DNA from: Gammaproteobacteria bacterium
Lineage (GTDB): Bacteria; Pseudomonadota; Gammaproteobacteria; Steroidobacterales; Steroidobacteraceae
Reading direction: 5' to 3'
Assembly: GCA_025359205.1 (NCBI GenBank)
Contig: JANYHD010000026.1
Span: 62,001-126,000 of the forward strand
DNA length: 64,000 nt
Shown here: in pieces, positions 1-64,000 of the stretch
Position numbering within the stretch: the stretch's first letter is position 1
How the letters are laid out: every line of letters begins with the position of its first letter
Position numbers and translations under genes: made by a program
Notes under the pieces: generated by a model
Told to the model about the DNA's origin: nothing
Seen by the model: the letters and a program-made list of their open reading frames with translations, nothing else
The model's database searches: none

Positions 1-386
1 GGATCGTCAATCGGATCGGTGAGCCGGTCGTCGTGGTGGTGTTTCAGGTGCAGCTGCTGGTAACGCGCGTAGGGCAACCAGAGCGAAAGCGGGACGATGG
101 CCAGCAGCCGGTTCACGCCGGCCCAGCGCGTTGGATGCCCGTGCAGGATTTCGTGCTGGAGCGAGCTGTGCAACGTCACCAGCACAACGCCTAGGGGCGC
201 GACGAAGTACAGCGGCCAATGCCCGTAGGCGCGCGTGACGACGAGCCAGCCGCCGTAGGCAATGACGATCAGGAGCAGCGTTGGCCATTCCAGCGCCGGC
301 AGTCGTTCGCGTGCGATGAGCACGCCGGCCAGGTCTCGCTCGCTCGAATCTTCGATCACTGTGTTCGCTCCGGCCTCAGGCAACAT
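1..386 (-). CDS. Fatty-acid-desaturase-family membrane protein, partial (N-terminal ~128 residues)
   Basis: The reading frame starts at an ATG at 386 and stays open to the window edge, so the C-terminus is missing. It encodes a hydrophobic N-terminal stretch (IVIAYGGWLVV, then PLYFVAPLGVVLV) followed by the histidine boxes HEILH and HLKHHH, which are the di-iron ligands of membrane desaturases and hydroxylases. The ATG overlaps the stop of the upstream ABC permease gene by 11 bases, so it is probably translated as the last visible gene of the osmoprotectant transporter operon. The substrate cannot be read from the sequence; the superfamily also contains alkane and carotenoid hydroxylases. Family assignment is firm, function is open. 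Confidence 0.75.
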   Translation of the reverse strand, partial: MLPEAGANTVIEDSSERDLAGVLIARERLPALEWPTLLLIVIAYGGWLVVTRAYGHWPLYFVAPLGVVLVTLHSSLQHEILHGHPTRWAGVNRLLAIVPLSLWLPYARYQQLHLKHHHDDRLTDPIDD

Positions 387-1115
387 GGGCTGATTTGCAG
401 ATCCTCCGCTCCACCATACCCACGGCATCATAAAGCAGAACGGCCATCAGGCCCGTCACGAGCCCGCCCTGCAGGATAAACGCAGTGTTGTTCGAGAGGA
501 GCCCCGCGATGATCACTTCGCCCAACCCCTTGGCTGCGACCGTGGACCCGATGGTCGCGGTACCGATATTGATGACCAGCGACAGCCGTAGGCCTTCCAG
601 TATCAGTGGCATGGCGATCGGCAGTTCCACTGAAAGCAGTCTCTGGCGCGCGCTCATGCCCATGCCGCTTGCGGCTTCCAGCAGTTCACTGTTGCAGGAC
701 TGCAGGCCCACCACGGTGTTCTCGAAGATGGGCAGCAGGCCATACGCGAACAGCGCGATGAGCGTCGGTTTCTCGCCAAAGCCCACCAGCGGCACCGCGA
801 CCGCCAGCACCGCCACCGGCGGAAAGGTCTGGCCAATATTGACCAGCGCACGCGACAGCGGCAGGAATTCCGCGCCGCTGGGGCGCGTCACCAGGATCCC
901 GAGCCCGACCGCGACGATACCGCTGGCCACGGCCGCGACGCAGACTGTAGCGAGATGTGCCAGCGTGAGCTCCAGCAGGTTGCCCTGGTCATAGATGGGC
1001 GGTGCGCCGTACTGGGTGAGCGGTGCGAACAGCGGTGCAAAGCTCTGTGGCCAGAGCAGGAAACTCACCAGCAGGGCAAGCACTGCCACTCGCAGCACGT
1101 TCGCGGAACGCAGTC

Positions 1116-1119
<4 letters not shown>
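376..1119 (-). CDS. Osmoprotectant (glycine betaine/choline-type) ABC transporter, inner-membrane permease 2
   Basis: A 247-residue polytopic membrane protein of the BPD_transp_1 type. The EAA loop that contacts the ATPase begins at residues 148-150 (EAASGMGM), the usual signature of OpuBB/OpuCB/OsmW permeases. Its length matches the short permease of this family. It overlaps the ATPase gene upstream by 4 bases (ATGA) and the desaturase-like gene downstream by 11 bases, so it is part of one tightly coupled operon. With the longer permease at 2048-3205 it probably forms the heterodimeric channel. The exact substrate among betaine, choline, carnitine and related compounds is inferred from context. 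Confidence 0.88.
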
Positions 1120-2047
<928 letters not shown>

Positions 2048-2051
<4 letters not shown>

Positions 2052-3205
2052 TGTGGTGTCCGATCCATGGTTTCCACCAGCGCGTCGAGCAGTACCGATG
2101 CGGCGAAGGCCAGCGCGACGGTCGGGATGGCGCCGAGCAGCACCAGGTCGATCGCAGTCTGGCCTATGCCCTGAAAGACGAATGCGCCGAGTCCGCCGGC
2201 GCCGATCAGTGCGGCAATGGTCGCGAGGCCGATGTTCTGCACCAGCACGATGCGCACGCCGCTCAGTATCACGGGCAGCGCCAGCGGCATTTCGACCCGC
2301 GCCAGCACCTGGCCAGGCGTCATGCCCATGCCGCGCGCCGCTTCGACGGCCGCAGGCGAGACGCGAGCGAGTCCGGTCACCGTGTTCGCGACAATGGGCA
2401 GCAGCGAATAGAGGAACAGCGCGATTACGGCAGGTGCCGCACCAATTCCGTGAATACCAATCCTTGCAGCCAACGGGACATTCGCCGCCAGCGCGGCCAG
2501 CGGCGCCATCAGGATACCGAACAGTGCGATCGCCGGAATCGTCTGCACCAGATTCAACACGCCGAGCGTGCCAGCGCGCAGCCGTGGCACGCGATGACAG
2601 AGCATTCCGAGCGGCAGTGCGAGGCACAGGGCCGCCCCCAGTGACCCGAACACCAGCCACAGGTGGCGCTGCAGCTCGCGCCCAAAGCGCTCCGAGTTAA
2701 CCGCGTACTCGCGCATCACCGACAGGTGATCGAAAATGCCATGCGCCAGCGCGATGCCGGCGCCTGCGGCGCACAAGGCCAGCAACAGCACGCGCGTCAG
2801 CGGGCGCGGCTTCAGCCGCGTCAGCGCGTCGGTAGCCATCAGCATCAGCATGGCCAAAAGCAGCCAGCAGCCGGCGCCAGGCGCGACACGCACGACGCGA
2901 TTGCCCACTGCCGTGAGCCCATTGCCGGCAGCCGCCACCGCGGCCGCCAGGATGACGATGCCCAGCAAGGCCACGCCGAAGCGGATCCGGGCTTGGCGCA
3001 CGAACAGGGCCGTGATCGCGGTCACGATCAAAGCCGCCAGGCAACCATATGCGGCCGGTGGTGGGAGCGCCGCGTACAGGCTGAGCGCATCCCCGGGCAG
3101 GATGCGGTTCTGCTTGAACACGACGAAGGGCAGGAAGGCAAGCGCAGGCGCACCCACGGCCGTGAACAGCGCGCCGAGCCGATCAATGCGCAGAGCGCTC
3201 ACCAT
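2048..3205 (-). CDS. Osmoprotectant ABC transporter, long inner-membrane permease 1
   Basis: A 385-residue permease with about five predicted helices in an N-terminal extension of roughly 170 residues, followed by a standard BPD_transp_1 core. The EAA loop reads EAARGMGM, closely like the second permease. A long permease paired with a short one is characteristic of YehW/YehY-type osmoprotectant importers. The start codon immediately follows the stop of the binding-protein gene, and its own stop overlaps the ATPase start. It forms the translocation path with the 376-1119 product. Substrate is inferred from family and neighbours. Confidence 0.86.
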
Positions 3206-4117
3206 CTACTTGAGGAAACCCTGGGCACGCAGGTAATCAGCGGCCACGGTCTGTGCTGACTCGCCGTCTATCTGCACGCGCGCGTTCAGGCGCCGCAGCG
3301 TGTCGCTGTCGAGGCTCTGCATCAGCGGTCTGACGATGGCGGGCAACTGCGGATACGCCTTGACGATCGCCTCGCGTGCGATCGGAACCGGCGCGTACAC
3401 CGGCTGGTTGTGTCGGTCGTCCTCCAGCAGCACGAGCTGCGCGGCCACGATGCCGCCATCGGTGCCGTATACCATGGCCGTGTTGATGTCGTTGGTGCGC
3501 GCAGCCGCGGCGCCGATGGTGGCCGAGGTCTCACCGCCGGCGAGCACGATCAGCTGGTCGGGACGCATGGCAAAGTCGTAGGTCTTCTCCAGCGAGCGCA
3601 GCGTGCCGGCATTGGCAAACTCGGCCGAACAGGCGAGCACCACCTGACCGCCCGCGCGCACCCAGCGTGCGAAATCACTCATGGTGCGCAGGTGGTTGGC
3701 CACTGCGACGTCGCGCCGCACAGCCAGCGCCCAGGCGTTGCTGGCATTCGCCGGCGTGAGCCAGACGATGCGGTTGGCCGCGTAGTCAAGCCTGGCGCCG
3801 AGGGCGTAGCCTAGCTGCAGGTCCTTCCAGGCCGGATCGTCCGCGGCATTGAAAAAGAAACCGGCATTGCCCGTGTATTCGGTGTACACGTCGATTTCAC
3901 CTGCCAGCAGCGCCTTGCGCACGACCGGCGTTGCGCCCAGCGTCATGCGATCGACCGTCGGGATGCCGTGCGCATCCAACAGCAGGCGGATCATCTGGCC
4001 GATCATCGCCGACTCGCTCGACAGCTTGGAGGACACCACCACGGCCGCGCGCAGCGGCGCGGCCGCCACGAACGCCAAGAGGACGCTCGCCAGCAGGAAC
4101 TTCAGGCGCTTGATCAC
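3206..4117 (-). CDS. Osmoprotectant ABC transporter, periplasmic substrate-binding protein (OpuAC family)
   Basis: About 303 residues. I chose the GTG at 4117 because it gives a clean signal peptide: positive start (IKRLKF), hydrophobic core (LLASVLLAFVAAA), then cleavage after PLRAA. The mature part begins VVVSSKLSSESAMIGQM and contains EYTGNAG, typical of YehZ/OpuCC-type binding proteins that cage quaternary ammonium groups with aromatic residues. It is first in the four-gene transporter operon, as is common. The upstream open frame to 4291 has no signal peptide and is not needed. Role: captures betaine-like compounds in the periplasm and delivers them to the permeases. Confidence 0.88.
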   Translation of the reverse strand: MIKRLKFLLASVLLAFVAAAPLRAAVVVSSKLSSESAMIGQMIRLLLDAHGIPTVDRMTLGATPVVRKALLAGEIDVYTEYTGNAGFFFNAADDPAWKDLQLGYALGARLDYAANRIVWLTPANASNAWALAVRRDVAVANHLRTMSDFARWVRAGGQVVLACSAEFANAGTLRSLEKTYDFAMRPDQLIVLAGGETSATIGAAAARTNDINTAMVYGTDGGIVAAQLVLLEDDRHNQPVYAPVPIAREAIVKAYPQLPAIVRPLMQSLDSDTLRRLNARVQIDGESAQTVAADYLRAQGFLK

Positions 4118-4422
4118 AGGGTAACGTTGTCGGTTGCGACCATTTGCGTCAAGCCCAACCGCCGTTCGGCATCGACCTGCATCGCAACGGCGGACTGATG
4201 CGGGCCGCGACGCAGGGCGAGTGTTTCGAGATCGATATACTGGGCGCTGTTCGCGGCGCCACCTTAGGGCTCGAGGCCTGCGATGACCCACAGGGCCTGC
4301 GGCTACGCAGCTGGCCGTGGCACCCGTGTACCTATATATAGAGTGTGTTAGGTTAATTAAGCTCGATATCTAGTTGATAACTATAAGATTACTATCCAAA
4401 GTGTACCGTTTTGGAGGAGCCT
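4118..4422. promoter_or_regulatory. 305-base divergent intergenic region with AT-rich promoter island
   Basis: This gap separates the minus-strand transporter operon from the plus-strand NCS1 permease. The half next to the transporter is GC-rich and I see no convincing gene in it. Bases about 4330-4400 are sharply AT-rich for this genome and contain CTATATATAG (4332-4341), GTTAATTAA, TTGATA (4374-4379) and TACTAT (4390-4395). These could supply -10/-35 elements or an operator for the permease, but no pair has ideal 16-18 base spacing, so no promoter is fixed. Confidence 0.45.
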
Positions 4423-5853
4423 GTGGCACATCGACCACTGATTGAAGTCCATTCGATCGACTACGTGCCGCACGCCGAACGGCATGGCATCGTGCGCGAT
4501 CTCTGGCCAGTCTGGTTCTCGGGCGAGGCCAATCTCGCGACGCTTGCCGTCGGAGTGATTGGCGTGGGCCTGGGTTTGTCCATGCTCTGGACGACCATCG
4601 CCGTGGTGGGCGGCTGTGCGCTGGGCACTTTCTTCATGGCCTTCCACTCCACGCAAGGGCCGCAACTGGGGCTGCCGCAGCTGATCCAGTCGCGCCCGCA
4701 GTTCGGTTACCTCGGCGCATTGCTGGTGTGGGTCGTGGCCCTGATCGCCTACATCGGCTACAACGCCTTCAACTGCGTGCTGGCTGCGCAGGCAACGCGC
4801 GTGCTGCTCTGGCCCGGCGCGATTTCCGACGGCGCAATCATCTTCTTATTCTCTGTGACGGCTCTGGCGATGGCAGCCGTGGGCTATGACTGGATACACC
4901 GGCTGCAACGACTGTTCGCCTATTTCATGCTGCTGCTGCTGGGCGTATTTACCTTGGCGGCAGTGTGGTTCATCCCCATGCCGGCCGCTTTGCTGCAACT
5001 GGGGGAGTTCAAGGGTATCCCGTTCCTCGTGCAATTCTTCGCGGCGGCGGCCTATCAACTTAGCTGGTCGATCTACGTCAGCGACTATTCGCGCTACCTG
5101 CCCGCCAACGTCGGCGTCGCGTCCTCGTTCTGGTGGACCTACCTGGGGGCCTTCATCGGCGGCGTCTGGCTGATGCTGATCGGCACGCTGGTCGCTGCCG
5201 TCAGTCCGCACCCCGACGTTGCTGCGGCTGTGAAGGCCGCGGCCGACCTCGTGCATCCCTGGTTCGGGGCCGTGCTGCTGGGCGGTGGCATCCTCGGCCT
5301 GGTCTCGATCACCGGACTGAATTTCTACGGCGCCTCGCTCACGCTGTTGAGCGTTGCCGACTGCATCAAGCCACAGCGTGCTGGAATCAAGGGCCGCATC
5401 ATTACGCTGCTGCTTGCCTTCGCCGTTTCACTCGGACTTGCATTGATGTCTTCGCCAAACTTTGCCAATCGTTTCGACGAACTGCTGGCCGTGCTTTTGT
5501 ACCTGTTCACGCCGTGGACGGCGATCAACCTGGTGGATTTCTACTGGGTGCGAAAATGCCGCTACTCGGTGCGGGAGATTTTCAACCCGCGTGGCATCTA
5601 TGGGCGTTGGAGCTGGCGGGGCCTGGTGGCCTACGCGCTGGGATTCGCGTCCATGATTCCGTTCTTCAGTACCAGCCACTACAAGGGCCCGATCGCACAG
5701 CTGCTCGGTGGCGCGGATCTGGCCATGCTGATCGGCCTGCCGGTATCGGCAATCGTTTACCTGTTGGCCTGCCGCTCGCTCGACATGCAGAACGAGTGGG
5801 CGGCGGTGGAAGTCGCCGACCGTGGCCTGGAACCCGAGACCGGCGTTACCTGA
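4423..5853 (+). CDS. NCS1-family (purine/cytosine/hydantoin-type) permease
   Basis: About 476 residues with roughly 12 hydrophobic helices, starting with a soluble stretch and IVRDLWPVWFSGEANLAT, the usual N-terminal region of Transp_cyt_pur transporters. I prefer the GTG at 4423 because GGAGGAG lies 5 bases upstream; the TTG at 4411 would put that Shine-Dalgarno inside the coding region. It couples uptake of a small nitrogenous compound to Na+ or H+. NCS1 members carry nucleobases, allantoin, hydantoins and vitamins, and the sequence does not show which. Its stop overlaps the end of the convergent aldehyde dehydrogenase gene by 8 bases. Context suggests nitrogen scavenging. Confidence 0.82.
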   Translation: MAHRPLIEVHSIDYVPHAERHGIVRDLWPVWFSGEANLATLAVGVIGVGLGLSMLWTTIAVVGGCALGTFFMAFHSTQGPQLGLPQLIQSRPQFGYLGALLVWVVALIAYIGYNAFNCVLAAQATRVLLWPGAISDGAIIFLFSVTALAMAAVGYDWIHRLQRLFAYFMLLLLGVFTLAAVWFIPMPAALLQLGEFKGIPFLVQFFAAAAYQLSWSIYVSDYSRYLPANVGVASSFWWTYLGAFIGGVWLMLIGTLVAAVSPHPDVAAAVKAAADLVHPWFGAVLLGGGILGLVSITGLNFYGASLTLLSVADCIKPQRAGIKGRIITLLLAFAVSLGLALMSSPNFANRFDELLAVLLYLFTPWTAINLVDFYWVRKCRYSVREIFNPRGIYGRWSWRGLVAYALGFASMIPFFSTSHYKGPIAQLLGGADLAMLIGLPVSAIVYLLACRSLDMQNEWAAVEVADRGLEPETGVT

Positions 5854-7351
5854 AGGTGGTCCAGATGGTCTTCAGGTCCGTGTATTTCTCGATCGCGTGC
5901 GGCGAGCGGTCGCGCCCGAAGCCCGATTGCTTGAAACCGCCAAAGGGCGTGGTCATCGCCGACTTGAAGTAGGTGTTGATCCACACGGTCCCGGCGCGCA
6001 AGGCGTTGGAGACGCGGTGCGCGGCGTCCATGTCGCGCGTCCAGACCGCGGCGGCGAGCCCGAAGATGGAATCATTGGCGAGCCGCAGCGCCTCGGCTTC
6101 ATCGCGCGCCTCAGTGACGGCCAGCACGGGTCCGAAGATCTCCTCGCGCGCCACACGCGCAGCGGGCTGCACTTTATCGAGTATGGTCGCCTCGAGGTAG
6201 TAACCCCCGCTCTCGCGCATCGTCTGCCGGCCGCCGAGCGCGAGCTCGGCGCCCTCGGCGATACCAGTGTCGATGTAGCCCAGCACGCGCTGCATGTGGC
6301 CGGCGTCGATCAGCGCGCCCATCTTCGTGGCCGGGTCAAGTGGATGCCCGAGCGTGATGGTCGCGGCGACGCGCTTGACCTCGGCCAGCAGCTCGTTCTT
6401 GATGCCGGCGTCGCAGATGAGGCGTGAACCGGCGTTACAGGATTCGCCCTGGTTGTAGAAGATCGCCCAAGCGATGTCGCTGGCGGCCGCCTGCAGGTCG
6501 GCGTCGCGCAGCACGATCTGCGGGCTCTTGCCACCCAACTCAAGAGCCACGCGCTTGAGGTTCGAATCACCGGCATAGCGGAGCATGAGCTTGCCGACCT
6601 GCGTCGAACCGGTGAAGGTCACCATGTCGACATCCGCGTGGAGCGCCAGCGCCTGGCCGGCTTCTTCGCCGTAGCCCGGCACAATGTTGACCACTCCGGG
6701 CGGAATGCCCGCCTGCAACGCGAGTTCGCCGAGCCGGATCGCGCCCAGCGGCGACTGCTCGGCGGGCTTCAGCACCACCGAATTACCCGCGAGCAGGGCG
6801 GGGCCCAGCTTCCAGGCGGCAATCACCAGCGGATAGTTCCAGGGCACGATGGCCGCGATCACGCCGAGCGGCTCGCGCCGGATCAGCGCCAGGTCCTTCG
6901 GTCCTGTCGGCGCGATTTCGTCGTACAGCTTGTCGGCAAACTCGGCGTAGTAGGCAATACAGGTCGCCGTCGAGGGTACGTCCGAGGTCAATGAGTCCTG
7001 GATGGGCTTGCCCACATCGAGCGTCTCGAGCAGCGCCAGCCGCTCGAGATCGGCGCGAATCAGCTCCGCGAAACGCAGCAGCACGCGTTTGCGCTGCAGC
7101 GGTTCCACGTGGCGCCAGATGCCGGCCTCGAAGCTGGCGCGCGCGGCGGCCACCGCGTCGTCGACGTCCGCCGCCTCGCAACGGGCCACGGCCGCAATGA
7201 CGCGCCCGTCAATCGGGCTGATCGTATCGAAGGTCCGGCCGCTGCGGGCGTGGCGAAGTTCACCGTCTATGAGAGCGCGACCTTCCGGGCGCAGCGCAGA
7301 GGCCAGCATTTCCCAGCCAGCGCGCGTGCGGGTTGCTGCTGCAGTGGTCAT
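5846..7351 (-). CDS. NAD(P)-dependent aldehyde dehydrogenase
   Basis: 501 residues, full length for the ALDH superfamily. The catalytic Cys is C305 in NQGESCNAGSR, the general-base Glu is E271 in ELGGKSP, the oxyanion Asn is N172 in WNYP, and K195 sits in LKPAE. The closest subgroup by motif is gamma-glutamyl-gamma-aminobutyraldehyde/betaine-aldehyde-type enzymes (PuuC/BetB-like). It would oxidise an amino- or trimethylamino-aldehyde to the acid, for example trimethylaminobutyraldehyde to gamma-butyrobetaine; this substrate is inference from the surrounding carnitine genes. It is divergent from a LysR regulator gene 110 bases away, which may control it. Confidence 0.88.
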   Translation of the reverse strand: MTTAAATRTRAGWEMLASALRPEGRALIDGELRHARSGRTFDTISPIDGRVIAAVARCEAADVDDAVAAARASFEAGIWRHVEPLQRKRVLLRFAELIRADLERLALLETLDVGKPIQDSLTSDVPSTATCIAYYAEFADKLYDEIAPTGPKDLALIRREPLGVIAAIVPWNYPLVIAAWKLGPALLAGNSVVLKPAEQSPLGAIRLGELALQAGIPPGVVNIVPGYGEEAGQALALHADVDMVTFTGSTQVGKLMLRYAGDSNLKRVALELGGKSPQIVLRDADLQAAASDIAWAIFYNQGESCNAGSRLICDAGIKNELLAEVKRVAATITLGHPLDPATKMGALIDAGHMQRVLGYIDTGIAEGAELALGGRQTMRESGGYYLEATILDKVQPAARVAREEIFGPVLAVTEARDEAEALRLANDSIFGLAAAVWTRDMDAAHRVSNALRAGTVWINTYFKSAMTTPFGGFKQSGFGRDRSPHAIEKYTDLKTIWTTFR

Positions 7352-7461
7352 GGCGGCTCGATGCTCCAGCGATTTGACATGCGTGTATCTAAAAATGTCA
7401 TGGAATCATTGCACTAAGGGGTCATTTCTAAGCACAGGCGCGCACGCTACTATGAGCCACC
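7352..7461. promoter_or_regulatory. Divergent promoter region between aldehyde dehydrogenase and lysR
   Basis: The 110-base gap is AT-richer than its flanks. On the plus strand TACTAT at 7448-7453 lies 8 bases before the lysR ATG, the spacing expected of a -10 element giving a nearly leaderless message. A LysR protein typically binds such a divergent region near its own gene; a T-N11-A box is plausible here but not unique enough to place. Confidence 0.4.
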
Positions 7462-8427
7462 ATGAGCAAACCCGCCATAGGCCGCCGCTGGCTGCCGCTG
7501 AATGCCCTGCGCGCTTTCGAAGGCGTGGCGAAGCACGGCAGCTTCACAGTCGCCGCCAATACGTTGCTGATCTCGCAGAGTGCGCTCTCGCGCCACGTCA
7601 TTGCGCTCGAGACGCTGATTGGCGCGCAGCTGTTCGAGCGCCGCCCGCATGCGCTGGTGCTCACGCAGGCTGGCCAGCACCTGCTGCCGGCGGTGATCAA
7701 ATCTTTTGATCGACTCGAATATGCGCTCGATGACATCCGCAACGAAGGCACCCCGACGCAGCGGACGCTGCGCGTACAGATGCCGCCGAGCTTCGCCGTG
7801 CAGCTCGCGGTGCCGATCCTGCGTGACTTCCGGCGCGCGAGCTCCGAAGTCGAGATCGACCTGGTCAGCCCAAGTGGCGTGGGACTGCCGTTGAGCGATG
7901 TTGATGTTGCAGTAATCTATTCAAAACCCATCGTCACGCACATGATCGCGGACCTGCTGTGGCCGGTGCGCCTGAGCCTTTTGTGCCACCCCAGCCTGGC
8001 CGCGAAACACGCCGGCAAGGACCTGCCCACCTTCCTCGCCGACAACGAATTGATCCACGTGCGGCTCGCCGAACTACCCCGGCACCACCTGTGGGCGCAG
8101 TTCCTGCGCCAGGCCGGCATCAGCTCGGTCAACTTCGAGCGCGGCCTGGTGTTCGACACCGCGACGCTCGCAGTACAGTACGCACTAAGCGGCGAGGGCG
8201 TGGTGCTGGTGGATGAGAATCTCTTCAGCGAGGAAATCCGCAGCGGGCAGCTGGTCAAGCCCCACGAGGGCACGCTCGACGACGGTTACGGCTACTACTT
8301 GATCACGCATCCGGAGACGCTGGGCGATACCGCCATCGCGCTGTTCCGCTCCTGGCTGATCGAGCGTTTCGGCAAGACCGTACCGCCCGCGGAGCAGGGA
8401 TTGAGGCTGGCGGTATCGAATGAATGA
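7462..8427 (+). CDS. LysR-family transcriptional regulator (GcvA-like)
   Basis: 321 residues: winged-helix DNA-binding domain over about residues 10-70 (LPLNALRAFEGVAKHGSF, then SQSALSRHVIALE) and a periplasmic-binding-protein-like effector domain from about residue 95. The phrase PLNALRAFE with a long effector domain is typical of the GcvA/AmpR branch, which often senses amino acids or related ligands. It is divergent from the aldehyde dehydrogenase, and its last 8 bases overlap the start of the methyltransferase gene, so it probably controls one or both units. Confidence 0.88.
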   Translation: MSKPAIGRRWLPLNALRAFEGVAKHGSFTVAANTLLISQSALSRHVIALETLIGAQLFERRPHALVLTQAGQHLLPAVIKSFDRLEYALDDIRNEGTPTQRTLRVQMPPSFAVQLAVPILRDFRRASSEVEIDLVSPSGVGLPLSDVDVAVIYSKPIVTHMIADLLWPVRLSLLCHPSLAAKHAGKDLPTFLADNELIHVRLAELPRHHLWAQFLRQAGISSVNFERGLVFDTATLAVQYALSGEGVVLVDENLFSEEIRSGQLVKPHEGTLDDGYGYYLITHPETLGDTAIALFRSWLIERFGKTVPPAEQGLRLAVSNE

Positions 8428-9976
8428 GCGTGATGAGCGCGCCGCACGCCGCGGTCGACGGCGTCCTGGCAGTGGCGAGCCGGCGCCGGCGGCTGTTGAC
8501 CGGAGCCTGACCTACCGGCATCTCGAGAATCCCTTCGAGCCGCTGCGGGTCTTTTCCGACGACCAGGTGGCCGCGATCCACCAGGGTGCCCTGGGCCTGC
8601 TCGAAAACCACGGCATGAAAGTACTCGCGGACGACGCCCGCAGGCGCTACGCCGAGGGCGGCGCGCAGGTGGACGAAGCGACGCTGATGGTGCGGCTCGA
8701 TCGCGGCCTGGTAGCACAATCGCTGGCCAGCGCGCCGCGCACGCTGACGCTGCACGCCGTCGATCCGGCCCGCGACGTGCCGGTGTCCGGGCGCGCCGTG
8801 GCTTTTGCACCGACCTCCGGCCCGCCTAACATCATGGACATCGAGCGCGGCCGGCGCGCCGGCACCTTCGAGGATTTCTGCAACCTGATGAAGCTCTGCC
8901 AGAGCTTCGAGGCGATCCACGTGCTGGGCAGTGGTGTTGAACCGCAGGACATTCCGGTACACATTCGCCACCTGGAGGTCATGCGCTCGCAGCTGCTGCT
9001 GACCGACAAGGTGCCGTTCATTTTCTCGCGCGGCCACCAGCAGATTGCCGACAACTTCGCGCTGCTGCGCATCGCACACGGCCTGAGCGAGGAGGAGTTT
9101 GCGCAGCGTCCCTGCACCTACACGGTGATCAACACCAACTCGCCGCTCCAGCTCGACATCCCGATGTCCGAGGGCATCATCGACTTTGCCGCTGCCGGCC
9201 AACCGACGATCATTACGCCCTTCACGCTCGCTGGCGCGATGGCGCCCGTAACCATTGCCGGTGCGCTGACGCTCGCCCACGCGGAGGCGCTGGCCGGTAT
9301 CACGCTCGCGCAGATCACGCGCGCGGGCGCGCCCGTCGTTTATGGCAGCTTCACTTCCAACGTGGACATGAAGTCCGGCTCGCCCGCATTTGGCACGCCC
9401 GAATACGTCAAGGCTTCCTTTGGCGCCGGCCAGCTGGCCCGCTACCTGGGGTTGCCGTGGCGTTCCTCGAACGCGACCGCCTCGAACGTGCCGGACGCGC
9501 AGGCCGCCTACGAGGCGCAGATGAGCCTGTGGGGCGCGCTGCTGGGCGGCTGCAATTTCATCCTGCACGCGGCGGGCTGGATGGAGAGCGGCCTGTCCAC
9601 CTCCTACGAGAAATTCATACTCGACGTGGAGATGCTGCAGATGTTCGCCGAGGTGTTCCAGCCCGTTGGCGCGACGGCTGCAGACCTGGGCCTGGAGGCC
9701 GTGGCCGAGGTCGGTCCCGGCGGGCACTTCTTTGGCTGCGCGCACACCATGGAGCGTTACCGCACGGCTTTCTACGCGCCGCTGGTCTCCGACTGGCGCA
9801 ACTACGGCGCCTGGAACGACGACGGCGCGAAGACCGCCACGCAGCGCGCCAACACGATCTGGCACTCGACGCTGGACAACTTTGCCGCTCCGGCGCGCGA
9901 CCCGGCGATTGTCGAGGCGCTCGACGCCCATGTCGAACGCCGCAAGCTGGCCGGCGGTGCTCCGCCGGTGACCTGA
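8420..9976 (+). CDS. MttB-superfamily (trimethylamine methyltransferase-like) protein, non-pyrrolysine
   Basis: 518 residues with the MttB/COG5598 TIM-barrel fold, recognisable from FEPLRVFSDDQVAAIHQGAL, the GPPNIMDIERG segment and the C-terminal HSTLDNF region. Archaeal MttB carries pyrrolysine at an in-frame amber codon; this frame is open throughout with no internal TAG, so it belongs to the non-Pyl group whose studied members (MtgB, MtpB, MtcB) demethylate glycine betaine, proline betaine or carnitine by methyl transfer to a corrinoid protein. No corrinoid protein or activase gene is visible here. The N-terminal 30 residues are Arg/Ala-rich and probably disordered. Substrate is inferred to be a quaternary amine. 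Confidence 0.85.
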   Translation: MNERDERAARRGRRRPGSGEPAPAAVDRSLTYRHLENPFEPLRVFSDDQVAAIHQGALGLLENHGMKVLADDARRRYAEGGAQVDEATLMVRLDRGLVAQSLASAPRTLTLHAVDPARDVPVSGRAVAFAPTSGPPNIMDIERGRRAGTFEDFCNLMKLCQSFEAIHVLGSGVEPQDIPVHIRHLEVMRSQLLLTDKVPFIFSRGHQQIADNFALLRIAHGLSEEEFAQRPCTYTVINTNSPLQLDIPMSEGIIDFAAAGQPTIITPFTLAGAMAPVTIAGALTLAHAEALAGITLAQITRAGAPVVYGSFTSNVDMKSGSPAFGTPEYVKASFGAGQLARYLGLPWRSSNATASNVPDAQAAYEAQMSLWGALLGGCNFILHAAGWMESGLSTSYEKFILDVEMLQMFAEVFQPVGATAADLGLEAVAEVGPGGHFFGCAHTMERYRTAFYAPLVSDWRNYGAWNDDGAKTATQRANTIWHSTLDNFAAPARDPAIVEALDAHVERRKLAGGAPPVT

Positions 9977-9980
9977 ACAC

Positions 9981-10694
9981 GTGGGCGTGCTGGCTGACTT
10001 TCCCGTCACGCGCAAGTGGCCACCCCGTTTTCCCGACCGGCTGCAGCTTTACTCACTGGCCACGCCCAACGGCATCAAGGTCGCGGTCATGCTCGAAGAG
10101 ACCGGCCTGCCGTACGAGGCGCACCGCGTCGAGTTTGACCGCAATGAGCAGTACTCAAGCGAATTCCATGCGCTGAATCCCAACGACCGGATTCCCGCGA
10201 TTCTCGATCCGAATGGTCCGGGCGGCGCACCGCTCCCGCTGTTCGAGTCAGGGGCAATTTTGTGGTACCTGGCGGAGAAGAGCGGACAGCTGCTGCCACC
10301 GGTTGCGGCGGCGCGCTACGAGACGCTGCAATGGCTGATGTTCCAGATGGGCAATGTCGGGCCGATGTTCGGCCAGGTTGGTTTCTTCAACCGCTTCGCC
10401 GGGCGCGAGTGGGAGGACAGGCGACCGCTCGAACGCTACGTGGCTGAATCGCGGCGACTGCTGCGCGTGCTCGAGGAACGACTCGCCGATCGCCGCTGGA
10501 TCATGGGCGAGGACTACACGATCGCCGACGTCGCGACCTTCCCCTGGGTCAATCACCTCGTGACGTATTACGAAGCCGCCGGGCTGGTCGGGTATGCTGA
10601 CTTTCCACATCTGCGCCGGGTGACGCAGCAATTCCTGGAACGGCCAGCTGTGATGCGAGGGATGAAGATTCCGCGCCGCACCGACAGCGCCTGA
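9981..10694 (+). CDS. Glutathione S-transferase family protein
   Basis: 237 residues from a GTG 4 bases after the methyltransferase stop. The N-terminal thioredoxin-like domain (about 20-105) carries the glutathione gamma-glutamyl binding ESGAILWYLAEKSG motif, and the C-terminal helical domain contains FNRFAG and the WIMGEDYTIADVATFPW segment found in YfcG/YghU/Ure2-like GSTs. This subgroup commonly has disulfide-bond reductase or peroxide-handling activity. Position behind the methyltransferase suggests a shared transcript from lysR onward. The role in quaternary amine use is unknown. Confidence 0.88.
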   Translation: MGVLADFPVTRKWPPRFPDRLQLYSLATPNGIKVAVMLEETGLPYEAHRVEFDRNEQYSSEFHALNPNDRIPAILDPNGPGGAPLPLFESGAILWYLAEKSGQLLPPVAAARYETLQWLMFQMGNVGPMFGQVGFFNRFAGREWEDRRPLERYVAESRRLLRVLEERLADRRWIMGEDYTIADVATFPWVNHLVTYYEAAGLVGYADFPHLRRVTQQFLERPAVMRGMKIPRRTDSA

Positions 10695-10713
10695 GTGCAG
10701 CTGGCCGCGCCGG

Positions 10714-11487
10714 CTACGGCCGCGGCACCAGCGTGCCGTGTTCCATGAAATTTTTCGCAGCCGCATCGAAGGCCCGCCAGGCCGCGCCGGCCAGCGCGCC
10801 ACCCAGGCTCACGCGCCGTACGCCGGCCGCGGCCAGTTCGCTGACCTGCATCTGCGGTCCGTAGAGCAGGACATTGACCGGCTTGGGCGCCACGGCGCGC
10901 ACGATGTCACGGATAACGTTCAGGTCCTTGACGCCGGGTGCATACAGGCAATCGGCACCTGCCGCCGAAAATTTCAGCAGGCGATCGATCACGGGCTTTG
11001 GGTCCGTGTGTCCCTGCAGGAAGGCCTCGGTGCGCGCCACCAGCAGTACGTCCTGGCCTGACTCCGCGATGGCCTGTCGGGCTGCCGCTACGCGTTCGAC
11101 GGCGCGCGCGCCATCGTGCAGTGTGTCCCCGTCGCGGTCCTCGATCGAGAGACCGGCGATGCCCGTCGCGATAGCTGAGCGGACATTGTCGGCCACGCGC
11201 TCGGGCTCGGCGGCAAAGCCGTCCTCGAAATCCGCGTTGACGGGCAAGTGCGTCGCGCCCACCAGCATGCGCAGATGCTCGAGTGCTTCCGCCAGCGAGA
11301 TGTGGTAGTCGCTGCGCCCGAGCGCCAGCGCGCACGCCGAGCTGGAAGTGGCGATCGCCTTGTAGCCCAGCCGCTCGAGCCGCACGGCACCGCCGATGTC
11401 CCAGGGATTGGGCAGCAGGAAGCAGCCCCGTTGATGAAGGGCGCGAAAATCCCGGCGGCGGGCGGCGTACGCTGTCGTATCAGTCAT
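10714..11487 (-). CDS. Isocitrate lyase/PEP mutase superfamily protein
   Basis: 257 residues of an alpha/beta barrel. Metal-site and substrate features of the PEP-mutase branch are present: LPNPWDIGGAVRLERLG near the N-terminus, NADFEDGFA and SIEDRDGD. The catalytic Cys loop of true isocitrate and methylisocitrate lyases (KKCGH-type) is absent, so it is more likely a C-C lyase, phosphonate-related enzyme or oxaloacetate-hydrolase-like member. The start (ATG at 11487) lies just 2 bases beyond the stop of the class II aldolase-like gene upstream, so the two are co-transcribed. Substrate unknown. Confidence 0.8.
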   Translation of the reverse strand: MTDTTAYAARRRDFRALHQRGCFLLPNPWDIGGAVRLERLGYKAIATSSSACALALGRSDYHISLAEALEHLRMLVGATHLPVNADFEDGFAAEPERVADNVRSAIATGIAGLSIEDRDGDTLHDGARAVERVAAARQAIAESGQDVLLVARTEAFLQGHTDPKPVIDRLLKFSAAGADCLYAPGVKDLNVIRDIVRAVAPKPVNVLLYGPQMQVSELAAAGVRRVSLGGALAGAAWRAFDAAAKNFMEHGTLVPRP

Positions 11488-11489
11488 GG

Positions 11490-12248
11490 CTACTCCCGGT
11501 AGGAACGGTCTTTCGCGTCGAGCAGCACTTTCAGTTGCTCGAAGTGTGCGACCGCAGAGCCACTGTATTCACGCCAGTCGGCCGCGGTCTTGCTGGCAAC
11601 GGCGTCGCTCATGACATTCAGCGGCTGGCCGCTTGCATAGGCGAGCAGCATGGTCCGGCTGGCCCGTTCGAAGTAGTAAAGATGCTCGAAGGCCTCGGCG
11701 ACGGTAGGCGCGCTGACCGACAGGCCGTGATTGCCCATCAGCAAGATCGGATGCTGGCCGAGCGCAGCCGCGATGCGCTGGCCTTCGGCCTCATCATCGG
11801 CGATGCCGCCGTATCCCAGGTCCAGGCCCACGAGCCCGGTGAAGCGGGCGGTATTCTGGTCGATGGGCTTGAGCATCGGATCCTTGAGCGTCGCGAGCGC
11901 CGTCGCATACGGCGGGTGACAGTGCAGCAGCACTCGTGCCTGCCGCACCTCGCGATGCACGGCCCCGTGTATGCACCAGGCGGATGGATCGGGAGCGCCG
12001 GGGCGCCGCATTGTTTCAGGGTCGTCGGCATCGAGCAGCAGCAGGTCGCTGGCGCGGATGGTGGCGAAATGTTTCCAGCGCGGGTTCAGCAGGAAGCGCC
12101 GGCCGTCGGCGGACACACCGGCGCTGAAGTGGTTGGCCACGGCCTCGTGCCAGTTGAATTCGACGGCGAGCCGGAAGGCCGCCGCCAGGTCCACTCGCAG
12201 TGACCATTCTTCTTCGCTCACGACTGTTGCTCCCGCTGACCCTGCCAC
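11490..12248 (-). CDS. Class II aldolase/adducin-family protein
   Basis: 252 residues with the metal-binding HCHPPYATAL and GNHGLSV motifs of class II (fuculose-phosphate-type) aldolases and adducin heads, so a divalent-metal-dependent aldol cleavage, decarboxylation or epimerisation is expected. The annotated start is GTG at 12248; a GTG nine codons later is also possible because the first ten residues are low complexity. It precedes the PEP-mutase-like gene with a 2-base gap, suggesting sequential steps on one carbon skeleton. Catalytic chemistry is supported, substrate is not. Confidence 0.8.
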   Translation of the reverse strand: MAGSAGATVVSEEEWSLRVDLAAAFRLAVEFNWHEAVANHFSAGVSADGRRFLLNPRWKHFATIRASDLLLLDADDPETMRRPGAPDPSAWCIHGAVHREVRQARVLLHCHPPYATALATLKDPMLKPIDQNTARFTGLVGLDLGYGGIADDEAEGQRIAAALGQHPILLMGNHGLSVSAPTVAEAFEHLYYFERASRTMLLAYASGQPLNVMSDAVASKTAADWREYSGSAVAHFEQLKVLLDAKDRSYRE

Positions 12249-12261
12249 GCCGGCCGGCGCG

Positions 12262-12267
12262 TATTAT
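12262..12267 (+). promoter_or_regulatory. Possible -10 element (TATTAT) for the VOC gene
   Basis: TATTAT at 12262-12267 is an AT-rich hexamer in a GC-rich gap, 42 bases before the VOC gene ATG and just upstream of the divergent aldolase start. No good -35 hexamer lies 16-18 bases upstream, so activity is uncertain. Confidence 0.35.
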
Positions 12268-12309
12268 GCTTGCACTTGAGCATTCGCATCGAGCGGCAGG
12301 GGATTTCTC

Positions 12310-12690
12310 ATGCACAAGAGCCGGCTGGCTGGCTTCATCATTGACTGCAATACGCCGGACCTGCGGTCCGCGGCCGAATTCTGGGGCGGCGCCCTGGGTA
12401 TGGATCCGCGCGTACTGCCAGGGGAAGAGGGCGACAAGTACATGCGGCTGGTGGATCCGGAAGAGCGGCTGCACGTCGAGGTGCAGACGGTCACGCACCC
12501 CAGCCGCGTGCACCTGGACATCGAATCGGACGACGTGGAAGCGGAGGTCCGGCGCCTGGAACAGCTCGGTGCCAGACGTGTGCAGCAAGTGCAGACCTGG
12601 TGGGTGATGGAGGCTCCGACCGGACAGAGATTCTGCGTGGTCCAGGCGCAGAGCGAGGGCTTTGCGGCGCAGGCCAGGCAGTGGAAGTAA
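12310..12690 (+). CDS. VOC (glyoxalase/bleomycin-resistance/dioxygenase) superfamily protein
   Basis: 126 residues forming one pair of beta-alpha-beta-beta-beta modules. The N-terminal part (FIIDCNTPDLRSAAEFWGGALG) and the middle VHLDIESDDVEAEVRRLEQLGA are typical of single-chain VOC proteins that dimerise to build a metal or ligand site. A GGGG stretch 8-12 bases before the ATG serves as ribosome binding site. It is divergent from the aldolase-like gene. Substrate or ligand cannot be inferred. Confidence 0.82.
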   Translation: MHKSRLAGFIIDCNTPDLRSAAEFWGGALGMDPRVLPGEEGDKYMRLVDPEERLHVEVQTVTHPSRVHLDIESDDVEAEVRRLEQLGARRVQQVQTWWVMEAPTGQRFCVVQAQSEGFAAQARQWK

Positions 12691-12719
12691 GCCGATCGGC
12701 GGCTGCGGGTGAACGCTCT

Positions 12720-12744
12720 CGCCCAGGCGCTTCCGCCTAGGGCG
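12720..12744. terminator. Hairpin between convergent genes (bidirectional terminator candidate)
   Basis: CGCCCAGGCG (12720-12729) pairs with CGCCTAGGGCG (12734-12744), with one bulged A and a CTTC loop. It lies where the VOC gene and the convergent secreted-protein gene meet and overlaps the last codons of the latter. There is no T-run, so intrinsic termination is only likely in combination with Rho. A smaller palindrome GCCGATCGGC (12691-12700) directly follows the VOC stop. Confidence 0.45.
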
Positions 12745-13558
12745 CGTCCTGGGCCGGGTCGCCTGCCGCGGCGCCCGTAGCTGCACAAGAATGCGTGGCA
12801 CGCTGCACGTGGAAGATCCCGTGGCGCGCCTCGACGTGAACCTCGGTCTGCATCTGGCCGGCCTGTCCGTCGCAGCGCGACTCGAGTGCGCGGATGGGTT
12901 TCGCGCTCCTGCGCACGGCATCCCAGGTCTGCGCGTCCAGCTCCAACGGCACGTCGGGCGCCTCGGCGGAAGCGAACACGTGCAGTTGCGTGTTGTACTT
13001 CGACACCCCCACCAGCACCATGAGGTGGCGGCCGCAACCTTGCGCGCCCACCTGCAACAGGAACTCGCTGGCCTGCCCGTCGTGGTTGAAATCCCCGATC
13101 CGCATCACGTTGGCCGCGCCGCGAGCACGCACGCGCGACACGAAGTTGAGATCAGAGGCGTGATGCCAATCGTCGTCCTCGTCATGAGCCGTGGCGGGTA
13201 CCGGCAGCCAGCGCTGCAACACAGCCAGATTCCCCGGCACGGGTACGATTTCGTGCCGGTAGAAACCTGTCAGGTCCAGCAGCTCCCTGGTAGCGCCCGG
13301 CCGTAGCCTGACCAGCGACAAGCGGCCCGCTTCCCCGTAGGCGAAGCCCGAGCAGGGGCAGGCCAGCGCCACGGTCACATCTTCCGGGCCGCAGGCCGAG
13401 GCAGGCAGGGTATCCCATTCGAGTTTCCAGGTTTCAAAGGCGCCGTTAACCTGCACGGCGTGCTGCTCGCGCACCAGGTCGGCGAGTTCGGCGGCCTGGG
13501 CGCAATGCATCGACAGGCTCGCAGCCACCGTGCCAGCCAGCAGGCGCCGCGCACTCAC
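12737..13558 (-). CDS. Secreted/periplasmic protein of unknown function
   Basis: 273 residues from a GTG overlapping the upstream gene's stop by 4 bases. Residues 1-22 form a signal peptide (ARRLLAGTVAASLSM core, cleavage near AQA-AE). The mature part has several cysteines (around 55-70 in an ACPCSG stretch, plus later pairs) that could form disulfides, and the segment GDFNHDGQASEFLLQVG resembles the Asp-rich calcium loops of FG-GAP/VCBS repeats. I recognise no enzyme family. Coupling to the PLP enzyme upstream suggests co-expression but not necessarily a shared pathway, since one product is exported and the other cytoplasmic. Confidence 0.65.
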   Translation of the reverse strand: MSARRLLAGTVAASLSMHCAQAAELADLVREQHAVQVNGAFETWKLEWDTLPASACGPEDVTVALACPCSGFAYGEAGRLSLVRLRPGATRELLDLTGFYRHEIVPVPGNLAVLQRWLPVPATAHDEDDDWHHASDLNFVSRVRARGAANVMRIGDFNHDGQASEFLLQVGAQGCGRHLMVLVGVSKYNTQLHVFASAEAPDVPLELDAQTWDAVRRSAKPIRALESRCDGQAGQMQTEVHVEARHGIFHVQRATHSCAATGAAAGDPAQDAP

Positions 13559-14790
13559 GGCCGGAGCAGGGCCCGGAGAGCCGCGAGGATGCGTTCGACT
13601 TCGCCCAGGGTGTTGTAATGTGCCAGGCCGATGCGCAGCACGCCTTCCTGCTCATCGAGCCCAAGGCTGCGGGCGAGTTCGAGCGCGTAATTGTGCCCCG
13701 ACCAGACATTGATGCCCTGCGCCGCCAGCGCACGGGCGAGGGCGGAGTTGCGATGCCCGGGATGAGTGATCGACACGGTGGGCACGCGCCGATCACGTTG
13801 CCGCGCGTCCGTAATGCCCTGCACCTTCACGCCCGGAATCCGCAGCAGCCCGTCGATCAGCTGCTGTGCCAGATCCATTTCATATCGTGTCGCGGCCGCG
13901 TACGCGCCGGCAATGCGGTCCGCGACTGAACCGGTGGCGCCCGACTGATCGCCGAGCCAGGCCATGTAGCCAGCGGCCGCTGCGAGGCCCGCGAGCAGTT
14001 CGGTCTGCGGCGTGCCCGTTTCGTGCCGCCCGGGCGGCGCCTGCGGTGCGCAGCGGACGGCGTAGGCATAGGTTTCGGCAAGCAGGGACTCGCGGCCCCA
14101 CAGCACGCCCAGGTGCGGTCCGAAAAACTTGTAGGCCGAGCAGGCGAGGAAGTCGCAATCCAGCTGCGCGACTTCCGCCTTGCCGTGGGGCACGAACTGC
14201 ACGGCGTCCACATAGACCAGCGCGCCGGCCCGCCGCGCCAGGCGCGTCAGCTCGGCGAGCGGATTGATGGAGCCCGTGAGATTGCTGGCGTAGTTCAGGG
14301 CCAGCAGCCGCGTGCGATCGCTGAGCAGGGGCTTGAGTTCGTCCGGCTCGATGCGCCAGCTGTCGCGGTTGAACGGCAGCCAGCGGACCGTCATGCCGCG
14401 ATCTTCCGCCAGTCGCAGCCAGGGCGAGACATTGCCCTCGTGGTCCATCTGCGTGACGATCAGTTCGTCCCCCGGTCCCCAGCTTCGTCCCAGCGAGCGC
14501 GACATCTGGAAGGTCAGCATGGTCATCGACTGGCCGATGACGATTTCCCGGCCGGAGGCACCGCCCAGCATCACCGCCATGGCCTCGTGCGCCTGCTCGT
14601 AGACCGCATCGGCCGCCTGCGAGGCCTGGAAATAGCCGCCCAGGTTGCTGGCGGCGTCGGTCATCGCCGCCGCCACCGCAGCCGAGACCGGGCGCGGCAC
14701 CTGCGTCCCCGCCGGGTTGTCGAGATAGGCGGCAGGATTGACGAGCGCGGGAAACTGGGCGCGTACCTGCTCGATCGGAAATGGCGTCAC
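13555..14790 (-). CDS. Class V aminotransferase / cysteine-desulfurase-like PLP enzyme
   Basis: About 411 residues. I chose the GTG at 14790 because GGAGG lies 9 bases upstream and the family N-terminus (IEQVRAQFPAL then YLDNPAGTQVP) begins there; the longer frame is spurious. The PLP lysine is in ACSAYKFFGPHLG, preceded by VDAVQFVPHG with the PLP-ring Asp. This matches the SufS-like cysteine desulfurase-like subfamily rather than IscS. Typical members eliminate sulfur or act as epimerases or lyases on small amino acids. No Suf/Isc partners are nearby, so it is probably not the Fe-S assembly enzyme. Confidence 0.82.
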   Translation of the reverse strand: MTPFPIEQVRAQFPALVNPAAYLDNPAGTQVPRPVSAAVAAAMTDAASNLGGYFQASQAADAVYEQAHEAMAVMLGGASGREIVIGQSMTMLTFQMSRSLGRSWGPGDELIVTQMDHEGNVSPWLRLAEDRGMTVRWLPFNRDSWRIEPDELKPLLSDRTRLLALNYASNLTGSINPLAELTRLARRAGALVYVDAVQFVPHGKAEVAQLDCDFLACSAYKFFGPHLGVLWGRESLLAETYAYAVRCAPQAPPGRHETGTPQTELLAGLAAAAGYMAWLGDQSGATGSVADRIAGAYAAATRYEMDLAQQLIDGLLRIPGVKVQGITDARQRDRRVPTVSITHPGHRNSALARALAAQGINVWSGHNYALELARSLGLDEQEGVLRIGLAHYNTLGEVERILAALRALLRP

Positions 14791-14944
14791 TGCGGTCTGC
14801 CTCCGGTATGGGCCGAAATTGTAGCGGCTCTGGCTGGCGACGGGGGACAAACCCACACCCGGCTGGGCGCTGGCGGTGGCATGGCTGGTGCGCCTGGCCG
14901 GCGCATGTTGCGCGCCAGCGGCGCTTCCCACCCCGCTGGCGTTT

Positions 14945-14995
14945 TATTATCATGGCCGTGACATTTAAAAACCGCCGACGAGGATTCAGAGCATG
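14945..14995 (+). promoter_or_regulatory. TATTAT -10-like box and 14-codon upstream reading frame before the carnitine dehydrogenase
   Basis: TATTAT at 14945-14950 is followed at 14952 by an ATG opening a 14-codon frame (MAVTFKNRRRGFRA) whose TGA overlaps the dehydrogenase ATG (ATGA at 14993-14996). If the -10 is real, transcription would begin near 14957, right at the in-frame GTG (14958) of this mini-frame. GAGGATTC 8-15 bases before the main start gives a usable ribosome site. Confidence 0.4.
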
Positions 14996-16483
14996 AGACA
15001 GATCAGAACGCTAGGCCTGCTCGGCACCGGCGTCATAGGCGGCGGTTGGGCTGCCCGCGCCATGCACTTTGGCATCGACGTGGTCGCCGCGGACGTCAAG
15101 CCGCAGATGGAGCAGTGGATACGCGAGGCCGTCGCCAACGCGGAGCCGGCGCTGGCGCGATTGACGCTGGCGCCGCTCCCGCCCAAGGGCCAGCTGAGCT
15201 TCACCACTGACCTGCACGAGATGGCCCGCAAGGCCGACTTCATCCAGGAAAACATCCCCGAGCAGCTCGAGCTCAAGCAGCGCGTGCTGGCCGACGTCAG
15301 TCGCAGCGCGCCCGCCGACGTCATCATTGCATCGAGCACCTCCGGCCTGATGCCGAGTGACCTGCAGGCGAAGATGATCGCACCCGAGCGCTTGCTGGTC
15401 GGCCACCCGTTCAACCCGGTGTACCTGCTGCCGCTGGTGGAACTGGTCGGCGGCAAGCAGACCTCGCCCGCTACCATCGAGGCGGCGCGCAAGTTCTATA
15501 CCTACATCGGCATGCACGCGCTGCATGTGCGCCGCGAAGTGCCAGGGCATCTGACGGATCGGCTGCAGGAAGCAATCTGGCGCGAGATCCTGCACATGAT
15601 CAATGAGGGCGTGGCGACCACCGGCGAACTGGATGAATCCATCATCTACGGCCCGGGCCTGCGCTGGGCGGCGATGGGTACCAACCTGATCTACCACCTT
15701 GCCGGCGGCGAGAGCGGCATGCGCCACATGCTGCACCAGTTCGGTCCCTGCCTGAAATGGCCCTGGACCAAGCTCGAGGCGCCAGAGCTCACCGAGGAAC
15801 TGATCGACCGCATGGTGAAGGGGACGCAGGAGCAGGCCGGTGGCCGCTCGATCCGTGAGCTCGAACGGCTCCGCGACGACTACCTGGTGGCGATCCAGCA
15901 GGTGCTGCGCCAGTACAACATCGGCGCGGGCGCGACGCTGCGTGCGCTCGAACAGCGCCTGTATGTCGACCAGGCCGCGGCCCAGTCAGCCGCCGGGCCT
16001 GCGGGCAACGCAGCACTGCCGCCGCTGACTGGCGAAGTGCGCCCTGAATGGATCGACTACAACGGCCACATGACCGACTCGCGCTACCAGCAGGCTTTCG
16101 GCGACGCGCTCGATGCGTTGTGCCGTCGCGTCGGAATCGACGAGGAGTACCATGCCCGCGTGGGCATGTACTACACGGTGGAAAGCCACACCACGCATCA
16201 CGCCGAGCTGCGTGCTGGCGAGCCGTACTACGTCGAGACGCGCGTGCTTGCGGTGGACGACAAGCGCCTGCGCGTCTTCCACAGCCTGCGCCGCACGCGC
16301 GATGCGGTCGTGGCCGCGACGGGCGAGCACATGCACCTGCACGTCGGCGTGGGCAGCGGCAAAACCGTCGCGGCGCCCGCGCAGGTGCGCACGCAACTCG
16401 AACGCATCCGTGATGCGGAGGCAAGCAAACCGCTTCCACCGCAGGCTGGTCGAGCCATCGGCCAGCCGCCCGTGCGGGATTAG
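14993..16483 (+). CDS. lcdH: L-carnitine dehydrogenase fused to a C-terminal thioesterase
   Basis: 496 residues in two parts. Residues 1-320 are a 3-hydroxyacyl-CoA-dehydrogenase-type fold with NAD-binding GTGVIGGG (11-18), the SSTSGLMPS segment and HPFNP (138-142); this is the L-carnitine dehydrogenase branch, which oxidises carnitine to 3-dehydrocarnitine with NAD+. Residues from about 347 are a hotdog (4HBT) thioesterase beginning PEWIDYNGHM, as in known carnitine dehydrogenase-thioesterase fusions acting on betainyl-CoA. The next genes (TetR, acyl-CoA dehydrogenase) and the opposite-strand BKACE gene supply flanking steps. Assignment is strong because the fusion itself is diagnostic. Confidence 0.9.
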   Translation: MRQIRTLGLLGTGVIGGGWAARAMHFGIDVVAADVKPQMEQWIREAVANAEPALARLTLAPLPPKGQLSFTTDLHEMARKADFIQENIPEQLELKQRVLADVSRSAPADVIIASSTSGLMPSDLQAKMIAPERLLVGHPFNPVYLLPLVELVGGKQTSPATIEAARKFYTYIGMHALHVRREVPGHLTDRLQEAIWREILHMINEGVATTGELDESIIYGPGLRWAAMGTNLIYHLAGGESGMRHMLHQFGPCLKWPWTKLEAPELTEELIDRMVKGTQEQAGGRSIRELERLRDDYLVAIQQVLRQYNIGAGATLRALEQRLYVDQAAAQSAAGPAGNAALPPLTGEVRPEWIDYNGHMTDSRYQQAFGDALDALCRRVGIDEEYHARVGMYYTVESHTTHHAELRAGEPYYVETRVLAVDDKRLRVFHSLRRTRDAVVAATGEHMHLHVGVGSGKTVAAPAQVRTQLERIRDAEASKPLPPQAGRAIGQPPVRD

Positions 16484-16491
16484 GTCCGGCC

Positions 16492-17112
16492 TTGCCCAAG
16501 CGTGTCGATCACGCCCGGCGGCGCGATGAAATCGCGCTGGTCGCCTGCCGGGCCGTGGCCCAGCGCGGCTTCGCCCGTGCCACAGTCGCGCAGATCGCCC
16601 GCGCCGCCGGCTACACCACCGGCATGGTCGCGTATTACTTTGATTCGAAGCAGGAGATCATCCTGGCCGCGCTGCGGCTGATCCTGCGCCGCATGGACCA
16701 GCGCCTGCAGCGCGCGCCCGCCGCCGCCCGCGACGGCCTGCTCGAAGTGCTGACCGAAGCCTTGCCCATCGATGCCCAGCGGCGCATCGAGTGCGCGTTC
16801 TGGACCGCCTTCTGGGGCCAGTTGTCGGCCGATCCGCGCCTCAAGCGCCTCAACGCCTGGGTGCACCGCGAATACCGTAAACTCTTCGAGCGCTGCCTCG
16901 CGGAGCAGTGGCCGGAGTCACGCAGCTGGCCGGCCGCGGTAAGGGGCCAGGTGCTGCGCTCCCTGATCACTTTCCTGAACGGCATCACCACCAGTGCCGT
17001 GTCGAGCCCGCGGGACTGGCCCGCGCGCGTGCAGGTTCGCCAGCTCGAGCTCCACCTGGGGCTGTTGCGAAACTGGGCGCGCAGTGCGACGCAGGCAGGC
17101 ATTACGGAGTAA
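16492..17112 (+). CDS. TetR-family regulator (BetI-like)
   Basis: 206 residues from a TTG 8 bases after the carnitine dehydrogenase stop. The helix-turn-helix is ATVAQIARAAGYTTGMVAYYF (about 31-51), and the C-terminal part (FWTAFWGQLSADPRL) is like the BetI/TetR_C_6 ligand domain, whose founding member senses choline. Its place inside the carnitine operon suggests that it represses the pathway genes and is released by carnitine, crotonobetaine or a CoA ester; the ligand is inference. It is a normal-sized relative of the giant fused regulator at 39822-41501. Confidence 0.87.
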   Translation: MPKRVDHARRRDEIALVACRAVAQRGFARATVAQIARAAGYTTGMVAYYFDSKQEIILAALRLILRRMDQRLQRAPAAARDGLLEVLTEALPIDAQRRIECAFWTAFWGQLSADPRLKRLNAWVHREYRKLFERCLAEQWPESRSWPAAVRGQVLRSLITFLNGITTSAVSSPRDWPARVQVRQLELHLGLLRNWARSATQAGITE

Positions 17113-17117
17113 ACGCC

Positions 17118-18281
17118 ATGGATTTCTCTCTGACCGAAGAACAGGAACTCATCGTCAGGACCACCCGCGCCTTCGTCGAGCAGGAGTTGTATCCGCACGA
17201 AAAAGAAGTGGAAGACACCGGCGTGCTGCGCCAGGAACTGCTCGAGGAACTCAAGCGCAAGGCGATCGACGCCGGGTTGTACGCGGCCAACATGCCCACC
17301 GAGGTGGGCGGCGGAGGGCTCGATACGGTCACCTGGGTGCTGTACGAGAAGGAGCTGGGGCGCGCGAACTACGCGCTGCATTACTGTTGCGTCGGGCGTC
17401 CTTCGAATATCCTGCTGGCCTGCCAGGGCGCGCAGCGCGAGCGCTACCTGCTGCCCGCAGTGCGCGGCGAGCGCACCGATTGCCTGGCGATGAGCGAGCC
17501 GGGTGCGGGCTCCGACCTGCGGGGCATGAAGACCACCGCGGTGCGTGCCGGCAACGACTTCATCATCAACGGCACCAAGCATTTCATCAGCCACGCCGAT
17601 CACGCGGATTTCGTGATCCTGGTGGCGGCGACCGCGTCGGAGGATTCAGCGCGCGGGCCCCGCAAGAAGATGACCACCTTCCTGATCGACAAGGGACATC
17701 CGGGCTTCGAAGTGCTGCCCGGGTACCGCAACGTCTCGCACCGCGGTTACAACAACAGCATCCTGCGCTTCACCGATTGCCGCGTCAGCGCGGACGCGGT
17801 GCTCGGCGAGGTCGACAAGGGGTTCGACGTGGCCAACACCTGGCTGGCCGCCACGCGGTTGCAGGTCGCAGCCGGGTGCCTTGGCCGCGCTGAGCGCGCG
17901 CTCGATCTCGCCAAGCAGTGGTCAGTGGATCGCGTGCAGTTTGGCCAATCGATCGGCAAGTTCCAGGGCGTCAGCTTCAAGCTGGCCGATATGGCGGTGG
18001 AACTGCGTGCCGCCGAATTGCTGGTGCTCGAAGCGGCCTGGAAGCATGACCAGGGCATTGCCACGGACGCCGACTTTGCCGTCGCCAAGCTCAAGGCCAC
18101 GGAGATGCTGGCGATGGTGGCCGATGAGGCCCTGCAGATCCACGGCGGCATGGGCCTGATGTCGGACCTGCCGCTCGAGCGCATCTGGCGCGACGCGCGC
18201 ATCGAGCGCATCTGGGACGGCACCAGCGAAATCCAGCGCCATATCATCTCGCGCGCGCTGTTGCGCCCGCTGGGCGGGTAG
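17118..18281 (+). CDS. Acyl-CoA dehydrogenase (probable gamma-butyrobetainyl-CoA dehydrogenase)
   Basis: 387 residues from the ATG at 17118 (the longer open frame overlaps the TetR gene). It has the full N-terminal helical, beta and C-terminal helical ACAD domains: MSEPGAGSD for FAD contact, FGQSIGKFQ, and QIHGGMG near the end. At the position of the medium-chain catalytic Glu (YEGT) it has WDGT, so the base would be D367. Wedged between carnitine dehydrogenase and convergent to a CaiD-like hydratase, it likely interconverts gamma-butyrobetainyl-CoA and crotonobetainyl-CoA, as CaiA-type enzymes do. An electron-transfer flavoprotein is not in this window. Confidence 0.85.
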   Translation: MDFSLTEEQELIVRTTRAFVEQELYPHEKEVEDTGVLRQELLEELKRKAIDAGLYAANMPTEVGGGGLDTVTWVLYEKELGRANYALHYCCVGRPSNILLACQGAQRERYLLPAVRGERTDCLAMSEPGAGSDLRGMKTTAVRAGNDFIINGTKHFISHADHADFVILVAATASEDSARGPRKKMTTFLIDKGHPGFEVLPGYRNVSHRGYNNSILRFTDCRVSADAVLGEVDKGFDVANTWLAATRLQVAAGCLGRAERALDLAKQWSVDRVQFGQSIGKFQGVSFKLADMAVELRAAELLVLEAAWKHDQGIATDADFAVAKLKATEMLAMVADEALQIHGGMGLMSDLPLERIWRDARIERIWDGTSEIQRHIISRALLRPLGG

Positions 18282-18297
18282 GGCCTGCTGGGCGCTG

Positions 18298-19074
18298 CTA
18301 GCGCCCGGTCCAGCGTGGCGCGCGCTTCTCCGCAAAGGCACGCGCGCCTTCCTTCAGATCCTCGGATCGCGCCACCCGCTGCACCAGGTCGAGCGAGTCG
18401 TGCAGGGTGAAGGCCTCGTGCTCCGCCACCATCTCGCTGTGACGCAACAGCTGCTTGATGGCAGGGAACAGCAGCGGTGGGCCGGCGGCGAGCTGCTGTG
18501 CGATCTCCCGCGCTTTCGCCAGCGCCCCTCCCTTGGGCACGACGTGATTGACCAGCCCCCAGTGCTTGGCTTCCGCTGCATCCATCCAGCGGCCGGTCAA
18601 CAGGAATTCCACCGCGACGTGGTAGGGAATGCGTCGCCGCAGCTTGATGGTGCCGGCATCGGGCAGGACCGCGACGTTGATCTCCGGCAGTGCGAAGGTT
18701 GCGTGTTCCTCGGCCACGATGATGTCCGTACCGATCATCAGTTCGAAGCCGCCGCCGCAGGCGATGCCATTCACGGCGGCGATGAGCGGCTTGTTGAGGT
18801 TGCGCGGGTAGTTCAATCCAGCAAAGCCCCCTTCACCCCAATCCGAGTCGGTCGCTTCGCCACCGGCTGCGGCCTTGAGATCCCAGCCTGCTGAAAAGAA
18901 TCTCTCACCTGTGCCCGTCACGATGGCCACGCGCAATTCCGGATCGTCGCGGAACGCCTGGAACGTGTCGTTGAGGGCGCGGCTCGCCTTCAGGTCGATG
19001 GCATTTGCCTTCGGCCGATCGAGCCTGACCTCGAGCACCGCACCATCACGCGTGATTACGATCCCATTGGCCAT
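18298..19074 (-). CDS. caiD: Crotonobetainyl-CoA hydratase / carnitinyl-CoA dehydratase (CaiD-like)
   Basis: 258-residue crotonase-fold protein. Long stretches agree with what I know of E. coli CaiD: LDRPKANAID (about 18-27), FRDDPELRVAI, FFSAGWDLKAAAGGEA (about 59-74), GGFAGL, IAAVNG and the C-terminal FAEKR.P.W.GR. The oxyanion-hole segment ACGGGFEL and the acidic residue in FALPEINVAVLPD are in place. It would hydrate crotonobetainyl-CoA to carnitinyl-CoA, linking the acyl-CoA dehydrogenase to carnitine dehydrogenase. It is last in the minus-strand operon that starts with the Rieske oxygenase at 23765. Confidence 0.9.
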   Translation of the reverse strand: MANGIVITRDGAVLEVRLDRPKANAIDLKASRALNDTFQAFRDDPELRVAIVTGTGERFFSAGWDLKAAAGGEATDSDWGEGGFAGLNYPRNLNKPLIAAVNGIACGGGFELMIGTDIIVAEEHATFALPEINVAVLPDAGTIKLRRRIPYHVAVEFLLTGRWMDAAEAKHWGLVNHVVPKGGALAKAREIAQQLAAGPPLLFPAIKQLLRHSEMVAEHEAFTLHDSLDLVQRVARSEDLKEGARAFAEKRAPRWTGR

Positions 19075-19085
19075 GATTCTTCTCC

Positions 19086-21173
19086 CTATCCGATTCGTAT
19101 CAGGGCATCGACCGCGACCACGCCACGCCCGGCGGGCCTCACGATGACCGGGTTGACGTCTAGCTCCGCCAGCCGCCCGAGGTTAGCCTCAGCGTAGCGG
19201 CTGACGGCCAGGATTGCATCGACCAGCGCAGCGATGTCGCCGGCAGGCTTGCCACGGAATCCTTCCAGCATGCGCCATACCCGCAGCCGCGTAAGCGCTA
19301 CGCGCACGGCGGCGATCGTAAACGGGGGCAGCAGGCTCACGGATTCGTGCAGCAATTCCGTGAGCACGCCGCCAGCGCCCAACACCAGCGTGAGACCGAA
19401 CTGCGCATCTACGATTGCGCCCACGAGTATCTCCGCGACCCCATCGACAATCATTTCCTCGATCAGCACCGTGCCCGCGAGCGAGCGCAGCCTGGCCGCA
19501 GCAGCAGCTGCCTCGGCTGAATTGCGAATACTCAGGATCACGCCGCCGACATCGGACTTGTGCGCGAGCGCGGGGTCGGCCGCCTTCATGACCACCGGAA
19601 AGCCGATGGCCTCCGCCGCGGCAACGGCGCCTGCAATCGGCACCTGGCGGGATCGTGGCACTGGCACGCCGCAGGCCTGGAGCGCCGCCTTGGCCTCGAA
19701 CTCCGACAGCATGCGCAACGCCGCGGGCGCGGCGGCCACTCGGCGCAGGCGCACGGCGCTGCCGCCCGACCACGCTTCGCCCATGGCGCCGGCCAGGTCG
19801 AGCGCTTCGAGCGCCTCGCGCTGCCCCTGGAGCGGCGCGACGCCACTCGCCAGGCATTGTGCCCGCACCGCGGGAGGGATGGTCTCGGGGAGCGAGGCCA
19901 GCAGCGCACTGCGCGAGGCACCGGACGCCTGGCTGGCGGCGACGAATTCCGAGATCACATTGGTGAAGGCCGTGGTTTCGGCTGTTTCCGGGGGGCAATC
20001 GAGCATCAGCGCCACGGCGTCCAGGCCACAGGCCAGCGTGGTGTCAAACAGCGAACGCAGGCGCGGCAGGTCGAACCAGGCGTAGGTGTGCACATCGAAG
20101 GGATTGCCGATGGTCACGCGCTCACCAAGGATTTCGCGCAGCCGCGTAGTCTGGCCGGCATCGAACGCGGGGAACTGCAGGTCCACGTGCCGTGCCACGT
20201 CGGCCGTCATCGCGATATCGCCGCCCGAGAACCCCATGACCAGCACGCGCCGCCCGGGCAAAGGCCCGCCGGCATGCAGGAGTTTCAGCGTCTCGCACAG
20301 GCTCGCCAGCGTCTCGCACCGCGCGATGCCGGCCTGGCGACAGAAGGCATCGAACACGGCGTCCGCGCCGGTCAGCGCGCCGGTGTGGCTCTGCGCGGTA
20401 CGCGCGGCGGCCTCGGTGCGGCCGGCTTTCACCAGCGCAATGGGCTTGCCGGCGGCGCGCGCGCGTTCGGCGGCCCGGGCGAAGCGCCCCAGGTCCTTGA
20501 TGCCTTCGACGTACAATCCGAAGGCACTGACACGCTCGTCCGCGCACAGCATTTCGATCAGGTCTTCGACCGCGAGCCGTGTCTGGTTGCCTACCGTGAA
20601 CAGGTAGCCGATCGGGACCGAACGCCCGTTGAAGGTCAGCGTCAGACCGATCGTGCCACTCTGGCAGATGAGCGCCACGCCACGCTCGAGCGGCGCACCG
20701 ACCACCTGGTCGGGCAGGAGCGCACAGCGATCGAAGAAATTGGCAATGCCGTAGCAGTTGGGACCGAAGAACGGCACGCTCGGCGCGGCATTGACCAATG
20801 CATCAGTCAGCGCCTGGCCCGCCGGCGTGCCCAGTTCGGAAAATCCCGAAGCAAAGCAGACGAAACCGCCGGCCTTGCGCCGCTCCAGCGCGGCCGCCAC
20901 ATCGATCGCATCACGGGCCGGCACGGCGATGAAGGCCTGGTCCGGCGAATCTGGTAGCTCGTCCACAGATCGGTAGTACCGGCATTTCGCCGTGGATTCC
21001 CGCCGAGGGTTCACGCGCCAGATCTGTCCGCGGTAACCAATGACCTGGTTTCCCGCAGCCACGGCGTCGGTCCAGCCACCACCGATGAGCGCCATGCTTT
21101 GCGGACGCAGGAGACGCCGCACGGCGGCCTCACTGAGCGCTGCAGGCTCCGGCGTGGGCTGCCGCACGGACAC
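19086..21173 (-). CDS. ADP-forming acyl-CoA synthetase (acetate-CoA ligase family)
   Basis: 695 residues with alpha and beta parts in one chain: CoA-binding Rossmann domain (about 20-140), succinyl-CoA-ligase-like domains holding the phospho-accepting His263 in QSHTGALTG, and a C-terminal ATP-grasp domain (about 470-690, with VVMKAADPALAHKSDVGGV). The GTG start directly abuts the stop of the thioesterase gene. It makes an acyl-CoA from a carboxylate with ATP to ADP plus Pi. In this operon the likely substrates are gamma-butyrobetaine, crotonobetaine or carnitine, doing the job CaiC does by an AMP-forming route elsewhere. Family sure, substrate inferred. Confidence 0.86.
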   Translation of the reverse strand: MSVRQPTPEPAALSEAAVRRLLRPQSMALIGGGWTDAVAAGNQVIGYRGQIWRVNPRRESTAKCRYYRSVDELPDSPDQAFIAVPARDAIDVAAALERRKAGGFVCFASGFSELGTPAGQALTDALVNAAPSVPFFGPNCYGIANFFDRCALLPDQVVGAPLERGVALICQSGTIGLTLTFNGRSVPIGYLFTVGNQTRLAVEDLIEMLCADERVSAFGLYVEGIKDLGRFARAAERARAAGKPIALVKAGRTEAAARTAQSHTGALTGADAVFDAFCRQAGIARCETLASLCETLKLLHAGGPLPGRRVLVMGFSGGDIAMTADVARHVDLQFPAFDAGQTTRLREILGERVTIGNPFDVHTYAWFDLPRLRSLFDTTLACGLDAVALMLDCPPETAETTAFTNVISEFVAASQASGASRSALLASLPETIPPAVRAQCLASGVAPLQGQREALEALDLAGAMGEAWSGGSAVRLRRVAAAPAALRMLSEFEAKAALQACGVPVPRSRQVPIAGAVAAAEAIGFPVVMKAADPALAHKSDVGGVILSIRNSAEAAAAAARLRSLAGTVLIEEMIVDGVAEILVGAIVDAQFGLTLVLGAGGVLTELLHESVSLLPPFTIAAVRVALTRLRVWRMLEGFRGKPAGDIAALVDAILAVSRYAEANLGRLAELDVNPVIVRPAGRGVVAVDALIRIG

Positions 21174-21650
21174 CTAACGCGCCCGCAGCTCGAGACGCCG
21201 CGAGCCAGGCCCGGGAGGCGCGAGTTCGGCAGTCACGGCCATCAGCGTCTCGATGGCCGACATGACACCGGCAGGAAACGGCGCCGAGCCGGTCGTCTCG
21301 CCCTGGTGGACGTGCAACAGCATCAGCTCGCCGGTGGCCACCGGATCGGCATAGCGCGCGCAGTAGAAATCGAAGGCCGCGTGCATGCGCTTGCGATCGG
21401 CGGCCAATATGCGCACGCGCACGTCGAGCTGGTCGTTCTGCTTGACCTCGCGCAGGTAATGCAGGTGCTGCTCGAGCGTGAAGAGGGTGCAGCCGGTCTC
21501 GCGCCGATAGCGTTCATCGAGCCCGAGGTGATCCATGAGCGCATCGCAGGCGAGGCTCATCACCAGGCCGTAGTAGCCGTCGCGCAGGTGGCCGTTGTAG
21601 TCGATCCACTCGGGCAAAACCGCGGTGGAATAGATCTTCAGCGCCTGCAC
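21174..21650 (-). CDS. Hotdog-fold thioesterase, probable betainyl-CoA thioesterase
   Basis: 158-residue single hotdog domain starting LPEWIDYNGHLRDGYYG, nearly the same signature as the C-terminal domain of the carnitine dehydrogenase in this window. The Asp in the WIDYNGH loop is the usual 4HBT catalytic residue. It lies between the BKACE gene (8 bases upstream) and the CoA ligase (adjacent), so it most likely hydrolyses betainyl-CoA, the product of dehydrocarnitine cleavage, releasing glycine betaine. The genome thus carries both a fused and a free copy here. Confidence 0.84.
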   Translation of the reverse strand: MQALKIYSTAVLPEWIDYNGHLRDGYYGLVMSLACDALMDHLGLDERYRRETGCTLFTLEQHLHYLREVKQNDQLDVRVRILAADRKRMHAAFDFYCARYADPVATGELMLLHVHQGETTGSAPFPAGVMSAIETLMAVTAELAPPGPGSRRLELRAR

Positions 21651-21658
21651 GGGAGGGC

Positions 21659-22558
21659 TCAGTGGATCTTCAGCCGTTCCCGCGCCTGGGCAGGGGTGAT
21701 GATCTGCGCGCCCATCGCTTCGATGATGGTGCGCGCCTTCTCGACCAGCTGGGCGTTGCTCGCGTAAACGCCGCGCCGCAGGTAGAGGTTATCCTCCAGG
21801 CCGACGCGCACGTTGCCGCCCAGCAGGATCGACTGCGCCACCCAGGGCATCTGCATGCGGCTGATGCCGAATGAAGTCCATACGCACCCGGCGGGCAGGG
21901 CGTTCACCATCGCGAGCAGGTGACCCGTGTCCGCGGGCACGCCATACGGTATGCCGCAGCACAGCTGGATCAGCGGCGGATCGGGGATCAGGCCTTCCTT
22001 GATCATCTGCTGCGTAAACCAGAGGTTGCCGGTGTCGAAGATTTCCAGCTCGGCCTTCACACCGAGGTCGCGCAGGATGCCCGCGCCCTTGCGCAGGTAA
22101 TTGGGCGTCGATATGTAAGCGCGGTTGGTGTCGCCGAAGTTGAGGCTGCCGCAATCGAGCGTGGCCACGTCCGGCCGGTACAGGCCTTCCTGGCACAGGT
22201 CGATGATGTGCCGCATGCGGTCTTCCTGCGACACGAAATCAGTGCCCGGCGCCGGCGTATCCTTCATGCCGTTGTCGCCGACGTAGATGTAGCCACCCAT
22301 GCCGCAGGTCAGGTTGACAAGCACGTCGACCTTGCTCTCGCGGATGAGCTTCACCACCGCGCGGTAGTGCCGGCTCTCCATGCTGAAGGCGCCGGTCTCG
22401 GGATTGCGCACGTGGATGTGCACCATGGCCGCGCCGGCCTTGGCCGCCTCGATCGCGGCGCCTGCGATCCCCTCAGGGGTGATCGGGCAGTACGGGCTCT
22501 TGGTGACCTTGGTGTCGTCGCCAGTGATGGCGCAGGTGATCATGACCTCGTGATTCAT
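21659..22558 (-). CDS. Beta-keto acid cleavage enzyme (BKACE, ex-DUF849), probable 3-dehydrocarnitine cleavage enzyme
   Basis: 299 residues from the ATG at 22558, which matches the conserved family start (VMITCAITG); the upstream open frame is not part of it. The Zn ligands H47 and H49 lie in VHIHVRNPETG, and the C-terminal FGISRMQMPW and GLEDN segments are hallmark BKACE features. These enzymes condense a beta-keto acid with acetyl-CoA and split off acetoacetate. With 3-dehydrocarnitine the other product is betainyl-CoA. Neighbouring thioesterase and carnitine dehydrogenase make this substrate by far the best guess. Confidence 0.9.
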   Translation of the reverse strand: MNHEVMITCAITGDDTKVTKSPYCPITPEGIAGAAIEAAKAGAAMVHIHVRNPETGAFSMESRHYRAVVKLIRESKVDVLVNLTCGMGGYIYVGDNGMKDTPAPGTDFVSQEDRMRHIIDLCQEGLYRPDVATLDCGSLNFGDTNRAYISTPNYLRKGAGILRDLGVKAELEIFDTGNLWFTQQMIKEGLIPDPPLIQLCCGIPYGVPADTGHLLAMVNALPAGCVWTSFGISRMQMPWVAQSILLGGNVRVGLEDNLYLRRGVYASNAQLVEKARTIIEAMGAQIITPAQARERLKIH

Positions 22559-22601
22559 GGGCAAAGATATTATCGGGTTCGATATAAATAAGCCATTTCG
22601 C

Positions 22602-23765
22602 CTAGGCAAAGCGCGCCGGCGGCGAGGGCAGGCGCACTTCCGGAATGCGCGCGCGCAGCAGCTCGTGGAACTCGAGCATCCAGCGTTCCAGGGTGGAGAG
22701 CCGCCCGGGCACATAGCTGCTCGACTGCAGGCCACGCTGCACACGCTCGCACAGCCAGGTGTCTTCGCGGTTGGTCTGCCGGTTGATCCGATCGCTCAGG
22801 AACCGCGCGATGCGCATTTCCCGGCGGTTGTCGGGCAGGCCATACACGGCGCCGCGGATGATGGACTTGCCGGGGCCATTGGGCAGGATCTGGAAGAAAT
22901 CCATCTGATCCGGCATGACGTCGATCCCGAGGTTCGGCAGCATGCTGTAGAAGCGCCAGCAGCGGCGATTGGGCTCCGGCAGGTGCTGCGTGACCCCACC
23001 GACGATCTTCTGGTAGAAGCGTTCTGACCAGCGCGGCGAGGGTTTCTCGCGAAACCAGCCGGCACCACGCGCGACGCCGGGCACGCCGGCCTGGTCTTCA
23101 TAGTCTGGCGTGAACATGCGATTGAGGCCCGGATGACCGATGGGCACGTGATAGGACTCGAGGTAGTTGTCCATCACGATCTTCCAGTCGACGTTCCAGT
23201 GCTCGAAGGTGATCGGGCTCAGCGCCTCCATGTCCTCGAAGCGATAGGGCGCCAACTCATCGCCCAACTCTCCCCACACCTCGCGCACCGGTGGCGGGTC
23301 GCCCGTCACCGCAACGAATACGAATCCGAAGGCCACATCCACCTTGACCGGACGAAGGCCGTTCTGGCTGCGATCGAGATCCGGAAAGCTCTCGCGCACC
23401 GGCATGCCCATGAGCGAACCGTCGTGCCGGTAGGACCAGCCGTGGTACGGGCAGGTTACCGAGGTGGGGCAGGTCCCCTGGCCATCGACGAGGCGTGCGC
23501 CGCGATGGCGGCAGACGTTGTGAAAGCCGCGGATCTTTCCCTCGCGGTCACGGATCACGAACACGCTCTCCGGACCGATGTCGAGCGTGGCGAAATCGCC
23601 GCTCTTCTTCAGGGCGCTGACATGGGTGACAATCTGCCAGCTGGGAAGCAGGATGCGTTCGATTTCGAGCCGCGTCATCTCCGGGTGTGAGTACACCCAG
23701 GCCGGCAGGGCGAGGGGAGCCGGATCGGGGGAAAGACGTTCCAGCGCGGCGGTTGATGTTTTCAC
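22602..23765 (-). CDS. Rieske non-heme iron oxygenase, alpha subunit (betaine/carnitine-demethylase type), copy 1
   Basis: 387 residues from a GTG with GGGAGGG 7 bases upstream. Rieske ligands are C85/H87 in CRHRGARL and C105/H108 in CPYHGWSY; mononuclear iron ligands are H206 and H211 in YHVPIGHP with the bridging acid D199 (MDNY). The SRPBCC catalytic domain continues to the end. It is first in the operon with BKACE, thioesterase, CoA ligase and CaiD, so it likely N-demethylates or hydroxylates glycine betaine (GbcA role) or another trimethylammonium acid. No reductase (GbcB/CntB-like) gene is in the window, so electrons must come from elsewhere. Confidence 0.87.
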   Translation of the reverse strand: MKTSTAALERLSPDPAPLALPAWVYSHPEMTRLEIERILLPSWQIVTHVSALKKSGDFATLDIGPESVFVIRDREGKIRGFHNVCRHRGARLVDGQGTCPTSVTCPYHGWSYRHDGSLMGMPVRESFPDLDRSQNGLRPVKVDVAFGFVFVAVTGDPPPVREVWGELGDELAPYRFEDMEALSPITFEHWNVDWKIVMDNYLESYHVPIGHPGLNRMFTPDYEDQAGVPGVARGAGWFREKPSPRWSERFYQKIVGGVTQHLPEPNRRCWRFYSMLPNLGIDVMPDQMDFFQILPNGPGKSIIRGAVYGLPDNRREMRIARFLSDRINRQTNREDTWLCERVQRGLQSSSYVPGRLSTLERWMLEFHELLRARIPEVRLPSPPARFA

Positions 23766-24069
23766 GTCGACACCCTCCCACGACCAAATCTATACAGCCG
23801 TGCAATTTACGCCGGCCTGGCCTGACTTGGCAAATCAGGATTCTTGAAACCGCCTCGCCAAAATTGAAATAGTCATATAAACAGGGTATTACAAAACGAA
23901 ATAAGGTAAATAGGTGAATTTCGCCGGCGCTTCGGCGAGCCAGCAATTTTCGAATCCGGGGCTTCTCAAGCCCTCGTGTATATGATCATATAGTAACCTT
24001 GGATCGCGGCGGCGAGGGGGCGCCCGTGCCCTGCGCCGTTACCGGCAAATCCCCGATAAGGAGGCCGCC
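23766..24069. promoter_or_regulatory. 304-base AT-rich divergent control region between the carnitine operon and the aminotransferase operon
   Basis: No gene is apparent. For the plus strand, TTGAAA (23864-23869) and TATTAC (23887-23892) are 17 bases apart, a good sigma70 arrangement, giving a leader of roughly 170 bases. For the minus strand, TATAGA (23794-23789) precedes the Rieske GTG. The plus-strand leader holds two small hairpins (TCGCCG/CGGCGA at 23921-23938; GGGCTT/AAGCCC at 23959-23973). AAGGAGG before the ATG at 24070 is a strong ribosome site. The region is much poorer in GC than its flanks. Confidence 0.55.
23979..23992. promoter_or_regulatory. Perfect 14-base palindrome TATATGATCATATA, operator candidate
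   Basis: TATATGATCATATA is identical on both strands, an expected form for a dimeric TetR or FadR-type operator. A related half (GTCATATAA) occurs about 110 bases upstream at 23872-23880, close to the -35/-10 pair. In the downstream position a bound repressor would act as a roadblock for the aminotransferase operon. Which regulator binds it is unknown. Confidence 0.45.
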
Positions 24070-25419
24070 ATGGCCCGCAAGCTGACCAACAGCAATGCCC
24101 ATTTCCAGAAAGCCCTGACCCGGTTGCCTCTGGGCGTCGCATCGAATTTTCGCTACTGGGGTGAAGACCGCACCATCTACATCAAGCATGGGCGCGGCGC
24201 GCGCATCACCGACATCGACGACAACGTCTATGTCGACTATCGCCTGGGCTACGGCCCGGCCATCCTCGGCTATGCCGACCCGCGAGTCGACGCGGCGGCC
24301 CGTGAAGGCATGGAGGTCGGCGGCGTATTCGCGCTCTCCACTGAGCGGGAATATCGGGTCGCCGAACGCATCCACAAGATGGTGCCCGCGGCCGAATTGG
24401 TGCGCTTCTCCAATTCCGGCACCGAGGCCGTCATGGCCGGCCTGCGCCTGGCGCGCGCCTTCACTGGTCGTGACGACTACATCATCCTCGAAGGTGGATA
24501 CCACGGCCTGTTCGACGCAGCCATGTGGTACACGCCGATGGAAAAGTGGAGCCAGGTCGGTGACCCGCAAATTCAGCCTTACAGCGAAGGCATCCCGGTC
24601 GGGCTGCGCGGCTTCGCGCATTTTGTCCAGGCGAACGATGCCAACCAGCTCGAGGACGTGTTCAAGCGCACGGCCGGGCGGATTGCCTGCATGCTGATCG
24701 AGCCGATCATGGGCAACTGCCTGGGGATCGCCGCTGAGCCCGAGTACCTGCGGGCCGCCCGGAGCCTGTGCGACAAGTACGGCACCGTGCTGCTCATCGA
24801 CGAGGTAAAGACCGGCTTCCGCGTGGCGCGCGGGGGCGTGCAGGAACTCTATGGGGTCAAGGCCGACCTGTGCACCTTCGCCAAGGCAGTTGCCAACGGC
24901 TACCCGATCTCGGTGCTGGCAGGGCGCGAGGACATCATGCGTAAGCTCGGCAAGGGCGTCGCGCACGGCGGCACGTATACGGCGCACTCGGTGTCGATGG
25001 CGGCTGCGGAGAAATGCCTGGAGATACTCGACGAGACCGACGCGCTCGAGCGCATCGCCGCCTACGGCAAGCGTCTGCGCACCGGCATGCATGCGGTGCT
25101 CGGCGCGCGCGGCATCCCGCACAGCTTCGTCGGGCACCCCTCGATGATGGGCCTGTATTTCGCACAGGAACCGCCACGCAACTACCGCGACTGGAAGGGT
25201 AGCGACTATTCGTTCTATGACGCGATGGCCAGGGTGCTGCATGACGAACTGATCCTGTGCGAGCCGGATTCACGCGAACCCTGGTTCATCAGCGCGGCGC
25301 ACGACGACGCGTGTCTGGCTGAGACCCTGACGGCATTCGAAAAAGCCGTCGATGTGACGCTGAATGGTGCGCGCGCAGTGACCGAACGCAATTACGGCGC
25401 GCAGCAGACGCAGGTCTGA
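24070..25419 (+). CDS. Class III aminotransferase (glutamate-1-semialdehyde aminomutase-like)
   Basis: 449 residues from an ATG with a textbook AAGGAGG. The PLP Asp is D244 in LLIDEVKTGFR and the Schiff-base lysine K272 in TFAKAVANGYP; SNSGTEA (about 114-120) binds the phosphate. Overall it resembles HemL-like transaminases rather than ornithine or GABA enzymes. It begins a plus-strand operon of FAD oxidoreductases, a GcvT-like protein and a transporter ATPase. It may transaminate an amine or amino acid released from the quaternary compound. True heme-biosynthetic hemL is unlikely given the operon and the divergent motifs. Confidence 0.85.
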   Translation: MARKLTNSNAHFQKALTRLPLGVASNFRYWGEDRTIYIKHGRGARITDIDDNVYVDYRLGYGPAILGYADPRVDAAAREGMEVGGVFALSTEREYRVAERIHKMVPAAELVRFSNSGTEAVMAGLRLARAFTGRDDYIILEGGYHGLFDAAMWYTPMEKWSQVGDPQIQPYSEGIPVGLRGFAHFVQANDANQLEDVFKRTAGRIACMLIEPIMGNCLGIAAEPEYLRAARSLCDKYGTVLLIDEVKTGFRVARGGVQELYGVKADLCTFAKAVANGYPISVLAGREDIMRKLGKGVAHGGTYTAHSVSMAAAEKCLEILDETDALERIAAYGKRLRTGMHAVLGARGIPHSFVGHPSMMGLYFAQEPPRNYRDWKGSDYSFYDAMARVLHDELILCEPDSREPWFISAAHDDACLAETLTAFEKAVDVTLNGARAVTERNYGAQQTQV

Positions 25420-25436
25420 CGCCCGGCAGCCGGCGC

Positions 25437-27041
25437 ATGACGCGCGAGAGCGAGCAGTACGATGCGATCGTCATCGGCGCCGGGCACAACGGCCTGGTGG
25501 CGGCCTGCTACCTGGCGCGCGCCGGCCTTTCGGTGCAGGTACTCGAACGCAACCCGCACATTGGCGGTGCGGCGGTCAGCCGGCAGCTGTACCAGAACTT
25601 CACCTACTCGAACTGCTCCTATGTGTGCAGCCTGCTGCGCCCGGAGATTATGCGCACGCTCGAGCTGCCGCGCTTCGGGCTGCAGATCATCCCCTACGAT
25701 GGCGGCTGCACCATGATGCAAGGTGGCGGGCACCTCGCCCTCTACGACAACCATGATGCGCTGCGCCGAGAGATCGCCCGGCACTCGAAACGCGACGCGG
25801 AGGCCTACGACCGCTTTGCGCGCGACATGATCCGCCAGTGCAAGTTCATCAAACCGCTGCTGATGCGCGAGCCGCCGGACCCGACCTCATTCAAGCCCCG
25901 AGACATCCGCGAACTGCTGTACCTGGGTGGGCACTTCAACCGCCTCGGTGAGGAGCGCATGTACGACACGCTGCGCTTCTGGACCATGAGCATCGCGGAT
26001 TTCCTCGACGAGTACTTCGAGAGCGAGATCGTCAAGGCGCACATGGCGGGCAGCGCCATCATTGGCACCGCGCTCGGGCCGCGATCGCCAGGCACCGCCT
26101 ACGTGCTGCTGCACCATTACATGGGCGACATCGACGACACGGTCGGCGCCTGGGGTTTCGCGCGCGGCGGCATGGGTGCGGTGACGAAGGCGCTTGCGGC
26201 ATCACTCCAGGCGAGCGGCGGGACCATCCGCGCCAGCGCACCGGTGGAGCGGATCCTAGTGCGCAACGGCCGCAGCGTGGGCGTGGCACTCGCCGATGGC
26301 GAGGAGATCAAGGCCCGCCTCGTGCTCTCCAACATGGACGTGAAACGGACCTTTCTAGAGACGGTCGAGGCGAGTGAACTGTCTGGGGATTTTCTCCGCC
26401 GGGTGCGCAACTTCAAGATCCGCGGCTCCTCGGGCAAGCTCAACATCGCGCTCGATGGCCTGCCCACCTTCCCAGCCATTCCGGCCGGTTCGCCCAGCAC
26501 GCGCGGCGACATGCACGTGACCGACACCATCGAGATGATGGAACGGGCCTACGACGACTGGAAGGACGGTGCCTGGTCGCGCGCCCCGTACATTGACATG
26601 CTCATACCCTCGCAGATCGATCCGACCATGGCGCCAGACGGCAAACACTACATGTCGGTATTCGTGCAGTACTGTCCCTACCAGCTCGCCAGCGGCCCCT
26701 GGGACGCGGCCAAGCGCCAGGCCTTCGGCGACACCGTGATCGACACGATTGCGCGCCACAGTCCGGACTTCAAGAGCCTGATCTTGCATGCCGAGGTGCG
26801 TACGCCTTTCGACCTGGAAAACGAAGTAGGCCTTACCGAAGGGAACATCTTCCAGGGCGAGCTGACCTTCGACCAGCTGCTGTTCAACCGGCCCATACCC
26901 GGCTGCGCGCAATACCGCACGCCCTTGCGCGGCCTGTACTTGTGCGGCTCGACCACGCATCCAGGTGGCGGCGTGATGGGAGCCCCGGGCGCGAACGCCG
27001 CGCGCGCCGTATTGCGCGACCTGCGCCTGGCGGCCACGTGA
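25437..27041 (+). CDS. FAD-dependent oxidoreductase, phytoene-desaturase/PYROXD2-like, subunit 1
   Basis: 534 residues. The N-terminal dinucleotide-binding motif VIGAGHNGLVAA (about 12-23) and ERNPHIGGAA (about 38-47) are the CrtI/PYROXD2 signature, and the C-terminal FAD motif LYLCGSTTHPGGGVMGAPG closes the fold. Members oxidise C-C or C-N bonds with FAD. Its stop overlaps the GTG of a second related gene (GTGA), so the two are translated together, and the third gene in the chain is a GcvT-like folate enzyme. I infer an amine-oxidising complex, but no substrate residues are recognisable. Confidence 0.82.
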   Translation: MTRESEQYDAIVIGAGHNGLVAACYLARAGLSVQVLERNPHIGGAAVSRQLYQNFTYSNCSYVCSLLRPEIMRTLELPRFGLQIIPYDGGCTMMQGGGHLALYDNHDALRREIARHSKRDAEAYDRFARDMIRQCKFIKPLLMREPPDPTSFKPRDIRELLYLGGHFNRLGEERMYDTLRFWTMSIADFLDEYFESEIVKAHMAGSAIIGTALGPRSPGTAYVLLHHYMGDIDDTVGAWGFARGGMGAVTKALAASLQASGGTIRASAPVERILVRNGRSVGVALADGEEIKARLVLSNMDVKRTFLETVEASELSGDFLRRVRNFKIRGSSGKLNIALDGLPTFPAIPAGSPSTRGDMHVTDTIEMMERAYDDWKDGAWSRAPYIDMLIPSQIDPTMAPDGKHYMSVFVQYCPYQLASGPWDAAKRQAFGDTVIDTIARHSPDFKSLILHAEVRTPFDLENEVGLTEGNIFQGELTFDQLLFNRPIPGCAQYRTPLRGLYLCGSTTHPGGGVMGAPGANAARAVLRDLRLAAT

Positions 27042-28630
27042 ACGCCGTGGCTACAGCGCGCGCAGCCTATGACTGCATCGTCATTGGTGGTGGTCACAAT
27101 GGCCTGGCCTGCGCGGCCTACCTGGCGCGCGCCGGCCGCTCGGTGCTGGTTCTTGAAGCAGCCGACCGCCTGGGCGGAGCGGCGCTCACGCGCGAGTTCG
27201 CGCCTGGATTTCGCGTGTCGGCTGGCGCGCACCTGCTGCACCAGATGCCCGCGCGCCTGATCGAGGAACTGGCACTGGAGAAGCACGGCTTGCGCTGGGC
27301 CGCGCAATCGCTGCCTACGGCCGCACTAGCTCCGGACGGCGCGGCACTGCTGCTCAGTGGTTCCGGTCCGGAGAGCATCGAAGGACCCGTTGACCGCGAA
27401 GACACCGAAGGCTACGCGCGCTTCATGGCGCTGATGCAGCGCTTTGCCGCCGTGATGAATCCCATGCTGGAAGCGGTGCCGCCACGGCTTGGCACCGAAC
27501 GTTGGGCGGATCGGTTGAGCCTCATGCGCCTCGGTTGGCGGATTCGCAGGCTGGGTAGGCGCGACATGCGCGAGTTGCTGCGCATCGCCGGCATGAACGT
27601 CTACGACCTGCTGAAGGAACACTTCCGCTCACCGCTCCTGCAGGGCGCACTGGGCTTTGACGCGGTCCTCGGCACGAATTTCGGGCCGCGCGCGCCGGGC
27701 ACGGTCATGACTTTGCTTTACCGCCTCGCCGCGCAGCATGGCGCAGGCGCACGTGCGCTCGCGCTGCCTGCCGGTGGGCTCGGCGCCGTAGCCGACGCAC
27801 TGGCAGGGGCCGCCCGTGCCGCGGGTGCCGAAATCCGTCTAACTGCGCCCGTGGCGCGCGTCACGGTCGCCGCTGACCGTGCCTGCGGGGTCACGCTGCA
27901 GTCGGGTGAGTCGATCGCGGCGCGCGCGGTAGTTTCCAGCGCCGATCCGCAGACTTCCTTCCTGGGACTGGTCGGCAGCGAGCACCTGGACACGGCCTTC
28001 GTCCGCCGCGTGCACCACCTGCGCACGCGCGGCCTGGCGGCAAAACTCCACCTGGCGCTCGACGGGCTGCCGAAGTTCAGCGGGCTGCCCGCAGCGGCGC
28101 ATGGCGCGCGGCTGCTCATCGCGCCCTCGCTCGACTATGTCGAGCATGCCTACAACCACAGCAAGTACGGCGCGCATTCGGCCGCGCCGGCGCTCGAAAT
28201 CACCATGCCAACGCTGAGTGATCCAGGCCTGGCGCCCACCGGCAAGCACGTGCTGTCGGCCATCGTGCAATACGCACCATACGAGCTCACTGGCGGATGG
28301 GCAGGGCAGCACGAGGCTTTCGCGCAGCAACTGATCGACCAGCTCGAGCGCCACGCCCCTGGGCTGCGTTCGCTGGTGCGCGAGCGCGAGTTGCTCACGC
28401 CGCCGGACATGGAGCGGGAATTCCGCATCAGCGGCGGCCATTGGCATCATGTGGACCTGGCGCTCGACCAGTTCTATGCCGTGCGCCCGGTGCCCGGCGC
28501 CACCCAGCATCGCACGCCGCTCCCCGGGTTCTACCTGTGCGGAGCGGGTTGCCATCCGGGCGGTGGTGTCATGGGTATCGCCGGACGCAATGCCGCGCGT
28601 CAAATCATCGCAGGGGAGCCCGCTCAATGA
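27038..28630 (+). CDS. FAD-dependent oxidoreductase, phytoene-desaturase/PYROXD2-like, subunit 2
   Basis: 530 residues from the GTG at 27038, which overlaps the previous stop by 4 bases; the ORF upstream of it is the out-of-frame end of gene 1. VIGGGHNGLACAAYLARAGRSVLVLE at the start and LCGAGCHPGGGVMGIAGRNAA at the end mirror the first protein, and the two are homologous along their length, so they arose by duplication and may form a heterodimer. Its stop overlaps the ATG of the GcvT-like gene (ATGA). Electron acceptor could be oxygen or a quinone. Confidence 0.82.
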   Translation: MNAVATARAAYDCIVIGGGHNGLACAAYLARAGRSVLVLEAADRLGGAALTREFAPGFRVSAGAHLLHQMPARLIEELALEKHGLRWAAQSLPTAALAPDGAALLLSGSGPESIEGPVDREDTEGYARFMALMQRFAAVMNPMLEAVPPRLGTERWADRLSLMRLGWRIRRLGRRDMRELLRIAGMNVYDLLKEHFRSPLLQGALGFDAVLGTNFGPRAPGTVMTLLYRLAAQHGAGARALALPAGGLGAVADALAGAARAAGAEIRLTAPVARVTVAADRACGVTLQSGESIAARAVVSSADPQTSFLGLVGSEHLDTAFVRRVHHLRTRGLAAKLHLALDGLPKFSGLPAAAHGARLLIAPSLDYVEHAYNHSKYGAHSAAPALEITMPTLSDPGLAPTGKHVLSAIVQYAPYELTGGWAGQHEAFAQQLIDQLERHAPGLRSLVRERELLTPPDMEREFRISGGHWHHVDLALDQFYAVRPVPGATQHRTPLPGFYLCGAGCHPGGGVMGIAGRNAARQIIAGEPAQ

Positions 28631-29835
28631 GCGATTCCGCCGGCACCGCTCCGCACTACACACGGCCGCTGCTCCCCACGCCGTTCCACGAGCGTGCCCG
28701 GGCGCTCAGCCAGGTCGACAGTTTCGTCCCCTGGGCCGGCTACACCACGGTTGATGTGTTCACAAATGCCGGGCAGGAATACTTCGCCATCCGCAATGCC
28801 TGCTCGGTCTACGACCTCACGCCGATGGTCAAGTACCGCATCGCCGGCCCCGATGCGGGCCGCTACCTTAACCGGCTGGTGACGCGCGACCTGCGCAAGC
28901 TCCGCGTGAACCGCGTCAGCTACTGCGTCTGGTGCAACGACGCCGGCAACATCATCGACGACGGCACCGTGTTCAGGCTGGGCGAAACGGAATATCGCTT
29001 GTGCACCGCCGAGCGGCAACTTGACTGGCTGCTGGATTCAGCCATTGGCTTCGACGTGCAGCTCAGCGAAGTGACCGAGGAGATCGCGGCGCTCGCACTG
29101 CAGGGACCGACCTCGTGCGCCGTGCTGAAGAAACTGGGCGTCACGGGCATCGAACGACTGAAACCCTTCGAGTTTAGCTGCTTTGACGCCACTGGCATGC
29201 GCCTGATGATTTCGCGCACGGGCTTCACCGGTGACCTGGGCTACGAGCTGTGGGCGGATCCGCGGCAGGCGAACCAGCTCTGGGATGCGCTGATGACCGC
29301 CGGACGAAGCCGCGGCATCCGCGCCATCGGTTCGCGCGCGCTCAACATGGCACGCATCGAGGCCGGGTTCCTCATGCCCAATATTGATTTCGTCTCGGCC
29401 GAGGGCACAGTGCGCGTCGGCACCAGCCGCTCGCCCCTGGAACTGGGGCTGGGCTGGTTGGTTGATTTCGATAAGGGTCATTTCACGGGTCGGCGGGCCC
29501 TGCAGGAGCAAATGCGGCAGGGGTTGCAGCGGCAGCTCATAGGCCTGGACATCGCGGGCAACAAACCGGCCGCGAACGCCTTGCTGTACGCCGACCGCAA
29601 GGGCCAAAGGGAAATCGGCAGTGTCACGTCGGCGATGTGGTCGCCAACTTGCAAACGCAACATTGCGCTTGCTATGGTCGATGCGCCGCACTTTGCGATG
29701 GGGACGACCATGTGGGCGGAGGTATATCTGAGCCGCGAATTGGTCTGGGAACGCCGCATGTGCAAGGCGCAGGTGGTCGACAAGCCTTTCTTTGCACCAG
29801 AACGACGGCGCGTGACGCCACCGGGAGACTTCTAG
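28627..29835 (+). CDS. Aminomethyltransferase (GcvT/DmdA-like) family, folate-dependent
   Basis: 402 residues starting at the ATG in an ATGA overlap with the FAD subunit 2 stop. It has GcvT folate-binding features: NDAGNIIDDGTVFRL (about 101-115) with the conserved Asp pair, RTGFTGDLGYELW, and the C-terminal barrel (GLGWLVDFDKGHFTGRRAL). GcvT-like proteins move a one-carbon unit from an N- or S-methyl donor to tetrahydrofolate. Dimethylglycine and sarcosine dehydrogenases carry this domain fused to a flavin part; here the flavin parts are separate genes just upstream. Likely role: capture formaldehyde or methyl groups from N-demethylation. Confidence 0.85.
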   Translation: MSDSAGTAPHYTRPLLPTPFHERARALSQVDSFVPWAGYTTVDVFTNAGQEYFAIRNACSVYDLTPMVKYRIAGPDAGRYLNRLVTRDLRKLRVNRVSYCVWCNDAGNIIDDGTVFRLGETEYRLCTAERQLDWLLDSAIGFDVQLSEVTEEIAALALQGPTSCAVLKKLGVTGIERLKPFEFSCFDATGMRLMISRTGFTGDLGYELWADPRQANQLWDALMTAGRSRGIRAIGSRALNMARIEAGFLMPNIDFVSAEGTVRVGTSRSPLELGLGWLVDFDKGHFTGRRALQEQMRQGLQRQLIGLDIAGNKPAANALLYADRKGQREIGSVTSAMWSPTCKRNIALAMVDAPHFAMGTTMWAEVYLSRELVWERRMCKAQVVDKPFFAPERRRVTPPGDF

Positions 29836-30981
29836 GTGGGCCAGAGCGATCCCAAGCAACTCGCTGATCGCCCTTGGCTCGATCCCAACGCGCAGCCGCA
29901 GGTCGTCATCGACGGCGTTTGCAAGACCTATCCAGGTGTGACCGCCGTCGACAACGTGGGCCTGCGCATTTTCAAAGGTGAAATGTTCGCGCTGGTGGGA
30001 TCCTCGGGCTGCGGCAAGACCACGCTGTTGCGCATGCTGGCGGGCTTTACCCAACCCACCGCTGGCCAGATCACCATCGACGGCGCATTGATGAACGAGG
30101 TGCCGCCGCACCAGCGTCCCGTCAATATGATGTTCCAGTCCTACGCGCTGTTCCCACACATGACGGTCGAGAACAACGTCGGCTACGGACTGCGGCGCAT
30201 GGCGCTGGAGCCGGCCGTGCGCCAGCAGCGCATCCAGGCCGCACTCGACATGGTGCAGCTGGGCGCGCTGGGCCAACGCAAGCCGCACCAGCTCTCCGGT
30301 GGCCAGCGACAGCGCGTGGCGCTGGCGCGCGCGCTGATCCGTCGCCCCAAGGTGCTGCTGCTCGACGAGCCGCTGAGCGCACTCGACAAGAAACTGCGCG
30401 AGCAGACGCAGTTCGAGCTGATGAACATTCAGTACAAGGTCGGCACCACGTTCATCTTCGTGACGCACGACCAGGACGAAGCCATGGCACTCGCCACGCG
30501 CATTGCGGTGATGGATCACGGCAAAGTCATTCAGGTGGGCACGCCAGCCGAGATCTACGAATTCCCGCAGACGCGCTTCATCGCCGATTTCATCGGCACG
30601 ACCAATTTCTTCGAGGGCACGGTGACCGGTGTCGAGTCCGGCCAGATCCGCGTGCACAGCCCGGAGGCCGGCGCCGAGTTGCTGGTCGATGATCGCGGCC
30701 AGGTCCGCGTTGGGCAGCAGGTCTGGGTAGCCTTGCGGCCAGAGAAAATCCGCCTCAGCAAGGAGCCACCAGCCGGCGAGCGCATCAACCGCCTCAAGGG
30801 GGTGGTGGCTGAGCTCGGCTACCTGGGCAACCGATCCACGTACCGGATACGCACGCCCTCGGGCAAGATCCTGACGGTGCTCGGCAAAAATGAGCAACGC
30901 ACCTCAGAGTGGTCGATTGACTGGAGCGACGAAGTCTTCCTGAGCTGGAATGCCAACGCAGCGATCGTGCTGCAATCGTAG
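29836..30981 (+). CDS. Polyamine-type ABC transporter, ATP-binding subunit (PotA/PotG-like)
   Basis: 381 residues from a GTG directly abutting the GcvT-like stop. Walker A GSSGCGKTT (55-63), signature LSGGQRQR (153-160) and Walker B VLLLDEPLSALD (173-184) are followed by the long C-terminal TOBE/MOP domain (about 285-380) typical of PotA/PotG. The SBP and the two permeases of the same transporter type are encoded 6-10 kb downstream in other units (36900-37994, 38036-39780), so this is probably their motor. Substrate may be a polyamine, or a betaine-like amine given the operon. Confidence 0.88.
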   Translation: MGQSDPKQLADRPWLDPNAQPQVVIDGVCKTYPGVTAVDNVGLRIFKGEMFALVGSSGCGKTTLLRMLAGFTQPTAGQITIDGALMNEVPPHQRPVNMMFQSYALFPHMTVENNVGYGLRRMALEPAVRQQRIQAALDMVQLGALGQRKPHQLSGGQRQRVALARALIRRPKVLLLDEPLSALDKKLREQTQFELMNIQYKVGTTFIFVTHDQDEAMALATRIAVMDHGKVIQVGTPAEIYEFPQTRFIADFIGTTNFFEGTVTGVESGQIRVHSPEAGAELLVDDRGQVRVGQQVWVALRPEKIRLSKEPPAGERINRLKGVVAELGYLGNRSTYRIRTPSGKILTVLGKNEQRTSEWSIDWSDEVFLSWNANAAIVLQS

Positions 30982-30998
30982 TTGCAGGGGAGTGGATC

Positions 30999-33611
30999 AT
31001 GAACATGCATAGCCTGGTGGCCCGCAGCGGACGTTTCCTCTATGTCGTGGCCACCGGATCGTTCCTGGCACTGGGCTGGAATGCGACCGCCGGCGCGCAG
31101 ACCGCGGCGCAGAGCGCGGCCAAGCCGGCAAGCGGCGAACTGGAAGAGATTGTGGTCACCGCCACCCGTCGCTCCGAGGCGCTGAGCAAAGTGCCGATCA
31201 GCGTCACGGCGATCAACCAGGAATCCCTGGACGCGCGCGGCATGAAGGACTTCCAGGACATCGCCCGCTTCACACCCGGCGTGACCATTGACAGCTCGAT
31301 CACCAATGCGATCTCGATCCGCGGCATATCCTCATCCGGCGGCGCTGGCACGACGGGCATCTATCTCGACGACACGCCAATCCAGATGCGCAGCGTCGGC
31401 TTCAATCCCGACGACACGCTGCCGAAGACCTTCGACCTGGACCGCGTCGAGGTGTTGCGGGGCCCACAGGGCACGCTGTTCGGCGCTGGGTCGGAAGGTG
31501 GCACGGTGCGCTACATCCTCACGGCGCCGAAGCTCCACGGCTCGAGCAGCTACGTGCGCAGCGAGCTGTCGACGACCACCGGTGGCCAGCCCAGCTATGA
31601 ATTGGGCGTGGCGCATGGAACCGCGCTCATCGACGGCACGCTGGGCATTCGCATGAGCGCTTGGTACCGCAACGATGGCGGCTGGATCGACCGTGTCGAC
31701 CCGACCACACGGGCCGTCACCGAACGCAGCGCCAATCATGCCGATGCCTACATGGCGCGGCTCGCGGCCGTGTGGCAACCGGCATCGAATTTCACCGTAA
31801 CCCCCAGCATCGTCTACCAGAAGAGCAGCCGGCACGATGAGTCGACCTACTGGCCGGCCTATTCGAATCCCAGCGCCGGCCAGTTCAACAATGCCTCTCC
31901 CGAACGCCTGCCGGTGCCCGACAGTTATTACCTCCCGGCAGTCAAGCTGGAGTGGAACCTGGCGCATAGCCAGGTGATCTCGAATACCTCGTACTACTCG
32001 CGCAATGAAGAGACGGCCTATCTCGGTACGGTCTACGACCTGAACTACTACCAGGCCCTGGGCTGGCCGACCAATCCCATCAACGATCCGAACTATGTCG
32101 GTAATGCGCCCGCCATTGCGGGTTGCGGCCCGACTTCAGTGGCCACCGTGCCGCCCTGCGACTGGTATCCGCTGATTGACGCCAACGGCCTGCACCTGCC
32201 GCCCGGGTTCACGGACTTCCAGACGCCCAACAAGATCACCAACCAGCAGCGCAGCTGGTCGGAGGAGGTGCGCTGGCAGTCCACGGACGACAGTGCGCGC
32301 TGGCGCTGGACCGTCGGTGCGTTCTGGCAGCAGGCCAAGGAGCTCAGTATCGAGAATCTCGAAGACAAGCAAATCTACGAGTTCTTCCAGTACCTGTACG
32401 GGGTGAGCCCCGCGGACGTCTTCTTCGGCGATTTTTATCACTGCCCCGGCCACCCCGGCACTGGAGCTGACGCTGCAGCGGTAGTGCCGGCCTGCAGCAT
32501 CTACTACAACAACAACAAGACGACCGACCGTCAATTCGCCGGTTTTGGCGAACTGAGCTACGCACTGACCGACAAGCTACGGGTCACATTCGGTGAGCGC
32601 ATTGCCCGGCTCTCGTTCTCGCTCGATCACTACGCCGACGGGTTCGAGAATTACGGACCGTCCGCGGCGAGCGCCTCGAGCAGCGAGACCTCCAATACGC
32701 CAAAACTCAGCGTCGCCTATCAGGCAGACCCCAACAATCTCTACTACGCCACTTATGCCAAGGGATTCCGCGCGGGCGGCGGCAATGCGCCACTGCCGGA
32801 TTACTGCAACGTGGACCTGGACAACACCGGTTACCCGAATGGCGCGCCGCTGACCTACAAGTCCGATTCGACCCAGAGTTTCGAGCTTGGCTCCAAGAAT
32901 GCGTTCGGCCGCAACTTCCGCATTGCCACCAGCGTCTACTACATACGCTGGAACGATATCCAGCAGAATGTCTACGTGCCAGGCGCCTGTGGACTGCAAT
33001 TCACCGACAACCTGGGCGCAGCCGAGGCCAAGGGCTTCGACCTGCAAGCCGAGTTTGCCGCGGGTCCGATGAAGTTCGAGCTGGCTACGGGCTACACCGA
33101 GGCGCGCTACACCAAGGACAGCACCCTGCGCTCGCCGGACTGCCCATCCGGATCGGGGATCCCCTGCCTGCCGCTCGCGCGCTCCAGCGATGCCATTTCG
33201 GGCCAGGCATCAATCAACCTCAACCCCGGCACCAATGCCCCATGGACGGGCTCGCTCGGGGCCGAGTACGGCTTCAAGGCCGGAAACCGCCCGGCCTATG
33301 TGCGCTTTGACTACCAGTTCCAGAGCCGCAACAACTGGCTCTCCAACTTGCAGGACCCGGGCACTTCGCAATTCAACGCCGACTCCTACGCCATAGCCGC
33401 GAACGACTACGCGCAGCTGCGTGGCGGCGTGGCGCTCGGCAGCTGGAATGTCTCCGCGTTCATCGACAACCTGTTCGACTCACATACGGTGATCAACTAC
33501 ATGAAGGGGCAGGCCGACTCCTTCAATCCGGCCGGGCCGCCGCACGAACAGGAGAATCAGTTCACCTTCAGGCCGCGCACCTATGGCCTGACGGCCACGC
33601 TGCATCTCTAG
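30999..33611 (+). CDS. TonB-dependent outer-membrane receptor
   Basis: 870 residues with an N-terminal signal region, then ELEEIVVTATRR as the TonB box and plug start, the plug domain (about 60-165, with VEVLRGPQGTLFGAGSEGGTVRY) and a 22-strand barrel to the C-terminus ending YGLTATLHL. GGGGAG upstream of the ATG is the ribosome site. It has the look of the large FecA/SuxA/cirA-like receptors found in oligotrophic Gammaproteobacteria and sphingomonads. Placed between a transporter ATPase and a Rieske oxygenase, it probably brings in the compound this operon degrades, or an iron/cobalamin-type ligand; neither is shown by sequence. Confidence 0.9.
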   Translation: MNMHSLVARSGRFLYVVATGSFLALGWNATAGAQTAAQSAAKPASGELEEIVVTATRRSEALSKVPISVTAINQESLDARGMKDFQDIARFTPGVTIDSSITNAISIRGISSSGGAGTTGIYLDDTPIQMRSVGFNPDDTLPKTFDLDRVEVLRGPQGTLFGAGSEGGTVRYILTAPKLHGSSSYVRSELSTTTGGQPSYELGVAHGTALIDGTLGIRMSAWYRNDGGWIDRVDPTTRAVTERSANHADAYMARLAAVWQPASNFTVTPSIVYQKSSRHDESTYWPAYSNPSAGQFNNASPERLPVPDSYYLPAVKLEWNLAHSQVISNTSYYSRNEETAYLGTVYDLNYYQALGWPTNPINDPNYVGNAPAIAGCGPTSVATVPPCDWYPLIDANGLHLPPGFTDFQTPNKITNQQRSWSEEVRWQSTDDSARWRWTVGAFWQQAKELSIENLEDKQIYEFFQYLYGVSPADVFFGDFYHCPGHPGTGADAAAVVPACSIYYNNNKTTDRQFAGFGELSYALTDKLRVTFGERIARLSFSLDHYADGFENYGPSAASASSSETSNTPKLSVAYQADPNNLYYATYAKGFRAGGGNAPLPDYCNVDLDNTGYPNGAPLTYKSDSTQSFELGSKNAFGRNFRIATSVYYIRWNDIQQNVYVPGACGLQFTDNLGAAEAKGFDLQAEFAAGPMKFELATGYTEARYTKDSTLRSPDCPSGSGIPCLPLARSSDAISGQASINLNPGTNAPWTGSLGAEYGFKAGNRPAYVRFDYQFQSRNNWLSNLQDPGTSQFNADSYAIAANDYAQLRGGVALGSWNVSAFIDNLFDSHTVINYMKGQADSFNPAGPPHEQENQFTFRPRTYGLTATLHL

Positions 33612-33623
33612 GGACGGCCGAGC

Positions 33624-34853
33624 GTGCTCGCAGGAACAGGCTTGCCGCCGCGCGCGGGCTATTCGCTGCCGCGCGAGTTCTATACGGATCCTGCGATCTT
33701 CGAGCAGGACATGGAGCGCATGCTGCTGCGCCACTGGTTCTGTGCCGGCCACGTCAGCAGCCTGCCGAACGCAGGCGACTTCTTCCTGGTGGAGCTCGGC
33801 GTCGAGTCCGTGATCGTGTGCAGGGCCGCCGACGGGGCCGTGCACGCGCTGCTGAATGTCTGCCGCCATCGGGGCTCACGCGTTTGTGTTACACGTTCGG
33901 GTACTGCACAGGGCGGCGGCTTTACCTGCCCATACCACGCCTGGTCTTACGGGCTCGATGGACGGTTGCGCGCGGCGCGCGAAATGCCCGCATCCTTCAG
34001 GCGCGAGGAGGCGGGCCTCAAGCCACTGCAGCTGCGCGTGCTCGAAGGGCTCATCTTCATCAGCTTTGCCGCCACACCGCCCGCTTTGGACGATGCCGCG
34101 CGCGCGCTGGCCAATGCGGCCGGCACGCATGGCTGGGCCAACGCCAGGGTGGCGCACCAGGCCCGTTTCGAGATACACGCCAACTGGAAGCTGGCGCTTG
34201 AGAACTACATGGAATGCTATCACTGCCAGCCCGCCCATCCGGAATTCGCGCGCCGTCACGCCAATGCCCGTCCCTGGACACAGGCGGCCGAGCTCGAGCG
34301 CTCAGCACACGAGCGCAGCAGCGCGCTTGGGATCCGCATCGACAATGTTGACCACTACGCGCTCAAGGCGCGCGTCGGCCAGGAATCCGTGTCCGTGCTG
34401 CGCAGCGCGCTGCTGCCCGGGCATCTCACCGGCTCGCCCGATGGCCAGCAGGTCGCGCCGCTGATGGGCGCCTTCCCGCAACACGACGGCAATTCGACCT
34501 ACTTCGACATCGGCCCGGTCAGCGATTTCCTCGCCTACGCGGATCATGGCGTGATCTATCGCTTCATTCCGCGTGCCGTCGATCGGACCGAGATGGAAGT
34601 GATCTGGCTCGTGCACGCTGATGCGGTGGCGGGGCGTGACTACGATCCCGCGCGCCTCACCTGGCTGTGGCAGGTCACGAGCGTCGAAGACAAGCTGATC
34701 ATCGAACGCAACCAGGAAGGCGTGAACTCTCGCTACTACGAGCCGGGCCCGTACTCCCTCCAGGAGGACTACACCAGCCGCTTCGTGGCCTGGTACCTCG
34801 CTGAGCTCGGCCCAACCTCGCCCGCTCAGCGCGCCGCGGCCGCGGCGCGGTAG
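33624..34853 (+). CDS. Rieske non-heme iron oxygenase, alpha subunit (GbcA/CntA-like), copy 2
   Basis: 409 residues from a GTG 12 bases after the receptor stop. Rieske ligands: C80/H82 (NVCRHRGSR) and C102/H105 (TCPYHAWSY). Iron ligands: H200 and H205 in ECYHCQPAHPEF. The bridging residue is E193 (LENY), the Glu seen in glycine betaine and carnitine monooxygenases instead of the usual Asp. The preferred reaction is therefore N-demethylation of a trimethylammonium acid. No reductase subunit gene is adjacent. Its final 28 bases overlap the convergent amidohydrolase gene. Confidence 0.88.
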   Translation: MLAGTGLPPRAGYSLPREFYTDPAIFEQDMERMLLRHWFCAGHVSSLPNAGDFFLVELGVESVIVCRAADGAVHALLNVCRHRGSRVCVTRSGTAQGGGFTCPYHAWSYGLDGRLRAAREMPASFRREEAGLKPLQLRVLEGLIFISFAATPPALDDAARALANAAGTHGWANARVAHQARFEIHANWKLALENYMECYHCQPAHPEFARRHANARPWTQAAELERSAHERSSALGIRIDNVDHYALKARVGQESVSVLRSALLPGHLTGSPDGQQVAPLMGAFPQHDGNSTYFDIGPVSDFLAYADHGVIYRFIPRAVDRTEMEVIWLVHADAVAGRDYDPARLTWLWQVTSVEDKLIIERNQEGVNSRYYEPGPYSLQEDYTSRFVAWYLAELGPTSPAQRAAAAAR

Positions 34854-36841
34854 ACTCGCTGGCCGCGGAACCAGGTCTCCAGCACCTGTGTGCGGGCAAT
34901 GTCTTCGGTTTTGCCGCTCGCGGCGAGCGCCAGCAGGTCGCGATCCACGATGATGAAATCTGCCGATTTGCCCAATTCCAGCGAGCCGAATTCGCGCTCG
35001 CGGCCCAGGAACCGCGCACCCTCGATCGTGTAGGCGTCAAGCGCCTCGCGCAGGCTCAGCGCCTGGTGCGCGTTGAGTGCGCCATCACCGGGCATGTGCC
35101 GCAGCACGGCCACGGCAATGTTCACGAACGGTTGCGGGTCGCGCGTGCTCACCGGCGCATCGGACCCGCCTACTACGATGCCACCCGCATTCCTCACGGC
35201 GCGGACAGGATAGCTATTCTCGTAGTAATAGCTGCCCGGCACGATGCGGCTCTCGGCACTGTTGCCGCTCATGTGCTGCACGAAGGGCACGACCGTCAAG
35301 TCGTAGTCGGTGTTCGAGGTGGCCCAGCTGAAGGTGAAGGCCACGTACAAGTGGTCGCGGCCGAGCCGCACGACGTCTTCCGGCTGCACGAACTGCAGGT
35401 GCGCGAAACTGTCGTGCGTGGCGCTATTGCCGTCCGCGGCGCGCGCGGCTTCGATCGCATCGAGCGCGGTGCGGGCGGCGCGATCGCCGATCACGTGGAT
35501 GTGCAGGTTGAACCCGGCCAGGTGCATGCGCCGCGCCATCTCGAAAATGACCTCGCGATCGTCCTTGAGCTGGCCCATCGACAGCTGGCATTGCGCGGGA
35601 AGGAAACCGTGGACTGAGCTGAAGTCGGCCACGTCCCGGTAGCGTTCGGCATGCTCGCGCACCTCGCGACACAGCGCCGAGTCCGTGTCCACGTAGCCGG
35701 TCACGCTCGGGTGACCGGTTGCGTCGATGCTGAAGATCGGTTGCAGGTAGGGCTGCAGCATGGCCGCGTTGCCCAGTGTCGGTGGCCGGGCGAAGGGATC
35801 ACCTTCGACCACACCGTCAGCGTAAATCTTGACGAAATCGGCGCGCAGGAGCGGATTGGTCGCGTAGCGGGCACGCATGGCCAGGGCACGGGCCACCATG
35901 CCGGCATAGTCGATGTGCCCGGTGGCATCGCGGTTCTCATCGGGGTTGAAATACTGCGCCAGCGTGACATGCGCGGTCAGCTGGCCGGAGGCCAGTAGTT
36001 TTTCATAGACCGGGTTGGCTTCGGGCGCCGCCGCCGCGTCGAGCACGGCCGTGATGCCCGCGCGGTTGAGCGCGTGCGGCAGTCGCTCGGGATGCACCAG
36101 CGCGATCTGCAGCTCGTTGTAGTTCATGTAGTCGCGGTTGACGAGGTACTGCGCTTCCTCGTTCAACTCGCCTGCGGGCTCGCCCTGCGCATCGACGCCG
36201 ATCAGCAATCGGTACTTGGAAAAGTCGCTGGCGAGCGTGGCGCGGCTGAGCCCGACCCTATGGCCCTGGGCATTGACCGCCAGCGCCATGGCGGCGCTGT
36301 TGAACGCGGCGTGATGGCCATCATCGCCCATGAGGTAGACGGGATTGTCCGGCGCGGCCCTGTCCAGCGCGGCGCGCAGCGTGGGGTATTCCGCATCGGG
36401 CGTGTTGCCGTACGCGATGCTCCAGCCCTGGACATGCAACCAACGGCCGGCCGGCGGGTGAAAATGCGCGATGCAGGCCCGCACGAAGGCCGATAGCTGG
36501 CGCAGTGACCTGGGGGCGCTTAGTAGGTCGCATTCGTCGCCGCTCACGAGATCGACGGGGTGGATATGCGAGTCAACGAGCCCCGGCAACACCAGGCGGC
36601 CGCCGGCATCAACCCGTCGTGTGTGCGGCCCCAGGTAGCGCTTCAGGCCCGCCTCGTCGCCGACGTACACAATCTGACCGTTGCTCGCAGCCAGCGCCCC
36701 AGCCAGTGCCGGTCCTGCGGCCGTATAGATGCGGGCATGGGTGAGCACGAGGTCAGCGGGTGCAGCGCCGGCCGGCAGCGCCACCGCCGTCGCCTGCAGG
36801 CCAATGGCTACCGACCAAAATCGCCTGGCCAGATTTCCCAA
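34826..36841 (-). CDS. Amidohydrolase (YtcJ-like, Amidohydro_3), exported
   Basis: About 671 residues. I place the start at the TTG at 36841: AAGGAG lies 6 bases upstream and residues that follow (LARRFWSVAIGLQATAVALPAGAA) form a signal peptide; the longer frame to 36883 lacks a ribosome site. Metal-binding HxH is in DSHIHPVD, and the HIHVIGD and GSDAPVS segments follow the YtcJ pattern of large zinc/iron hydrolases acting on amide or N-acyl substrates. Its 3' end overlaps the Rieske gene. Role: hydrolysis of a peri- or extracytoplasmic amide, possibly feeding the amine pathway. Confidence 0.82.
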   Translation of the reverse strand: MGNLARRFWSVAIGLQATAVALPAGAAPADLVLTHARIYTAAGPALAGALAASNGQIVYVGDEAGLKRYLGPHTRRVDAGGRLVLPGLVDSHIHPVDLVSGDECDLLSAPRSLRQLSAFVRACIAHFHPPAGRWLHVQGWSIAYGNTPDAEYPTLRAALDRAAPDNPVYLMGDDGHHAAFNSAAMALAVNAQGHRVGLSRATLASDFSKYRLLIGVDAQGEPAGELNEEAQYLVNRDYMNYNELQIALVHPERLPHALNRAGITAVLDAAAAPEANPVYEKLLASGQLTAHVTLAQYFNPDENRDATGHIDYAGMVARALAMRARYATNPLLRADFVKIYADGVVEGDPFARPPTLGNAAMLQPYLQPIFSIDATGHPSVTGYVDTDSALCREVREHAERYRDVADFSSVHGFLPAQCQLSMGQLKDDREVIFEMARRMHLAGFNLHIHVIGDRAARTALDAIEAARAADGNSATHDSFAHLQFVQPEDVVRLGRDHLYVAFTFSWATSNTDYDLTVVPFVQHMSGNSAESRIVPGSYYYENSYPVRAVRNAGGIVVGGSDAPVSTRDPQPFVNIAVAVLRHMPGDGALNAHQALSLREALDAYTIEGARFLGREREFGSLELGKSADFIIVDRDLLALAASGKTEDIARTQVLETWFRGQRVYRAAAAAR

Positions 36842-36887
36842 TATCAGCTCCTTGATTCCAGAACCCGTGCACTCGCCGGCCAACCAT

Positions 36888-36893
36888 TATAAT
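36888..36893 (+). promoter_or_regulatory. -10 consensus TATAAT, 6 bases before the potF-like start
   Basis: TATAAT at 36888-36893 is followed by GAGCGC and then the ATG at 36900. A start site about 7 bases downstream of the -10 would coincide with the ATG, implying a leaderless transcript. It lies in the 58-base gap shared with the divergent amidohydrolase. Confidence 0.5.
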
Positions 36894-36899
36894 GAGCGC

Positions 36900-37994
36900 A
36901 TGATGCGGAAGTGCCACGCGGGCCTGCTTGCGCTCCTGCTCGCCACGAGCGGCGGCGGGTCCGTCGCGGCGGACAAGCGGCTGTTCATCTACAACTGGTC
37001 CGACTTCATCGGCACCGGCACCATCGAACGCTTCGAGAAGCTCACCGGCATCAAAGTGGTGTACGACACCTACGATGCAGAGGAGACCGCCGAGGCGCGG
37101 CTGCTGGCCGGAGAATCCGGCTACGACGTGGTCAGCGTCTCCTCGAACTTCTCCAGCCGCCAGATCCGGGCCGGCGTCTACATCCCGCTCGACAAGGCAA
37201 AGCTGCCCAACTGGAAGAACCTGGATCCGCACTTCCTGGCCAATCTGCAGGACAGCGACCCGGGCAATCGCTATGGCGTGCCTTACATGCAGGCGATCAA
37301 CGGCTTCGCCTACAACATCGAGCAGATCCGCGCGCGCATGCGCGATGCCCCAGTCGGGAGCCTGGACATGATCTTCAAGCCGGAGATCATAAAGCGCTTC
37401 GCCGACTGCGGCGTGACTTTCCTCGACTCACCGCAGGATGTGCTGCAACTGGCGTTGCGCTACCTGCACCTGGACCCGAACAGCACGCGCCGCGAGGACT
37501 ACGAGGCCGCCGAGCGGCTGTTGCTCAAGGTGCGGCCCTACATCCGTAACTTCGATTCGGTCGAGTACATGAACGGGCTCGCCAACAAAGAAGTGTGTAT
37601 CGCGATGTCGTGGTCAGCCGACTACGAAACGGTGATGGCGCGTGCACGCGCCGCCGGAGCGCCGGTGCACCTGGCGTTCACGGTGCCTGCCGAGGGTGCC
37701 AACCTGACGCTGTCCTCATTCCTGATTCCCGTCGGCGCGCCACATCCGGAAGCGGCCTATGCGTTTCTCAATTTCCTCATGGACCCGCAAGTCATCGCCG
37801 GCATCACCAACGAAATCTACTACGGCAACGCGAACCTCGCGGCCAATGCCTATGTACGGCCGGACATACTGAACGACCCCATCCTGTACCCGACGCCCGA
37901 TATCGAGGCGCGCCTCTACCCCAACGTGGAAGCGAGCATCGCGCTGGAACGTATCCGCACGCGGATCTGGACACGCATCAAGACCGGCGAGTAA
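36900..37994 (+). CDS. Polyamine-type ABC transporter, periplasmic binding protein (PotF/PotD-like)
   Basis: 364 residues (ATG at 36900, or the adjacent one at 36903). A signal peptide (residues 1-24, LLALLLATSGGGSVAA) precedes DKRLFIYNWSDFIGTGTIERFE, the classic PotF/PotD opening, and AMSWSADYE with YGNANLAA later in the chain lines the ligand site. The shared ancestry with putrescine receptors is clear, though acidic ligand residues need alignment to decide specificity. It is monocistronic as far as seen; permeases follow on the opposite strand and the ATPase is 6 kb upstream. Confidence 0.88.
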   Translation: MMRKCHAGLLALLLATSGGGSVAADKRLFIYNWSDFIGTGTIERFEKLTGIKVVYDTYDAEETAEARLLAGESGYDVVSVSSNFSSRQIRAGVYIPLDKAKLPNWKNLDPHFLANLQDSDPGNRYGVPYMQAINGFAYNIEQIRARMRDAPVGSLDMIFKPEIIKRFADCGVTFLDSPQDVLQLALRYLHLDPNSTRREDYEAAERLLLKVRPYIRNFDSVEYMNGLANKEVCIAMSWSADYETVMARARAAGAPVHLAFTVPAEGANLTLSSFLIPVGAPHPEAAYAFLNFLMDPQVIAGITNEIYYGNANLAANAYVRPDILNDPILYPTPDIEARLYPNVEASIALERIRTRIWTRIKTGE

Positions 37995-38035
37995 CGTCCG
38001 AGTTGGGCGCAGGCGCTGCGAGCTTGCACTTGCAG

Positions 38036-38866
38036 CTACTGCGCGGCGAGCTGCAGGTCGCGCAGGCGCTGCTGGTCGGCGCGGCGCATCAGCACCCCGG
38101 CGATGAGCACGCCGGCGCCGACCGTGGCGATGATCAGCGTGGCGAGCGCGTTGATGTCCGGGCTGACGCCCAGCTTCACCTTCGAGAAGATCACCATCGG
38201 CAACGTGCTGGCGCCCGGACCCGAAACGAAACTCGAAATCACCAGGTCATCGAGCGAGAGCGTGAAGCTCAGCAGCCAGCCGCTGGCCAGCGCCGGGGCG
38301 ATGATTGGCAGGGTCGTATCGAGGAAGGCGCGCACCGGCCCGGATCCCAGGTCCATGGCGGCCTCCTCCAGCGAACGATCCGCGGTGCCGAGGCGCGACT
38401 GCACCGTGACGGTCACGTAGGCGGTGCAGAAGGCGACGTGCGCGAGCACAATGGTCAGGAAGCCGCGATGTGGCCAGCCGAACAGGTGCAGCATCGAAAT
38501 CAGCAGCAACAGCTGCGTGATGCCCGTGATGATCTCGGGCATCACCAGCGGGGCGTTGACCATGGCCGTTAGCATCAGGCGGCCGCGGAATTTCTTGAAG
38601 CGCACCAGCGCGATCGCGGCCAGCGTGCCGAGCACCATGGCCGCGGTTGCCGCGACGAAGCCAATGCGCAATGACAGCCAGGCCGCGGTGATCAGCTGAT
38701 CGTTGCGCACAAGTTCCCGGTACCAGTGCGTGGAGAAGCCGCCCCAGATGCCCACCAGCGGCGAGGCGTTGAAGGAATAGCCGATCATCACCAGCATCGG
38801 GATATAGAGCAACGCCACCCCAATCGCGAGCACGCTCATCAGCATGGTCGGCAGCCGCTCGTTCAT
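38036..38866 (-). CDS. Polyamine-type ABC transporter permease (PotI/PotC-like)
   Basis: 276-residue permease with six hydrophobic helices and the EAA loop EEAAMDLGSGPVRAF. N-terminal MLMSVLAIGVALLYIPML and the SFTLSLDDLVIS segment near the end are PotC/PotI features. Its start overlaps the stop of the PotH-like gene by 4 bases, so the pair is translated as a unit. Together they form the membrane channel for the binding protein encoded convergently at 36900-37994. Confidence 0.9.
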   Translation of the reverse strand: MNERLPTMLMSVLAIGVALLYIPMLVMIGYSFNASPLVGIWGGFSTHWYRELVRNDQLITAAWLSLRIGFVAATAAMVLGTLAAIALVRFKKFRGRLMLTAMVNAPLVMPEIITGITQLLLLISMLHLFGWPHRGFLTIVLAHVAFCTAYVTVTVQSRLGTADRSLEEAAMDLGSGPVRAFLDTTLPIIAPALASGWLLSFTLSLDDLVISSFVSGPGASTLPMVIFSKVKLGVSPDINALATLIIATVGAGVLIAGVLMRRADQQRLRDLQLAAQ

Positions 38867-39780
38867 GCGTGCGCCTCCAGTTCCTTGCTGTGATAGTGCT
38901 GGTAGATGGCGATCGGTCCGACCAGCAGCACCAGGAAGGCCACGGCAACCGCCGAGGCCACCGGCCAGTCACGGTTGCCGAAGAACTCGTCCCACAGCAC
39001 GCGGCCGATCATCAGGTTGTCGGCGCCGCCCAGGAGCGTAGGAATCACGAACTCGCCTATGGCCGGGATGAACACCAGCATCGAGCCGGCGATGACACCG
39101 GGCATGGACAGGGGCAGGGTTACGTCGAGGAAGGCGCGCCACGGCGGACTGCCGAGGTCCGCCGAGGCCTCCAGCAAGGTGCGATCGAGTTTTTCCAGGG
39201 TCGCAAACAGTGGCAGCACCATGAAGGGCAGGTATGAGTAAATGATGCCCAGGTACACCGCCGTAGTGGTGTGCATGAGCTTCAGCGGCTCGCGAATCAG
39301 TCCCAGCCACAACAGCGCCTGATTCAGCAGCCCGTTCTCGCGAATGATGCCCTCGAGCGCGTAGACCCGCAGCAGGAAGGAGGTCCAGAAGGGCAGGATG
39401 ATGATCAGCAGCAGGATGCTCTGCGTGCTCCGCGAGGTGCGCGAAATGCCATAGGCCATCGGGTAGCCGATCAGCAGACAGATGAGCGTGGAAAAGAACG
39501 CGGTTTTCAGGGAATATAAGTAAGAGAGGGCATACACTTTGTCGGTGACGAGATAGCGGTAGTTGTCCAGGTGCGCGGCGACGTGCAGGTGATGATGAGC
39601 GTCCATCGAGAACACATCGGTGTACGGCGGCACGCGAATGGCGGTCTGGGCAAAACTGATCGTCAGGGCGAAGCCGAACGGAATCAGGAAGAAGACCAGC
39701 AGGAACAGCAGCGGCGGAGCAATGATCAGCCAGCGCCGGTGGCGCGCAAGCTGGAATTTCGCCAGGACACCGGGACCCAT
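38863..39780 (-). CDS. Polyamine-type ABC transporter permease (PotH/PotB-like)
   Basis: 305-residue permease: cytoplasmic N-terminus, first helix LLFLLVFFLIPFGFALTISF, then the BPD_transp_1 core with EAA loop EASADLGSPPWRAF. It is the first gene of the permease pair, starting only 41 bases from the divergent TetR-Rieske fusion gene. That arrangement makes this operon the most likely target of the unusual regulator. Confidence 0.9.
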   Translation of the reverse strand: MGPGVLAKFQLARHRRWLIIAPPLLFLLVFFLIPFGFALTISFAQTAIRVPPYTDVFSMDAHHHLHVAAHLDNYRYLVTDKVYALSYLYSLKTAFFSTLICLLIGYPMAYGISRTSRSTQSILLLIIILPFWTSFLLRVYALEGIIRENGLLNQALLWLGLIREPLKLMHTTTAVYLGIIYSYLPFMVLPLFATLEKLDRTLLEASADLGSPPWRAFLDVTLPLSMPGVIAGSMLVFIPAIGEFVIPTLLGGADNLMIGRVLWDEFFGNRDWPVASAVAVAFLVLLVGPIAIYQHYHSKELEAHA

Positions 39781-39821
39781 CTGATGCGTGACTATGCCAA
39801 AAGCGCCGCGGGAGCAAGGCG
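39781..39821. promoter_or_regulatory. 41-base divergent gap between potH-like and the TetR-Rieske gene
   Basis: Both promoters must fit in or overlap this short gap. GGGAG (39810-39814) provides the ribosome site for the TTG start at 39822, with 7 bases of spacing. A regulator bound here would control both directions. I see no clear palindrome of operator length. Confidence 0.4.
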
Positions 39822-41501
39822 TTGACTACAGCGCGCGCTGGCCGGCAACGCGCGCCGGCCGCGGCCCCGCGCCACCGCCTGTCCGCCACCCGCCAGCGGC
39901 AACGGCTCATCGACGCCTGCATATCCGCGCTGCATATCTACGGACCGTCGCGCACGACGGTGGCGAAGGTCGTGGCGATCGCCAAGCTTTCCCCGGGCAT
40001 CGTGCGATTCTACTTCAAGTCCAAGGCGGCCATGCTGGTCGCCTCGCTGCGCTTTCTGTCGACCGAATTTGACCAGCTGGTGCTCGACCCGGTGGCTGAA
40101 CTACGCCATTCGCCCGTGCCGGCCCTGCAGAAGATGGTCGAACTGTACCTCGACCCGGCCGTCGCCAGTACGCGCAAGATCTCCGTCTGGTACGCCTTCT
40201 GGGGCGAGGCGACCGCGCGGCAGGAATACCAGGATATCTGCGGCCAGAAAGACGATCGCTTCGCCAACATGGTGCTGGAACTGATCGGGCGGATGATAGA
40301 ACAGAGTGGCCTCAGGCATCTCGATCCCGACGCCGTTTCCCTGGGCCTGATTGGCGTGCTGGAGATGCTCTGGCAGGGCTTCGCGTTCCAGGAAGACGAG
40401 GACATCGACCGCGCGGCCGCGCGTGGCCGCGCCATGGCCTACCTCGCGTCGGTGTTTCCAGGGCATTTTCCGGCGCTGGCGACTGCACTGGCGACGGACG
40501 GCGCGCGAACACAGGCCGCCGCCCAGCCCCAGGCCCAGGCATGGGAGAACCTGCCTGCGGAGCGCCGTCATGCGCTCGAGCTGGCGCAGTGTTTCGCCTC
40601 GGCCTGGCAATTGGCCGGTCGCGCTGACGACCTGCGCGTGCGCGGCGAATACCTCACGATCGAACTCGCCACCTGCCGCGCGCTCATCGTCCACGACGGC
40701 GCTCAGCTGCGGGCCTTTGGCAACAGCTGTCCGCACCAGCCGCACACGCTGGTGCTGGCCCGCCACGGCCAGCTTCCCGGAGCCATCGATTGCCCACTGC
40801 ACCGGCTCAGTTTTGGCCTTGACGGCCACTCGGCCGATGCCGCGGACAGCACCAATCTGGTGGCCATGTCACTCAACGTTGTCGCCGGCCTCGTGTATGT
40901 CAACCCGCAGTCCCAGGTCCGGCCAGCCGCGAGCGAATTCCCAGCCGCGAACGATGCTGCGCAGTCTGCAGGCTCCGGCGAGATGCCCGCGTTCACCGAG
41001 ATTGAGGTGGCGGCCGACTGGAAGACCAGCGTCGAGCAGTTACTCCTGCATCGCCTGCCCGAGCGCGCAGGGCAGGGCGGCGCGCAGTCCTTCGGCCCAC
41101 CGACGCTCGAAACCATCGCGGGCCAACGGCAGCTGCGCTGGCAGGCAACGCCTGCGGCCGGCGAACACCTGCCCTGGCGACGCGCCTATATGTGGCCGAA
41201 TGTCCTGCTGGAATGGCGCACCGACGGCATGAGCGCGATACAGATATTGCCGGCAGCGGCGGGCCGTAGCCGCTGGCAATGCTTTGACTATGGCTACACT
41301 TGTGGCGACGAGCGTGCGAGCACGCTGGCTATTCTCGCTCGCCGCATCGGTCTCGAAGCATTGCGCTTCGATATCGAACTCGCCTCATCGACGCAGCGAG
41401 GCCTGGCCGCTCCCGGCTATAGCGCCGCGCGCCGGGCGAACGTAGCGCAGGCGGTCGCGTTTTTCAGGCAGCTGCTGACCGCGGTCGCAGCGACCCCATA
41501 A
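39822..41501 (+). CDS. Fused regulator: TetR/BetI-like DNA-binding domain plus Rieske-oxygenase-like sensor domain
   Basis: 559 residues in one uninterrupted frame from a TTG (GGGAG 7 bases upstream). Residues 20-220 are a complete TetR protein: HTH TTVAKVVAIAKLSPGIVRFYF (45-65), then a BetI-like helical domain (KISVWYAFWGEA, about 119-130). An Ala/Gln-rich linker (about 221-242) leads to a Rieske-alpha-subunit-like region: 2Fe-2S ligands C303/H305 and C324/H327 are kept, W400-K401 and E405 match the NWKL..EN segment of GbcA/CntA, but the two iron histidines of the YHxxxxHP motif are replaced (L and G). A late QRGL-GY segment (525-533) shows the catalytic fold is otherwise complete. I infer a non-catalytic ligand- or redox-sensing domain. 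Confidence 0.85.
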   Translation: MTTARAGRQRAPAAAPRHRLSATRQRQRLIDACISALHIYGPSRTTVAKVVAIAKLSPGIVRFYFKSKAAMLVASLRFLSTEFDQLVLDPVAELRHSPVPALQKMVELYLDPAVASTRKISVWYAFWGEATARQEYQDICGQKDDRFANMVLELIGRMIEQSGLRHLDPDAVSLGLIGVLEMLWQGFAFQEDEDIDRAAARGRAMAYLASVFPGHFPALATALATDGARTQAAAQPQAQAWENLPAERRHALELAQCFASAWQLAGRADDLRVRGEYLTIELATCRALIVHDGAQLRAFGNSCPHQPHTLVLARHGQLPGAIDCPLHRLSFGLDGHSADAADSTNLVAMSLNVVAGLVYVNPQSQVRPAASEFPAANDAAQSAGSGEMPAFTEIEVAADWKTSVEQLLLHRLPERAGQGGAQSFGPPTLETIAGQRQLRWQATPAAGEHLPWRRAYMWPNVLLEWRTDGMSAIQILPAAAGRSRWQCFDYGYTCGDERASTLAILARRIGLEALRFDIELASSTQRGLAAPGYSAARRANVAQAVAFFRQLLTAVAATP

Positions 41502-41525
41502 GCGCCGGCGGGCCCCCGAGCCTGG

Positions 41526-42350
41526 TCACGCTCCGGGAGTCTTCTCGACCTTCGCGGTTTTCAACAGATCGTCGCCATAGGCCTTGAATTTCTTTGCCTC
41601 CACGAGGTTCCCGAGGCGCTCCTTGACGGCATCGAAGCTTGGGGGCGCGGTCTCACGCGTGTCGTCCAGCCGGATGACATGCCAGCCGAACTCACTATGC
41701 ACCGGTGCGCTGGTGGTCTCGCCCTTCTTCAGGCTGGCGACTGCATCGGCAAAGGGTTTTACCATGTTCCTCGGGCTGAACCACCCCAGGTCGCCGCCAT
41801 TGGTCTTTGAGCCGTCCAGCGACTGCTCGGCCGCAAGCTTCTCGAATTTCGCGCCCTTCTTCAGGTCAGCGATGATCTTGTCCGCCTCTTCCTCGGTCTT
41901 CACCAGGATATGGCGCGCCTTGTATTGCATCTTGGGCATCGCCGCGACTTGCGTGTCGTACTCGGCCTTGAGTTCCGCGTCCGTGGGCTTGCGGTCCTTC
42001 AGGTAGTTCGCCATCGCCGCCTGTTCCAGGATCTGTAACCGGGCCATCGCCATGGACACAGGCACGTCCCCCTGCTTGTCGAGACCGTCTTTTTCAGCCT
42101 GCTGCGCCACGACTTCGGCGCGCACCAGGGTGTCCAGCACCTGGCCGCGCTCTTCAATCGTCAGTGCATCGGCCGGTTTGCCGGCAACTGTCTTGACGAA
42201 ATAATCGAACTGCGCCTTGGTCAGCGCCTTGCCATTGACCGTGGCCATCGGCTTCGACGCCGCGGCGCCACCGTTGGCCTGATCACCTTTCGGTGTGCAC
42301 GCGGCCATCAGGACGAGCGCGCCAATCACCGCGAATCTGGAAATATTCAT
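41526..42350 (-). CDS. Parvulin-type peptidyl-prolyl isomerase, lipoprotein (PpiC/PrsA-like)
   Basis: About 274 residues from the ATG at 42350 (in-frame starts at 42362 and 42374 would only lengthen the signal). The lipobox is LVLMAAC, so Cys is acylated and the protein is envelope-anchored. A SurA_N-like helical region precedes the parvulin domain (YKARHILVKTEEEADKI to FGWHVIRLDDT). It assists folding of exported and outer-membrane proteins. Gene order with bolA and yciB is common in related Gammaproteobacteria. Confidence 0.88.
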   Translation of the reverse strand: MNISRFAVIGALVLMAACTPKGDQANGGAAASKPMATVNGKALTKAQFDYFVKTVAGKPADALTIEERGQVLDTLVRAEVVAQQAEKDGLDKQGDVPVSMAMARLQILEQAAMANYLKDRKPTDAELKAEYDTQVAAMPKMQYKARHILVKTEEEADKIIADLKKGAKFEKLAAEQSLDGSKTNGGDLGWFSPRNMVKPFADAVASLKKGETTSAPVHSEFGWHVIRLDDTRETAPPSFDAVKERLGNLVEAKKFKAYGDDLLKTAKVEKTPGA

Positions 42351-42379
42351 TTGCACTCTCATAGGGTTACACAACTTAC

Positions 42380-42661
42380 TTAAGACATTTCTTCAGGTGC
42401 CTTGGTATTCAGCACCAGGGCGTGGATGTCGCTATCCAGCAGTGAGGCCAGCGCTTCATTCACCAGCCGGTGCCGCTGCAGCAGCGTCTTCCCGGAAAAC
42501 TGCTCAGACACGATCAGGAGCTTGAAGTGCCCCTTGCCGCCACCACCCACATGCCCGGCGTGCGCCGCACTGTCGTCGCGTATCTCCAGCCGGATGGGGT
42601 GAAACGCATCCTGCACCACGGCGCGGATTCGTTCAACCCGGGAGGATTCGCCCGGACTCAA
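42380..42661 (-). CDS. bolA: BolA-family protein
   Basis: 93 residues from a TTG overlapping the yciB stop by 4 bases. The fold is class II KH-like; key segments are VERIRAVVQDAFHPIRLEIRDDS, HAGH (invariant His region) and FSGKTLLQRHRLVNEAL. BolA proteins work with monothiol glutaredoxins in iron-sulfur trafficking and also act as morphogenes or transcription factors. Size is typical (about 90-105). Confidence 0.9.
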   Translation of the reverse strand: MSPGESSRVERIRAVVQDAFHPIRLEIRDDSAAHAGHVGGGGKGHFKLLIVSEQFSGKTLLQRHRLVNEALASLLDSDIHALVLNTKAPEEMS

Positions 42662-43200
42662 GCGCTCCCCCGGTGCAACCAGAGCGCCTGCCCCATGGCC
42701 AGCGCCGCGAACGCGATGCTCAGGCCGAAGCCCTTGAAGTAGACCCAGGTCTGTTCACTGGCCGCGTGAGCCACGTAAAGATTGAGCGCGCCCAGGAGCA
42801 GGAAGGCAACCACCCACACGAGGTTGACGCGCAGCCAGCGTGCGCGCGACAGGCAGGTGCCCGGCGGCAGCGCCGGTTCAAGCATGCGCTGCACCAGCGG
42901 CGCGCTGCCCAGCCATTGGCTGCACAGAAAAGCCAGCGCCATCAGCCACAGCAGCAGCGTGGGCTTGATCTTCAGGAAGCGCGGATCGTGAAATGCCAGG
43001 GTGGCGCCGCCAAACACCAGTACCAGCACGGTGCTCAGCGCGTGCATGGCCGAGACGCGCCGCGCGTGCAGGTAGTCCGCTAATGCCAGCAGCACCATGG
43101 CGATCATGAGCACGGTGGTCGCCACGTAGATGCCGCCCAGTTTGTAGGCCAGCATGAACGCCGCCAGCGGCAGGAAATTCAACAGCGCACGCATCGGCAA
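42658..43200 (-). CDS. yciB: Intracellular septation protein A-like inner-membrane protein
   Basis: 180 residues with five hydrophobic helices, starting MRALLNFLPLAAFMLAYKLGGIYVAT, a close match to the YciB/IspZ signature. A TTG at 43200 or the ATG at 43194 may start translation. YciB contributes to envelope synthesis and cell division. It precedes bolA with a 4-base overlap and is divergent from yciO, with overlapping AT-rich -10-like hexamers in the 38-base gap. Confidence 0.88.
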   Translation of the reverse strand: MPMRALLNFLPLAAFMLAYKLGGIYVATTVLMIAMVLLALADYLHARRVSAMHALSTVLVLVFGGATLAFHDPRFLKIKPTLLLWLMALAFLCSQWLGSAPLVQRMLEPALPPGTCLSRARWLRVNLVWVVAFLLLGALNLYVAHAASEQTWVYFKGFGLSIAFAALAMGQALWLHRGSA

Positions 43201-43226
43201 TAGGGTCCTTACTTGTTTCGGCCGCG

Positions 43227-43234
43227 TATATTAG
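43227..43234. promoter_or_regulatory. Bidirectional overlapping -10-like boxes between yciB and yciO
   Basis: TATATT (43227-43232) on the plus strand lies 6 bases before the yciO TTG. The reverse complement of 43229-43234 reads TAATAT, usable for yciB on the minus strand. The two boxes overlap by 4 bases, so the promoters likely exclude each other. Confidence 0.45.
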
Positions 43235-43238
43235 CCGC

Positions 43239-43871
43239 TTGAGCCAGTATTTCGAATTGCACCCGCAAAATCCGCAGCTGCGACTGATCCGCCAGGCGGT
43301 GCAGATCCTGCGCGACGGCGGGCTGATTGCCTATCCAACTGACAGCTGCTACGCCCTCGGCTGCCATATCGGGGATAGCGAGGCACTGGAACGAATCAGG
43401 CGGATTCGCCAGGCCGACAAGCACCATCACTTCACCCTGGTCTGCCGTGACCTCGCCGAGATTGCACGTTACGCGCGGGTCGACACCTGGCAGTTCCGCC
43501 TGCTCAAGGCCGCGACGCCCGGGCCCTTCACTTTCCTGCTGCAGGCAACGCGCGAGACGCCGCGCCGCCTGCAGCACCCGCAGCGGCGCACCATTGGCAT
43601 CCGGGTGCCAGACCACGCCGTGGCGCGGGCGCTGCTGGCGGAACTGGGTGAGCCGATCATGAGCTCGACCCTGCTGCTGCCGGGCGAGGACGTGCCACTC
43701 ACCGACGGCCACGAGATCCGCTCCCGCCTCGAACACCAGATCGATGTCGTGCTGGACTCGGGCAACTGCGGGCTCGACCCGACGACCGTGGTGGACCTGG
43801 CGGTGTCGCCGCCGGTAATCCTGCGCCGGGGACGTGGCCAGCTGCCTGGATTTCCGGCCCACGGAGCCTGA
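43239..43871 (+). CDS. yciO: YciO-type Sua5/TsaC-family protein
   Basis: 210 residues from a TTG; the N-terminus SQYFELHPQNPQLRLI closely follows E. coli YciO (SQFFYIHPDNPQ), which supports this start. The YrdC-domain motif YPTDSCYALGC and the internal HHFTLVCRDL place it in the threonylcarbamoyl-AMP synthase fold. YciO is a paralogue of TsaC whose role in tRNA t6A synthesis is weak or distinct. It shares the direction of trpS, 35 bases downstream. Confidence 0.9.
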   Translation: MSQYFELHPQNPQLRLIRQAVQILRDGGLIAYPTDSCYALGCHIGDSEALERIRRIRQADKHHHFTLVCRDLAEIARYARVDTWQFRLLKAATPGPFTFLLQATRETPRRLQHPQRRTIGIRVPDHAVARALLAELGEPIMSSTLLLPGEDVPLTDGHEIRSRLEHQIDVVLDSGNCGLDPTTVVDLAVSPPVILRRGRGQLPGFPAHGA

Positions 43872-43892
43872 GACGGACGCAGGTCCGGCCCG

Positions 43893-43898
43893 TATAAT
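43893..43898 (+). promoter_or_regulatory. -10 consensus TATAAT, 8 bases before trpS
   Basis: TATAAT at 43893-43898, then GCCGACGG and the ATG at 43907. If used, the transcript starts within a base or two of the ATG, as in leaderless genes. No Shine-Dalgarno better than GACGG precedes trpS. Confidence 0.55.
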
Positions 43899-43906
43899 GC
43901 CGACGG

Positions 43907-45121
43907 ATGAGTTCTGCTCCGCAAGCCCGGCGCGTGCTATCCGGTATGCGCCCGACCGGCCAGTTGCACCTGGGCAACTACCACGGCGCACTGCGCAACT
44001 GGGTCGACCTGCAGTACCAGTACGAGTGCTATTTCTTCGTCGCCGATTGGCATGCGCTGACGACGGGTTATGACAACACCACCGAACTGCAGGAGATGAT
44101 CCACGAGATGGTCATCGACTGGCTGGCGGCCGGCTTGAACCCGGGCGTCGCGACGTTGTTCGTGCAATCACACGTGCCGGAGCACGCTGAACTGCATCTG
44201 CTGCTGTCGATGATCACACCACTCGGCTGGCTCGAGCGCGTGCCGAGCTACAAGGACCAGCAGGAGCAGCTGCGCGAGAAGGACCTGGCGACCTACGGGT
44301 TCCTGGGTTACCCGCTGCTGCAGAGCGCCGACATCCTCATCTATCGTCCCGCGCTCGTTCCGGTCGGCGAGGACCAGGTGGCGCACGTCGAATTCACGCG
44401 CGAAGTCGCGCGCCGCTTCAACAACCTCTACGGCCAGGAACCCGACTTCGAAGCCAAGGCCGAGCGCGCGATCAAGGAGCTGGGCGGGCGCAACATCACG
44501 CTCTACCGGCAGCTGCGCAAGCAGTTCCAGGAGAAGGGCGAGCCGGCGGCACTTGAGCGGGCCCGCAACCTCGTGAGCGGCAACACCCGCATCACCGTGG
44601 CCGACCGCGAGCGGCTGCTCGGCTACCTCGAGGGCACGAGCGTGAGCATCCTGCCCGAACCGCAGGTGCTACTGACTGCGACGCCGAAGGTACCGGGGCT
44701 CGACGGCCGCAAGATGTCGAAATCCTATGGCAATACCATCGGGCTGCGCGAGGACCCGGACAGCGTGGCACGCAAGCTCAAGGTCATGCAGACCGACCCG
44801 GCGCGCGTGCGACGCAGCGATCCGGGCGACCCGGATAAATGCCCGGTGTTCGACCTGCACCGCATTTACTCGGACGAGAAGACGCGCGAGTGGGCCAGTG
44901 CCGGTTGCCGCAGCGCCGGCATTGGCTGCCTCGAATGCAAACAGCCGTTGATCGAAAAGGTGGTCGCCGAAGTGACCGGCATGCGCGAACGCGCGAAGGA
45001 CTACCAGGATCACCCCGATCTGGTTAAGAATCTGGTGGCCGAGGGCGCCGAGAAGGCGCGCGAATCCGCGCGGCACACGCTCGATGACGTGCGCCGCGCC
45101 ATGCACCTGCGCAGCGAATGA
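43907..45121 (+). CDS. trpS: Tryptophanyl-tRNA synthetase
   Basis: 404 residues of class Ic synthetase. The HIGH-equivalent is HLGN (21-24) in PTGQLHLGNYHGALRNW and the KMSKS loop is at 269-273. It is about 70 residues longer than E. coli TrpS (334) because of an insertion roughly at residues 183-255 (ERAIKELGGRN to SVSILPEPQ) between the Rossmann core and KMSKS; long TrpS forms like this occur in several Gammaproteobacteria. It charges tRNA-Trp. The stop overlaps the scpA ATG. Confidence 0.94.
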   Translation: MSSAPQARRVLSGMRPTGQLHLGNYHGALRNWVDLQYQYECYFFVADWHALTTGYDNTTELQEMIHEMVIDWLAAGLNPGVATLFVQSHVPEHAELHLLLSMITPLGWLERVPSYKDQQEQLREKDLATYGFLGYPLLQSADILIYRPALVPVGEDQVAHVEFTREVARRFNNLYGQEPDFEAKAERAIKELGGRNITLYRQLRKQFQEKGEPAALERARNLVSGNTRITVADRERLLGYLEGTSVSILPEPQVLLTATPKVPGLDGRKMSKSYGNTIGLREDPDSVARKLKVMQTDPARVRRSDPGDPDKCPVFDLHRIYSDEKTREWASAGCRSAGIGCLECKQPLIEKVVAEVTGMRERAKDYQDHPDLVKNLVAEGAEKARESARHTLDDVRRAMHLRSE

Positions 45122-46026
45122 GCAAACCTGATCTCAAAGTCGTGGTCTCCAATCCGCCGCCGCCGGTGGTGGTTACGCCGGCGCCCGAGCAGGCCGAGAT
45201 GCCCTTCGCCATCGTCAATGGCGAGCCGGTCACGCACATGCCGCGCGATCTGTACATTCCGCCGCAGGCGCTCGAGGTCTTCCTCGAGGCCTTCGAGGGG
45301 CCGCTCGACCTGCTGCTGTACCTGATCCGCCGCCAGAATCTCGATGTACTCGACATCCCGATCGCGGAGATCACTCGCCAGTACATGCGCTACATCGAGC
45401 TGATGCAGGACCTGCAGCTCGAACTGGCCGGCGAATACCTGGTCATGGCCGCCACGCTGGCCGAGATCAAGTCGCGCATGTTGCTGCCGCGGCCCGCGAG
45501 CGCCACCGACGGCGAGCAAGATCCGCGCGCCGAGCTGGTGCGCCGGCTGCAGGAGTACGAGCGCTTCAAGCGCGCCGCGAGCGATGTTGACGTGCTGCCG
45601 CGGCTCGAGCGCGATGTGTTCCAGGCCAGCGCCGAACTGCGCGACCGGCCGGTGGCGCGGGTGTTGCCGCAGGTCACGCTGCGCGAGATGCTGCTGGCGT
45701 TTCGCGACGTGGCCACGCGCTCGCAGATGTTCGCGCATCATCACGTGCAGCGCGAAGCGCTCTCGGTGCGCGAGCGCATGAGCAGCGTGCTGGCCGCGCT
45801 CGAGCAGGGCGAGTTCGTCGATTTCGTACGGCTGTTTGCCCCGCAGGAAGGGCGCATGGGCGTAACGGTGACTTTCGTGGCGATACTCGAACTGTTGCGC
45901 GAGGGCCTCGTCGAAATTGTGCAGACCGAGGCCCTGGCGCCGCTGCACGTGCGCCGCGCCCCGCCAGTGCGTACACTGCAGCTGGTGCCCGGTATGGACC
46001 AGGACGAGACCCCGAGCAGCACATGA
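45118..46026 (+). CDS. scpA: Segregation and condensation protein A (kleisin)
   Basis: 302 residues, somewhat longer than usual because of a Pro/Val-rich N-terminus (about 1-50). The kleisin core starts LEVFLEAFEGPLDLLLYLIRRQNLDVLDIPI, a family hallmark, and the C-terminal winged helix ends with VEIVQTEALAPLHVR. With ScpB and SMC (not in the window) it makes the bacterial condensin. Overlaps trpS and scpB by 4 bases each. Confidence 0.93.
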   Translation: MSKPDLKVVVSNPPPPVVVTPAPEQAEMPFAIVNGEPVTHMPRDLYIPPQALEVFLEAFEGPLDLLLYLIRRQNLDVLDIPIAEITRQYMRYIELMQDLQLELAGEYLVMAATLAEIKSRMLLPRPASATDGEQDPRAELVRRLQEYERFKRAASDVDVLPRLERDVFQASAELRDRPVARVLPQVTLREMLLAFRDVATRSQMFAHHHVQREALSVRERMSSVLAALEQGEFVDFVRLFAPQEGRMGVTVTFVAILELLREGLVEIVQTEALAPLHVRRAPPVRTLQLVPGMDQDETPSST

Positions 46027-46739
46027 ACGAACAATACATCCGGAACGTGGTGGAGGCGGGACTGCTGGCGGCCGGCCGCTCACTCGGCCTCGAGGAGCTG
46101 GCGGCACTGTTTGGCGAATCCGAGCGCCCCGGCACCGCCGCCATTCGTGCCAGCCTGGTGCAGCTCGAGCAGGAATACGCCGCGCGCGCACTGGAGCTCA
46201 AGGAAACCGCGAGCGGCGTGCGCATCCAGGTGCGGCGCGAATTTGCGACCGAGGTATCGCGGCTGTGGCCGGAGCGCCCGCGGCGCTACTCGCGCGCCTT
46301 GCTGGAAACGCTGGCGCTGATCGCCTATCGCCAACCGATCACGCGCGCCGAGATCGAGGCCGTGCGCGGCGTGGCCGTGAATCCCGACATCATCCGCACG
46401 CTGCTCGAGCGCAACTGGGTGCGCGTAGTCGGGCATCGCGAGCTGCCGGGCCGCCCCGAGTTGCTCGGCACGGCGCGAGAATTTCTTGATTATTTCGGGC
46501 TGCGCAGCGTCGATGAATTGCCGCCGCTGGCGCAGTTGCGCGGCCTGGATGAGATCGACCCGCAGCTGGTGCTGCCTGTGGGGCCGGATGCAGAGGCCAC
46601 CGGAGCAACAGCTGACAGTGAGCCCGTAGCGCAAGTCACCGATGACCTGGGTGACGCGGATGATGAGCCGGCGCTTGCGCAGCAGTCGTCCGCTGCCGCA
46701 GCCGGACTGGTTGCCGCCGGCCCTGCCTGCGAAGACTAG
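46023..46739 (+). CDS. scpB: Segregation and condensation protein B
   Basis: 238 residues with tandem winged helices; RYSRALLETLALIAYRQPITRAEIEAVRGV and LGTAREFLDYFGL are ScpB hallmarks. The tail from about residue 185 is acidic and Ala-rich, probably disordered. Partner of the upstream ScpA. Followed after 7 bases by the RluB-like gene, the usual order. Confidence 0.93.
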   Translation: MNEQYIRNVVEAGLLAAGRSLGLEELAALFGESERPGTAAIRASLVQLEQEYAARALELKETASGVRIQVRREFATEVSRLWPERPRRYSRALLETLALIAYRQPITRAEIEAVRGVAVNPDIIRTLLERNWVRVVGHRELPGRPELLGTAREFLDYFGLRSVDELPPLAQLRGLDEIDPQLVLPVGPDAEATGATADSEPVAQVTDDLGDADDEPALAQQSSAAAAGLVAAGPACED

Positions 46740-46746
46740 CCAGCAT

Positions 46747-47535
46747 ATGGCGCGCGCGAGCGGCGCCGAGCGCCTGCAAAAGGTGCTCTCACAGCTGGGC
46801 GTGGCCTCGCGGCGCGAGGCTGAGCTGTGGATCCGGGCAGGGCGCCTCACGATCAACGGCCGCGCTGCGACCCTGGGTGCCAAGGTGGAGCCAGGCGACC
46901 AGCTGCGGCTCGACGGACGGCTGATCCGCCAGCAGCGCGCGGATCGCGCGCTGCCCGTACTCATCTGCCATCGCTCCCCGGGCATTGCATTGTTGCCTGA
47001 CGCCACTGGCTCGGAATCCGTGGCCGGTGGCCTGCCGCGCCGCATTGGCACGCGCTTCATGAGCATCAGCCCGCTGCCGCAGATCGATGGCGGACTCGAA
47101 CTCCTCAGCGCCGATGGCGGACTCGCGGGCCGCCTGCAGCGCGCCGTGCGCGCACATGTGCTGGTCTACAGCCTGCGCGTGCGCGGCGAACTCAGCAGCA
47201 TCCAGGAGGAGGGGATCCGCGCCGGGCACCTCGATCGTGGCACGGCCCTCAAGGTATTGGCGATCGCCCCCGCCGGCGGCGCCGGCAGCAATCACTGGTA
47301 CCAGGTCGATACCCTGGGGGCGAGCGGCAACGACCTGCGCCAGCTGATAGAACGACAGGGCGCAACCGTCAGTCGCCTCATGCGTATACGAATAGGTACG
47401 CTCCAGCTTGAACGCTCGCTCCCGCGGGGCCGCTGGCGCGAACTCACGCCCGAAGAGGTCACCGCGCTGCTGAACCCGGCCCCGTCGGCGGATACACCGT
47501 CCGCGGCGCCTGGCAATCCAGGCTCCGGCCAGTGA
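46747..47535 (+). CDS. RluB-like pseudouridine synthase homologue, probably catalytically inactive
   Basis: 262 residues from the ATG at 46747. The S4 RNA-binding domain (about 1-60: ERLQKVLSQLGVASRREAE) and the RsuA/RluB-like fold are clear, including SRLMRIRIG and LPRGRWREL near the end. In the catalytic loop GRLDxxTxGLLL, this protein reads SPLPQIDGGLEL: without gaps the catalytic Asp is Pro111, the preceding Arg is also changed, and the GRNREVRR motif is GASGNDLRQ. It probably still binds RNA but is unlikely to isomerise uridine. Its last 77 bases overlap the convergent yciK-like gene. Confidence 0.8.
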   Translation: MARASGAERLQKVLSQLGVASRREAELWIRAGRLTINGRAATLGAKVEPGDQLRLDGRLIRQQRADRALPVLICHRSPGIALLPDATGSESVAGGLPRRIGTRFMSISPLPQIDGGLELLSADGGLAGRLQRAVRAHVLVYSLRVRGELSSIQEEGIRAGHLDRGTALKVLAIAPAGGAGSNHWYQVDTLGASGNDLRQLIERQGATVSRLMRIRIGTLQLERSLPRGRWRELTPEEVTALLNPAPSADTPSAAPGNPGSGQ

Positions 47536-48280
47536 CTCCGCAACTCTCGGGACCCAACAACCATAGGTAGGGGCCGACTATGAGAGCCGGGTCGGTCGGC
47601 TGCGCCGGGTCTTCGCCGGGGAAGGCCTGCCGCCGCATGCGCGTGCGCGTGGGTCCGGGATTCACGGCATTCACGCGCACGGAGGAGTTCCCGGACAGTT
47701 CGTCCGCCAGCACCTGGCTTAGTCCCTCGACCCCGAACTTGGACACGGCATAGGCGGCCCAGTTGGCCCGCCCACGGCGACCCACGCTGCTGCTGGTGAA
47801 AATCAGCGACGCATCGGCCGAGGCACGCAGTGCAGGCATCAGCACCTTCGTCAGTGCAAACGCGGCCGTGAGATTGACGTGCAGCACACGCACCCAGCTT
47901 TGCATGTCGACATGCTCGATGGGCGCGAGCGTGCCGAGCAGCGCGGCGTTGTGCACCAGCCCGTCGAGCCTGCCGTAACGTTCGTGCACCGCCGCGGCCA
48001 GTCGCTCGTAGTCGGGGGCAAGTGCCCGCTCGAGATCGAGCGGAGCAATGCTCGCCTCAGCGGCGGGCCCAGCCGGTGTCGCCAGCGCAGCAATTTCCGC
48101 GTGCAGGGATTCGAGCCGCTTGACGGTGCGTCCGATGAGCACGAGCTGCGCGCCGAGTCTTGCGGCCGCCAGAGCGAGCACCCGCCCGATGCCATCGCCC
48201 GCGCCCGTGATGGCAATCACCCGCTCGCGCAGCAGCCCATCTGGCGCTGCGTATTGGCGAATTTCAATTTCGTTCAGCAT
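47459..48280 (-). CDS. yciK: Short-chain dehydrogenase (YciK-like)
   Basis: 273 residues. Coenzyme motif TGAGDGIG (about 25-32), NAA stretch VHNAALLG, and catalytic Ser-Tyr-Lys as TSSSVGRRGRANWAAYAVSKFG (Tyr and Lys in YAVSK). E. coli YciK is a close match in motif style; cellular substrate is unknown. Its C-terminal 25 codons lie antisense to the end of the RluB-like gene, an unusually deep convergent overlap. Confidence 0.85.
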   Translation of the reverse strand: MLNEIEIRQYAAPDGLLRERVIAITGAGDGIGRVLALAAARLGAQLVLIGRTVKRLESLHAEIAALATPAGPAAEASIAPLDLERALAPDYERLAAAVHERYGRLDGLVHNAALLGTLAPIEHVDMQSWVRVLHVNLTAAFALTKVLMPALRASADASLIFTSSSVGRRGRANWAAYAVSKFGVEGLSQVLADELSGNSSVRVNAVNPGPTRTRMRRQAFPGEDPAQPTDPALIVGPYLWLLGPESCGVTGRSLDCQAPRTVYPPTGPGSAAR

Positions 48281-48307
48281 GGGCGGGGCTACAGCTGCTA
48301 CCGGGGC

Positions 48308-49528
48308 TTACTGGGGCGTGGGCGGTTCGACCGGCGGCTGGTCGTCCGGATGGAGATTGACGGTGCGCACCAGCCGATCCACCGGTTCGATTGCAGGCAG
48401 GGGCTCGCCGCTGACGGCACCGAGCTCGGTGAACTTGCGGGCCTGCGGCAGCACCTGCCGCTCGAGCGATCCGATCGCGCTGTTGTAGGCGTCGACCGCG
48501 CTGCTGAGCCGCTGGCCGGCGCGATCGAGGTGCCCGACGAAACTGCCCAGCCGGCGGTGCAGGTCCTGTCCCAGCTCGAGAATGCGCGCGGCGTGCTCGG
48601 CCACCACCGACTGACGCCAGCCATAGGCAACCGCTTTGAACAACGCGATGAGCGTAGAGGGGGTCGCCAGAATAATGCCCTGGCGCATTGCGTTTTCCAG
48701 CAGCTCCGGCCGCTCGGCGAGCGCAGCGCTCAGGAACTGGTCGCCCGGCAGGAACAGCACTGCGAATTCCGGGCTCTTCTTGAACTGGCTCCAGTAAGCC
48801 TTGCTGGCGAGTTCGCGCACGCGCGCCTCGACCTGCTGCGCGTGGCGCGCCAGCGCCGCCGCGCGCGCCTCGTCGGTGGTGGCTTCGATCGCATCGAGAT
48901 AGGCATCGAGCGGCGTCTTGGCATCGACCACCAGGTCGCGCCCTTCCGGCATGCGCACGATCAGGTCCGGCCGCAACAGGCCCTCGGCGCCGGCGACGCT
49001 CGCCTGTTCGGTGAAGTCGCAGTGTTCGGACATGCCGGCCACCTCGACCACGCGGCGCAGCGTCAGCTCGCCCCAGCGCCCGCGCACTTCGGGGCGGCGC
49101 AATGCGCCAACCAGGTTGCGTGTCTCGCGCTGCAGCGCGCTCTGTCCCAGCGTCAGCTGTTCGATCTGGGTGCGCAGGCTCGTGAAGGCATCGCGCCGCT
49201 CCCGTTCGATGCCCTGCAGCTGCTGTTCGGTCTTCTCCAGCGCTTTTGCGATCGGCTCGACCAGATGCGCGAGCGCCGTCTCGCGCTCGCGCAGCGCCGC
49301 CTGCGCGCTGACCTGTTCGCGTGCGAATGATTCGCGCGCCAGCTTGAGGAACATATCGGAGTTGTTGCGCAGCGCGCCGTTGGCCACGTCGGCAAAGCTG
49401 GCGCCGAGCTTCGCCTCCATCTCGGCCGCCGCCTGGCGCTGCCGGCGCATCAGCCACCACGCGACCAGCAGGGCGGTCGCTCCGCCGAACACCAGCCCAA
49501 TGATCAGTGGCAGTACACCAGCATCCAT
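48308..49528 (-). CDS. rmuC: DNA recombination protein RmuC homologue
   Basis: 406 residues: N-terminal membrane helix (LPLIIGLVFGGATALLVAWWL), a long coiled coil (about 30-120, many Glu/Gln/Ala/Arg), then the RmuC nuclease-like domain with RGRWGELTLRRVVE, PDLIVRMPEGRDLVVDAKTPLDAYL and FLPGDQFLSAAL. Start overlaps the gph stop by one base (TGATG). RmuC limits inversions and may be a PD-(D/E)XK nuclease (VDAKTP). The longer open frame on the same strand in another register is a shadow. Confidence 0.9.
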   Translation of the reverse strand: MDAGVLPLIIGLVFGGATALLVAWWLMRRQRQAAAEMEAKLGASFADVANGALRNNSDMFLKLARESFAREQVSAQAALRERETALAHLVEPIAKALEKTEQQLQGIERERRDAFTSLRTQIEQLTLGQSALQRETRNLVGALRRPEVRGRWGELTLRRVVEVAGMSEHCDFTEQASVAGAEGLLRPDLIVRMPEGRDLVVDAKTPLDAYLDAIEATTDEARAAALARHAQQVEARVRELASKAYWSQFKKSPEFAVLFLPGDQFLSAALAERPELLENAMRQGIILATPSTLIALFKAVAYGWRQSVVAEHAARILELGQDLHRRLGSFVGHLDRAGQRLSSAVDAYNSAIGSLERQVLPQARKFTELGAVSGEPLPAIEPVDRLVRTVNLHPDDQPPVEPPTPQ

Positions 49529-50232
49529 CAGGAGACGTCCCCATTTATGGCGTTACTCCGGCGGAGGCGCAGCCAGGGCAGCAGGTCCTGCGGCTTATCG
49601 AGCCAGCCCGCCACGGGCCAGCTCTCGGGCTGCTCCGCTTCATTCAGGTAACCGTAGCGCGCCCCCAGCGGCACCATGCCGGCGGCGCGCGCGGCCTGTA
49701 CGTCGCGCAAGGCATCACCGACGTAGACACAGTCGGCGGCCGGCACGCCGATGCGTTCTGCGGCGAGCAGCAGCGGGTCCGGGTGCGGTTTGCGCACCTT
49801 CAAAGTGTCGCCACTCACGACGCAGGCGGCCCGCGTGCGCAGGCCCAGTGCATCGAGCAGCGGCTCGGTGAGCCAGCCGGCCTTGTTGGTGATGATGCCC
49901 CAGGGCAGGGCGTGTGCCTCGAGCGTCGCCAGCACCTGCTCGAAGCCCGGGAACAGCCGGGTGTGCACGGCCACGGCCGCACTGTAATGGTCCAGGAAGC
50001 GCAACCGCAGCGCTTCAAAGCCGGCGCTGCCCACTTCAAATTCAGGAAAACCGGTGTGCACGACGGCGATCGCGCCGGTGGAGACGTGCGGCCGAACGGT
50101 GGCCAGGCTGAGCGCCGCGCGCCGCTCCTCGGCGAGCAGCACATTGAGCGCCGCGGTCAGGTCGGGTGCGGTATCAAGCAGCGTGCCATCGAGATCGAAC
50201 AGCGCTGCAGCCGCGAGCGCGGTTGTGTTCAA
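49528..50232 (-). CDS. gph: Phosphoglycolate phosphatase (HAD family)
   Basis: 234 residues. HAD motif I DLDGTLLDT (13-21), motif II/ITNKAG, motif III K around VRKPHPDPLLLAA, and motif IV VGDALRD are present, with an alpha-helical cap after motif I. Located between ubiG and rmuC with 4- and 1-base overlaps, as in many Gammaproteobacteria. Dephosphorylates 2-phosphoglycolate from DNA repair and oxygenation reactions. Confidence 0.92.
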   Translation of the reverse strand: MNTTALAAAALFDLDGTLLDTAPDLTAALNVLLAEERRAALSLATVRPHVSTGAIAVVHTGFPEFEVGSAGFEALRLRFLDHYSAAVAVHTRLFPGFEQVLATLEAHALPWGIITNKAGWLTEPLLDALGLRTRAACVVSGDTLKVRKPHPDPLLLAAERIGVPAADCVYVGDALRDVQAARAAGMVPLGARYGYLNEAEQPESWPVAGWLDKPQDLLPWLRLRRSNAINGDVS

Positions 50233-50945
50233 GCCGCCACCTCTGGCTGCGAGAAATGCGCCAGGTAGTTGATGTCCACGCGCGTACCGAGGTGCGCGCG
50301 GCGCGTGAACGGGTTGTAGTCGAGTCCGGTCACAGCCTGCAATTCGAGCCCGGCGGCGCGTGCTGCGCGCGCCAGTTCGGCGGGCCGGATCAGGCGCGCG
50401 TACTCGTGCGTGCCGCGTGGCACCAGCCGCAACAGGTATTCAGCCGCGACGATGGCGCCGAAAAAAGCCTGCGGCGTGCGATTGATGGTCGAGATGAACA
50501 GCGCCCCGCCCGGGCGCAGCAGGCGCGCCAGCTCGGCCACCAGCGCGGCCGGGTCCGGCACATGTTCAGCGAGCTCCATGCAGCACACGACATCGAAGCT
50601 GCCTGGCGCGGTGGCCGCGAGCGCGGCCGCCGACTGCACACGGTACTCGGGGGCGCGCGCCAGGCCGGCCGCATGCAATTGCGCCACCTGGATCATGGCC
50701 GGCGACAGGTCTACGCCAGTCACATCCGCACCGAGTTGCGCCAGCGCTTCGCACAGCAGCCCGCCACCGCAGCCCACGTCTGCCACACGGGCACCCGCGA
50801 GCCTGGCGCGCGCCGCGATGAACGCGGTCCGCACTGGATTGAGGCTGTGCAGCGTGTGCAACGGGCCGGCTGCATCCCAATATTGGTGCGCGACGGACTC
50901 GAATTTCGCCAGTTCCGCCGTGTCCAGGTTTGCCGCCTTGCCCAT
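50229..50945 (-). CDS. ubiG: Ubiquinone biosynthesis O-methyltransferase UbiG
   Basis: 238 residues of class I SAM methyltransferase: VADVGCGGGLLCEALAQLG (motif I) and GALFISTINRT, with the UbiG hallmark N-terminus ELAKFESVAHQYWDAAGPLHTLHSLNPVR. It does both O-methylations of ubiquinone synthesis, so the organism respires with ubiquinone. A TATACT (50958-50953) sits 7 bases before the ATG. Confidence 0.93.
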   Translation of the reverse strand: MGKAANLDTAELAKFESVAHQYWDAAGPLHTLHSLNPVRTAFIAARARLAGARVADVGCGGGLLCEALAQLGADVTGVDLSPAMIQVAQLHAAGLARAPEYRVQSAAALAATAPGSFDVVCCMELAEHVPDPAALVAELARLLRPGGALFISTINRTPQAFFGAIVAAEYLLRLVPRGTHEYARLIRPAELARAARAAGLELQAVTGLDYNPFTRRAHLGTRVDINYLAHFSQPEVAA

Positions 50946-50952
50946 CCTCTGC

Positions 50953-50958
50953 AGTATA
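50953..50958 (-). promoter_or_regulatory. -10-like TATACT, 7 bases before ubiG
   Basis: Read on the minus strand, TATACT is followed by GCAGAGG and the ubiG ATG at 50945. This again predicts transcription initiation at or next to the start codon. Confidence 0.4.
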
Positions 50959-51042
50959 ACGAGTGGCCCGCGCCGGTGCGGCCCGCGCTGCCCGGCGCTC
51001 GCCGGTGTGCTAGACTTTCGCGGCTAAAAACATAGGTTTAAC

Positions 51043-53667
51043 ATGATGGAAGTCGCGCGCGAAATCCTGCCGGTCAACCTCGAAGACGAGATGCGCCAGT
51101 CGTATCTCGACTACGCGATGAGCGTGATCGTCGGTCGCGCGCTGCCGGACGTGCGCGACGGGCTCAAGCCCGTGCACCGGCGCGTGCTGCACGCCATGCG
51201 CGAGCTCGGCAACGATTACAACAAGCCCTACAAGAAGTCCGCGCGCGTGGTCGGCGACGTGATCGGCAAGTACCACCCGCACGGCGACACGGCGGTGTAC
51301 GACACGATCGTGCGCATGGCGCAGGAATTCTCGATGCGCTACATCCTGGTCGACGGCCAGGGCAACTTCGGTTCGGTCGACGGCGACGCGCCGGCGGCGA
51401 TGCGCTACACCGAAGTGCGCATGTCGAAGCTGGCGCACGAACTGCTGGCCGACATCGACAAGGAAACCGTCGATTTCGTGGCGAACTACGACGAGTCGGA
51501 GACCGAACCTTCGGTCATGCCGACGAAAGTGCCAAACCTGCTGGTCAATGGTTCTTCGGGCATCGCGGTCGGCATGGCGACCAATATCCCGCCGCACAAT
51601 CTCACCGAGATCGTCACCGCCTGCCTGGCGCTGCTCGACGACCCGTCCATCACGCTGGTCGGTCTGATGCAGATCGTGCCGGGGCCTGACTTCCCGACCG
51701 GCGGCATCATCAACGGCGCACAGGAAATCGCTACGGCCTACAAGAGTGGCCGCGGGCGCCTCTCGATCCGCGCACGCGCGAGCATCGAGGAGATCGACGG
51801 CAAGAGCGGCCGGCAGGCGATCATCGTCACCGAGCTGCCCTATCAGGTCAACAAGGCGCGCCTGATCGAGCGCATCGCGGACCTGGTGCGCGAGAAGCTG
51901 CTCGACGGCATTGCCCAGGACGGGTTGCGCGACGAGTCTGACAAGGACGGCATGCGCATCGTCGTCGAACTCAAGCGCGGCGAAGTGGCCGAAATAGTGC
52001 TCAACAATCTCTATGCCCAGACGCCGATGGAAACGGTGTTCGGCATCAACATGGTTGCGCTCCAGGACGGGCAGCCCAAGCTGATGGGCCTGCGCGAGCT
52101 GCTCGAAGCCTTCCTGCGCCATCGCCGCGAAGTGGTCACGCGCCGCACGGTGTACGACCTGCGCAAGGCGCGTGAGCGCGCCCACGTACTCGAGGGCCTG
52201 GCGGTTGCGCTCGCGAACATCGATGCAATCATCGCGCTCATCAAGGCCTCGCCGTCACCCGCCGAGGCGCGTGCCGGATTGATGGACCGTGACTGGCAGC
52301 CCGGCGCCGTGGCGGCGATGCTCGAGCGTGCCGGCCCCACGGCCACGCGGCCGGACGGCCTAGCCGACGAGTTCGGGCTCAGCGCGCGCGGCTATCGGCT
52401 GAGCGAAGTGCAGGCCCAGGCCATACTCGACATGCGCCTGCACCGGCTTACGGGCCTTGAGCAGGACAAGATCGTCGCTGAATACCGCGAGCTGCTGGAG
52501 CGGGTGCTCGACCTGTCGGAAATTCTGTCGCACCCGGCGCGGCTGACAGCCGTGATCCGTGCCGAACTGGTCGAGATCCGCGAGGCCTACGGCGATGCGC
52601 GCCGCACCGAGATCAGCCGCGATCATCTCAACCTGTCCACCGAAGATCTGATCGAGCCACAGGACGTGGTGGTGACGCTCTCGCATGCCGGCTACGCCAA
52701 GGCCCAGCCGGTGTCCGACTACCAGGCGCAGCGCCGCGGCGGGCGCGGTAAATCGGCGACCGCGGTGCGCGACGAGGATTTCATCGAGAAGTTCTTCATC
52801 GCGCATACACACGACACGCTGCTGTGCTTCTCCAATCGCGGCAAGGTCTATTGGTTGCGGGTGTTTGAGTTGCCGCAGGCCGGGCGCGGCTCGCGCGGCA
52901 AGCCGATCGTGAACCTGCTGCCGCTCGAAGACGGTGAAAAGATCAATGCGCTGCTGCCGGTCAAGCAGTTTGACGAGCAACACTTTGTGTTCATGGCCAC
53001 CAGCCTCGGCACCGTCAAGAAGACGCCACTCACTTCTTTCTCGCGCCCGCGCACTTCCGGAATCATCGCCGTGGACCTGAACGACGACGACCGCCTGGTG
53101 GGCGTGGCGCTCACCGATGGCACGCGCGAGATCCTGCTGTGCACCAGCGGTGGCAAGGCGATCCGCTTCCATGAGGAAGAGGTGCGCCCCATGGGCCGCG
53201 ACGCCGCCGGCGTGCGCGGCGTGCGCCTCGGTGACGACCAGCGCCTGATCGCGCTGATCGCGCTCGGCGAGGGCCACATTCTCACGGCCTCGGAATACGG
53301 TTATGGCAAACTGACCCCGCTTGATGAGTTTCCTGCGCACAACCGCGGTGGCCAGGGCGTCATCGCACTGCAGACCACCGAACGCAATGGCAACACGGTC
53401 GCGGCACTGCAAGTGGCGTCGGCGCACGAACTGATGCTGGTCAGTTCCACCGGCACGCTGGTGCGCACGCCGGTCAGCGACATTTCGATCGTCGGCCGCA
53501 ACACCCAGGGCGTGCGGCTGATCCGCCTGGCAGAGGGCGAGCGGCTCACGGGCATAGAGCGCGTCGAGGGCCTCGAGAGCGGCGAAGGCGAAGATGCCGG
53601 CGAGGGCGCCGGGCCTGATGCTGCGCCTGCCGGTGAGGGCGACAGCCCGAGCGGCATCACGGATTAG
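51043..53667 (+). CDS. gyrA: DNA gyrase subunit A
   Basis: 874 residues. Catalytic Tyr122 in [10 protein letters not shown]; quinolone-determining region [17 protein letters not shown] with Thr83 and Asp87 (Thr83 is the wild-type state in Pseudomonas, so it does not by itself show resistance). The C-terminal beta-pinwheel contains the GyrA box QRRGGRGK (about 565) that wraps DNA. An acidic Gly/Glu tail ends the protein. TAGACT about 30 bases before the ATG is a likely -10. Divergent from ubiG. Confidence 0.96.
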
Positions 53668-53687
53668 TTTCAGACTGAGGTTTCCCC

Positions 53688-54764
53688 TTGCGCGTCTACA
53701 ATTTCTCCCCGGGGCCGGCGGTATTGCCGCGTGAAGTGCTGGAGCAGGCCCGCGACGAGCTGCTCGACTGGCGTGGCGGTGGCATGTCGGTGATGGAGGT
53801 CAGCCATCGTGGCAAGGCCTTCGTCGCCTGCGCTGCCGCAGCGGAAGCGGATCTGCGCGAATTGCTGGCCATACCTTCGAATTACAAAGTGCTGTTCATG
53901 CAGGGCGGGGCGACGCTGCAGTTCGCCGCGATTCCGCTGAATCTCACTGCGCCCGACAGCGTGGTCGACTACGTCAACACGGGCCATTGGTCGAAGAAGG
54001 CCGCCGGCGAGGCGCAGCGTTACTGCCAGCTCAACATGGCGGCTGACGCAGCCGGCAGCAAGTATTGCGACGTGCCTGCGCGGGCGGACTGGCGACTCAC
54101 GCCAGGCGCCGCCTACCTGCATTACACGCCCAACGAGACCATCGGCGGGGTCGAGTTCCACTACGTGCCGGACTCACCCGCGCCGCTCGTCGCGGACATG
54201 TCTTCGACGATCCTGTCGCGACCGATCGACGTCAGCCGCTACGGGCTGATCTACGCGGGCGCGCAGAAGAACATCGGCCCGGCTGGCCTGTGCGTCGTCA
54301 TCGTGCGCGACGACCTGCTGGGCCGGGCACGCAGCTCGACCCCGTCGGTGCTCGATTACAAGCTGGTGGCGGACGACAACTCGATGCTCAACACGCCGCC
54401 GACCTTTGCCTGGTATTTCGCCGGCCTGGTGTTCAAGTGGCTGAAGCGCCATGGCGGCCTCAAGCGCATGGGCGAGATCAACCAGGCCAAGGCCGCGAGC
54501 CTGTACCACGCCATCGACGAATCCAGTTTCTACCGCAATCCAGTGGCACCTGGGTACCGCTCGTGGATGAACGTTCCCTTCACGTTGGCGAAACCCGAAC
54601 TGGACCAGACCTTTATCGCCGAGGCCCGCGCCGCCGGCCTCGTCAACCTCGAGGGTCACCGCTCGGTCGGCGGCATGCGCGCCAGTCTCTACAACGCTCT
54701 GCCGGCCGAGGGCGTTGCGGCCCTGGTCGAATTCATGCGCGATTTCGCCCGGCGCAACGGCTGA
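53688..54764 (+). CDS. serC: Phosphoserine aminotransferase
   Basis: 358 residues from a TTG. N-terminus RVYNFSPGPAVLPREVLEQAR and the PLP lysine in YAGAQKNIGPAG identify SerC; MSVMEVSHRG follows. Converts 3-phosphohydroxypyruvate to phosphoserine and also serves pyridoxine synthesis. Leads the serC-serA-pheA-hisC-aroA-cmk-rpsA-ihfB run. Confidence 0.94.
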   Translation: MRVYNFSPGPAVLPREVLEQARDELLDWRGGGMSVMEVSHRGKAFVACAAAAEADLRELLAIPSNYKVLFMQGGATLQFAAIPLNLTAPDSVVDYVNTGHWSKKAAGEAQRYCQLNMAADAAGSKYCDVPARADWRLTPGAAYLHYTPNETIGGVEFHYVPDSPAPLVADMSSTILSRPIDVSRYGLIYAGAQKNIGPAGLCVVIVRDDLLGRARSSTPSVLDYKLVADDNSMLNTPPTFAWYFAGLVFKWLKRHGGLKRMGEINQAKAASLYHAIDESSFYRNPVAPGYRSWMNVPFTLAKPELDQTFIAEARAAGLVNLEGHRSVGGMRASLYNALPAEGVAALVEFMRDFARRNG

Positions 54765-54775
54765 GACTGGAACCC

Positions 54776-55957
54776 ATGAGCTACCGAATCCTCAAACTCA
54801 ACAGCATCAGCGTCCGCGGCCTGGAGAAACTCCCGCGCGAGCGTTTCGAAGTGGCCTCCGAGCTCAACAACCCGCACGGCGTGCTGGTGCGTTCGGCCGA
54901 CATGCACAAGCTCCCGATACCCGATTCGCTCCTCGCTGTCGCGCGCGCCGGGGCCGGCACCAACAACATCCCGGTGGCAGCACTCAGTGCGCGCGGCATC
55001 CCCGTGTTCAACGCTCCGGGCGCCAACGCCAACGCGGTGAAGGAGCTGGTGCTGGCTGGCCTGTTCCTGGCGGCGCGCAACATCTGCCAGGCCTGGAATT
55101 TCGCCCGCTCGCTCGAAGGCGACGATGCTGCCATCGACGCGGCGGTGGAAAAGGGCAAGAAGGCCTTCGTCGGCTTTGAATTACCAGGGCGTACCCTCGC
55201 AGTGGTCGGCCTGGGAGCAATAGGCGTCGAAGTGGCCAACGCTGCGCAATCACTCGGCATGCAGGTGCTCGGCTACGATCCGCAGATCACCGTCCAACGC
55301 GCCTGGCAGCTGTCGGCCTCGGTGCAGCAGGCACTTTCGCTCGACGACCTGTTCGCGCGCGCCGACTTGGTCAGCGTGCACGTGCCGATCAACGCGCACA
55401 CCCGTGGCCTGGTCAATGCCGCACGCCTCAAACTCATGCGCCCGGGCGGAGTGCTGTTGAATTTCGCGCGCGCCCCGATCGTCGAGGAGGCCGACGTGGT
55501 GGCTGCGCTCGACAGCGGCCACTTGCACGCCTACGTGTGTGATTTTCCGACCCGTGCATTGAAGCTTCATCCACGCGCCATCACGCTGCCGCACCTGGGC
55601 GCTTCCACCGGCGAGGCCGAGGAAAACTGCGCGGCCATGGCGGCGGAGACGCTGCGCGACTTCCTCGAGAACGGCAACATCCGCAATTGCGTGAATTTTC
55701 CCGAGGCCCTGTTGCCGCGCGTGCCAGGCAAGACACGCCTGGCAATCGCCAACAGCAACGTGCCGAACATGGTGGGCCAGATTTCCACCTGCCTCGCCAG
55801 CGCCAACATCAATATCGCCGACCTGCTCAATAAATCGCGCGGCGAACTGGCCTACACGCTGATCGACACCGACGGCGGCGTCGACGAAACCCTGGTCGGG
55901 AAGCTGCGCCGTATTGACGGTGTGTTGTCGGCGCGCATCGTGCACGAGCAGCCGTAG
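54776..55957 (+). CDS. serA: D-3-phosphoglycerate dehydrogenase
   Basis: 393 residues from the ATG at 54776. NAD-binding GLGAIG (145-150), the conserved Arg232 in NFARAPIV, His273 in LPHLGAST, and a C-terminal ACT domain (about 325-393). It resembles the short single-ACT SerA branch (with GANANAVKELVLAG) rather than the 410-residue E. coli form. At the place where the catalytic Glu follows DFP the sequence reads DFPTRAL, so the third member of the Arg-Glu-His triad is not obvious. It makes 3-phosphohydroxypyruvate for SerC, next to it. Confidence 0.9.
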   Translation: MSYRILKLNSISVRGLEKLPRERFEVASELNNPHGVLVRSADMHKLPIPDSLLAVARAGAGTNNIPVAALSARGIPVFNAPGANANAVKELVLAGLFLAARNICQAWNFARSLEGDDAAIDAAVEKGKKAFVGFELPGRTLAVVGLGAIGVEVANAAQSLGMQVLGYDPQITVQRAWQLSASVQQALSLDDLFARADLVSVHVPINAHTRGLVNAARLKLMRPGGVLLNFARAPIVEEADVVAALDSGHLHAYVCDFPTRALKLHPRAITLPHLGASTGEAEENCAAMAAETLRDFLENGNIRNCVNFPEALLPRVPGKTRLAIANSNVPNMVGQISTCLASANINIADLLNKSRGELAYTLIDTDGGVDETLVGKLRRIDGVLSARIVHEQP

Positions 55958-55960
55958 CGC

Positions 55961-57103
55961 GTGGCGACGCGAGGTAAATCCAGGGCAGGTGGCATGCCCA
56001 AGGCGGGCGGCAAGGCAGGAGCGACCTCGCTCGCGGCGATTCGCACCGAGATCGACGCGCTTGACCAGCAGCTGCAGACGCTGATCAACCGCCGCGCGCT
56101 GCTCGCGCAGCAGGTTGGCGTATCAAAGCACGCGGCCGGGCACACGGTCGATTTCTACCGGCCCGAACGCGAGGCCGAGGTGCTGCGCGCCGCACTCGAG
56201 CGCAATCACGGCCCGCTGCGCAACGAAGAGATCGCGCGGCTGTTCCGCGAGATCATGTCGGCCTGCCTCGCCCAGCAGGAGCCGCTCAAGGTGGCATTCC
56301 TGGGACCTGAGGGCACCTACACGCAGGCCGCGGTGTACAAGCACTTCGGCCATTCAGTGCGCGCGCTGGCGCTCGGCACCAGCGACGAGGTGTTCCACGA
56401 GGTCGAGGCGGGCAACGCCGACTTCGGCGTGGTCGCGGTCGAGAATTCGAGCGAAGGCACGGTCACCCACACGCTCGATCGCATGGTGAGCAGTCCGCTG
56501 CACATCTGCGGCGAGGTCGAACTGCGCATCCGTCACTGCCTGATGGGCCGCATGGAATCACTCGCGGGTATTGCCCGGGTCTGCGCGCATGCGCAGGCGC
56601 TGGCGCAGTGCCGTGGCTGGCTGGATGAGAACCTGCCGGATGCCGAGCGCGTGCCGGTGAGCAGCAATGCCGAGGGCGCGCGCCGCGCGCGCGACGAGAA
56701 CGGCACTGCGGCAATCGCCGGTGAAACGGCCGCCGAGGTCTACAGCCTGCGGCTACTGGTGAACGAGATCGAAGACCGCGCCGACAACACCACGCGCTTC
56801 CTGGTCATCGGGCGCAAGCTTCTCGAGCGCAGCGGTGCGGACAAGACCACGCTGCTGGTGTCGACCAGCAGCACGGCCGCCCCTGGCGCACTGCACCGGC
56901 TGCTCGAGCCGCTGGCCACGAACCGCATCAGCATGACGCGCATCGAATCGCGCCCTTCGCAGCGCGGCAAGTGGCACTACGTATTCTTCATCGATATCGA
57001 GGGGCACGTGAGCGACCGCCCGGTCGCGCGCGCGCTCAAGAGCCTGAAGGCGCGCGCCTCGCTGTTCCGGATCATTGGTTCCTATCCGCGCTCGGTCCTG
57101 TGA
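55961..57103 (+). CDS. pheA: Chorismate mutase / prephenate dehydratase (P-protein)
   Basis: 380 residues from a GTG 3 bases after serA; an in-frame ATG 11 codons later is an alternative since the first 20 residues are basic and low complexity. AroQ mutase (about 22-110: IRTEIDALDQQLQTLINRRA), prephenate dehydratase (about 115-295: FLGPEGTYTQAAVYKHFG, catalytic region DNTTRFLVIG) and an ACT domain with ESRPS for Phe feedback. Two steps to phenylpyruvate. Confidence 0.94.
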   Translation: MATRGKSRAGGMPKAGGKAGATSLAAIRTEIDALDQQLQTLINRRALLAQQVGVSKHAAGHTVDFYRPEREAEVLRAALERNHGPLRNEEIARLFREIMSACLAQQEPLKVAFLGPEGTYTQAAVYKHFGHSVRALALGTSDEVFHEVEAGNADFGVVAVENSSEGTVTHTLDRMVSSPLHICGEVELRIRHCLMGRMESLAGIARVCAHAQALAQCRGWLDENLPDAERVPVSSNAEGARRARDENGTAAIAGETAAEVYSLRLLVNEIEDRADNTTRFLVIGRKLLERSGADKTTLLVSTSSTAAPGALHRLLEPLATNRISMTRIESRPSQRGKWHYVFFIDIEGHVSDRPVARALKSLKARASLFRIIGSYPRSVL

Positions 57104-57104
57104 C

Positions 57105-58250
57105 GTGAGCGCGCAGGGCAGCGGCGCGGCGGCGCACCCCGGGCAGCTGGCCACGGCGGCCGTGCGCGCGCTCTCGCCCTACGTGCCCGGCAAGCCCATC
57201 AGCGAACTCGAGCGCGAGTACGGCGTCACCGACATCGTCAAGCTGGCATCGAACGAAAATCCATACGGACCCAGCCCGGCAGCCATCGCCGCCATGCACG
57301 CCGCCGTAGCTTCCGCCTGGCTGTATCCCGACGGCAGTGCGCATGAACTGAAGCAGGCCCTTGCCGTCCATCTCGAGGTTCCCGCGCCCTGGTTGACGGT
57401 GGGCAATGGCTCGAACGAGCTGCTGCTGATGCTGGCCGAAACTTTCCTGAATGCGCAGTGCAGCGCGGTGTGCTCGCAATACGGTTTCGCCATCTACCCG
57501 CTGGTGATTCGCGCGACCGGCGCGGCCTGCCTCGAGGCCGCTGCCCATCCGCCCGCGGCGGCGATGCCCTACGGGCATGACCTGGCAGCCATGGCGCGTG
57601 CGGTACGCCCGGACACCAGGCTCGTGTTCATCGCCAACCCGAACAACCCAACGGGCACCTGGGTTGATCACGAGGCGCTGCGGTCCTTCATCGAAGCCGT
57701 GCCCGCCCACGCACTGGTGGTGCTCGACGAGGCCTACTACGAGTTCGCGACGCTCAGCGGTTGCCCGAGCGTCCTGCCGTGGGTAGCCGACCATCCCAAT
57801 CTCATCATGCTGCGCACCTTCAGCAAGGGCTACGGACTCGCGGGTCTGCGCGTCGGCTATGCGGTATCGCATCCTGAGGTGGCCGACGCCATGAATCGCT
57901 ATCGGCCGGCTTTCAACGTGAGCAACGTGGCGCAGTCCGCCGCGATCGCCGCGCTCGGCGACCAGGAGCACGTGCAGGTCGCGGCCCGGCGCATCGTGGC
58001 CGAGCGCGAGCGCATGGCGGCCGCACTGCGCGCGCTGGGCGTGCCGGTTGCGCCCTCCGCCGGCAATTTCCTGATGGTCGAGGCCGGCGCAGACGCACCC
58101 CGGATCTACGATCAGTTGCTGCGCGGCGGTGTGATCGTGCGGCCCATCGGTGGCTACGGCCTGCCGCGGCACCTGCGCGTCTCGGTCGGATTGCCGGAAC
58201 AGAATGAGCGGCTGCTGCGGCTCCTCGGACCATTGTTGCCGGGCCGTTGA
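57105..58250 (+). CDS. hisC: Histidinol-phosphate aminotransferase
   Basis: 381 residues from the GTG at 57105, directly after the pheA stop. LASNENPYGPSP, IANPNNPTGTW and the PLP lysine in RTFSKGYGLAGLRVG are HisC signatures. In the pheA-hisC-aroA setting this is the HisC2/HisC1-like enzyme that in many Gammaproteobacteria may also handle aromatic transamination. Confidence 0.92.
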   Translation: MSAQGSGAAAHPGQLATAAVRALSPYVPGKPISELEREYGVTDIVKLASNENPYGPSPAAIAAMHAAVASAWLYPDGSAHELKQALAVHLEVPAPWLTVGNGSNELLLMLAETFLNAQCSAVCSQYGFAIYPLVIRATGAACLEAAAHPPAAAMPYGHDLAAMARAVRPDTRLVFIANPNNPTGTWVDHEALRSFIEAVPAHALVVLDEAYYEFATLSGCPSVLPWVADHPNLIMLRTFSKGYGLAGLRVGYAVSHPEVADAMNRYRPAFNVSNVAQSAAIAALGDQEHVQVAARRIVAERERMAAALRALGVPVAPSAGNFLMVEAGADAPRIYDQLLRGGVIVRPIGGYGLPRHLRVSVGLPEQNERLLRLLGPLLPGR

Positions 58251-58251
58251 C

Positions 58252-59574
58252 GTGAACGGCGCTGTCAAGCAGATGTACAGAGCTTCACCGGTCCCGAACG
58301 TGGGCGGCACCATCCGCGTGCCCGGCGACAAGTCGATCTCGCATCGCGCATTGATGCTGGGGGGCATCGCCACCGGCGAAACGCGCGTGAGCGGGTTCCT
58401 GCAAAGCGCCGACTGCCTGGCAACCATGGCGGCGCTGCGCGCACTGGGCGTGCACATCGTTCAGCCCCGGGGCAACGAGGTGATCGTCCGGGGCGCAGGC
58501 GACGGCGGCTTACAAGCCAGTGCCACACCGCTCGACATGGGCAATGCCGGCACCGCCATGCGTCTGTCGATGGGCCTGCTGTGCGGCCAGCGCTTCTCGA
58601 GCACGCTGGTTGGCGATGCTTCGCTGATGCAACGTCCGATGGAACGCGTGGCCAAGCCGCTGCGGCTGATGGGCGCGCGCATCGACACGCAGAATGGCCG
58701 GCCACCCGTGATCCTGCATGGTGGCGCGAAGCTCCGCGGCATCGATTACACGCTGCCGATGGCCAGCGCGCAGGTCAAGTCCGCAATCTTGCTGGCCGGG
58801 CTGTGCTCTGAAGGCACGACCCGCGTGACCGAACCGGCTCCCACGCGCGATCACACCGAGCGTATGTTCGGCGGCTTCGGCATTGCCGTGCGGCGCGCGG
58901 GCGCCACGGTCGAACTCGCCGGTGGCCAACAGCTGCGCGGCGCCGAAATTCGGGTGCCGGGCGATTTCTCCTCGGCCGCTTTCTTCATCGTCGCGGGCTG
59001 CCTGGCCGCGCCCGATGGCCTGACCGTGCAGAGCGTGGGCATCAACCCGACACGCACCGGCCTGCTCGACATGCTGCGGCTGATGGGCGCACGCATCGAA
59101 GTCAGGCCGCTGCCCGATGCAGGCCCGGAACCGCTGGCCGACATCACCGTTCATGCCAGCGCGTTGCGCGGCACGGTCATTCCGCCGGACCTGGTGCCAC
59201 TGGCCATCGACGAGCTGCCGATTCTGTTCATCGCGGCGGCCTGTGCCGAGGGCGAGACTGTGGTCACGGGTGCCGGCGAGTTGCGCGTGAAGGAGAGTGA
59301 CCGGCTGGCGGCGATGGCGGAGGGACTCTCTGCCGTCGGCGTGCGCTGCGACCTGCTGCCGGACGGCATCCGCATCCAGGGCGGGCGGCTGCACGGCGGG
59401 CGTATCAACAGTCACGGCGACCATCGCATAGCCATGTCCTTCGCGATGGCCAGCCTGCGTGCAACCGATCCGATCGACATCGAGGACGTGGCCAATGTGG
59501 GCACATCGTTCCCCGGCTTCCCCGCGGCGGCGCGCGCCATCGGCATGCGCCTGGATGAGGCGGCCGGCCCGTGA
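58252..59574 (+). CDS. aroA: 5-enolpyruvylshikimate-3-phosphate synthase
   Basis: 440 residues from the GTG at 58252 (an ATG 7 codons on is possible). VPGDKSISHRALML and GDASLMQRPMERV resemble the class II/Pseudomonas-type enzyme rather than E. coli AroA. The PEP-site loop reads GNAGTAMR, keeping the Gly that is Ala in naturally glyphosate-tolerant CP4. The second domain has LRVKESDRL and GDHRIAMSFA. Shikimate pathway, step 6. Confidence 0.94.
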   Translation: MNGAVKQMYRASPVPNVGGTIRVPGDKSISHRALMLGGIATGETRVSGFLQSADCLATMAALRALGVHIVQPRGNEVIVRGAGDGGLQASATPLDMGNAGTAMRLSMGLLCGQRFSSTLVGDASLMQRPMERVAKPLRLMGARIDTQNGRPPVILHGGAKLRGIDYTLPMASAQVKSAILLAGLCSEGTTRVTEPAPTRDHTERMFGGFGIAVRRAGATVELAGGQQLRGAEIRVPGDFSSAAFFIVAGCLAAPDGLTVQSVGINPTRTGLLDMLRLMGARIEVRPLPDAGPEPLADITVHASALRGTVIPPDLVPLAIDELPILFIAAACAEGETVVTGAGELRVKESDRLAAMAEGLSAVGVRCDLLPDGIRIQGGRLHGGRINSHGDHRIAMSFAMASLRATDPIDIEDVANVGTSFPGFPAAARAIGMRLDEAAGP

Positions 59575-60254
59575 GCGCAACCGTCGTGAGCATCGACGGA
59601 CCGAGCGGGGCAGGAAAGGGCACCATCAGCCGCCTGCTGGCCGGTCGACTCGGCTGGCACCTGCTCGACAGCGGCGCCCTGTACCGCCTGGTGGCCTATG
59701 CCGGCCTGCGGCAAGCCCTGGCCGCTGATGATCGCGCTGGGCACGCCCGCCTGGCACAGTCCCTGGACAGCCACTTTGGGGCCCGCGCGGACGGAAGCGA
59801 GTTGATCCTGCTCGATGGCATCGATGTCACGCAGGGGATCCGCAGTGAAGCGAGCGGCATGGGGGCCTCGCGCGTCGCTGCCTGGGCCGAGATCCGCGCT
59901 GCGCTCCTGGCCCGCCAGCGGGCCTTTGCACGCCCCCCTGGGCTGGTGGCCGACGGACGCGATATGGGCACCATCGTTTTCCCGGCCGCTGCCCTCAAGA
60001 TCTTCCTGGTGGCCACCCCCGAAGAAAGGGCCCTTAGGCGCTATAACCAGTTGAAAGGAAAGGACTCTGGTGTTAGCCTTGCCGCCCTTTCGCGCGAGAT
60101 CGCGGCGCGGGACCGGCAGGATGCGACCCGCCCGGTCGCGCCGCTGGTGCCAGCGGGGGATGCCGTCGTCATCGACTCAACCGGCCTGACCGTGGCCGAA
60201 GTGGTCGAGCGCGTCTGGCACCTCGGTGGCGAGCGCGGGTTGTGGCAGGAGTAG
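59571..60254 (+). CDS. cmk: Cytidylate kinase
   Basis: 227 residues; GTG start overlaps the aroA stop. P-loop GPSGAGKGT (10-18), the CMP-binding LDSGALYRLVAYA and DGRDMGTIVFPAA segments, and the LID with arginines. Phosphorylates CMP and dCMP. The aroA-cmk-rpsA order is standard. Confidence 0.94.
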   Translation: MSATVVSIDGPSGAGKGTISRLLAGRLGWHLLDSGALYRLVAYAGLRQALAADDRAGHARLAQSLDSHFGARADGSELILLDGIDVTQGIRSEASGMGASRVAAWAEIRAALLARQRAFARPPGLVADGRDMGTIVFPAAALKIFLVATPEERALRRYNQLKGKDSGVSLAALSREIAARDRQDATRPVAPLVPAGDAVVIDSTGLTVAEVVERVWHLGGERGLWQE

Positions 60255-60371
60255 AGATCGCAGGGGGGCAAGGCAGGGAGGCCGGGCCCAATCGTCAATG
60301 AACCCGCGTGGCACCGGATCGTGCCTGCGGCCAACAGTGCGTGCCTCGCAAGAAGGCACGCGAGAGAAAAC
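60255..60371 (+). promoter_or_regulatory. rpsA leader with an 8-bp hairpin (60339-60361)
   Basis: The 117-base cmk-rpsA gap contains GCGTGCCT (60339-60346), loop CGCAAGA, and AGGCACGC (60354-60361). The hairpin ends 10 bases before the rpsA ATG and its 3' arm crowds the GAGAGAAAA ribosome site, a natural spot for S1 autoregulation. No T-run follows, so it is not a terminator. Confidence 0.55.
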
Positions 60372-62051
60372 ATGAGCGAAAGTTTCAGCGAGATGTTCGA
60401 GAGCAGCCTGGCGAATAAGAATATTCGCCCGGGCATGATCCTGATGGGCCTGGTCGTGGAAGTCACGCCCGACGTGGTGCTCATCAATGTCGGTCTTAAA
60501 TCCGAAGCGGTCGTGCCGCTCGATCAGTTCAAGAATGAACGCGGCGAGGTCGAGGTCAAGGCCGGCGACCAGATCGAAGTGGCGCTCGACGCCGTCGAGG
60601 ACGGCACCGGCGAGACGCGCCTGTCGCGCGAAAAAGCCAAGCGCGCCCGCACCTGGACGCGGCTCGAGCAAGCCTTCAATGAAGGCGAGATCGTCACCGG
60701 CATCATTTCCGGGCGGGTAAAAGGTGGCTTCACGGTAGACATTGAGACCGTACGCGCGTTTTTGCCGGGTTCGCTCGTCGACGTGCGTCCGGTGCGTGAC
60801 ACGGCGTACCTGGAAAACAAGCCGCTCGAATTCAAGGTCATCAAGCTCGACCAGAAGCGCAACAACGTCGTGGTCTCGCGCCGCGCCGTCGTCGAGCAGG
60901 AATTCTCCGCCGAACGCAACGCGCTTATGGACAACCTGCAGGAAGGCGCGGTCGTCAAGGGCACGGTCAAGAACCTCACCGATTACGGCGCCTTTGTCGA
61001 TCTTGGCGGCATCGATGGCCTCCTGCACATCACCGACATGGCCTGGAAGCGCGTCAAGCATCCTTCCGAAGTGGTCAAGGTCGGCGACGAGATCGACGTG
61101 CGCATCCTCAAGTTCGACCGCGAGCGCTCGCGCGTCTCGCTGGGCCTGAAGCAGCTCGGCGCCGATCCCTGGGAGAACATTGCACGGCGTTATCCGCCCA
61201 ACACGCGCGTGTTTGGCAAAATCACCAACATCGCCGACTACGGCGCGTTCGTTGAGATCGAGGATGGCGTCGAGGGCCTGGTGCACGTCTCGGAGATGGA
61301 CTGGACCAACAAGAACGTCAATCCGGCCAAGGTGGTGCACACGGGCCAGGAAGTCGAGGTCATGGTGCTGGACGTCGACGAAGAGCGGCGCCGCATTTCC
61401 CTCGGTCTCAAGCAGTGCGCGGCCAATCCCTGGAAGGAGTTCGCCGAGAACCACAACCGCGGCGACAAGGTCGCTGGGCAGATCAAGTCGATCACCGACT
61501 TCGGCATATTCATCGGGCTGCCGGGCAACATCGACGGCCTCGTGCACCTGTCGGACATCTCGTGGGACGTGCCCGGCGAAGAAGCCGTGCGCAACTACCA
61601 GAAGGCCCAGCAGGTCGAGGCGATGGTGCTGGCGATCGATCCGGAGCGCGAACGCATCTCGCTCGGCATTAAGCAACTCGCCAAGGATCCTTTCTCCGGC
61701 TACATCACCGACAACCCGAAGGGCAGCGTGGTACGTGGCACGGTGCGCGAAGTTGACGCGCGTGGCGCGATCATCGACCTCGGCAATGGCATCGAAGGCC
61801 AGCTGCGCGCCTCGGAACTGGGACGCGATCGCATCGAGGATGCGCGCCAGGTGCTGAAGGTGGGCGATGAGATCGAGGCGAAATTCGTCGGCGTTGACCG
61901 CAAGACGCGTTCAATCTCGCTGTCGATCAAGGCGAAGGAAGTGCACGAGGAAGCCGAGGCGGTGCAGAACTACCGCTCCGAGCAACCGTCCTCGGGCACG
62001 AGCCTCGGCGATCTGTTCAAGGAACAGATCAATTCCCCGGAGCGCGACTGA
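60372..62051 (+). CDS. rpsA: 30S ribosomal protein S1
   Basis: 559 residues from the ATG at 60372 ([12 protein letters not shown], the usual start; the longer frame to 60321 is excluded by the leader). Six S1 (OB-fold) repeats can be counted, each marked by DYGAFV/DFGIFI-like and GLVHVS or GLLHIT segments. It unwinds and recruits mRNA, and this copy is presumably the sole S1. Confidence 0.96.
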
Positions 62052-62064
62052 ACTTCAAGGCGCT

Positions 62065-62139
62065 ATGAGCAAGACGCCCGTGGCCGGCAACTGGTTTGCA
62101 GCCACGGGCGTCGATCCAGTTAGGCAGGGCCTGGCATGA
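62065..62139 (+). CDS. Possible 24-residue leader peptide upstream of ihfB
   Basis: An ATG with AAGG 5 bases upstream opens 24 codons ([13 protein letters not shown] start) ending in a TGA that overlaps the ihfB ATG. The codons span the 12-bp perfect hairpin at 62073-62112, so ribosomes translating it would melt that stem. No protein family is visible. It could be chance, but the ATGA coupling is the same device seen for real genes nearby. Confidence 0.4.
62073..62112 (+). promoter_or_regulatory. Perfect 12-bp hairpin between rpsA and ihfB
   Basis: GACGCCCGTGGC (62073-62084) and GCCACGGGCGTC (62101-62112) are exact inverted complements with a 16-base loop. No T-run follows, so full termination is unlikely; attenuation, RNA processing or protection of the upstream rpsA message would fit. 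Confidence 0.6.
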
Positions 62140-62438
62140 CCAAATCCGAACTGATCGAGATCATCACCACCAAGCAGAAGCACCTGCCGGCTAAGGACGT
62201 GGAACTCGCACTGAAGCAGATGCTTGAGATCATGAGCGACGCCCTGGCACAAGGGGATCGCATCGAAATCCGCGGCTTTGGCAGTTTCTCGCTGCATTTC
62301 CGGCCACCGCGCCAGGGGCGCAATCCGAAGACCGGCGAAGCAGTGGCGCTCGATGGCAAGTACGTGCCGCACTTCAAGCCAGGCAAAGACCTGCGCGAGC
62401 GCGTCAACGAAGGCACTAACCGCCCGATCCGCGATTAG
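62136..62438 (+). CDS. ihfB: Integration host factor subunit beta
   Basis: 100 residues, DNABII family. [36 protein letters not shown] (with the intercalating Pro in the RNPKTG arm) and [15 protein letters not shown] are IHF-beta signatures. It follows rpsA as in most Gammaproteobacteria and works with IhfA (not here) to bend DNA. Confidence 0.95.
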
Positions 62439-62455
62439 CGCGCGGCGTTCGCCTT

Positions 62456-62483
62456 AGCCGCGTAGACCCGGCGGCGGCTTTTT
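62456..62483 (+). terminator. Intrinsic terminator after ihfB
   Basis: AGCCGC (62456-62461), a 12-base loop, GCGGCT (62474-62479) and then a run of five T. This is 17 bases past the ihfB stop and is the clearest rho-independent terminator in the window. An alternative stem CCCGGCG/CGCCGGG overlaps it. Confidence 0.7.
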
Positions 62484-62528
62484 CGCCGGGCGTGCGTCAA
62501 CGCTCAGAGCAGCAGCTGGCCGGAGCCT

Positions 62529-62569
62529 TATAATGGCTGCTCATGCCATCGCCGCCGAGACCCCAATGA
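62529..62569 (+). promoter_or_regulatory. TATAAT promoter box and 8-codon upstream frame before galU
   Basis: TATAAT (62529-62534) followed 8 bases later by ATG (62543) of a mini-frame MPSPPRPQ whose TGA overlaps the galU ATG at 62566. Because transcription would begin near 62541, the in-frame ATG at 62533 cannot be the galU start. This fixes galU at 62566. Confidence 0.5.
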
Positions 62570-63561
62570 AGTCCGAGATCAGGACCGCCGTATTTCCGGT
62601 AGCCGGCCGTGGCACGCGCTTCCTGCCGGCGACCAAGGCCAGCCCCAAGGAAATGCTGCCCGTGGTCGACAAGCCGCTGATCCAGTACGCCGTCGAAGAG
62701 GCACTGGCAGCAGGGGCTGAACGCCTCGTGTTCATCACCGGCGCCGCCAAGCGCGCCATCGAAGACCATTTCGATTCCGATCCCGAGCTGGAAAAGCTTC
62801 TCGAAGCGCAGGGCAAGAGCGACCTCCTGCGACAGATGCGCGGCGTGCTGCCGGCCTATGCGACGTGCATCTATATCCGCCAACCTGCTCCCTTAGGGTT
62901 AGGTCACGCGGTCTTGTGCGCCGAGGCCGCCGTAGGCCGCGAACCTTTCTTCGTGCACCTGGCCGACGACCTGATCGACGCGGAGATTCCCTGCCTCAAG
63001 CAGATGGCCGCCACCTATAACTTCCATCGCGGCAGCGTGCTGGGTGTGGAAGAGGTGCCACGCCGCGATACTGACAAGTACGGCATCGTCGAGGTCGTCA
63101 CGCCGCGTGCGCCCGTCTCGCGGATTCGCAGCATCGTCGAGAAACCCAAGCCCGCCGTGGCTCCCTCCACCCTGGCCGTGGTGGGTCGCTACGTGCTGAC
63201 GCCAGGCATTTTCGACCAGCTCCGCCAGGTGGGGCGAGGCGCGGGTGGGGAAATCCAGCTCACCGATGGCATCGCGCGGCTGCTCAGTCTCGAGGCTGTC
63301 TATGCGCACCGCTTTTCCGGCAAGCGCTTCGACTGTGGCAGCAAGCTGGGTTATCTGCAGGCCACGGTGGAACACGCGCTGGCACACCCCGAACTCAGCC
63401 GAACATTTCGCCAGTACCTGCTGCAACTGTGCCGGCACTTGCCGCGCCCGCCAACGGCCAAGGGCAAGACCAGGGCCAAGGCCAAGGCTAAGGCCAGTCG
63501 CAGGGCCAAAGCGCCTGCGGGCCCGGCGCGACCTGGTGCCCGCAGACGCGGCAAGGCGTGA
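62566..63561 (+). CDS. galU: UTP-glucose-1-phosphate uridylyltransferase
   Basis: 331 residues from the ATG at 62566 ([29 protein letters not shown], the family opening). [16 protein letters not shown] and [13 protein letters not shown] complete the active site. Makes UDP-glucose for cell-envelope polysaccharides. Compared with E. coli GalU it has an extra C-terminal tail (about 299-331) almost entirely Lys, Arg, Ala, Pro and Gly, resembling histone-H1-like disordered tails. Confidence 0.93.
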
Positions 63562-63683
63562 CCTGAGTCACGTTTCGGCGCCCTGCAGGGCGCCAGCGCC
63601 ATAGTCCTCGCGGCGGTCAAGATCGGCCCTGGCGGGCCGATATCCAGCATTGCGCATCCCGCAACTTCGTGGCCGCCGAACTC
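63562..63683. other. galU-motA gap with two perfect inverted repeats
   Basis: GGCGCCCTGCAGGGCGCC (63577-63594) is an 18-base perfect palindrome. ATCGGCCC/GGGCCGAT (63622-63629 and 63634-63641, loop TGGC) is a second perfect stem. Neither has a T-run. One may end galU transcription; the other could lie in the motA leader. No promoter consensus is obvious. Confidence 0.45.
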
Positions 63684-64000
63684 ATGCTGCAAATCGTAGG
63701 CACCCTGGTCGTGATCGGCTCCGTCCTCGGTGGCTTCGTGCTCGAGGATGGGAAGCTGCTCGCCCTGTGGCACCCGACCGAGATCCTCGTCATCTGCGGA
63801 TCAGCGTTCGGTGCCTTCGTCATCAGCAATCCGCTCAAGGTCGTGAAGCAGGCCTTCGCCCATGCGGTGCTGCTGCTCAAGGCGCCACGCTACCGGCGCG
63901 CCGACTACGTCGACATCCTCAAGCTCCTCTACGACATCCTGGTGAAGATCCGGAAGTCGGGCATGCTCGCCATCGAGGCGGATCTTGAGGCGCCCGAGAA
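63684..64000 (+). CDS. motA: Flagellar motor stator protein MotA, partial (N-terminal ~105 residues)
   Basis: The frame opens at the ATG at 63684 (an in-frame GTG lies five codons upstream) and runs off the window. The N-terminus LQIVGTLVVIGSVLGGFVLEDGKLLALWHPTEILVI is the first MotA helix and loop, followed by a second helix and the cytoplasmic start KVVKQAFAHAV. With MotB it forms the proton-driven stator, so the organism is probably motile. Partial because of the window edge. Confidence 0.85.
   Translation, partial: MLQIVGTLVVIGSVLGGFVLEDGKLLALWHPTEILVICGSAFGAFVISNPLKVVKQAFAHAVLLLKAPRYRRADYVDILKLLYDILVKIRKSGMLAIEADLEAPE

Follow-up and report, generated by a model that had tools for sequence, protein, structure and literature searches.

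Structure of the TetR-Rieske locus

The window, meaning the whole stretch of 64,000 nucleotides that was analysed, carries on its forward strand a TetR-Rieske fusion gene that faces a divergent PotH-like permease gene. The features of the locus are as follows.

39822..41501, plus strand: TetR-Rieske fusion regulator, 559 aa, TTG start, one open frame, conserved in relatives
39885..40457, plus strand: TetR DNA-binding and BetI-type helical domain, residues 22-212
40491..40544, plus strand: Ala/Gln-rich linker, about residues 224-241, read from sequence
40605..40841, plus strand: Rieske [2Fe-2S]-like domain, residues 262-340 (Pfam Rieske, 2.5e-9)
40728..40745, plus strand: loop 1, C303-P-H305-Q-P-H308; H305 rare and H308 universal in the degenerate fusions counted
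40791..40802, plus strand: loop 2, C324-P-L-H327; C324 in 56/56 and H327 in 54/56 degenerate fusions
40989..41432, plus strand: degenerate catalytic (mononuclear iron) domain, residues 390-537; iron histidines lost, D517 present
39781..39821, no strand: 41-bp control region between the fusion gene and divergent potH, with a conserved block, GATGCGYGACTATGCCA, from 39783
38863..39780, minus strand: PotH-like permease, divergent, likely target (NCBIfam PotH, 1.3e-112, below cut-off)
38036..38866, minus strand: PotI-like permease (NCBIfam PotI, 1.2e-103, below cut-off)
36729..37994, plus strand: PotF-like solute-binding protein (NCBIfam PotF, 9.2e-113 from residue 62, below cut-off)
33624..34853, plus strand: RieskeB, GbcA-like oxygenase with intact ligands (NCBIfam GbcA, 2.6e-85, below cut-off)
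24070..33611, plus strand: aminotransferase, two FAD oxidoreductases, GcvT-like protein, PotG and TonB-type receptor (the last named by sequence reading)
22602..23765, minus strand: RieskeA oxygenase with intact ligands and Tyr at the CntA 203 position
14993..17112, plus strand: carnitine 3-dehydrogenase-like gene and a separate BetI-like TetR gene (NCBIfam)

A preliminary description of this DNA had proposed that one frame joins a TetR repressor to a Rieske alpha-subunit-like region through an Ala/Gln linker, and both points were borne out, with Pfam matches in the two parts of the 559-residue frame. TTG is the only start codon available in frame ahead of the TetR motif, and a start position 27 codons ahead is kept in the relatives L002 (TTG), L003 (GTG) and L004 (TTG). 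The N-terminal part combines a TetR helix-turn-helix with an all-helical C-terminal domain: residues 101-212 match TetR_C_6, the BetI type (E 2e-13), and TetR_N is matched below threshold (E 2e-4, 21.4 bits against a cut-off of 24). The linker differs in sequence among aligned relatives and is of low confidence in the predicted model (pLDDT < 50 at residues 224-232). Beyond it, the protein has the Rieske and catalytic domains of a group V Rieske oxygenase alpha subunit, the second detected at the very edge of the Pfam cut-off (Ring_hydroxyl_A, E 2.3e-5, 24.8 bits against 24.9). Structure prediction, which the preliminary description had suggested as a check, modelled the Rieske-like block (residues 261-340) at pLDDT 92-98 and returned an oxygenase fold, with the carnitine monooxygenase subunit CntA and the stachydrine demethylase Stc2 tied as best fold matches. 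CntA was also the best PDB match by profile (2.7e-43).

Distribution of the fusion

Homologues with the same domain order, the search for which had also been suggested, were found in numbers. If a fused match is taken to be one that reaches from the TetR part (query start at most 54) into the Rieske part (query end at least 318), at least 57 of 217 genomes from the window's family carry one, its own genome among them, and five of these 57 (G001, G022, G206, G207 and G209) are of the intact type described below. In at least 16 others of the 217, the match stops within or soon after the TetR part (query end 203-278). An earlier search had given some match at E 0.001 in 73 of 98 genomes, 17 of which, again including the window's own, run in an open frame from TetR well into Rieske. 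The best 80 of 144 matching named loci are mostly metagenome-assembled genomes (MAGs) titled Gammaproteobacteria, Proteobacteria or Steroidobacteraceae, with some Inquilinus limosus. Among 398 genomes drawn across the phylum, the fusion was found in none besides the window's own (E 1e-70), and it was found in 5 of 17 genomes of the Inquilinus order (E 1e-100). Eight plasmid records match, none covering more than 61% of the query. With one of 398 genomes phylum-wide, 5 of 17 in the Inquilinus order and at least 57 of 217 in the window's family, the fusions are of narrow spread yet firmly established.

The suspicion that sequencing or assembly joined two separate genes could draw on the predominance of MAGs among the named carriers and on two family genomes, G004 and G053, in which the fusion match comes in two pieces. 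Nevertheless, at least 57 of the 217 family genomes have the same join, which also turns up in MAGs from many different projects and in L105 and L106, two Inquilinus limosus records that are not labelled as MAGs; this recurrence rules out such an artefact and leaves it next to no probability. The TetR-Rieske architecture is real and conserved.

The interrupted copies have different appearances. In G004 (L009/L096) there is a frame change with an unread base, in G053 the gene is cut by contig ends, and in G184 (L049/L133), one of the 57 genomes, a TAG stop lies inside the fusion frame. Two records titled Acidobacteria and Paceibacterota (L100 and L104) carry a TetR of the fusion family and are possibly misbinned contigs.

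Gene neighbourhood and control region

The preliminary description had placed the fusion gene 41 bases from a divergent PotH-like operon and near two intact Rieske oxygenases. This holds: the interval spans 39781-39821, and the genes at 33624-34853 and 22602-23765 both keep their ligands. The true start of the PotF-like frame is probably further in than listed. The carnitine 3-dehydrogenase-like gene scored 572.7 bits against an NCBIfam cut-off of 592. Directly behind it lies the second BetI-like TetR gene (16492-17112; BetI 1.7e-20, below cut-off). The class III aminotransferase at 24070-25419 is closest to the guanitoxin enzyme GntE (432.8 bits against a cut-off of 525), in a setting that looks catabolic.

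Much of this arrangement recurs in relatives. Among loci L031-L101, 57 of 71 are fused, and a divergent PotH was detected beside 50 of the 55 fused loci with at least 1.2 kb upstream, by a filter that misses a PotH actually present in L047 and L065. Close kin of RieskeA stand convergent beside the fusion, within 6 kb in 40 of the 42 fused loci with at least 6 kb downstream; the two exceptions, L031 and L033, are close kin of the window, where RieskeA is 16 kb from the fusion and a PPIase-like gene (named by sequence reading) follows the fusion instead. Where the locus is long enough, the aminotransferase, two FAD oxidoreductases, the GcvT-like gene and PotG come after RieskeA, often together with the TonB-type gene, though not everywhere (L056 is one exception). 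Such a neighbourhood is compatible with the use of a quaternary amine. In L084, L085, L087, L089 and L091, a TetR gene without the Rieske half is inverted and reads with RieskeA and PotH.

Within the control region, the block GATGCGYGACTATGCCA recurs unchanged in L031, L033 and L096, and L032 has it with a single mismatch. Inspection by eye of the interval between the fusion gene and potH, in which the conserved blocks lie at the potH promoter, brought out no clear operator dyad. An element TTGTGC-N2-GATAAA (one mismatch allowed) was found beside the potH start in 20 loci of L031-L110, also in loci whose TetR gene is inverted; its one match in the window is a stray near 12304.

Metal sites of the Rieske half

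For the comparison of metal sites, 140 loci gave 113 fused frames, which were reduced to 70 by dropping TetR scores below 100 and identical copies; of these, 68 align at the first Rieske loop, L081 and L092 being uncounted. Twelve fusions (L020, L021, L102, L105-L110 and L135-L137; 8 groups at 90% identity), Inquilinus limosus among their carriers, retain the complete set of two iron histidines, Asp, cluster ligands and bridging Glu, and are apparently repressors joined to a working oxygenase. The other 56, the window included, are degenerate and stay 56 groups at 90% identity in the Rieske half.

In the window protein, both histidines of the mononuclear iron had been claimed to be lost, and indeed the position of CntA His208 is L412 and the column of His213 holds a Gly. 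The further claim that only the WK..E frame survives there was half right: W400, K401 and E405 are kept, but so is the Asp ligand position (D517), which is Asp in 11 of 53 degenerate fusions. Of the 2-His-1-carboxylate site, then, both histidines are gone and the Asp position is kept. No degenerate fusion has both iron histidines together (0/56), L083 being the only one with a His aligned at the first position, and the second column is a gap in 23 of the 56 copies.

The cluster site changed differently. The window protein has the CxH...CxxH pattern, C303, H305, C324 and H327, as had been described, but this set does not represent the family: H305 (+2 from the first Cys) is found in only 8 of 56 degenerate fusions, while H308 (+5) is found in all 56, as are C303 and C324. 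H327 is kept in 54, with Asp instead in L064 and L080. In keeping H305 the window protein is thus atypical among degenerate fusions. The +5 His is also present in 11 of the 12 intact fusions. Stand-alone Rieske proteins of the loci and the window have it in 0 of 76 rows and the +2 His in 76 of 76, the 77th row, L049 (10934), being a loop-less second piece of a broken fusion. A second set, in which several genes are counted twice and the L177 row is mis-registered, gave 6/6 fused against 0/36 stand-alone rows with the +5 His. CntA likewise has a His at +5, so that this residue is not unique to fusions and H308 need not be a new ligand.

Over 52 degenerate fusions, a set that omits L049, L077, L078, L081, L092 and L010, each without part of the Rieske half, six columns of this half are fully invariant (C303, H308, C324, L346, A398 and W400), with H327 in 50/52 and H305 in 8/52. 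The presence of the +2 His requires at least seven changes on the TetR tree. This pattern of conserved residues is compatible with a site that can do without the canonical ligand, which might be a [2Fe-2S] cluster whose His has moved or else one metal ion, for instance zinc.

Evolution has been quicker in the Rieske half than in the TetR half, with a mean column conservation of 0.51 against 0.79. Its dN/dS was 0.17-0.47 (NG86, 17 close pairs), and that of the TetR half 0.05-0.17 (the 16 of those pairs with a valid value). Purifying selection thus acts on the Rieske half, if less strongly than on the TetR half. These values bear on the main and serious rival to a sensory role, namely that the signal is sensed in the pocket of the BetI-like TetR domain, while the oxygenase half, tolerated as the leftover of a once bifunctional enzyme-repressor, is slowly disappearing. 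Some lineages have indeed already lost this half. On the other side, the first Cys, the +5 His and the second Cys are kept in 56/56 distinct degenerate copies and the last His in 54/56, the frames are long and open with dN/dS well below 1, and a leftover would not be expected to retain these four residues and yet drop a fifth. We consider the leftover account unlikely, though far from negligible.

Kinship with quaternary-ammonium oxygenases

The preliminary description had also seen in this half an enzyme pocket for a trimethylammonium substrate. The kinship with quaternary-ammonium oxygenases stands, as the match to CntA attests, but the cation-holding residue does not: one study reports that Tyr203 of CntA holds the trimethylammonium group and that enzymes with Asn at this position form another clade (PMC7948474), and the window protein has Leu407 there, without the aromatic residue of clade Va. 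Nearly all stand-alone rows (74 of 76) and intact fusions (11 of 12) have Tyr here, and the degenerate fusions mostly have Trp (42 of 53). The Trp suggests that an aromatic residue to hold the cation is still wanted in the degenerate fusions, against which counts the Leu present throughout the window's nearest clade (L001-L004). At the bridging position (CntA Glu205), the degenerate fusions have Glu in 35/53, Asp in 6 and another residue in 12, the window having Leu.

These residues also bear on whether the C-terminal half of the window protein might still oxidise a substrate through a different metal site. In favour, D517 is kept and 12 other fusions retain all ligands; nonetheless, such activity is very improbable, given that both iron histidines occur together in no degenerate copy, L083 alone having a His aligned at the first position, and that in 12 of 53 copies, the window's among them, the bridging position carries a residue other than Glu or Asp.

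Origin and fate of the fusions

In a quick tree of TetR domains, 73 domains from degenerate fusions and unfused neighbours form one starred group. The unfused L093-L095 are nested inside this group, which indicates secondary loss of the Rieske half. A quick TetR tree also calls for at least seven changes between the fused and unfused states. In two further loci, L017 (= L097) and L018 (= L088), the TetR domain carries a tail of roughly 100 residues with no Rieske match, likely a remnant.

In the Rieske tree, 54 degenerate rows lie on one side of a branch (100) and eleven intact rows on one side of another (92), and L109 stands apart, pairing with a stand-alone enzyme. A single origin of all fusions was rejected for this half (AU p 0.0007, 66 fused against 28 other rows); the fusion thus probably arose at least twice. 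Without L109, the remaining fusions fall on one side of a branch with an SH-aLRT of only 88 in a quick unrooted tree. The L109 gene itself (L109:2890-5019), with Ser at +5 and intact ligands, appears to be a second, independent TetR-Rieske fusion.

Near positions 1757-1765 of L173 (G001:C34), a tetR gene stands unfused and shares ATGA with the start of a Rieske gene; this overlapping pair in G001 is a plausible pre-fusion state, though the Rieske enzyme encoded there also has Ser at +5. Most intact fusions stand among kin of the same neighbour genes (L102, L105, L106, L141, L143 and L144), of which little is seen in L142 and L109. Among L102 and L105-L110, only L110 has a second RieskeA-like gene nearby. 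In the genus g9 (four genomes), no gene matches RieskeA better than the intact fusion does, and in G001 and Inquilinus a better stand-alone match lies elsewhere in the genome. We infer that the order was from intact to degenerate.

The constant proximity of RieskeA raises the question of whether the dead half could join it in mixed trimers as a decoy subunit, so that the regulator would read the amount or state of the enzyme and not free ligand. RieskeA is a standing neighbour (40/42 loci), and CntA is reported to be a head-to-tail trimer with electron transfer between subunits (PMC7948474). The Rieske halves of the fusions branch apart from RieskeA in the tree, however, and the second iron-His column is gapped in 23 of 56 copies, making a decoy subunit improbable.

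A retired oxygenase as the putative sensor of a proposed repressor

Starting from the observed fusion, its conservation, the loss of the iron histidines, the altered set of conserved residues, the predicted fold and the gene context, we hold it slightly more probable than otherwise that the protein represses the uptake and oxidation of quaternary amines, that it does so with a former Rieske oxygenase, its metal site rearranged, as sensor, and that its ancestor was bifunctional. To these observations such a reading would add the DNA target, the repression, the ligand, the metal and its identity, the allostery and the direction of change. As a one-component repressor, the protein would bind the short divergent control region through its BetI-like TetR domain and hold down the adjacent genes for uptake and oxidation of a quaternary (trimethyl)ammonium compound. 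The C-terminal half, a catalytically dead CntA/Stc2-like group V oxygenase, would be retained as the sensor; it would still fold as an oxygenase, its metal site being rearranged (C303, H308, C324 and H327, with H305 optional in the family). Binding of the signal, or a change at the metal site, would then alter the TetR dimer and release the DNA. The ancestor would have combined, in one protein, a working oxygenase and the repressor belonging to it, an arrangement that apparently persists in Inquilinus and a few genomes of the window's family.

Several observations argue against a sensory Rieske half: some lineages have lost or shrunk it and kept TetR (at least 16/217), it evolves faster (0.51 against 0.79), the window has Leu at the pi-cation and bridging Glu positions and keeps H305, the BetI-like TetR domain may hold the ligand itself, and no operator dyad stood out by eye. 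The anatomy and the gene context match the proposed conversion of an enzyme into a sensor. Somewhat short of an even chance is the bolder claim of a new class of transcription factor, with a retired oxygenase as sensor, a His moved by three residues (Cx4H...Cx2H), an undescribed metal centre and a path from enzyme-repressor through pure regulator to plain TetR, all of whose stages would be alive.

The putative living stages, namely overlapping tetR-rieske genes, an active-looking fusion, a dead fusion and a short-tailed remnant, would let the path from enzyme to sensor be tested stepwise. Whether a Rieske centre can work with a displaced ligand could be tested sharply and cheaply on the changed conserved His, and biosensors for carnitine-like compounds might come from the family.

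Comparison with known systems

The preliminary description knew of no regulator with this architecture, and among the matches listed in the open-access literature we likewise found no TetR-Rieske oxygenase fusion regulator; as far as searched, the architecture is new. BetI, a choline-binding TetR repressor, is the best NCBIfam match of the window protein (TIGR03384, 5.1e-19), which reaches 68.7 bits against an equivalog cut-off of 201.3; the BetI model covers 189 positions and has no Rieske part. CntA, the group V oxygenase subunit of carnitine monooxygenase (PDB 6y8j, 6y9c and 6zgp), is an active enzyme without a TetR domain, and the window protein lacks the equivalents of its His208, His213, Glu205 and Tyr203. 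Stc2 (3vca and 4qup) is an active stand-alone enzyme with Asn at the CntA 203 position.

The [2Fe-2S] regulators IscR and NsrR may resemble the fusions in sensing metal or redox state. SoxR and RsrR are also [2Fe-2S] regulators, and the folds and ligand sets of all four differ from those of the fusion. We know of no [2Fe-2S] regulator that is a TetR protein or derived from a Rieske oxygenase. PutA is a bifunctional enzyme-repressor with other DNA-binding and enzyme domains, and the intact fusions would be of that working type. Rv3160c and Rv3161c are a separate TetR and oxygenase pair (PMC7810876).

Enzyme-derived sensors are known from the MocR family, while none built on a Rieske oxygenase was among the matches listed. 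MocR, GabR and EnuR join a DNA-binding domain to an enzyme-derived domain (PMC6677901, PMC8739950). Although their GntR winged helix-turn-helix and aminotransferase-like PLP fold type I are unrelated to the TetR and Rieske domains that Pfam gives for the window protein, the working principle would be the same.
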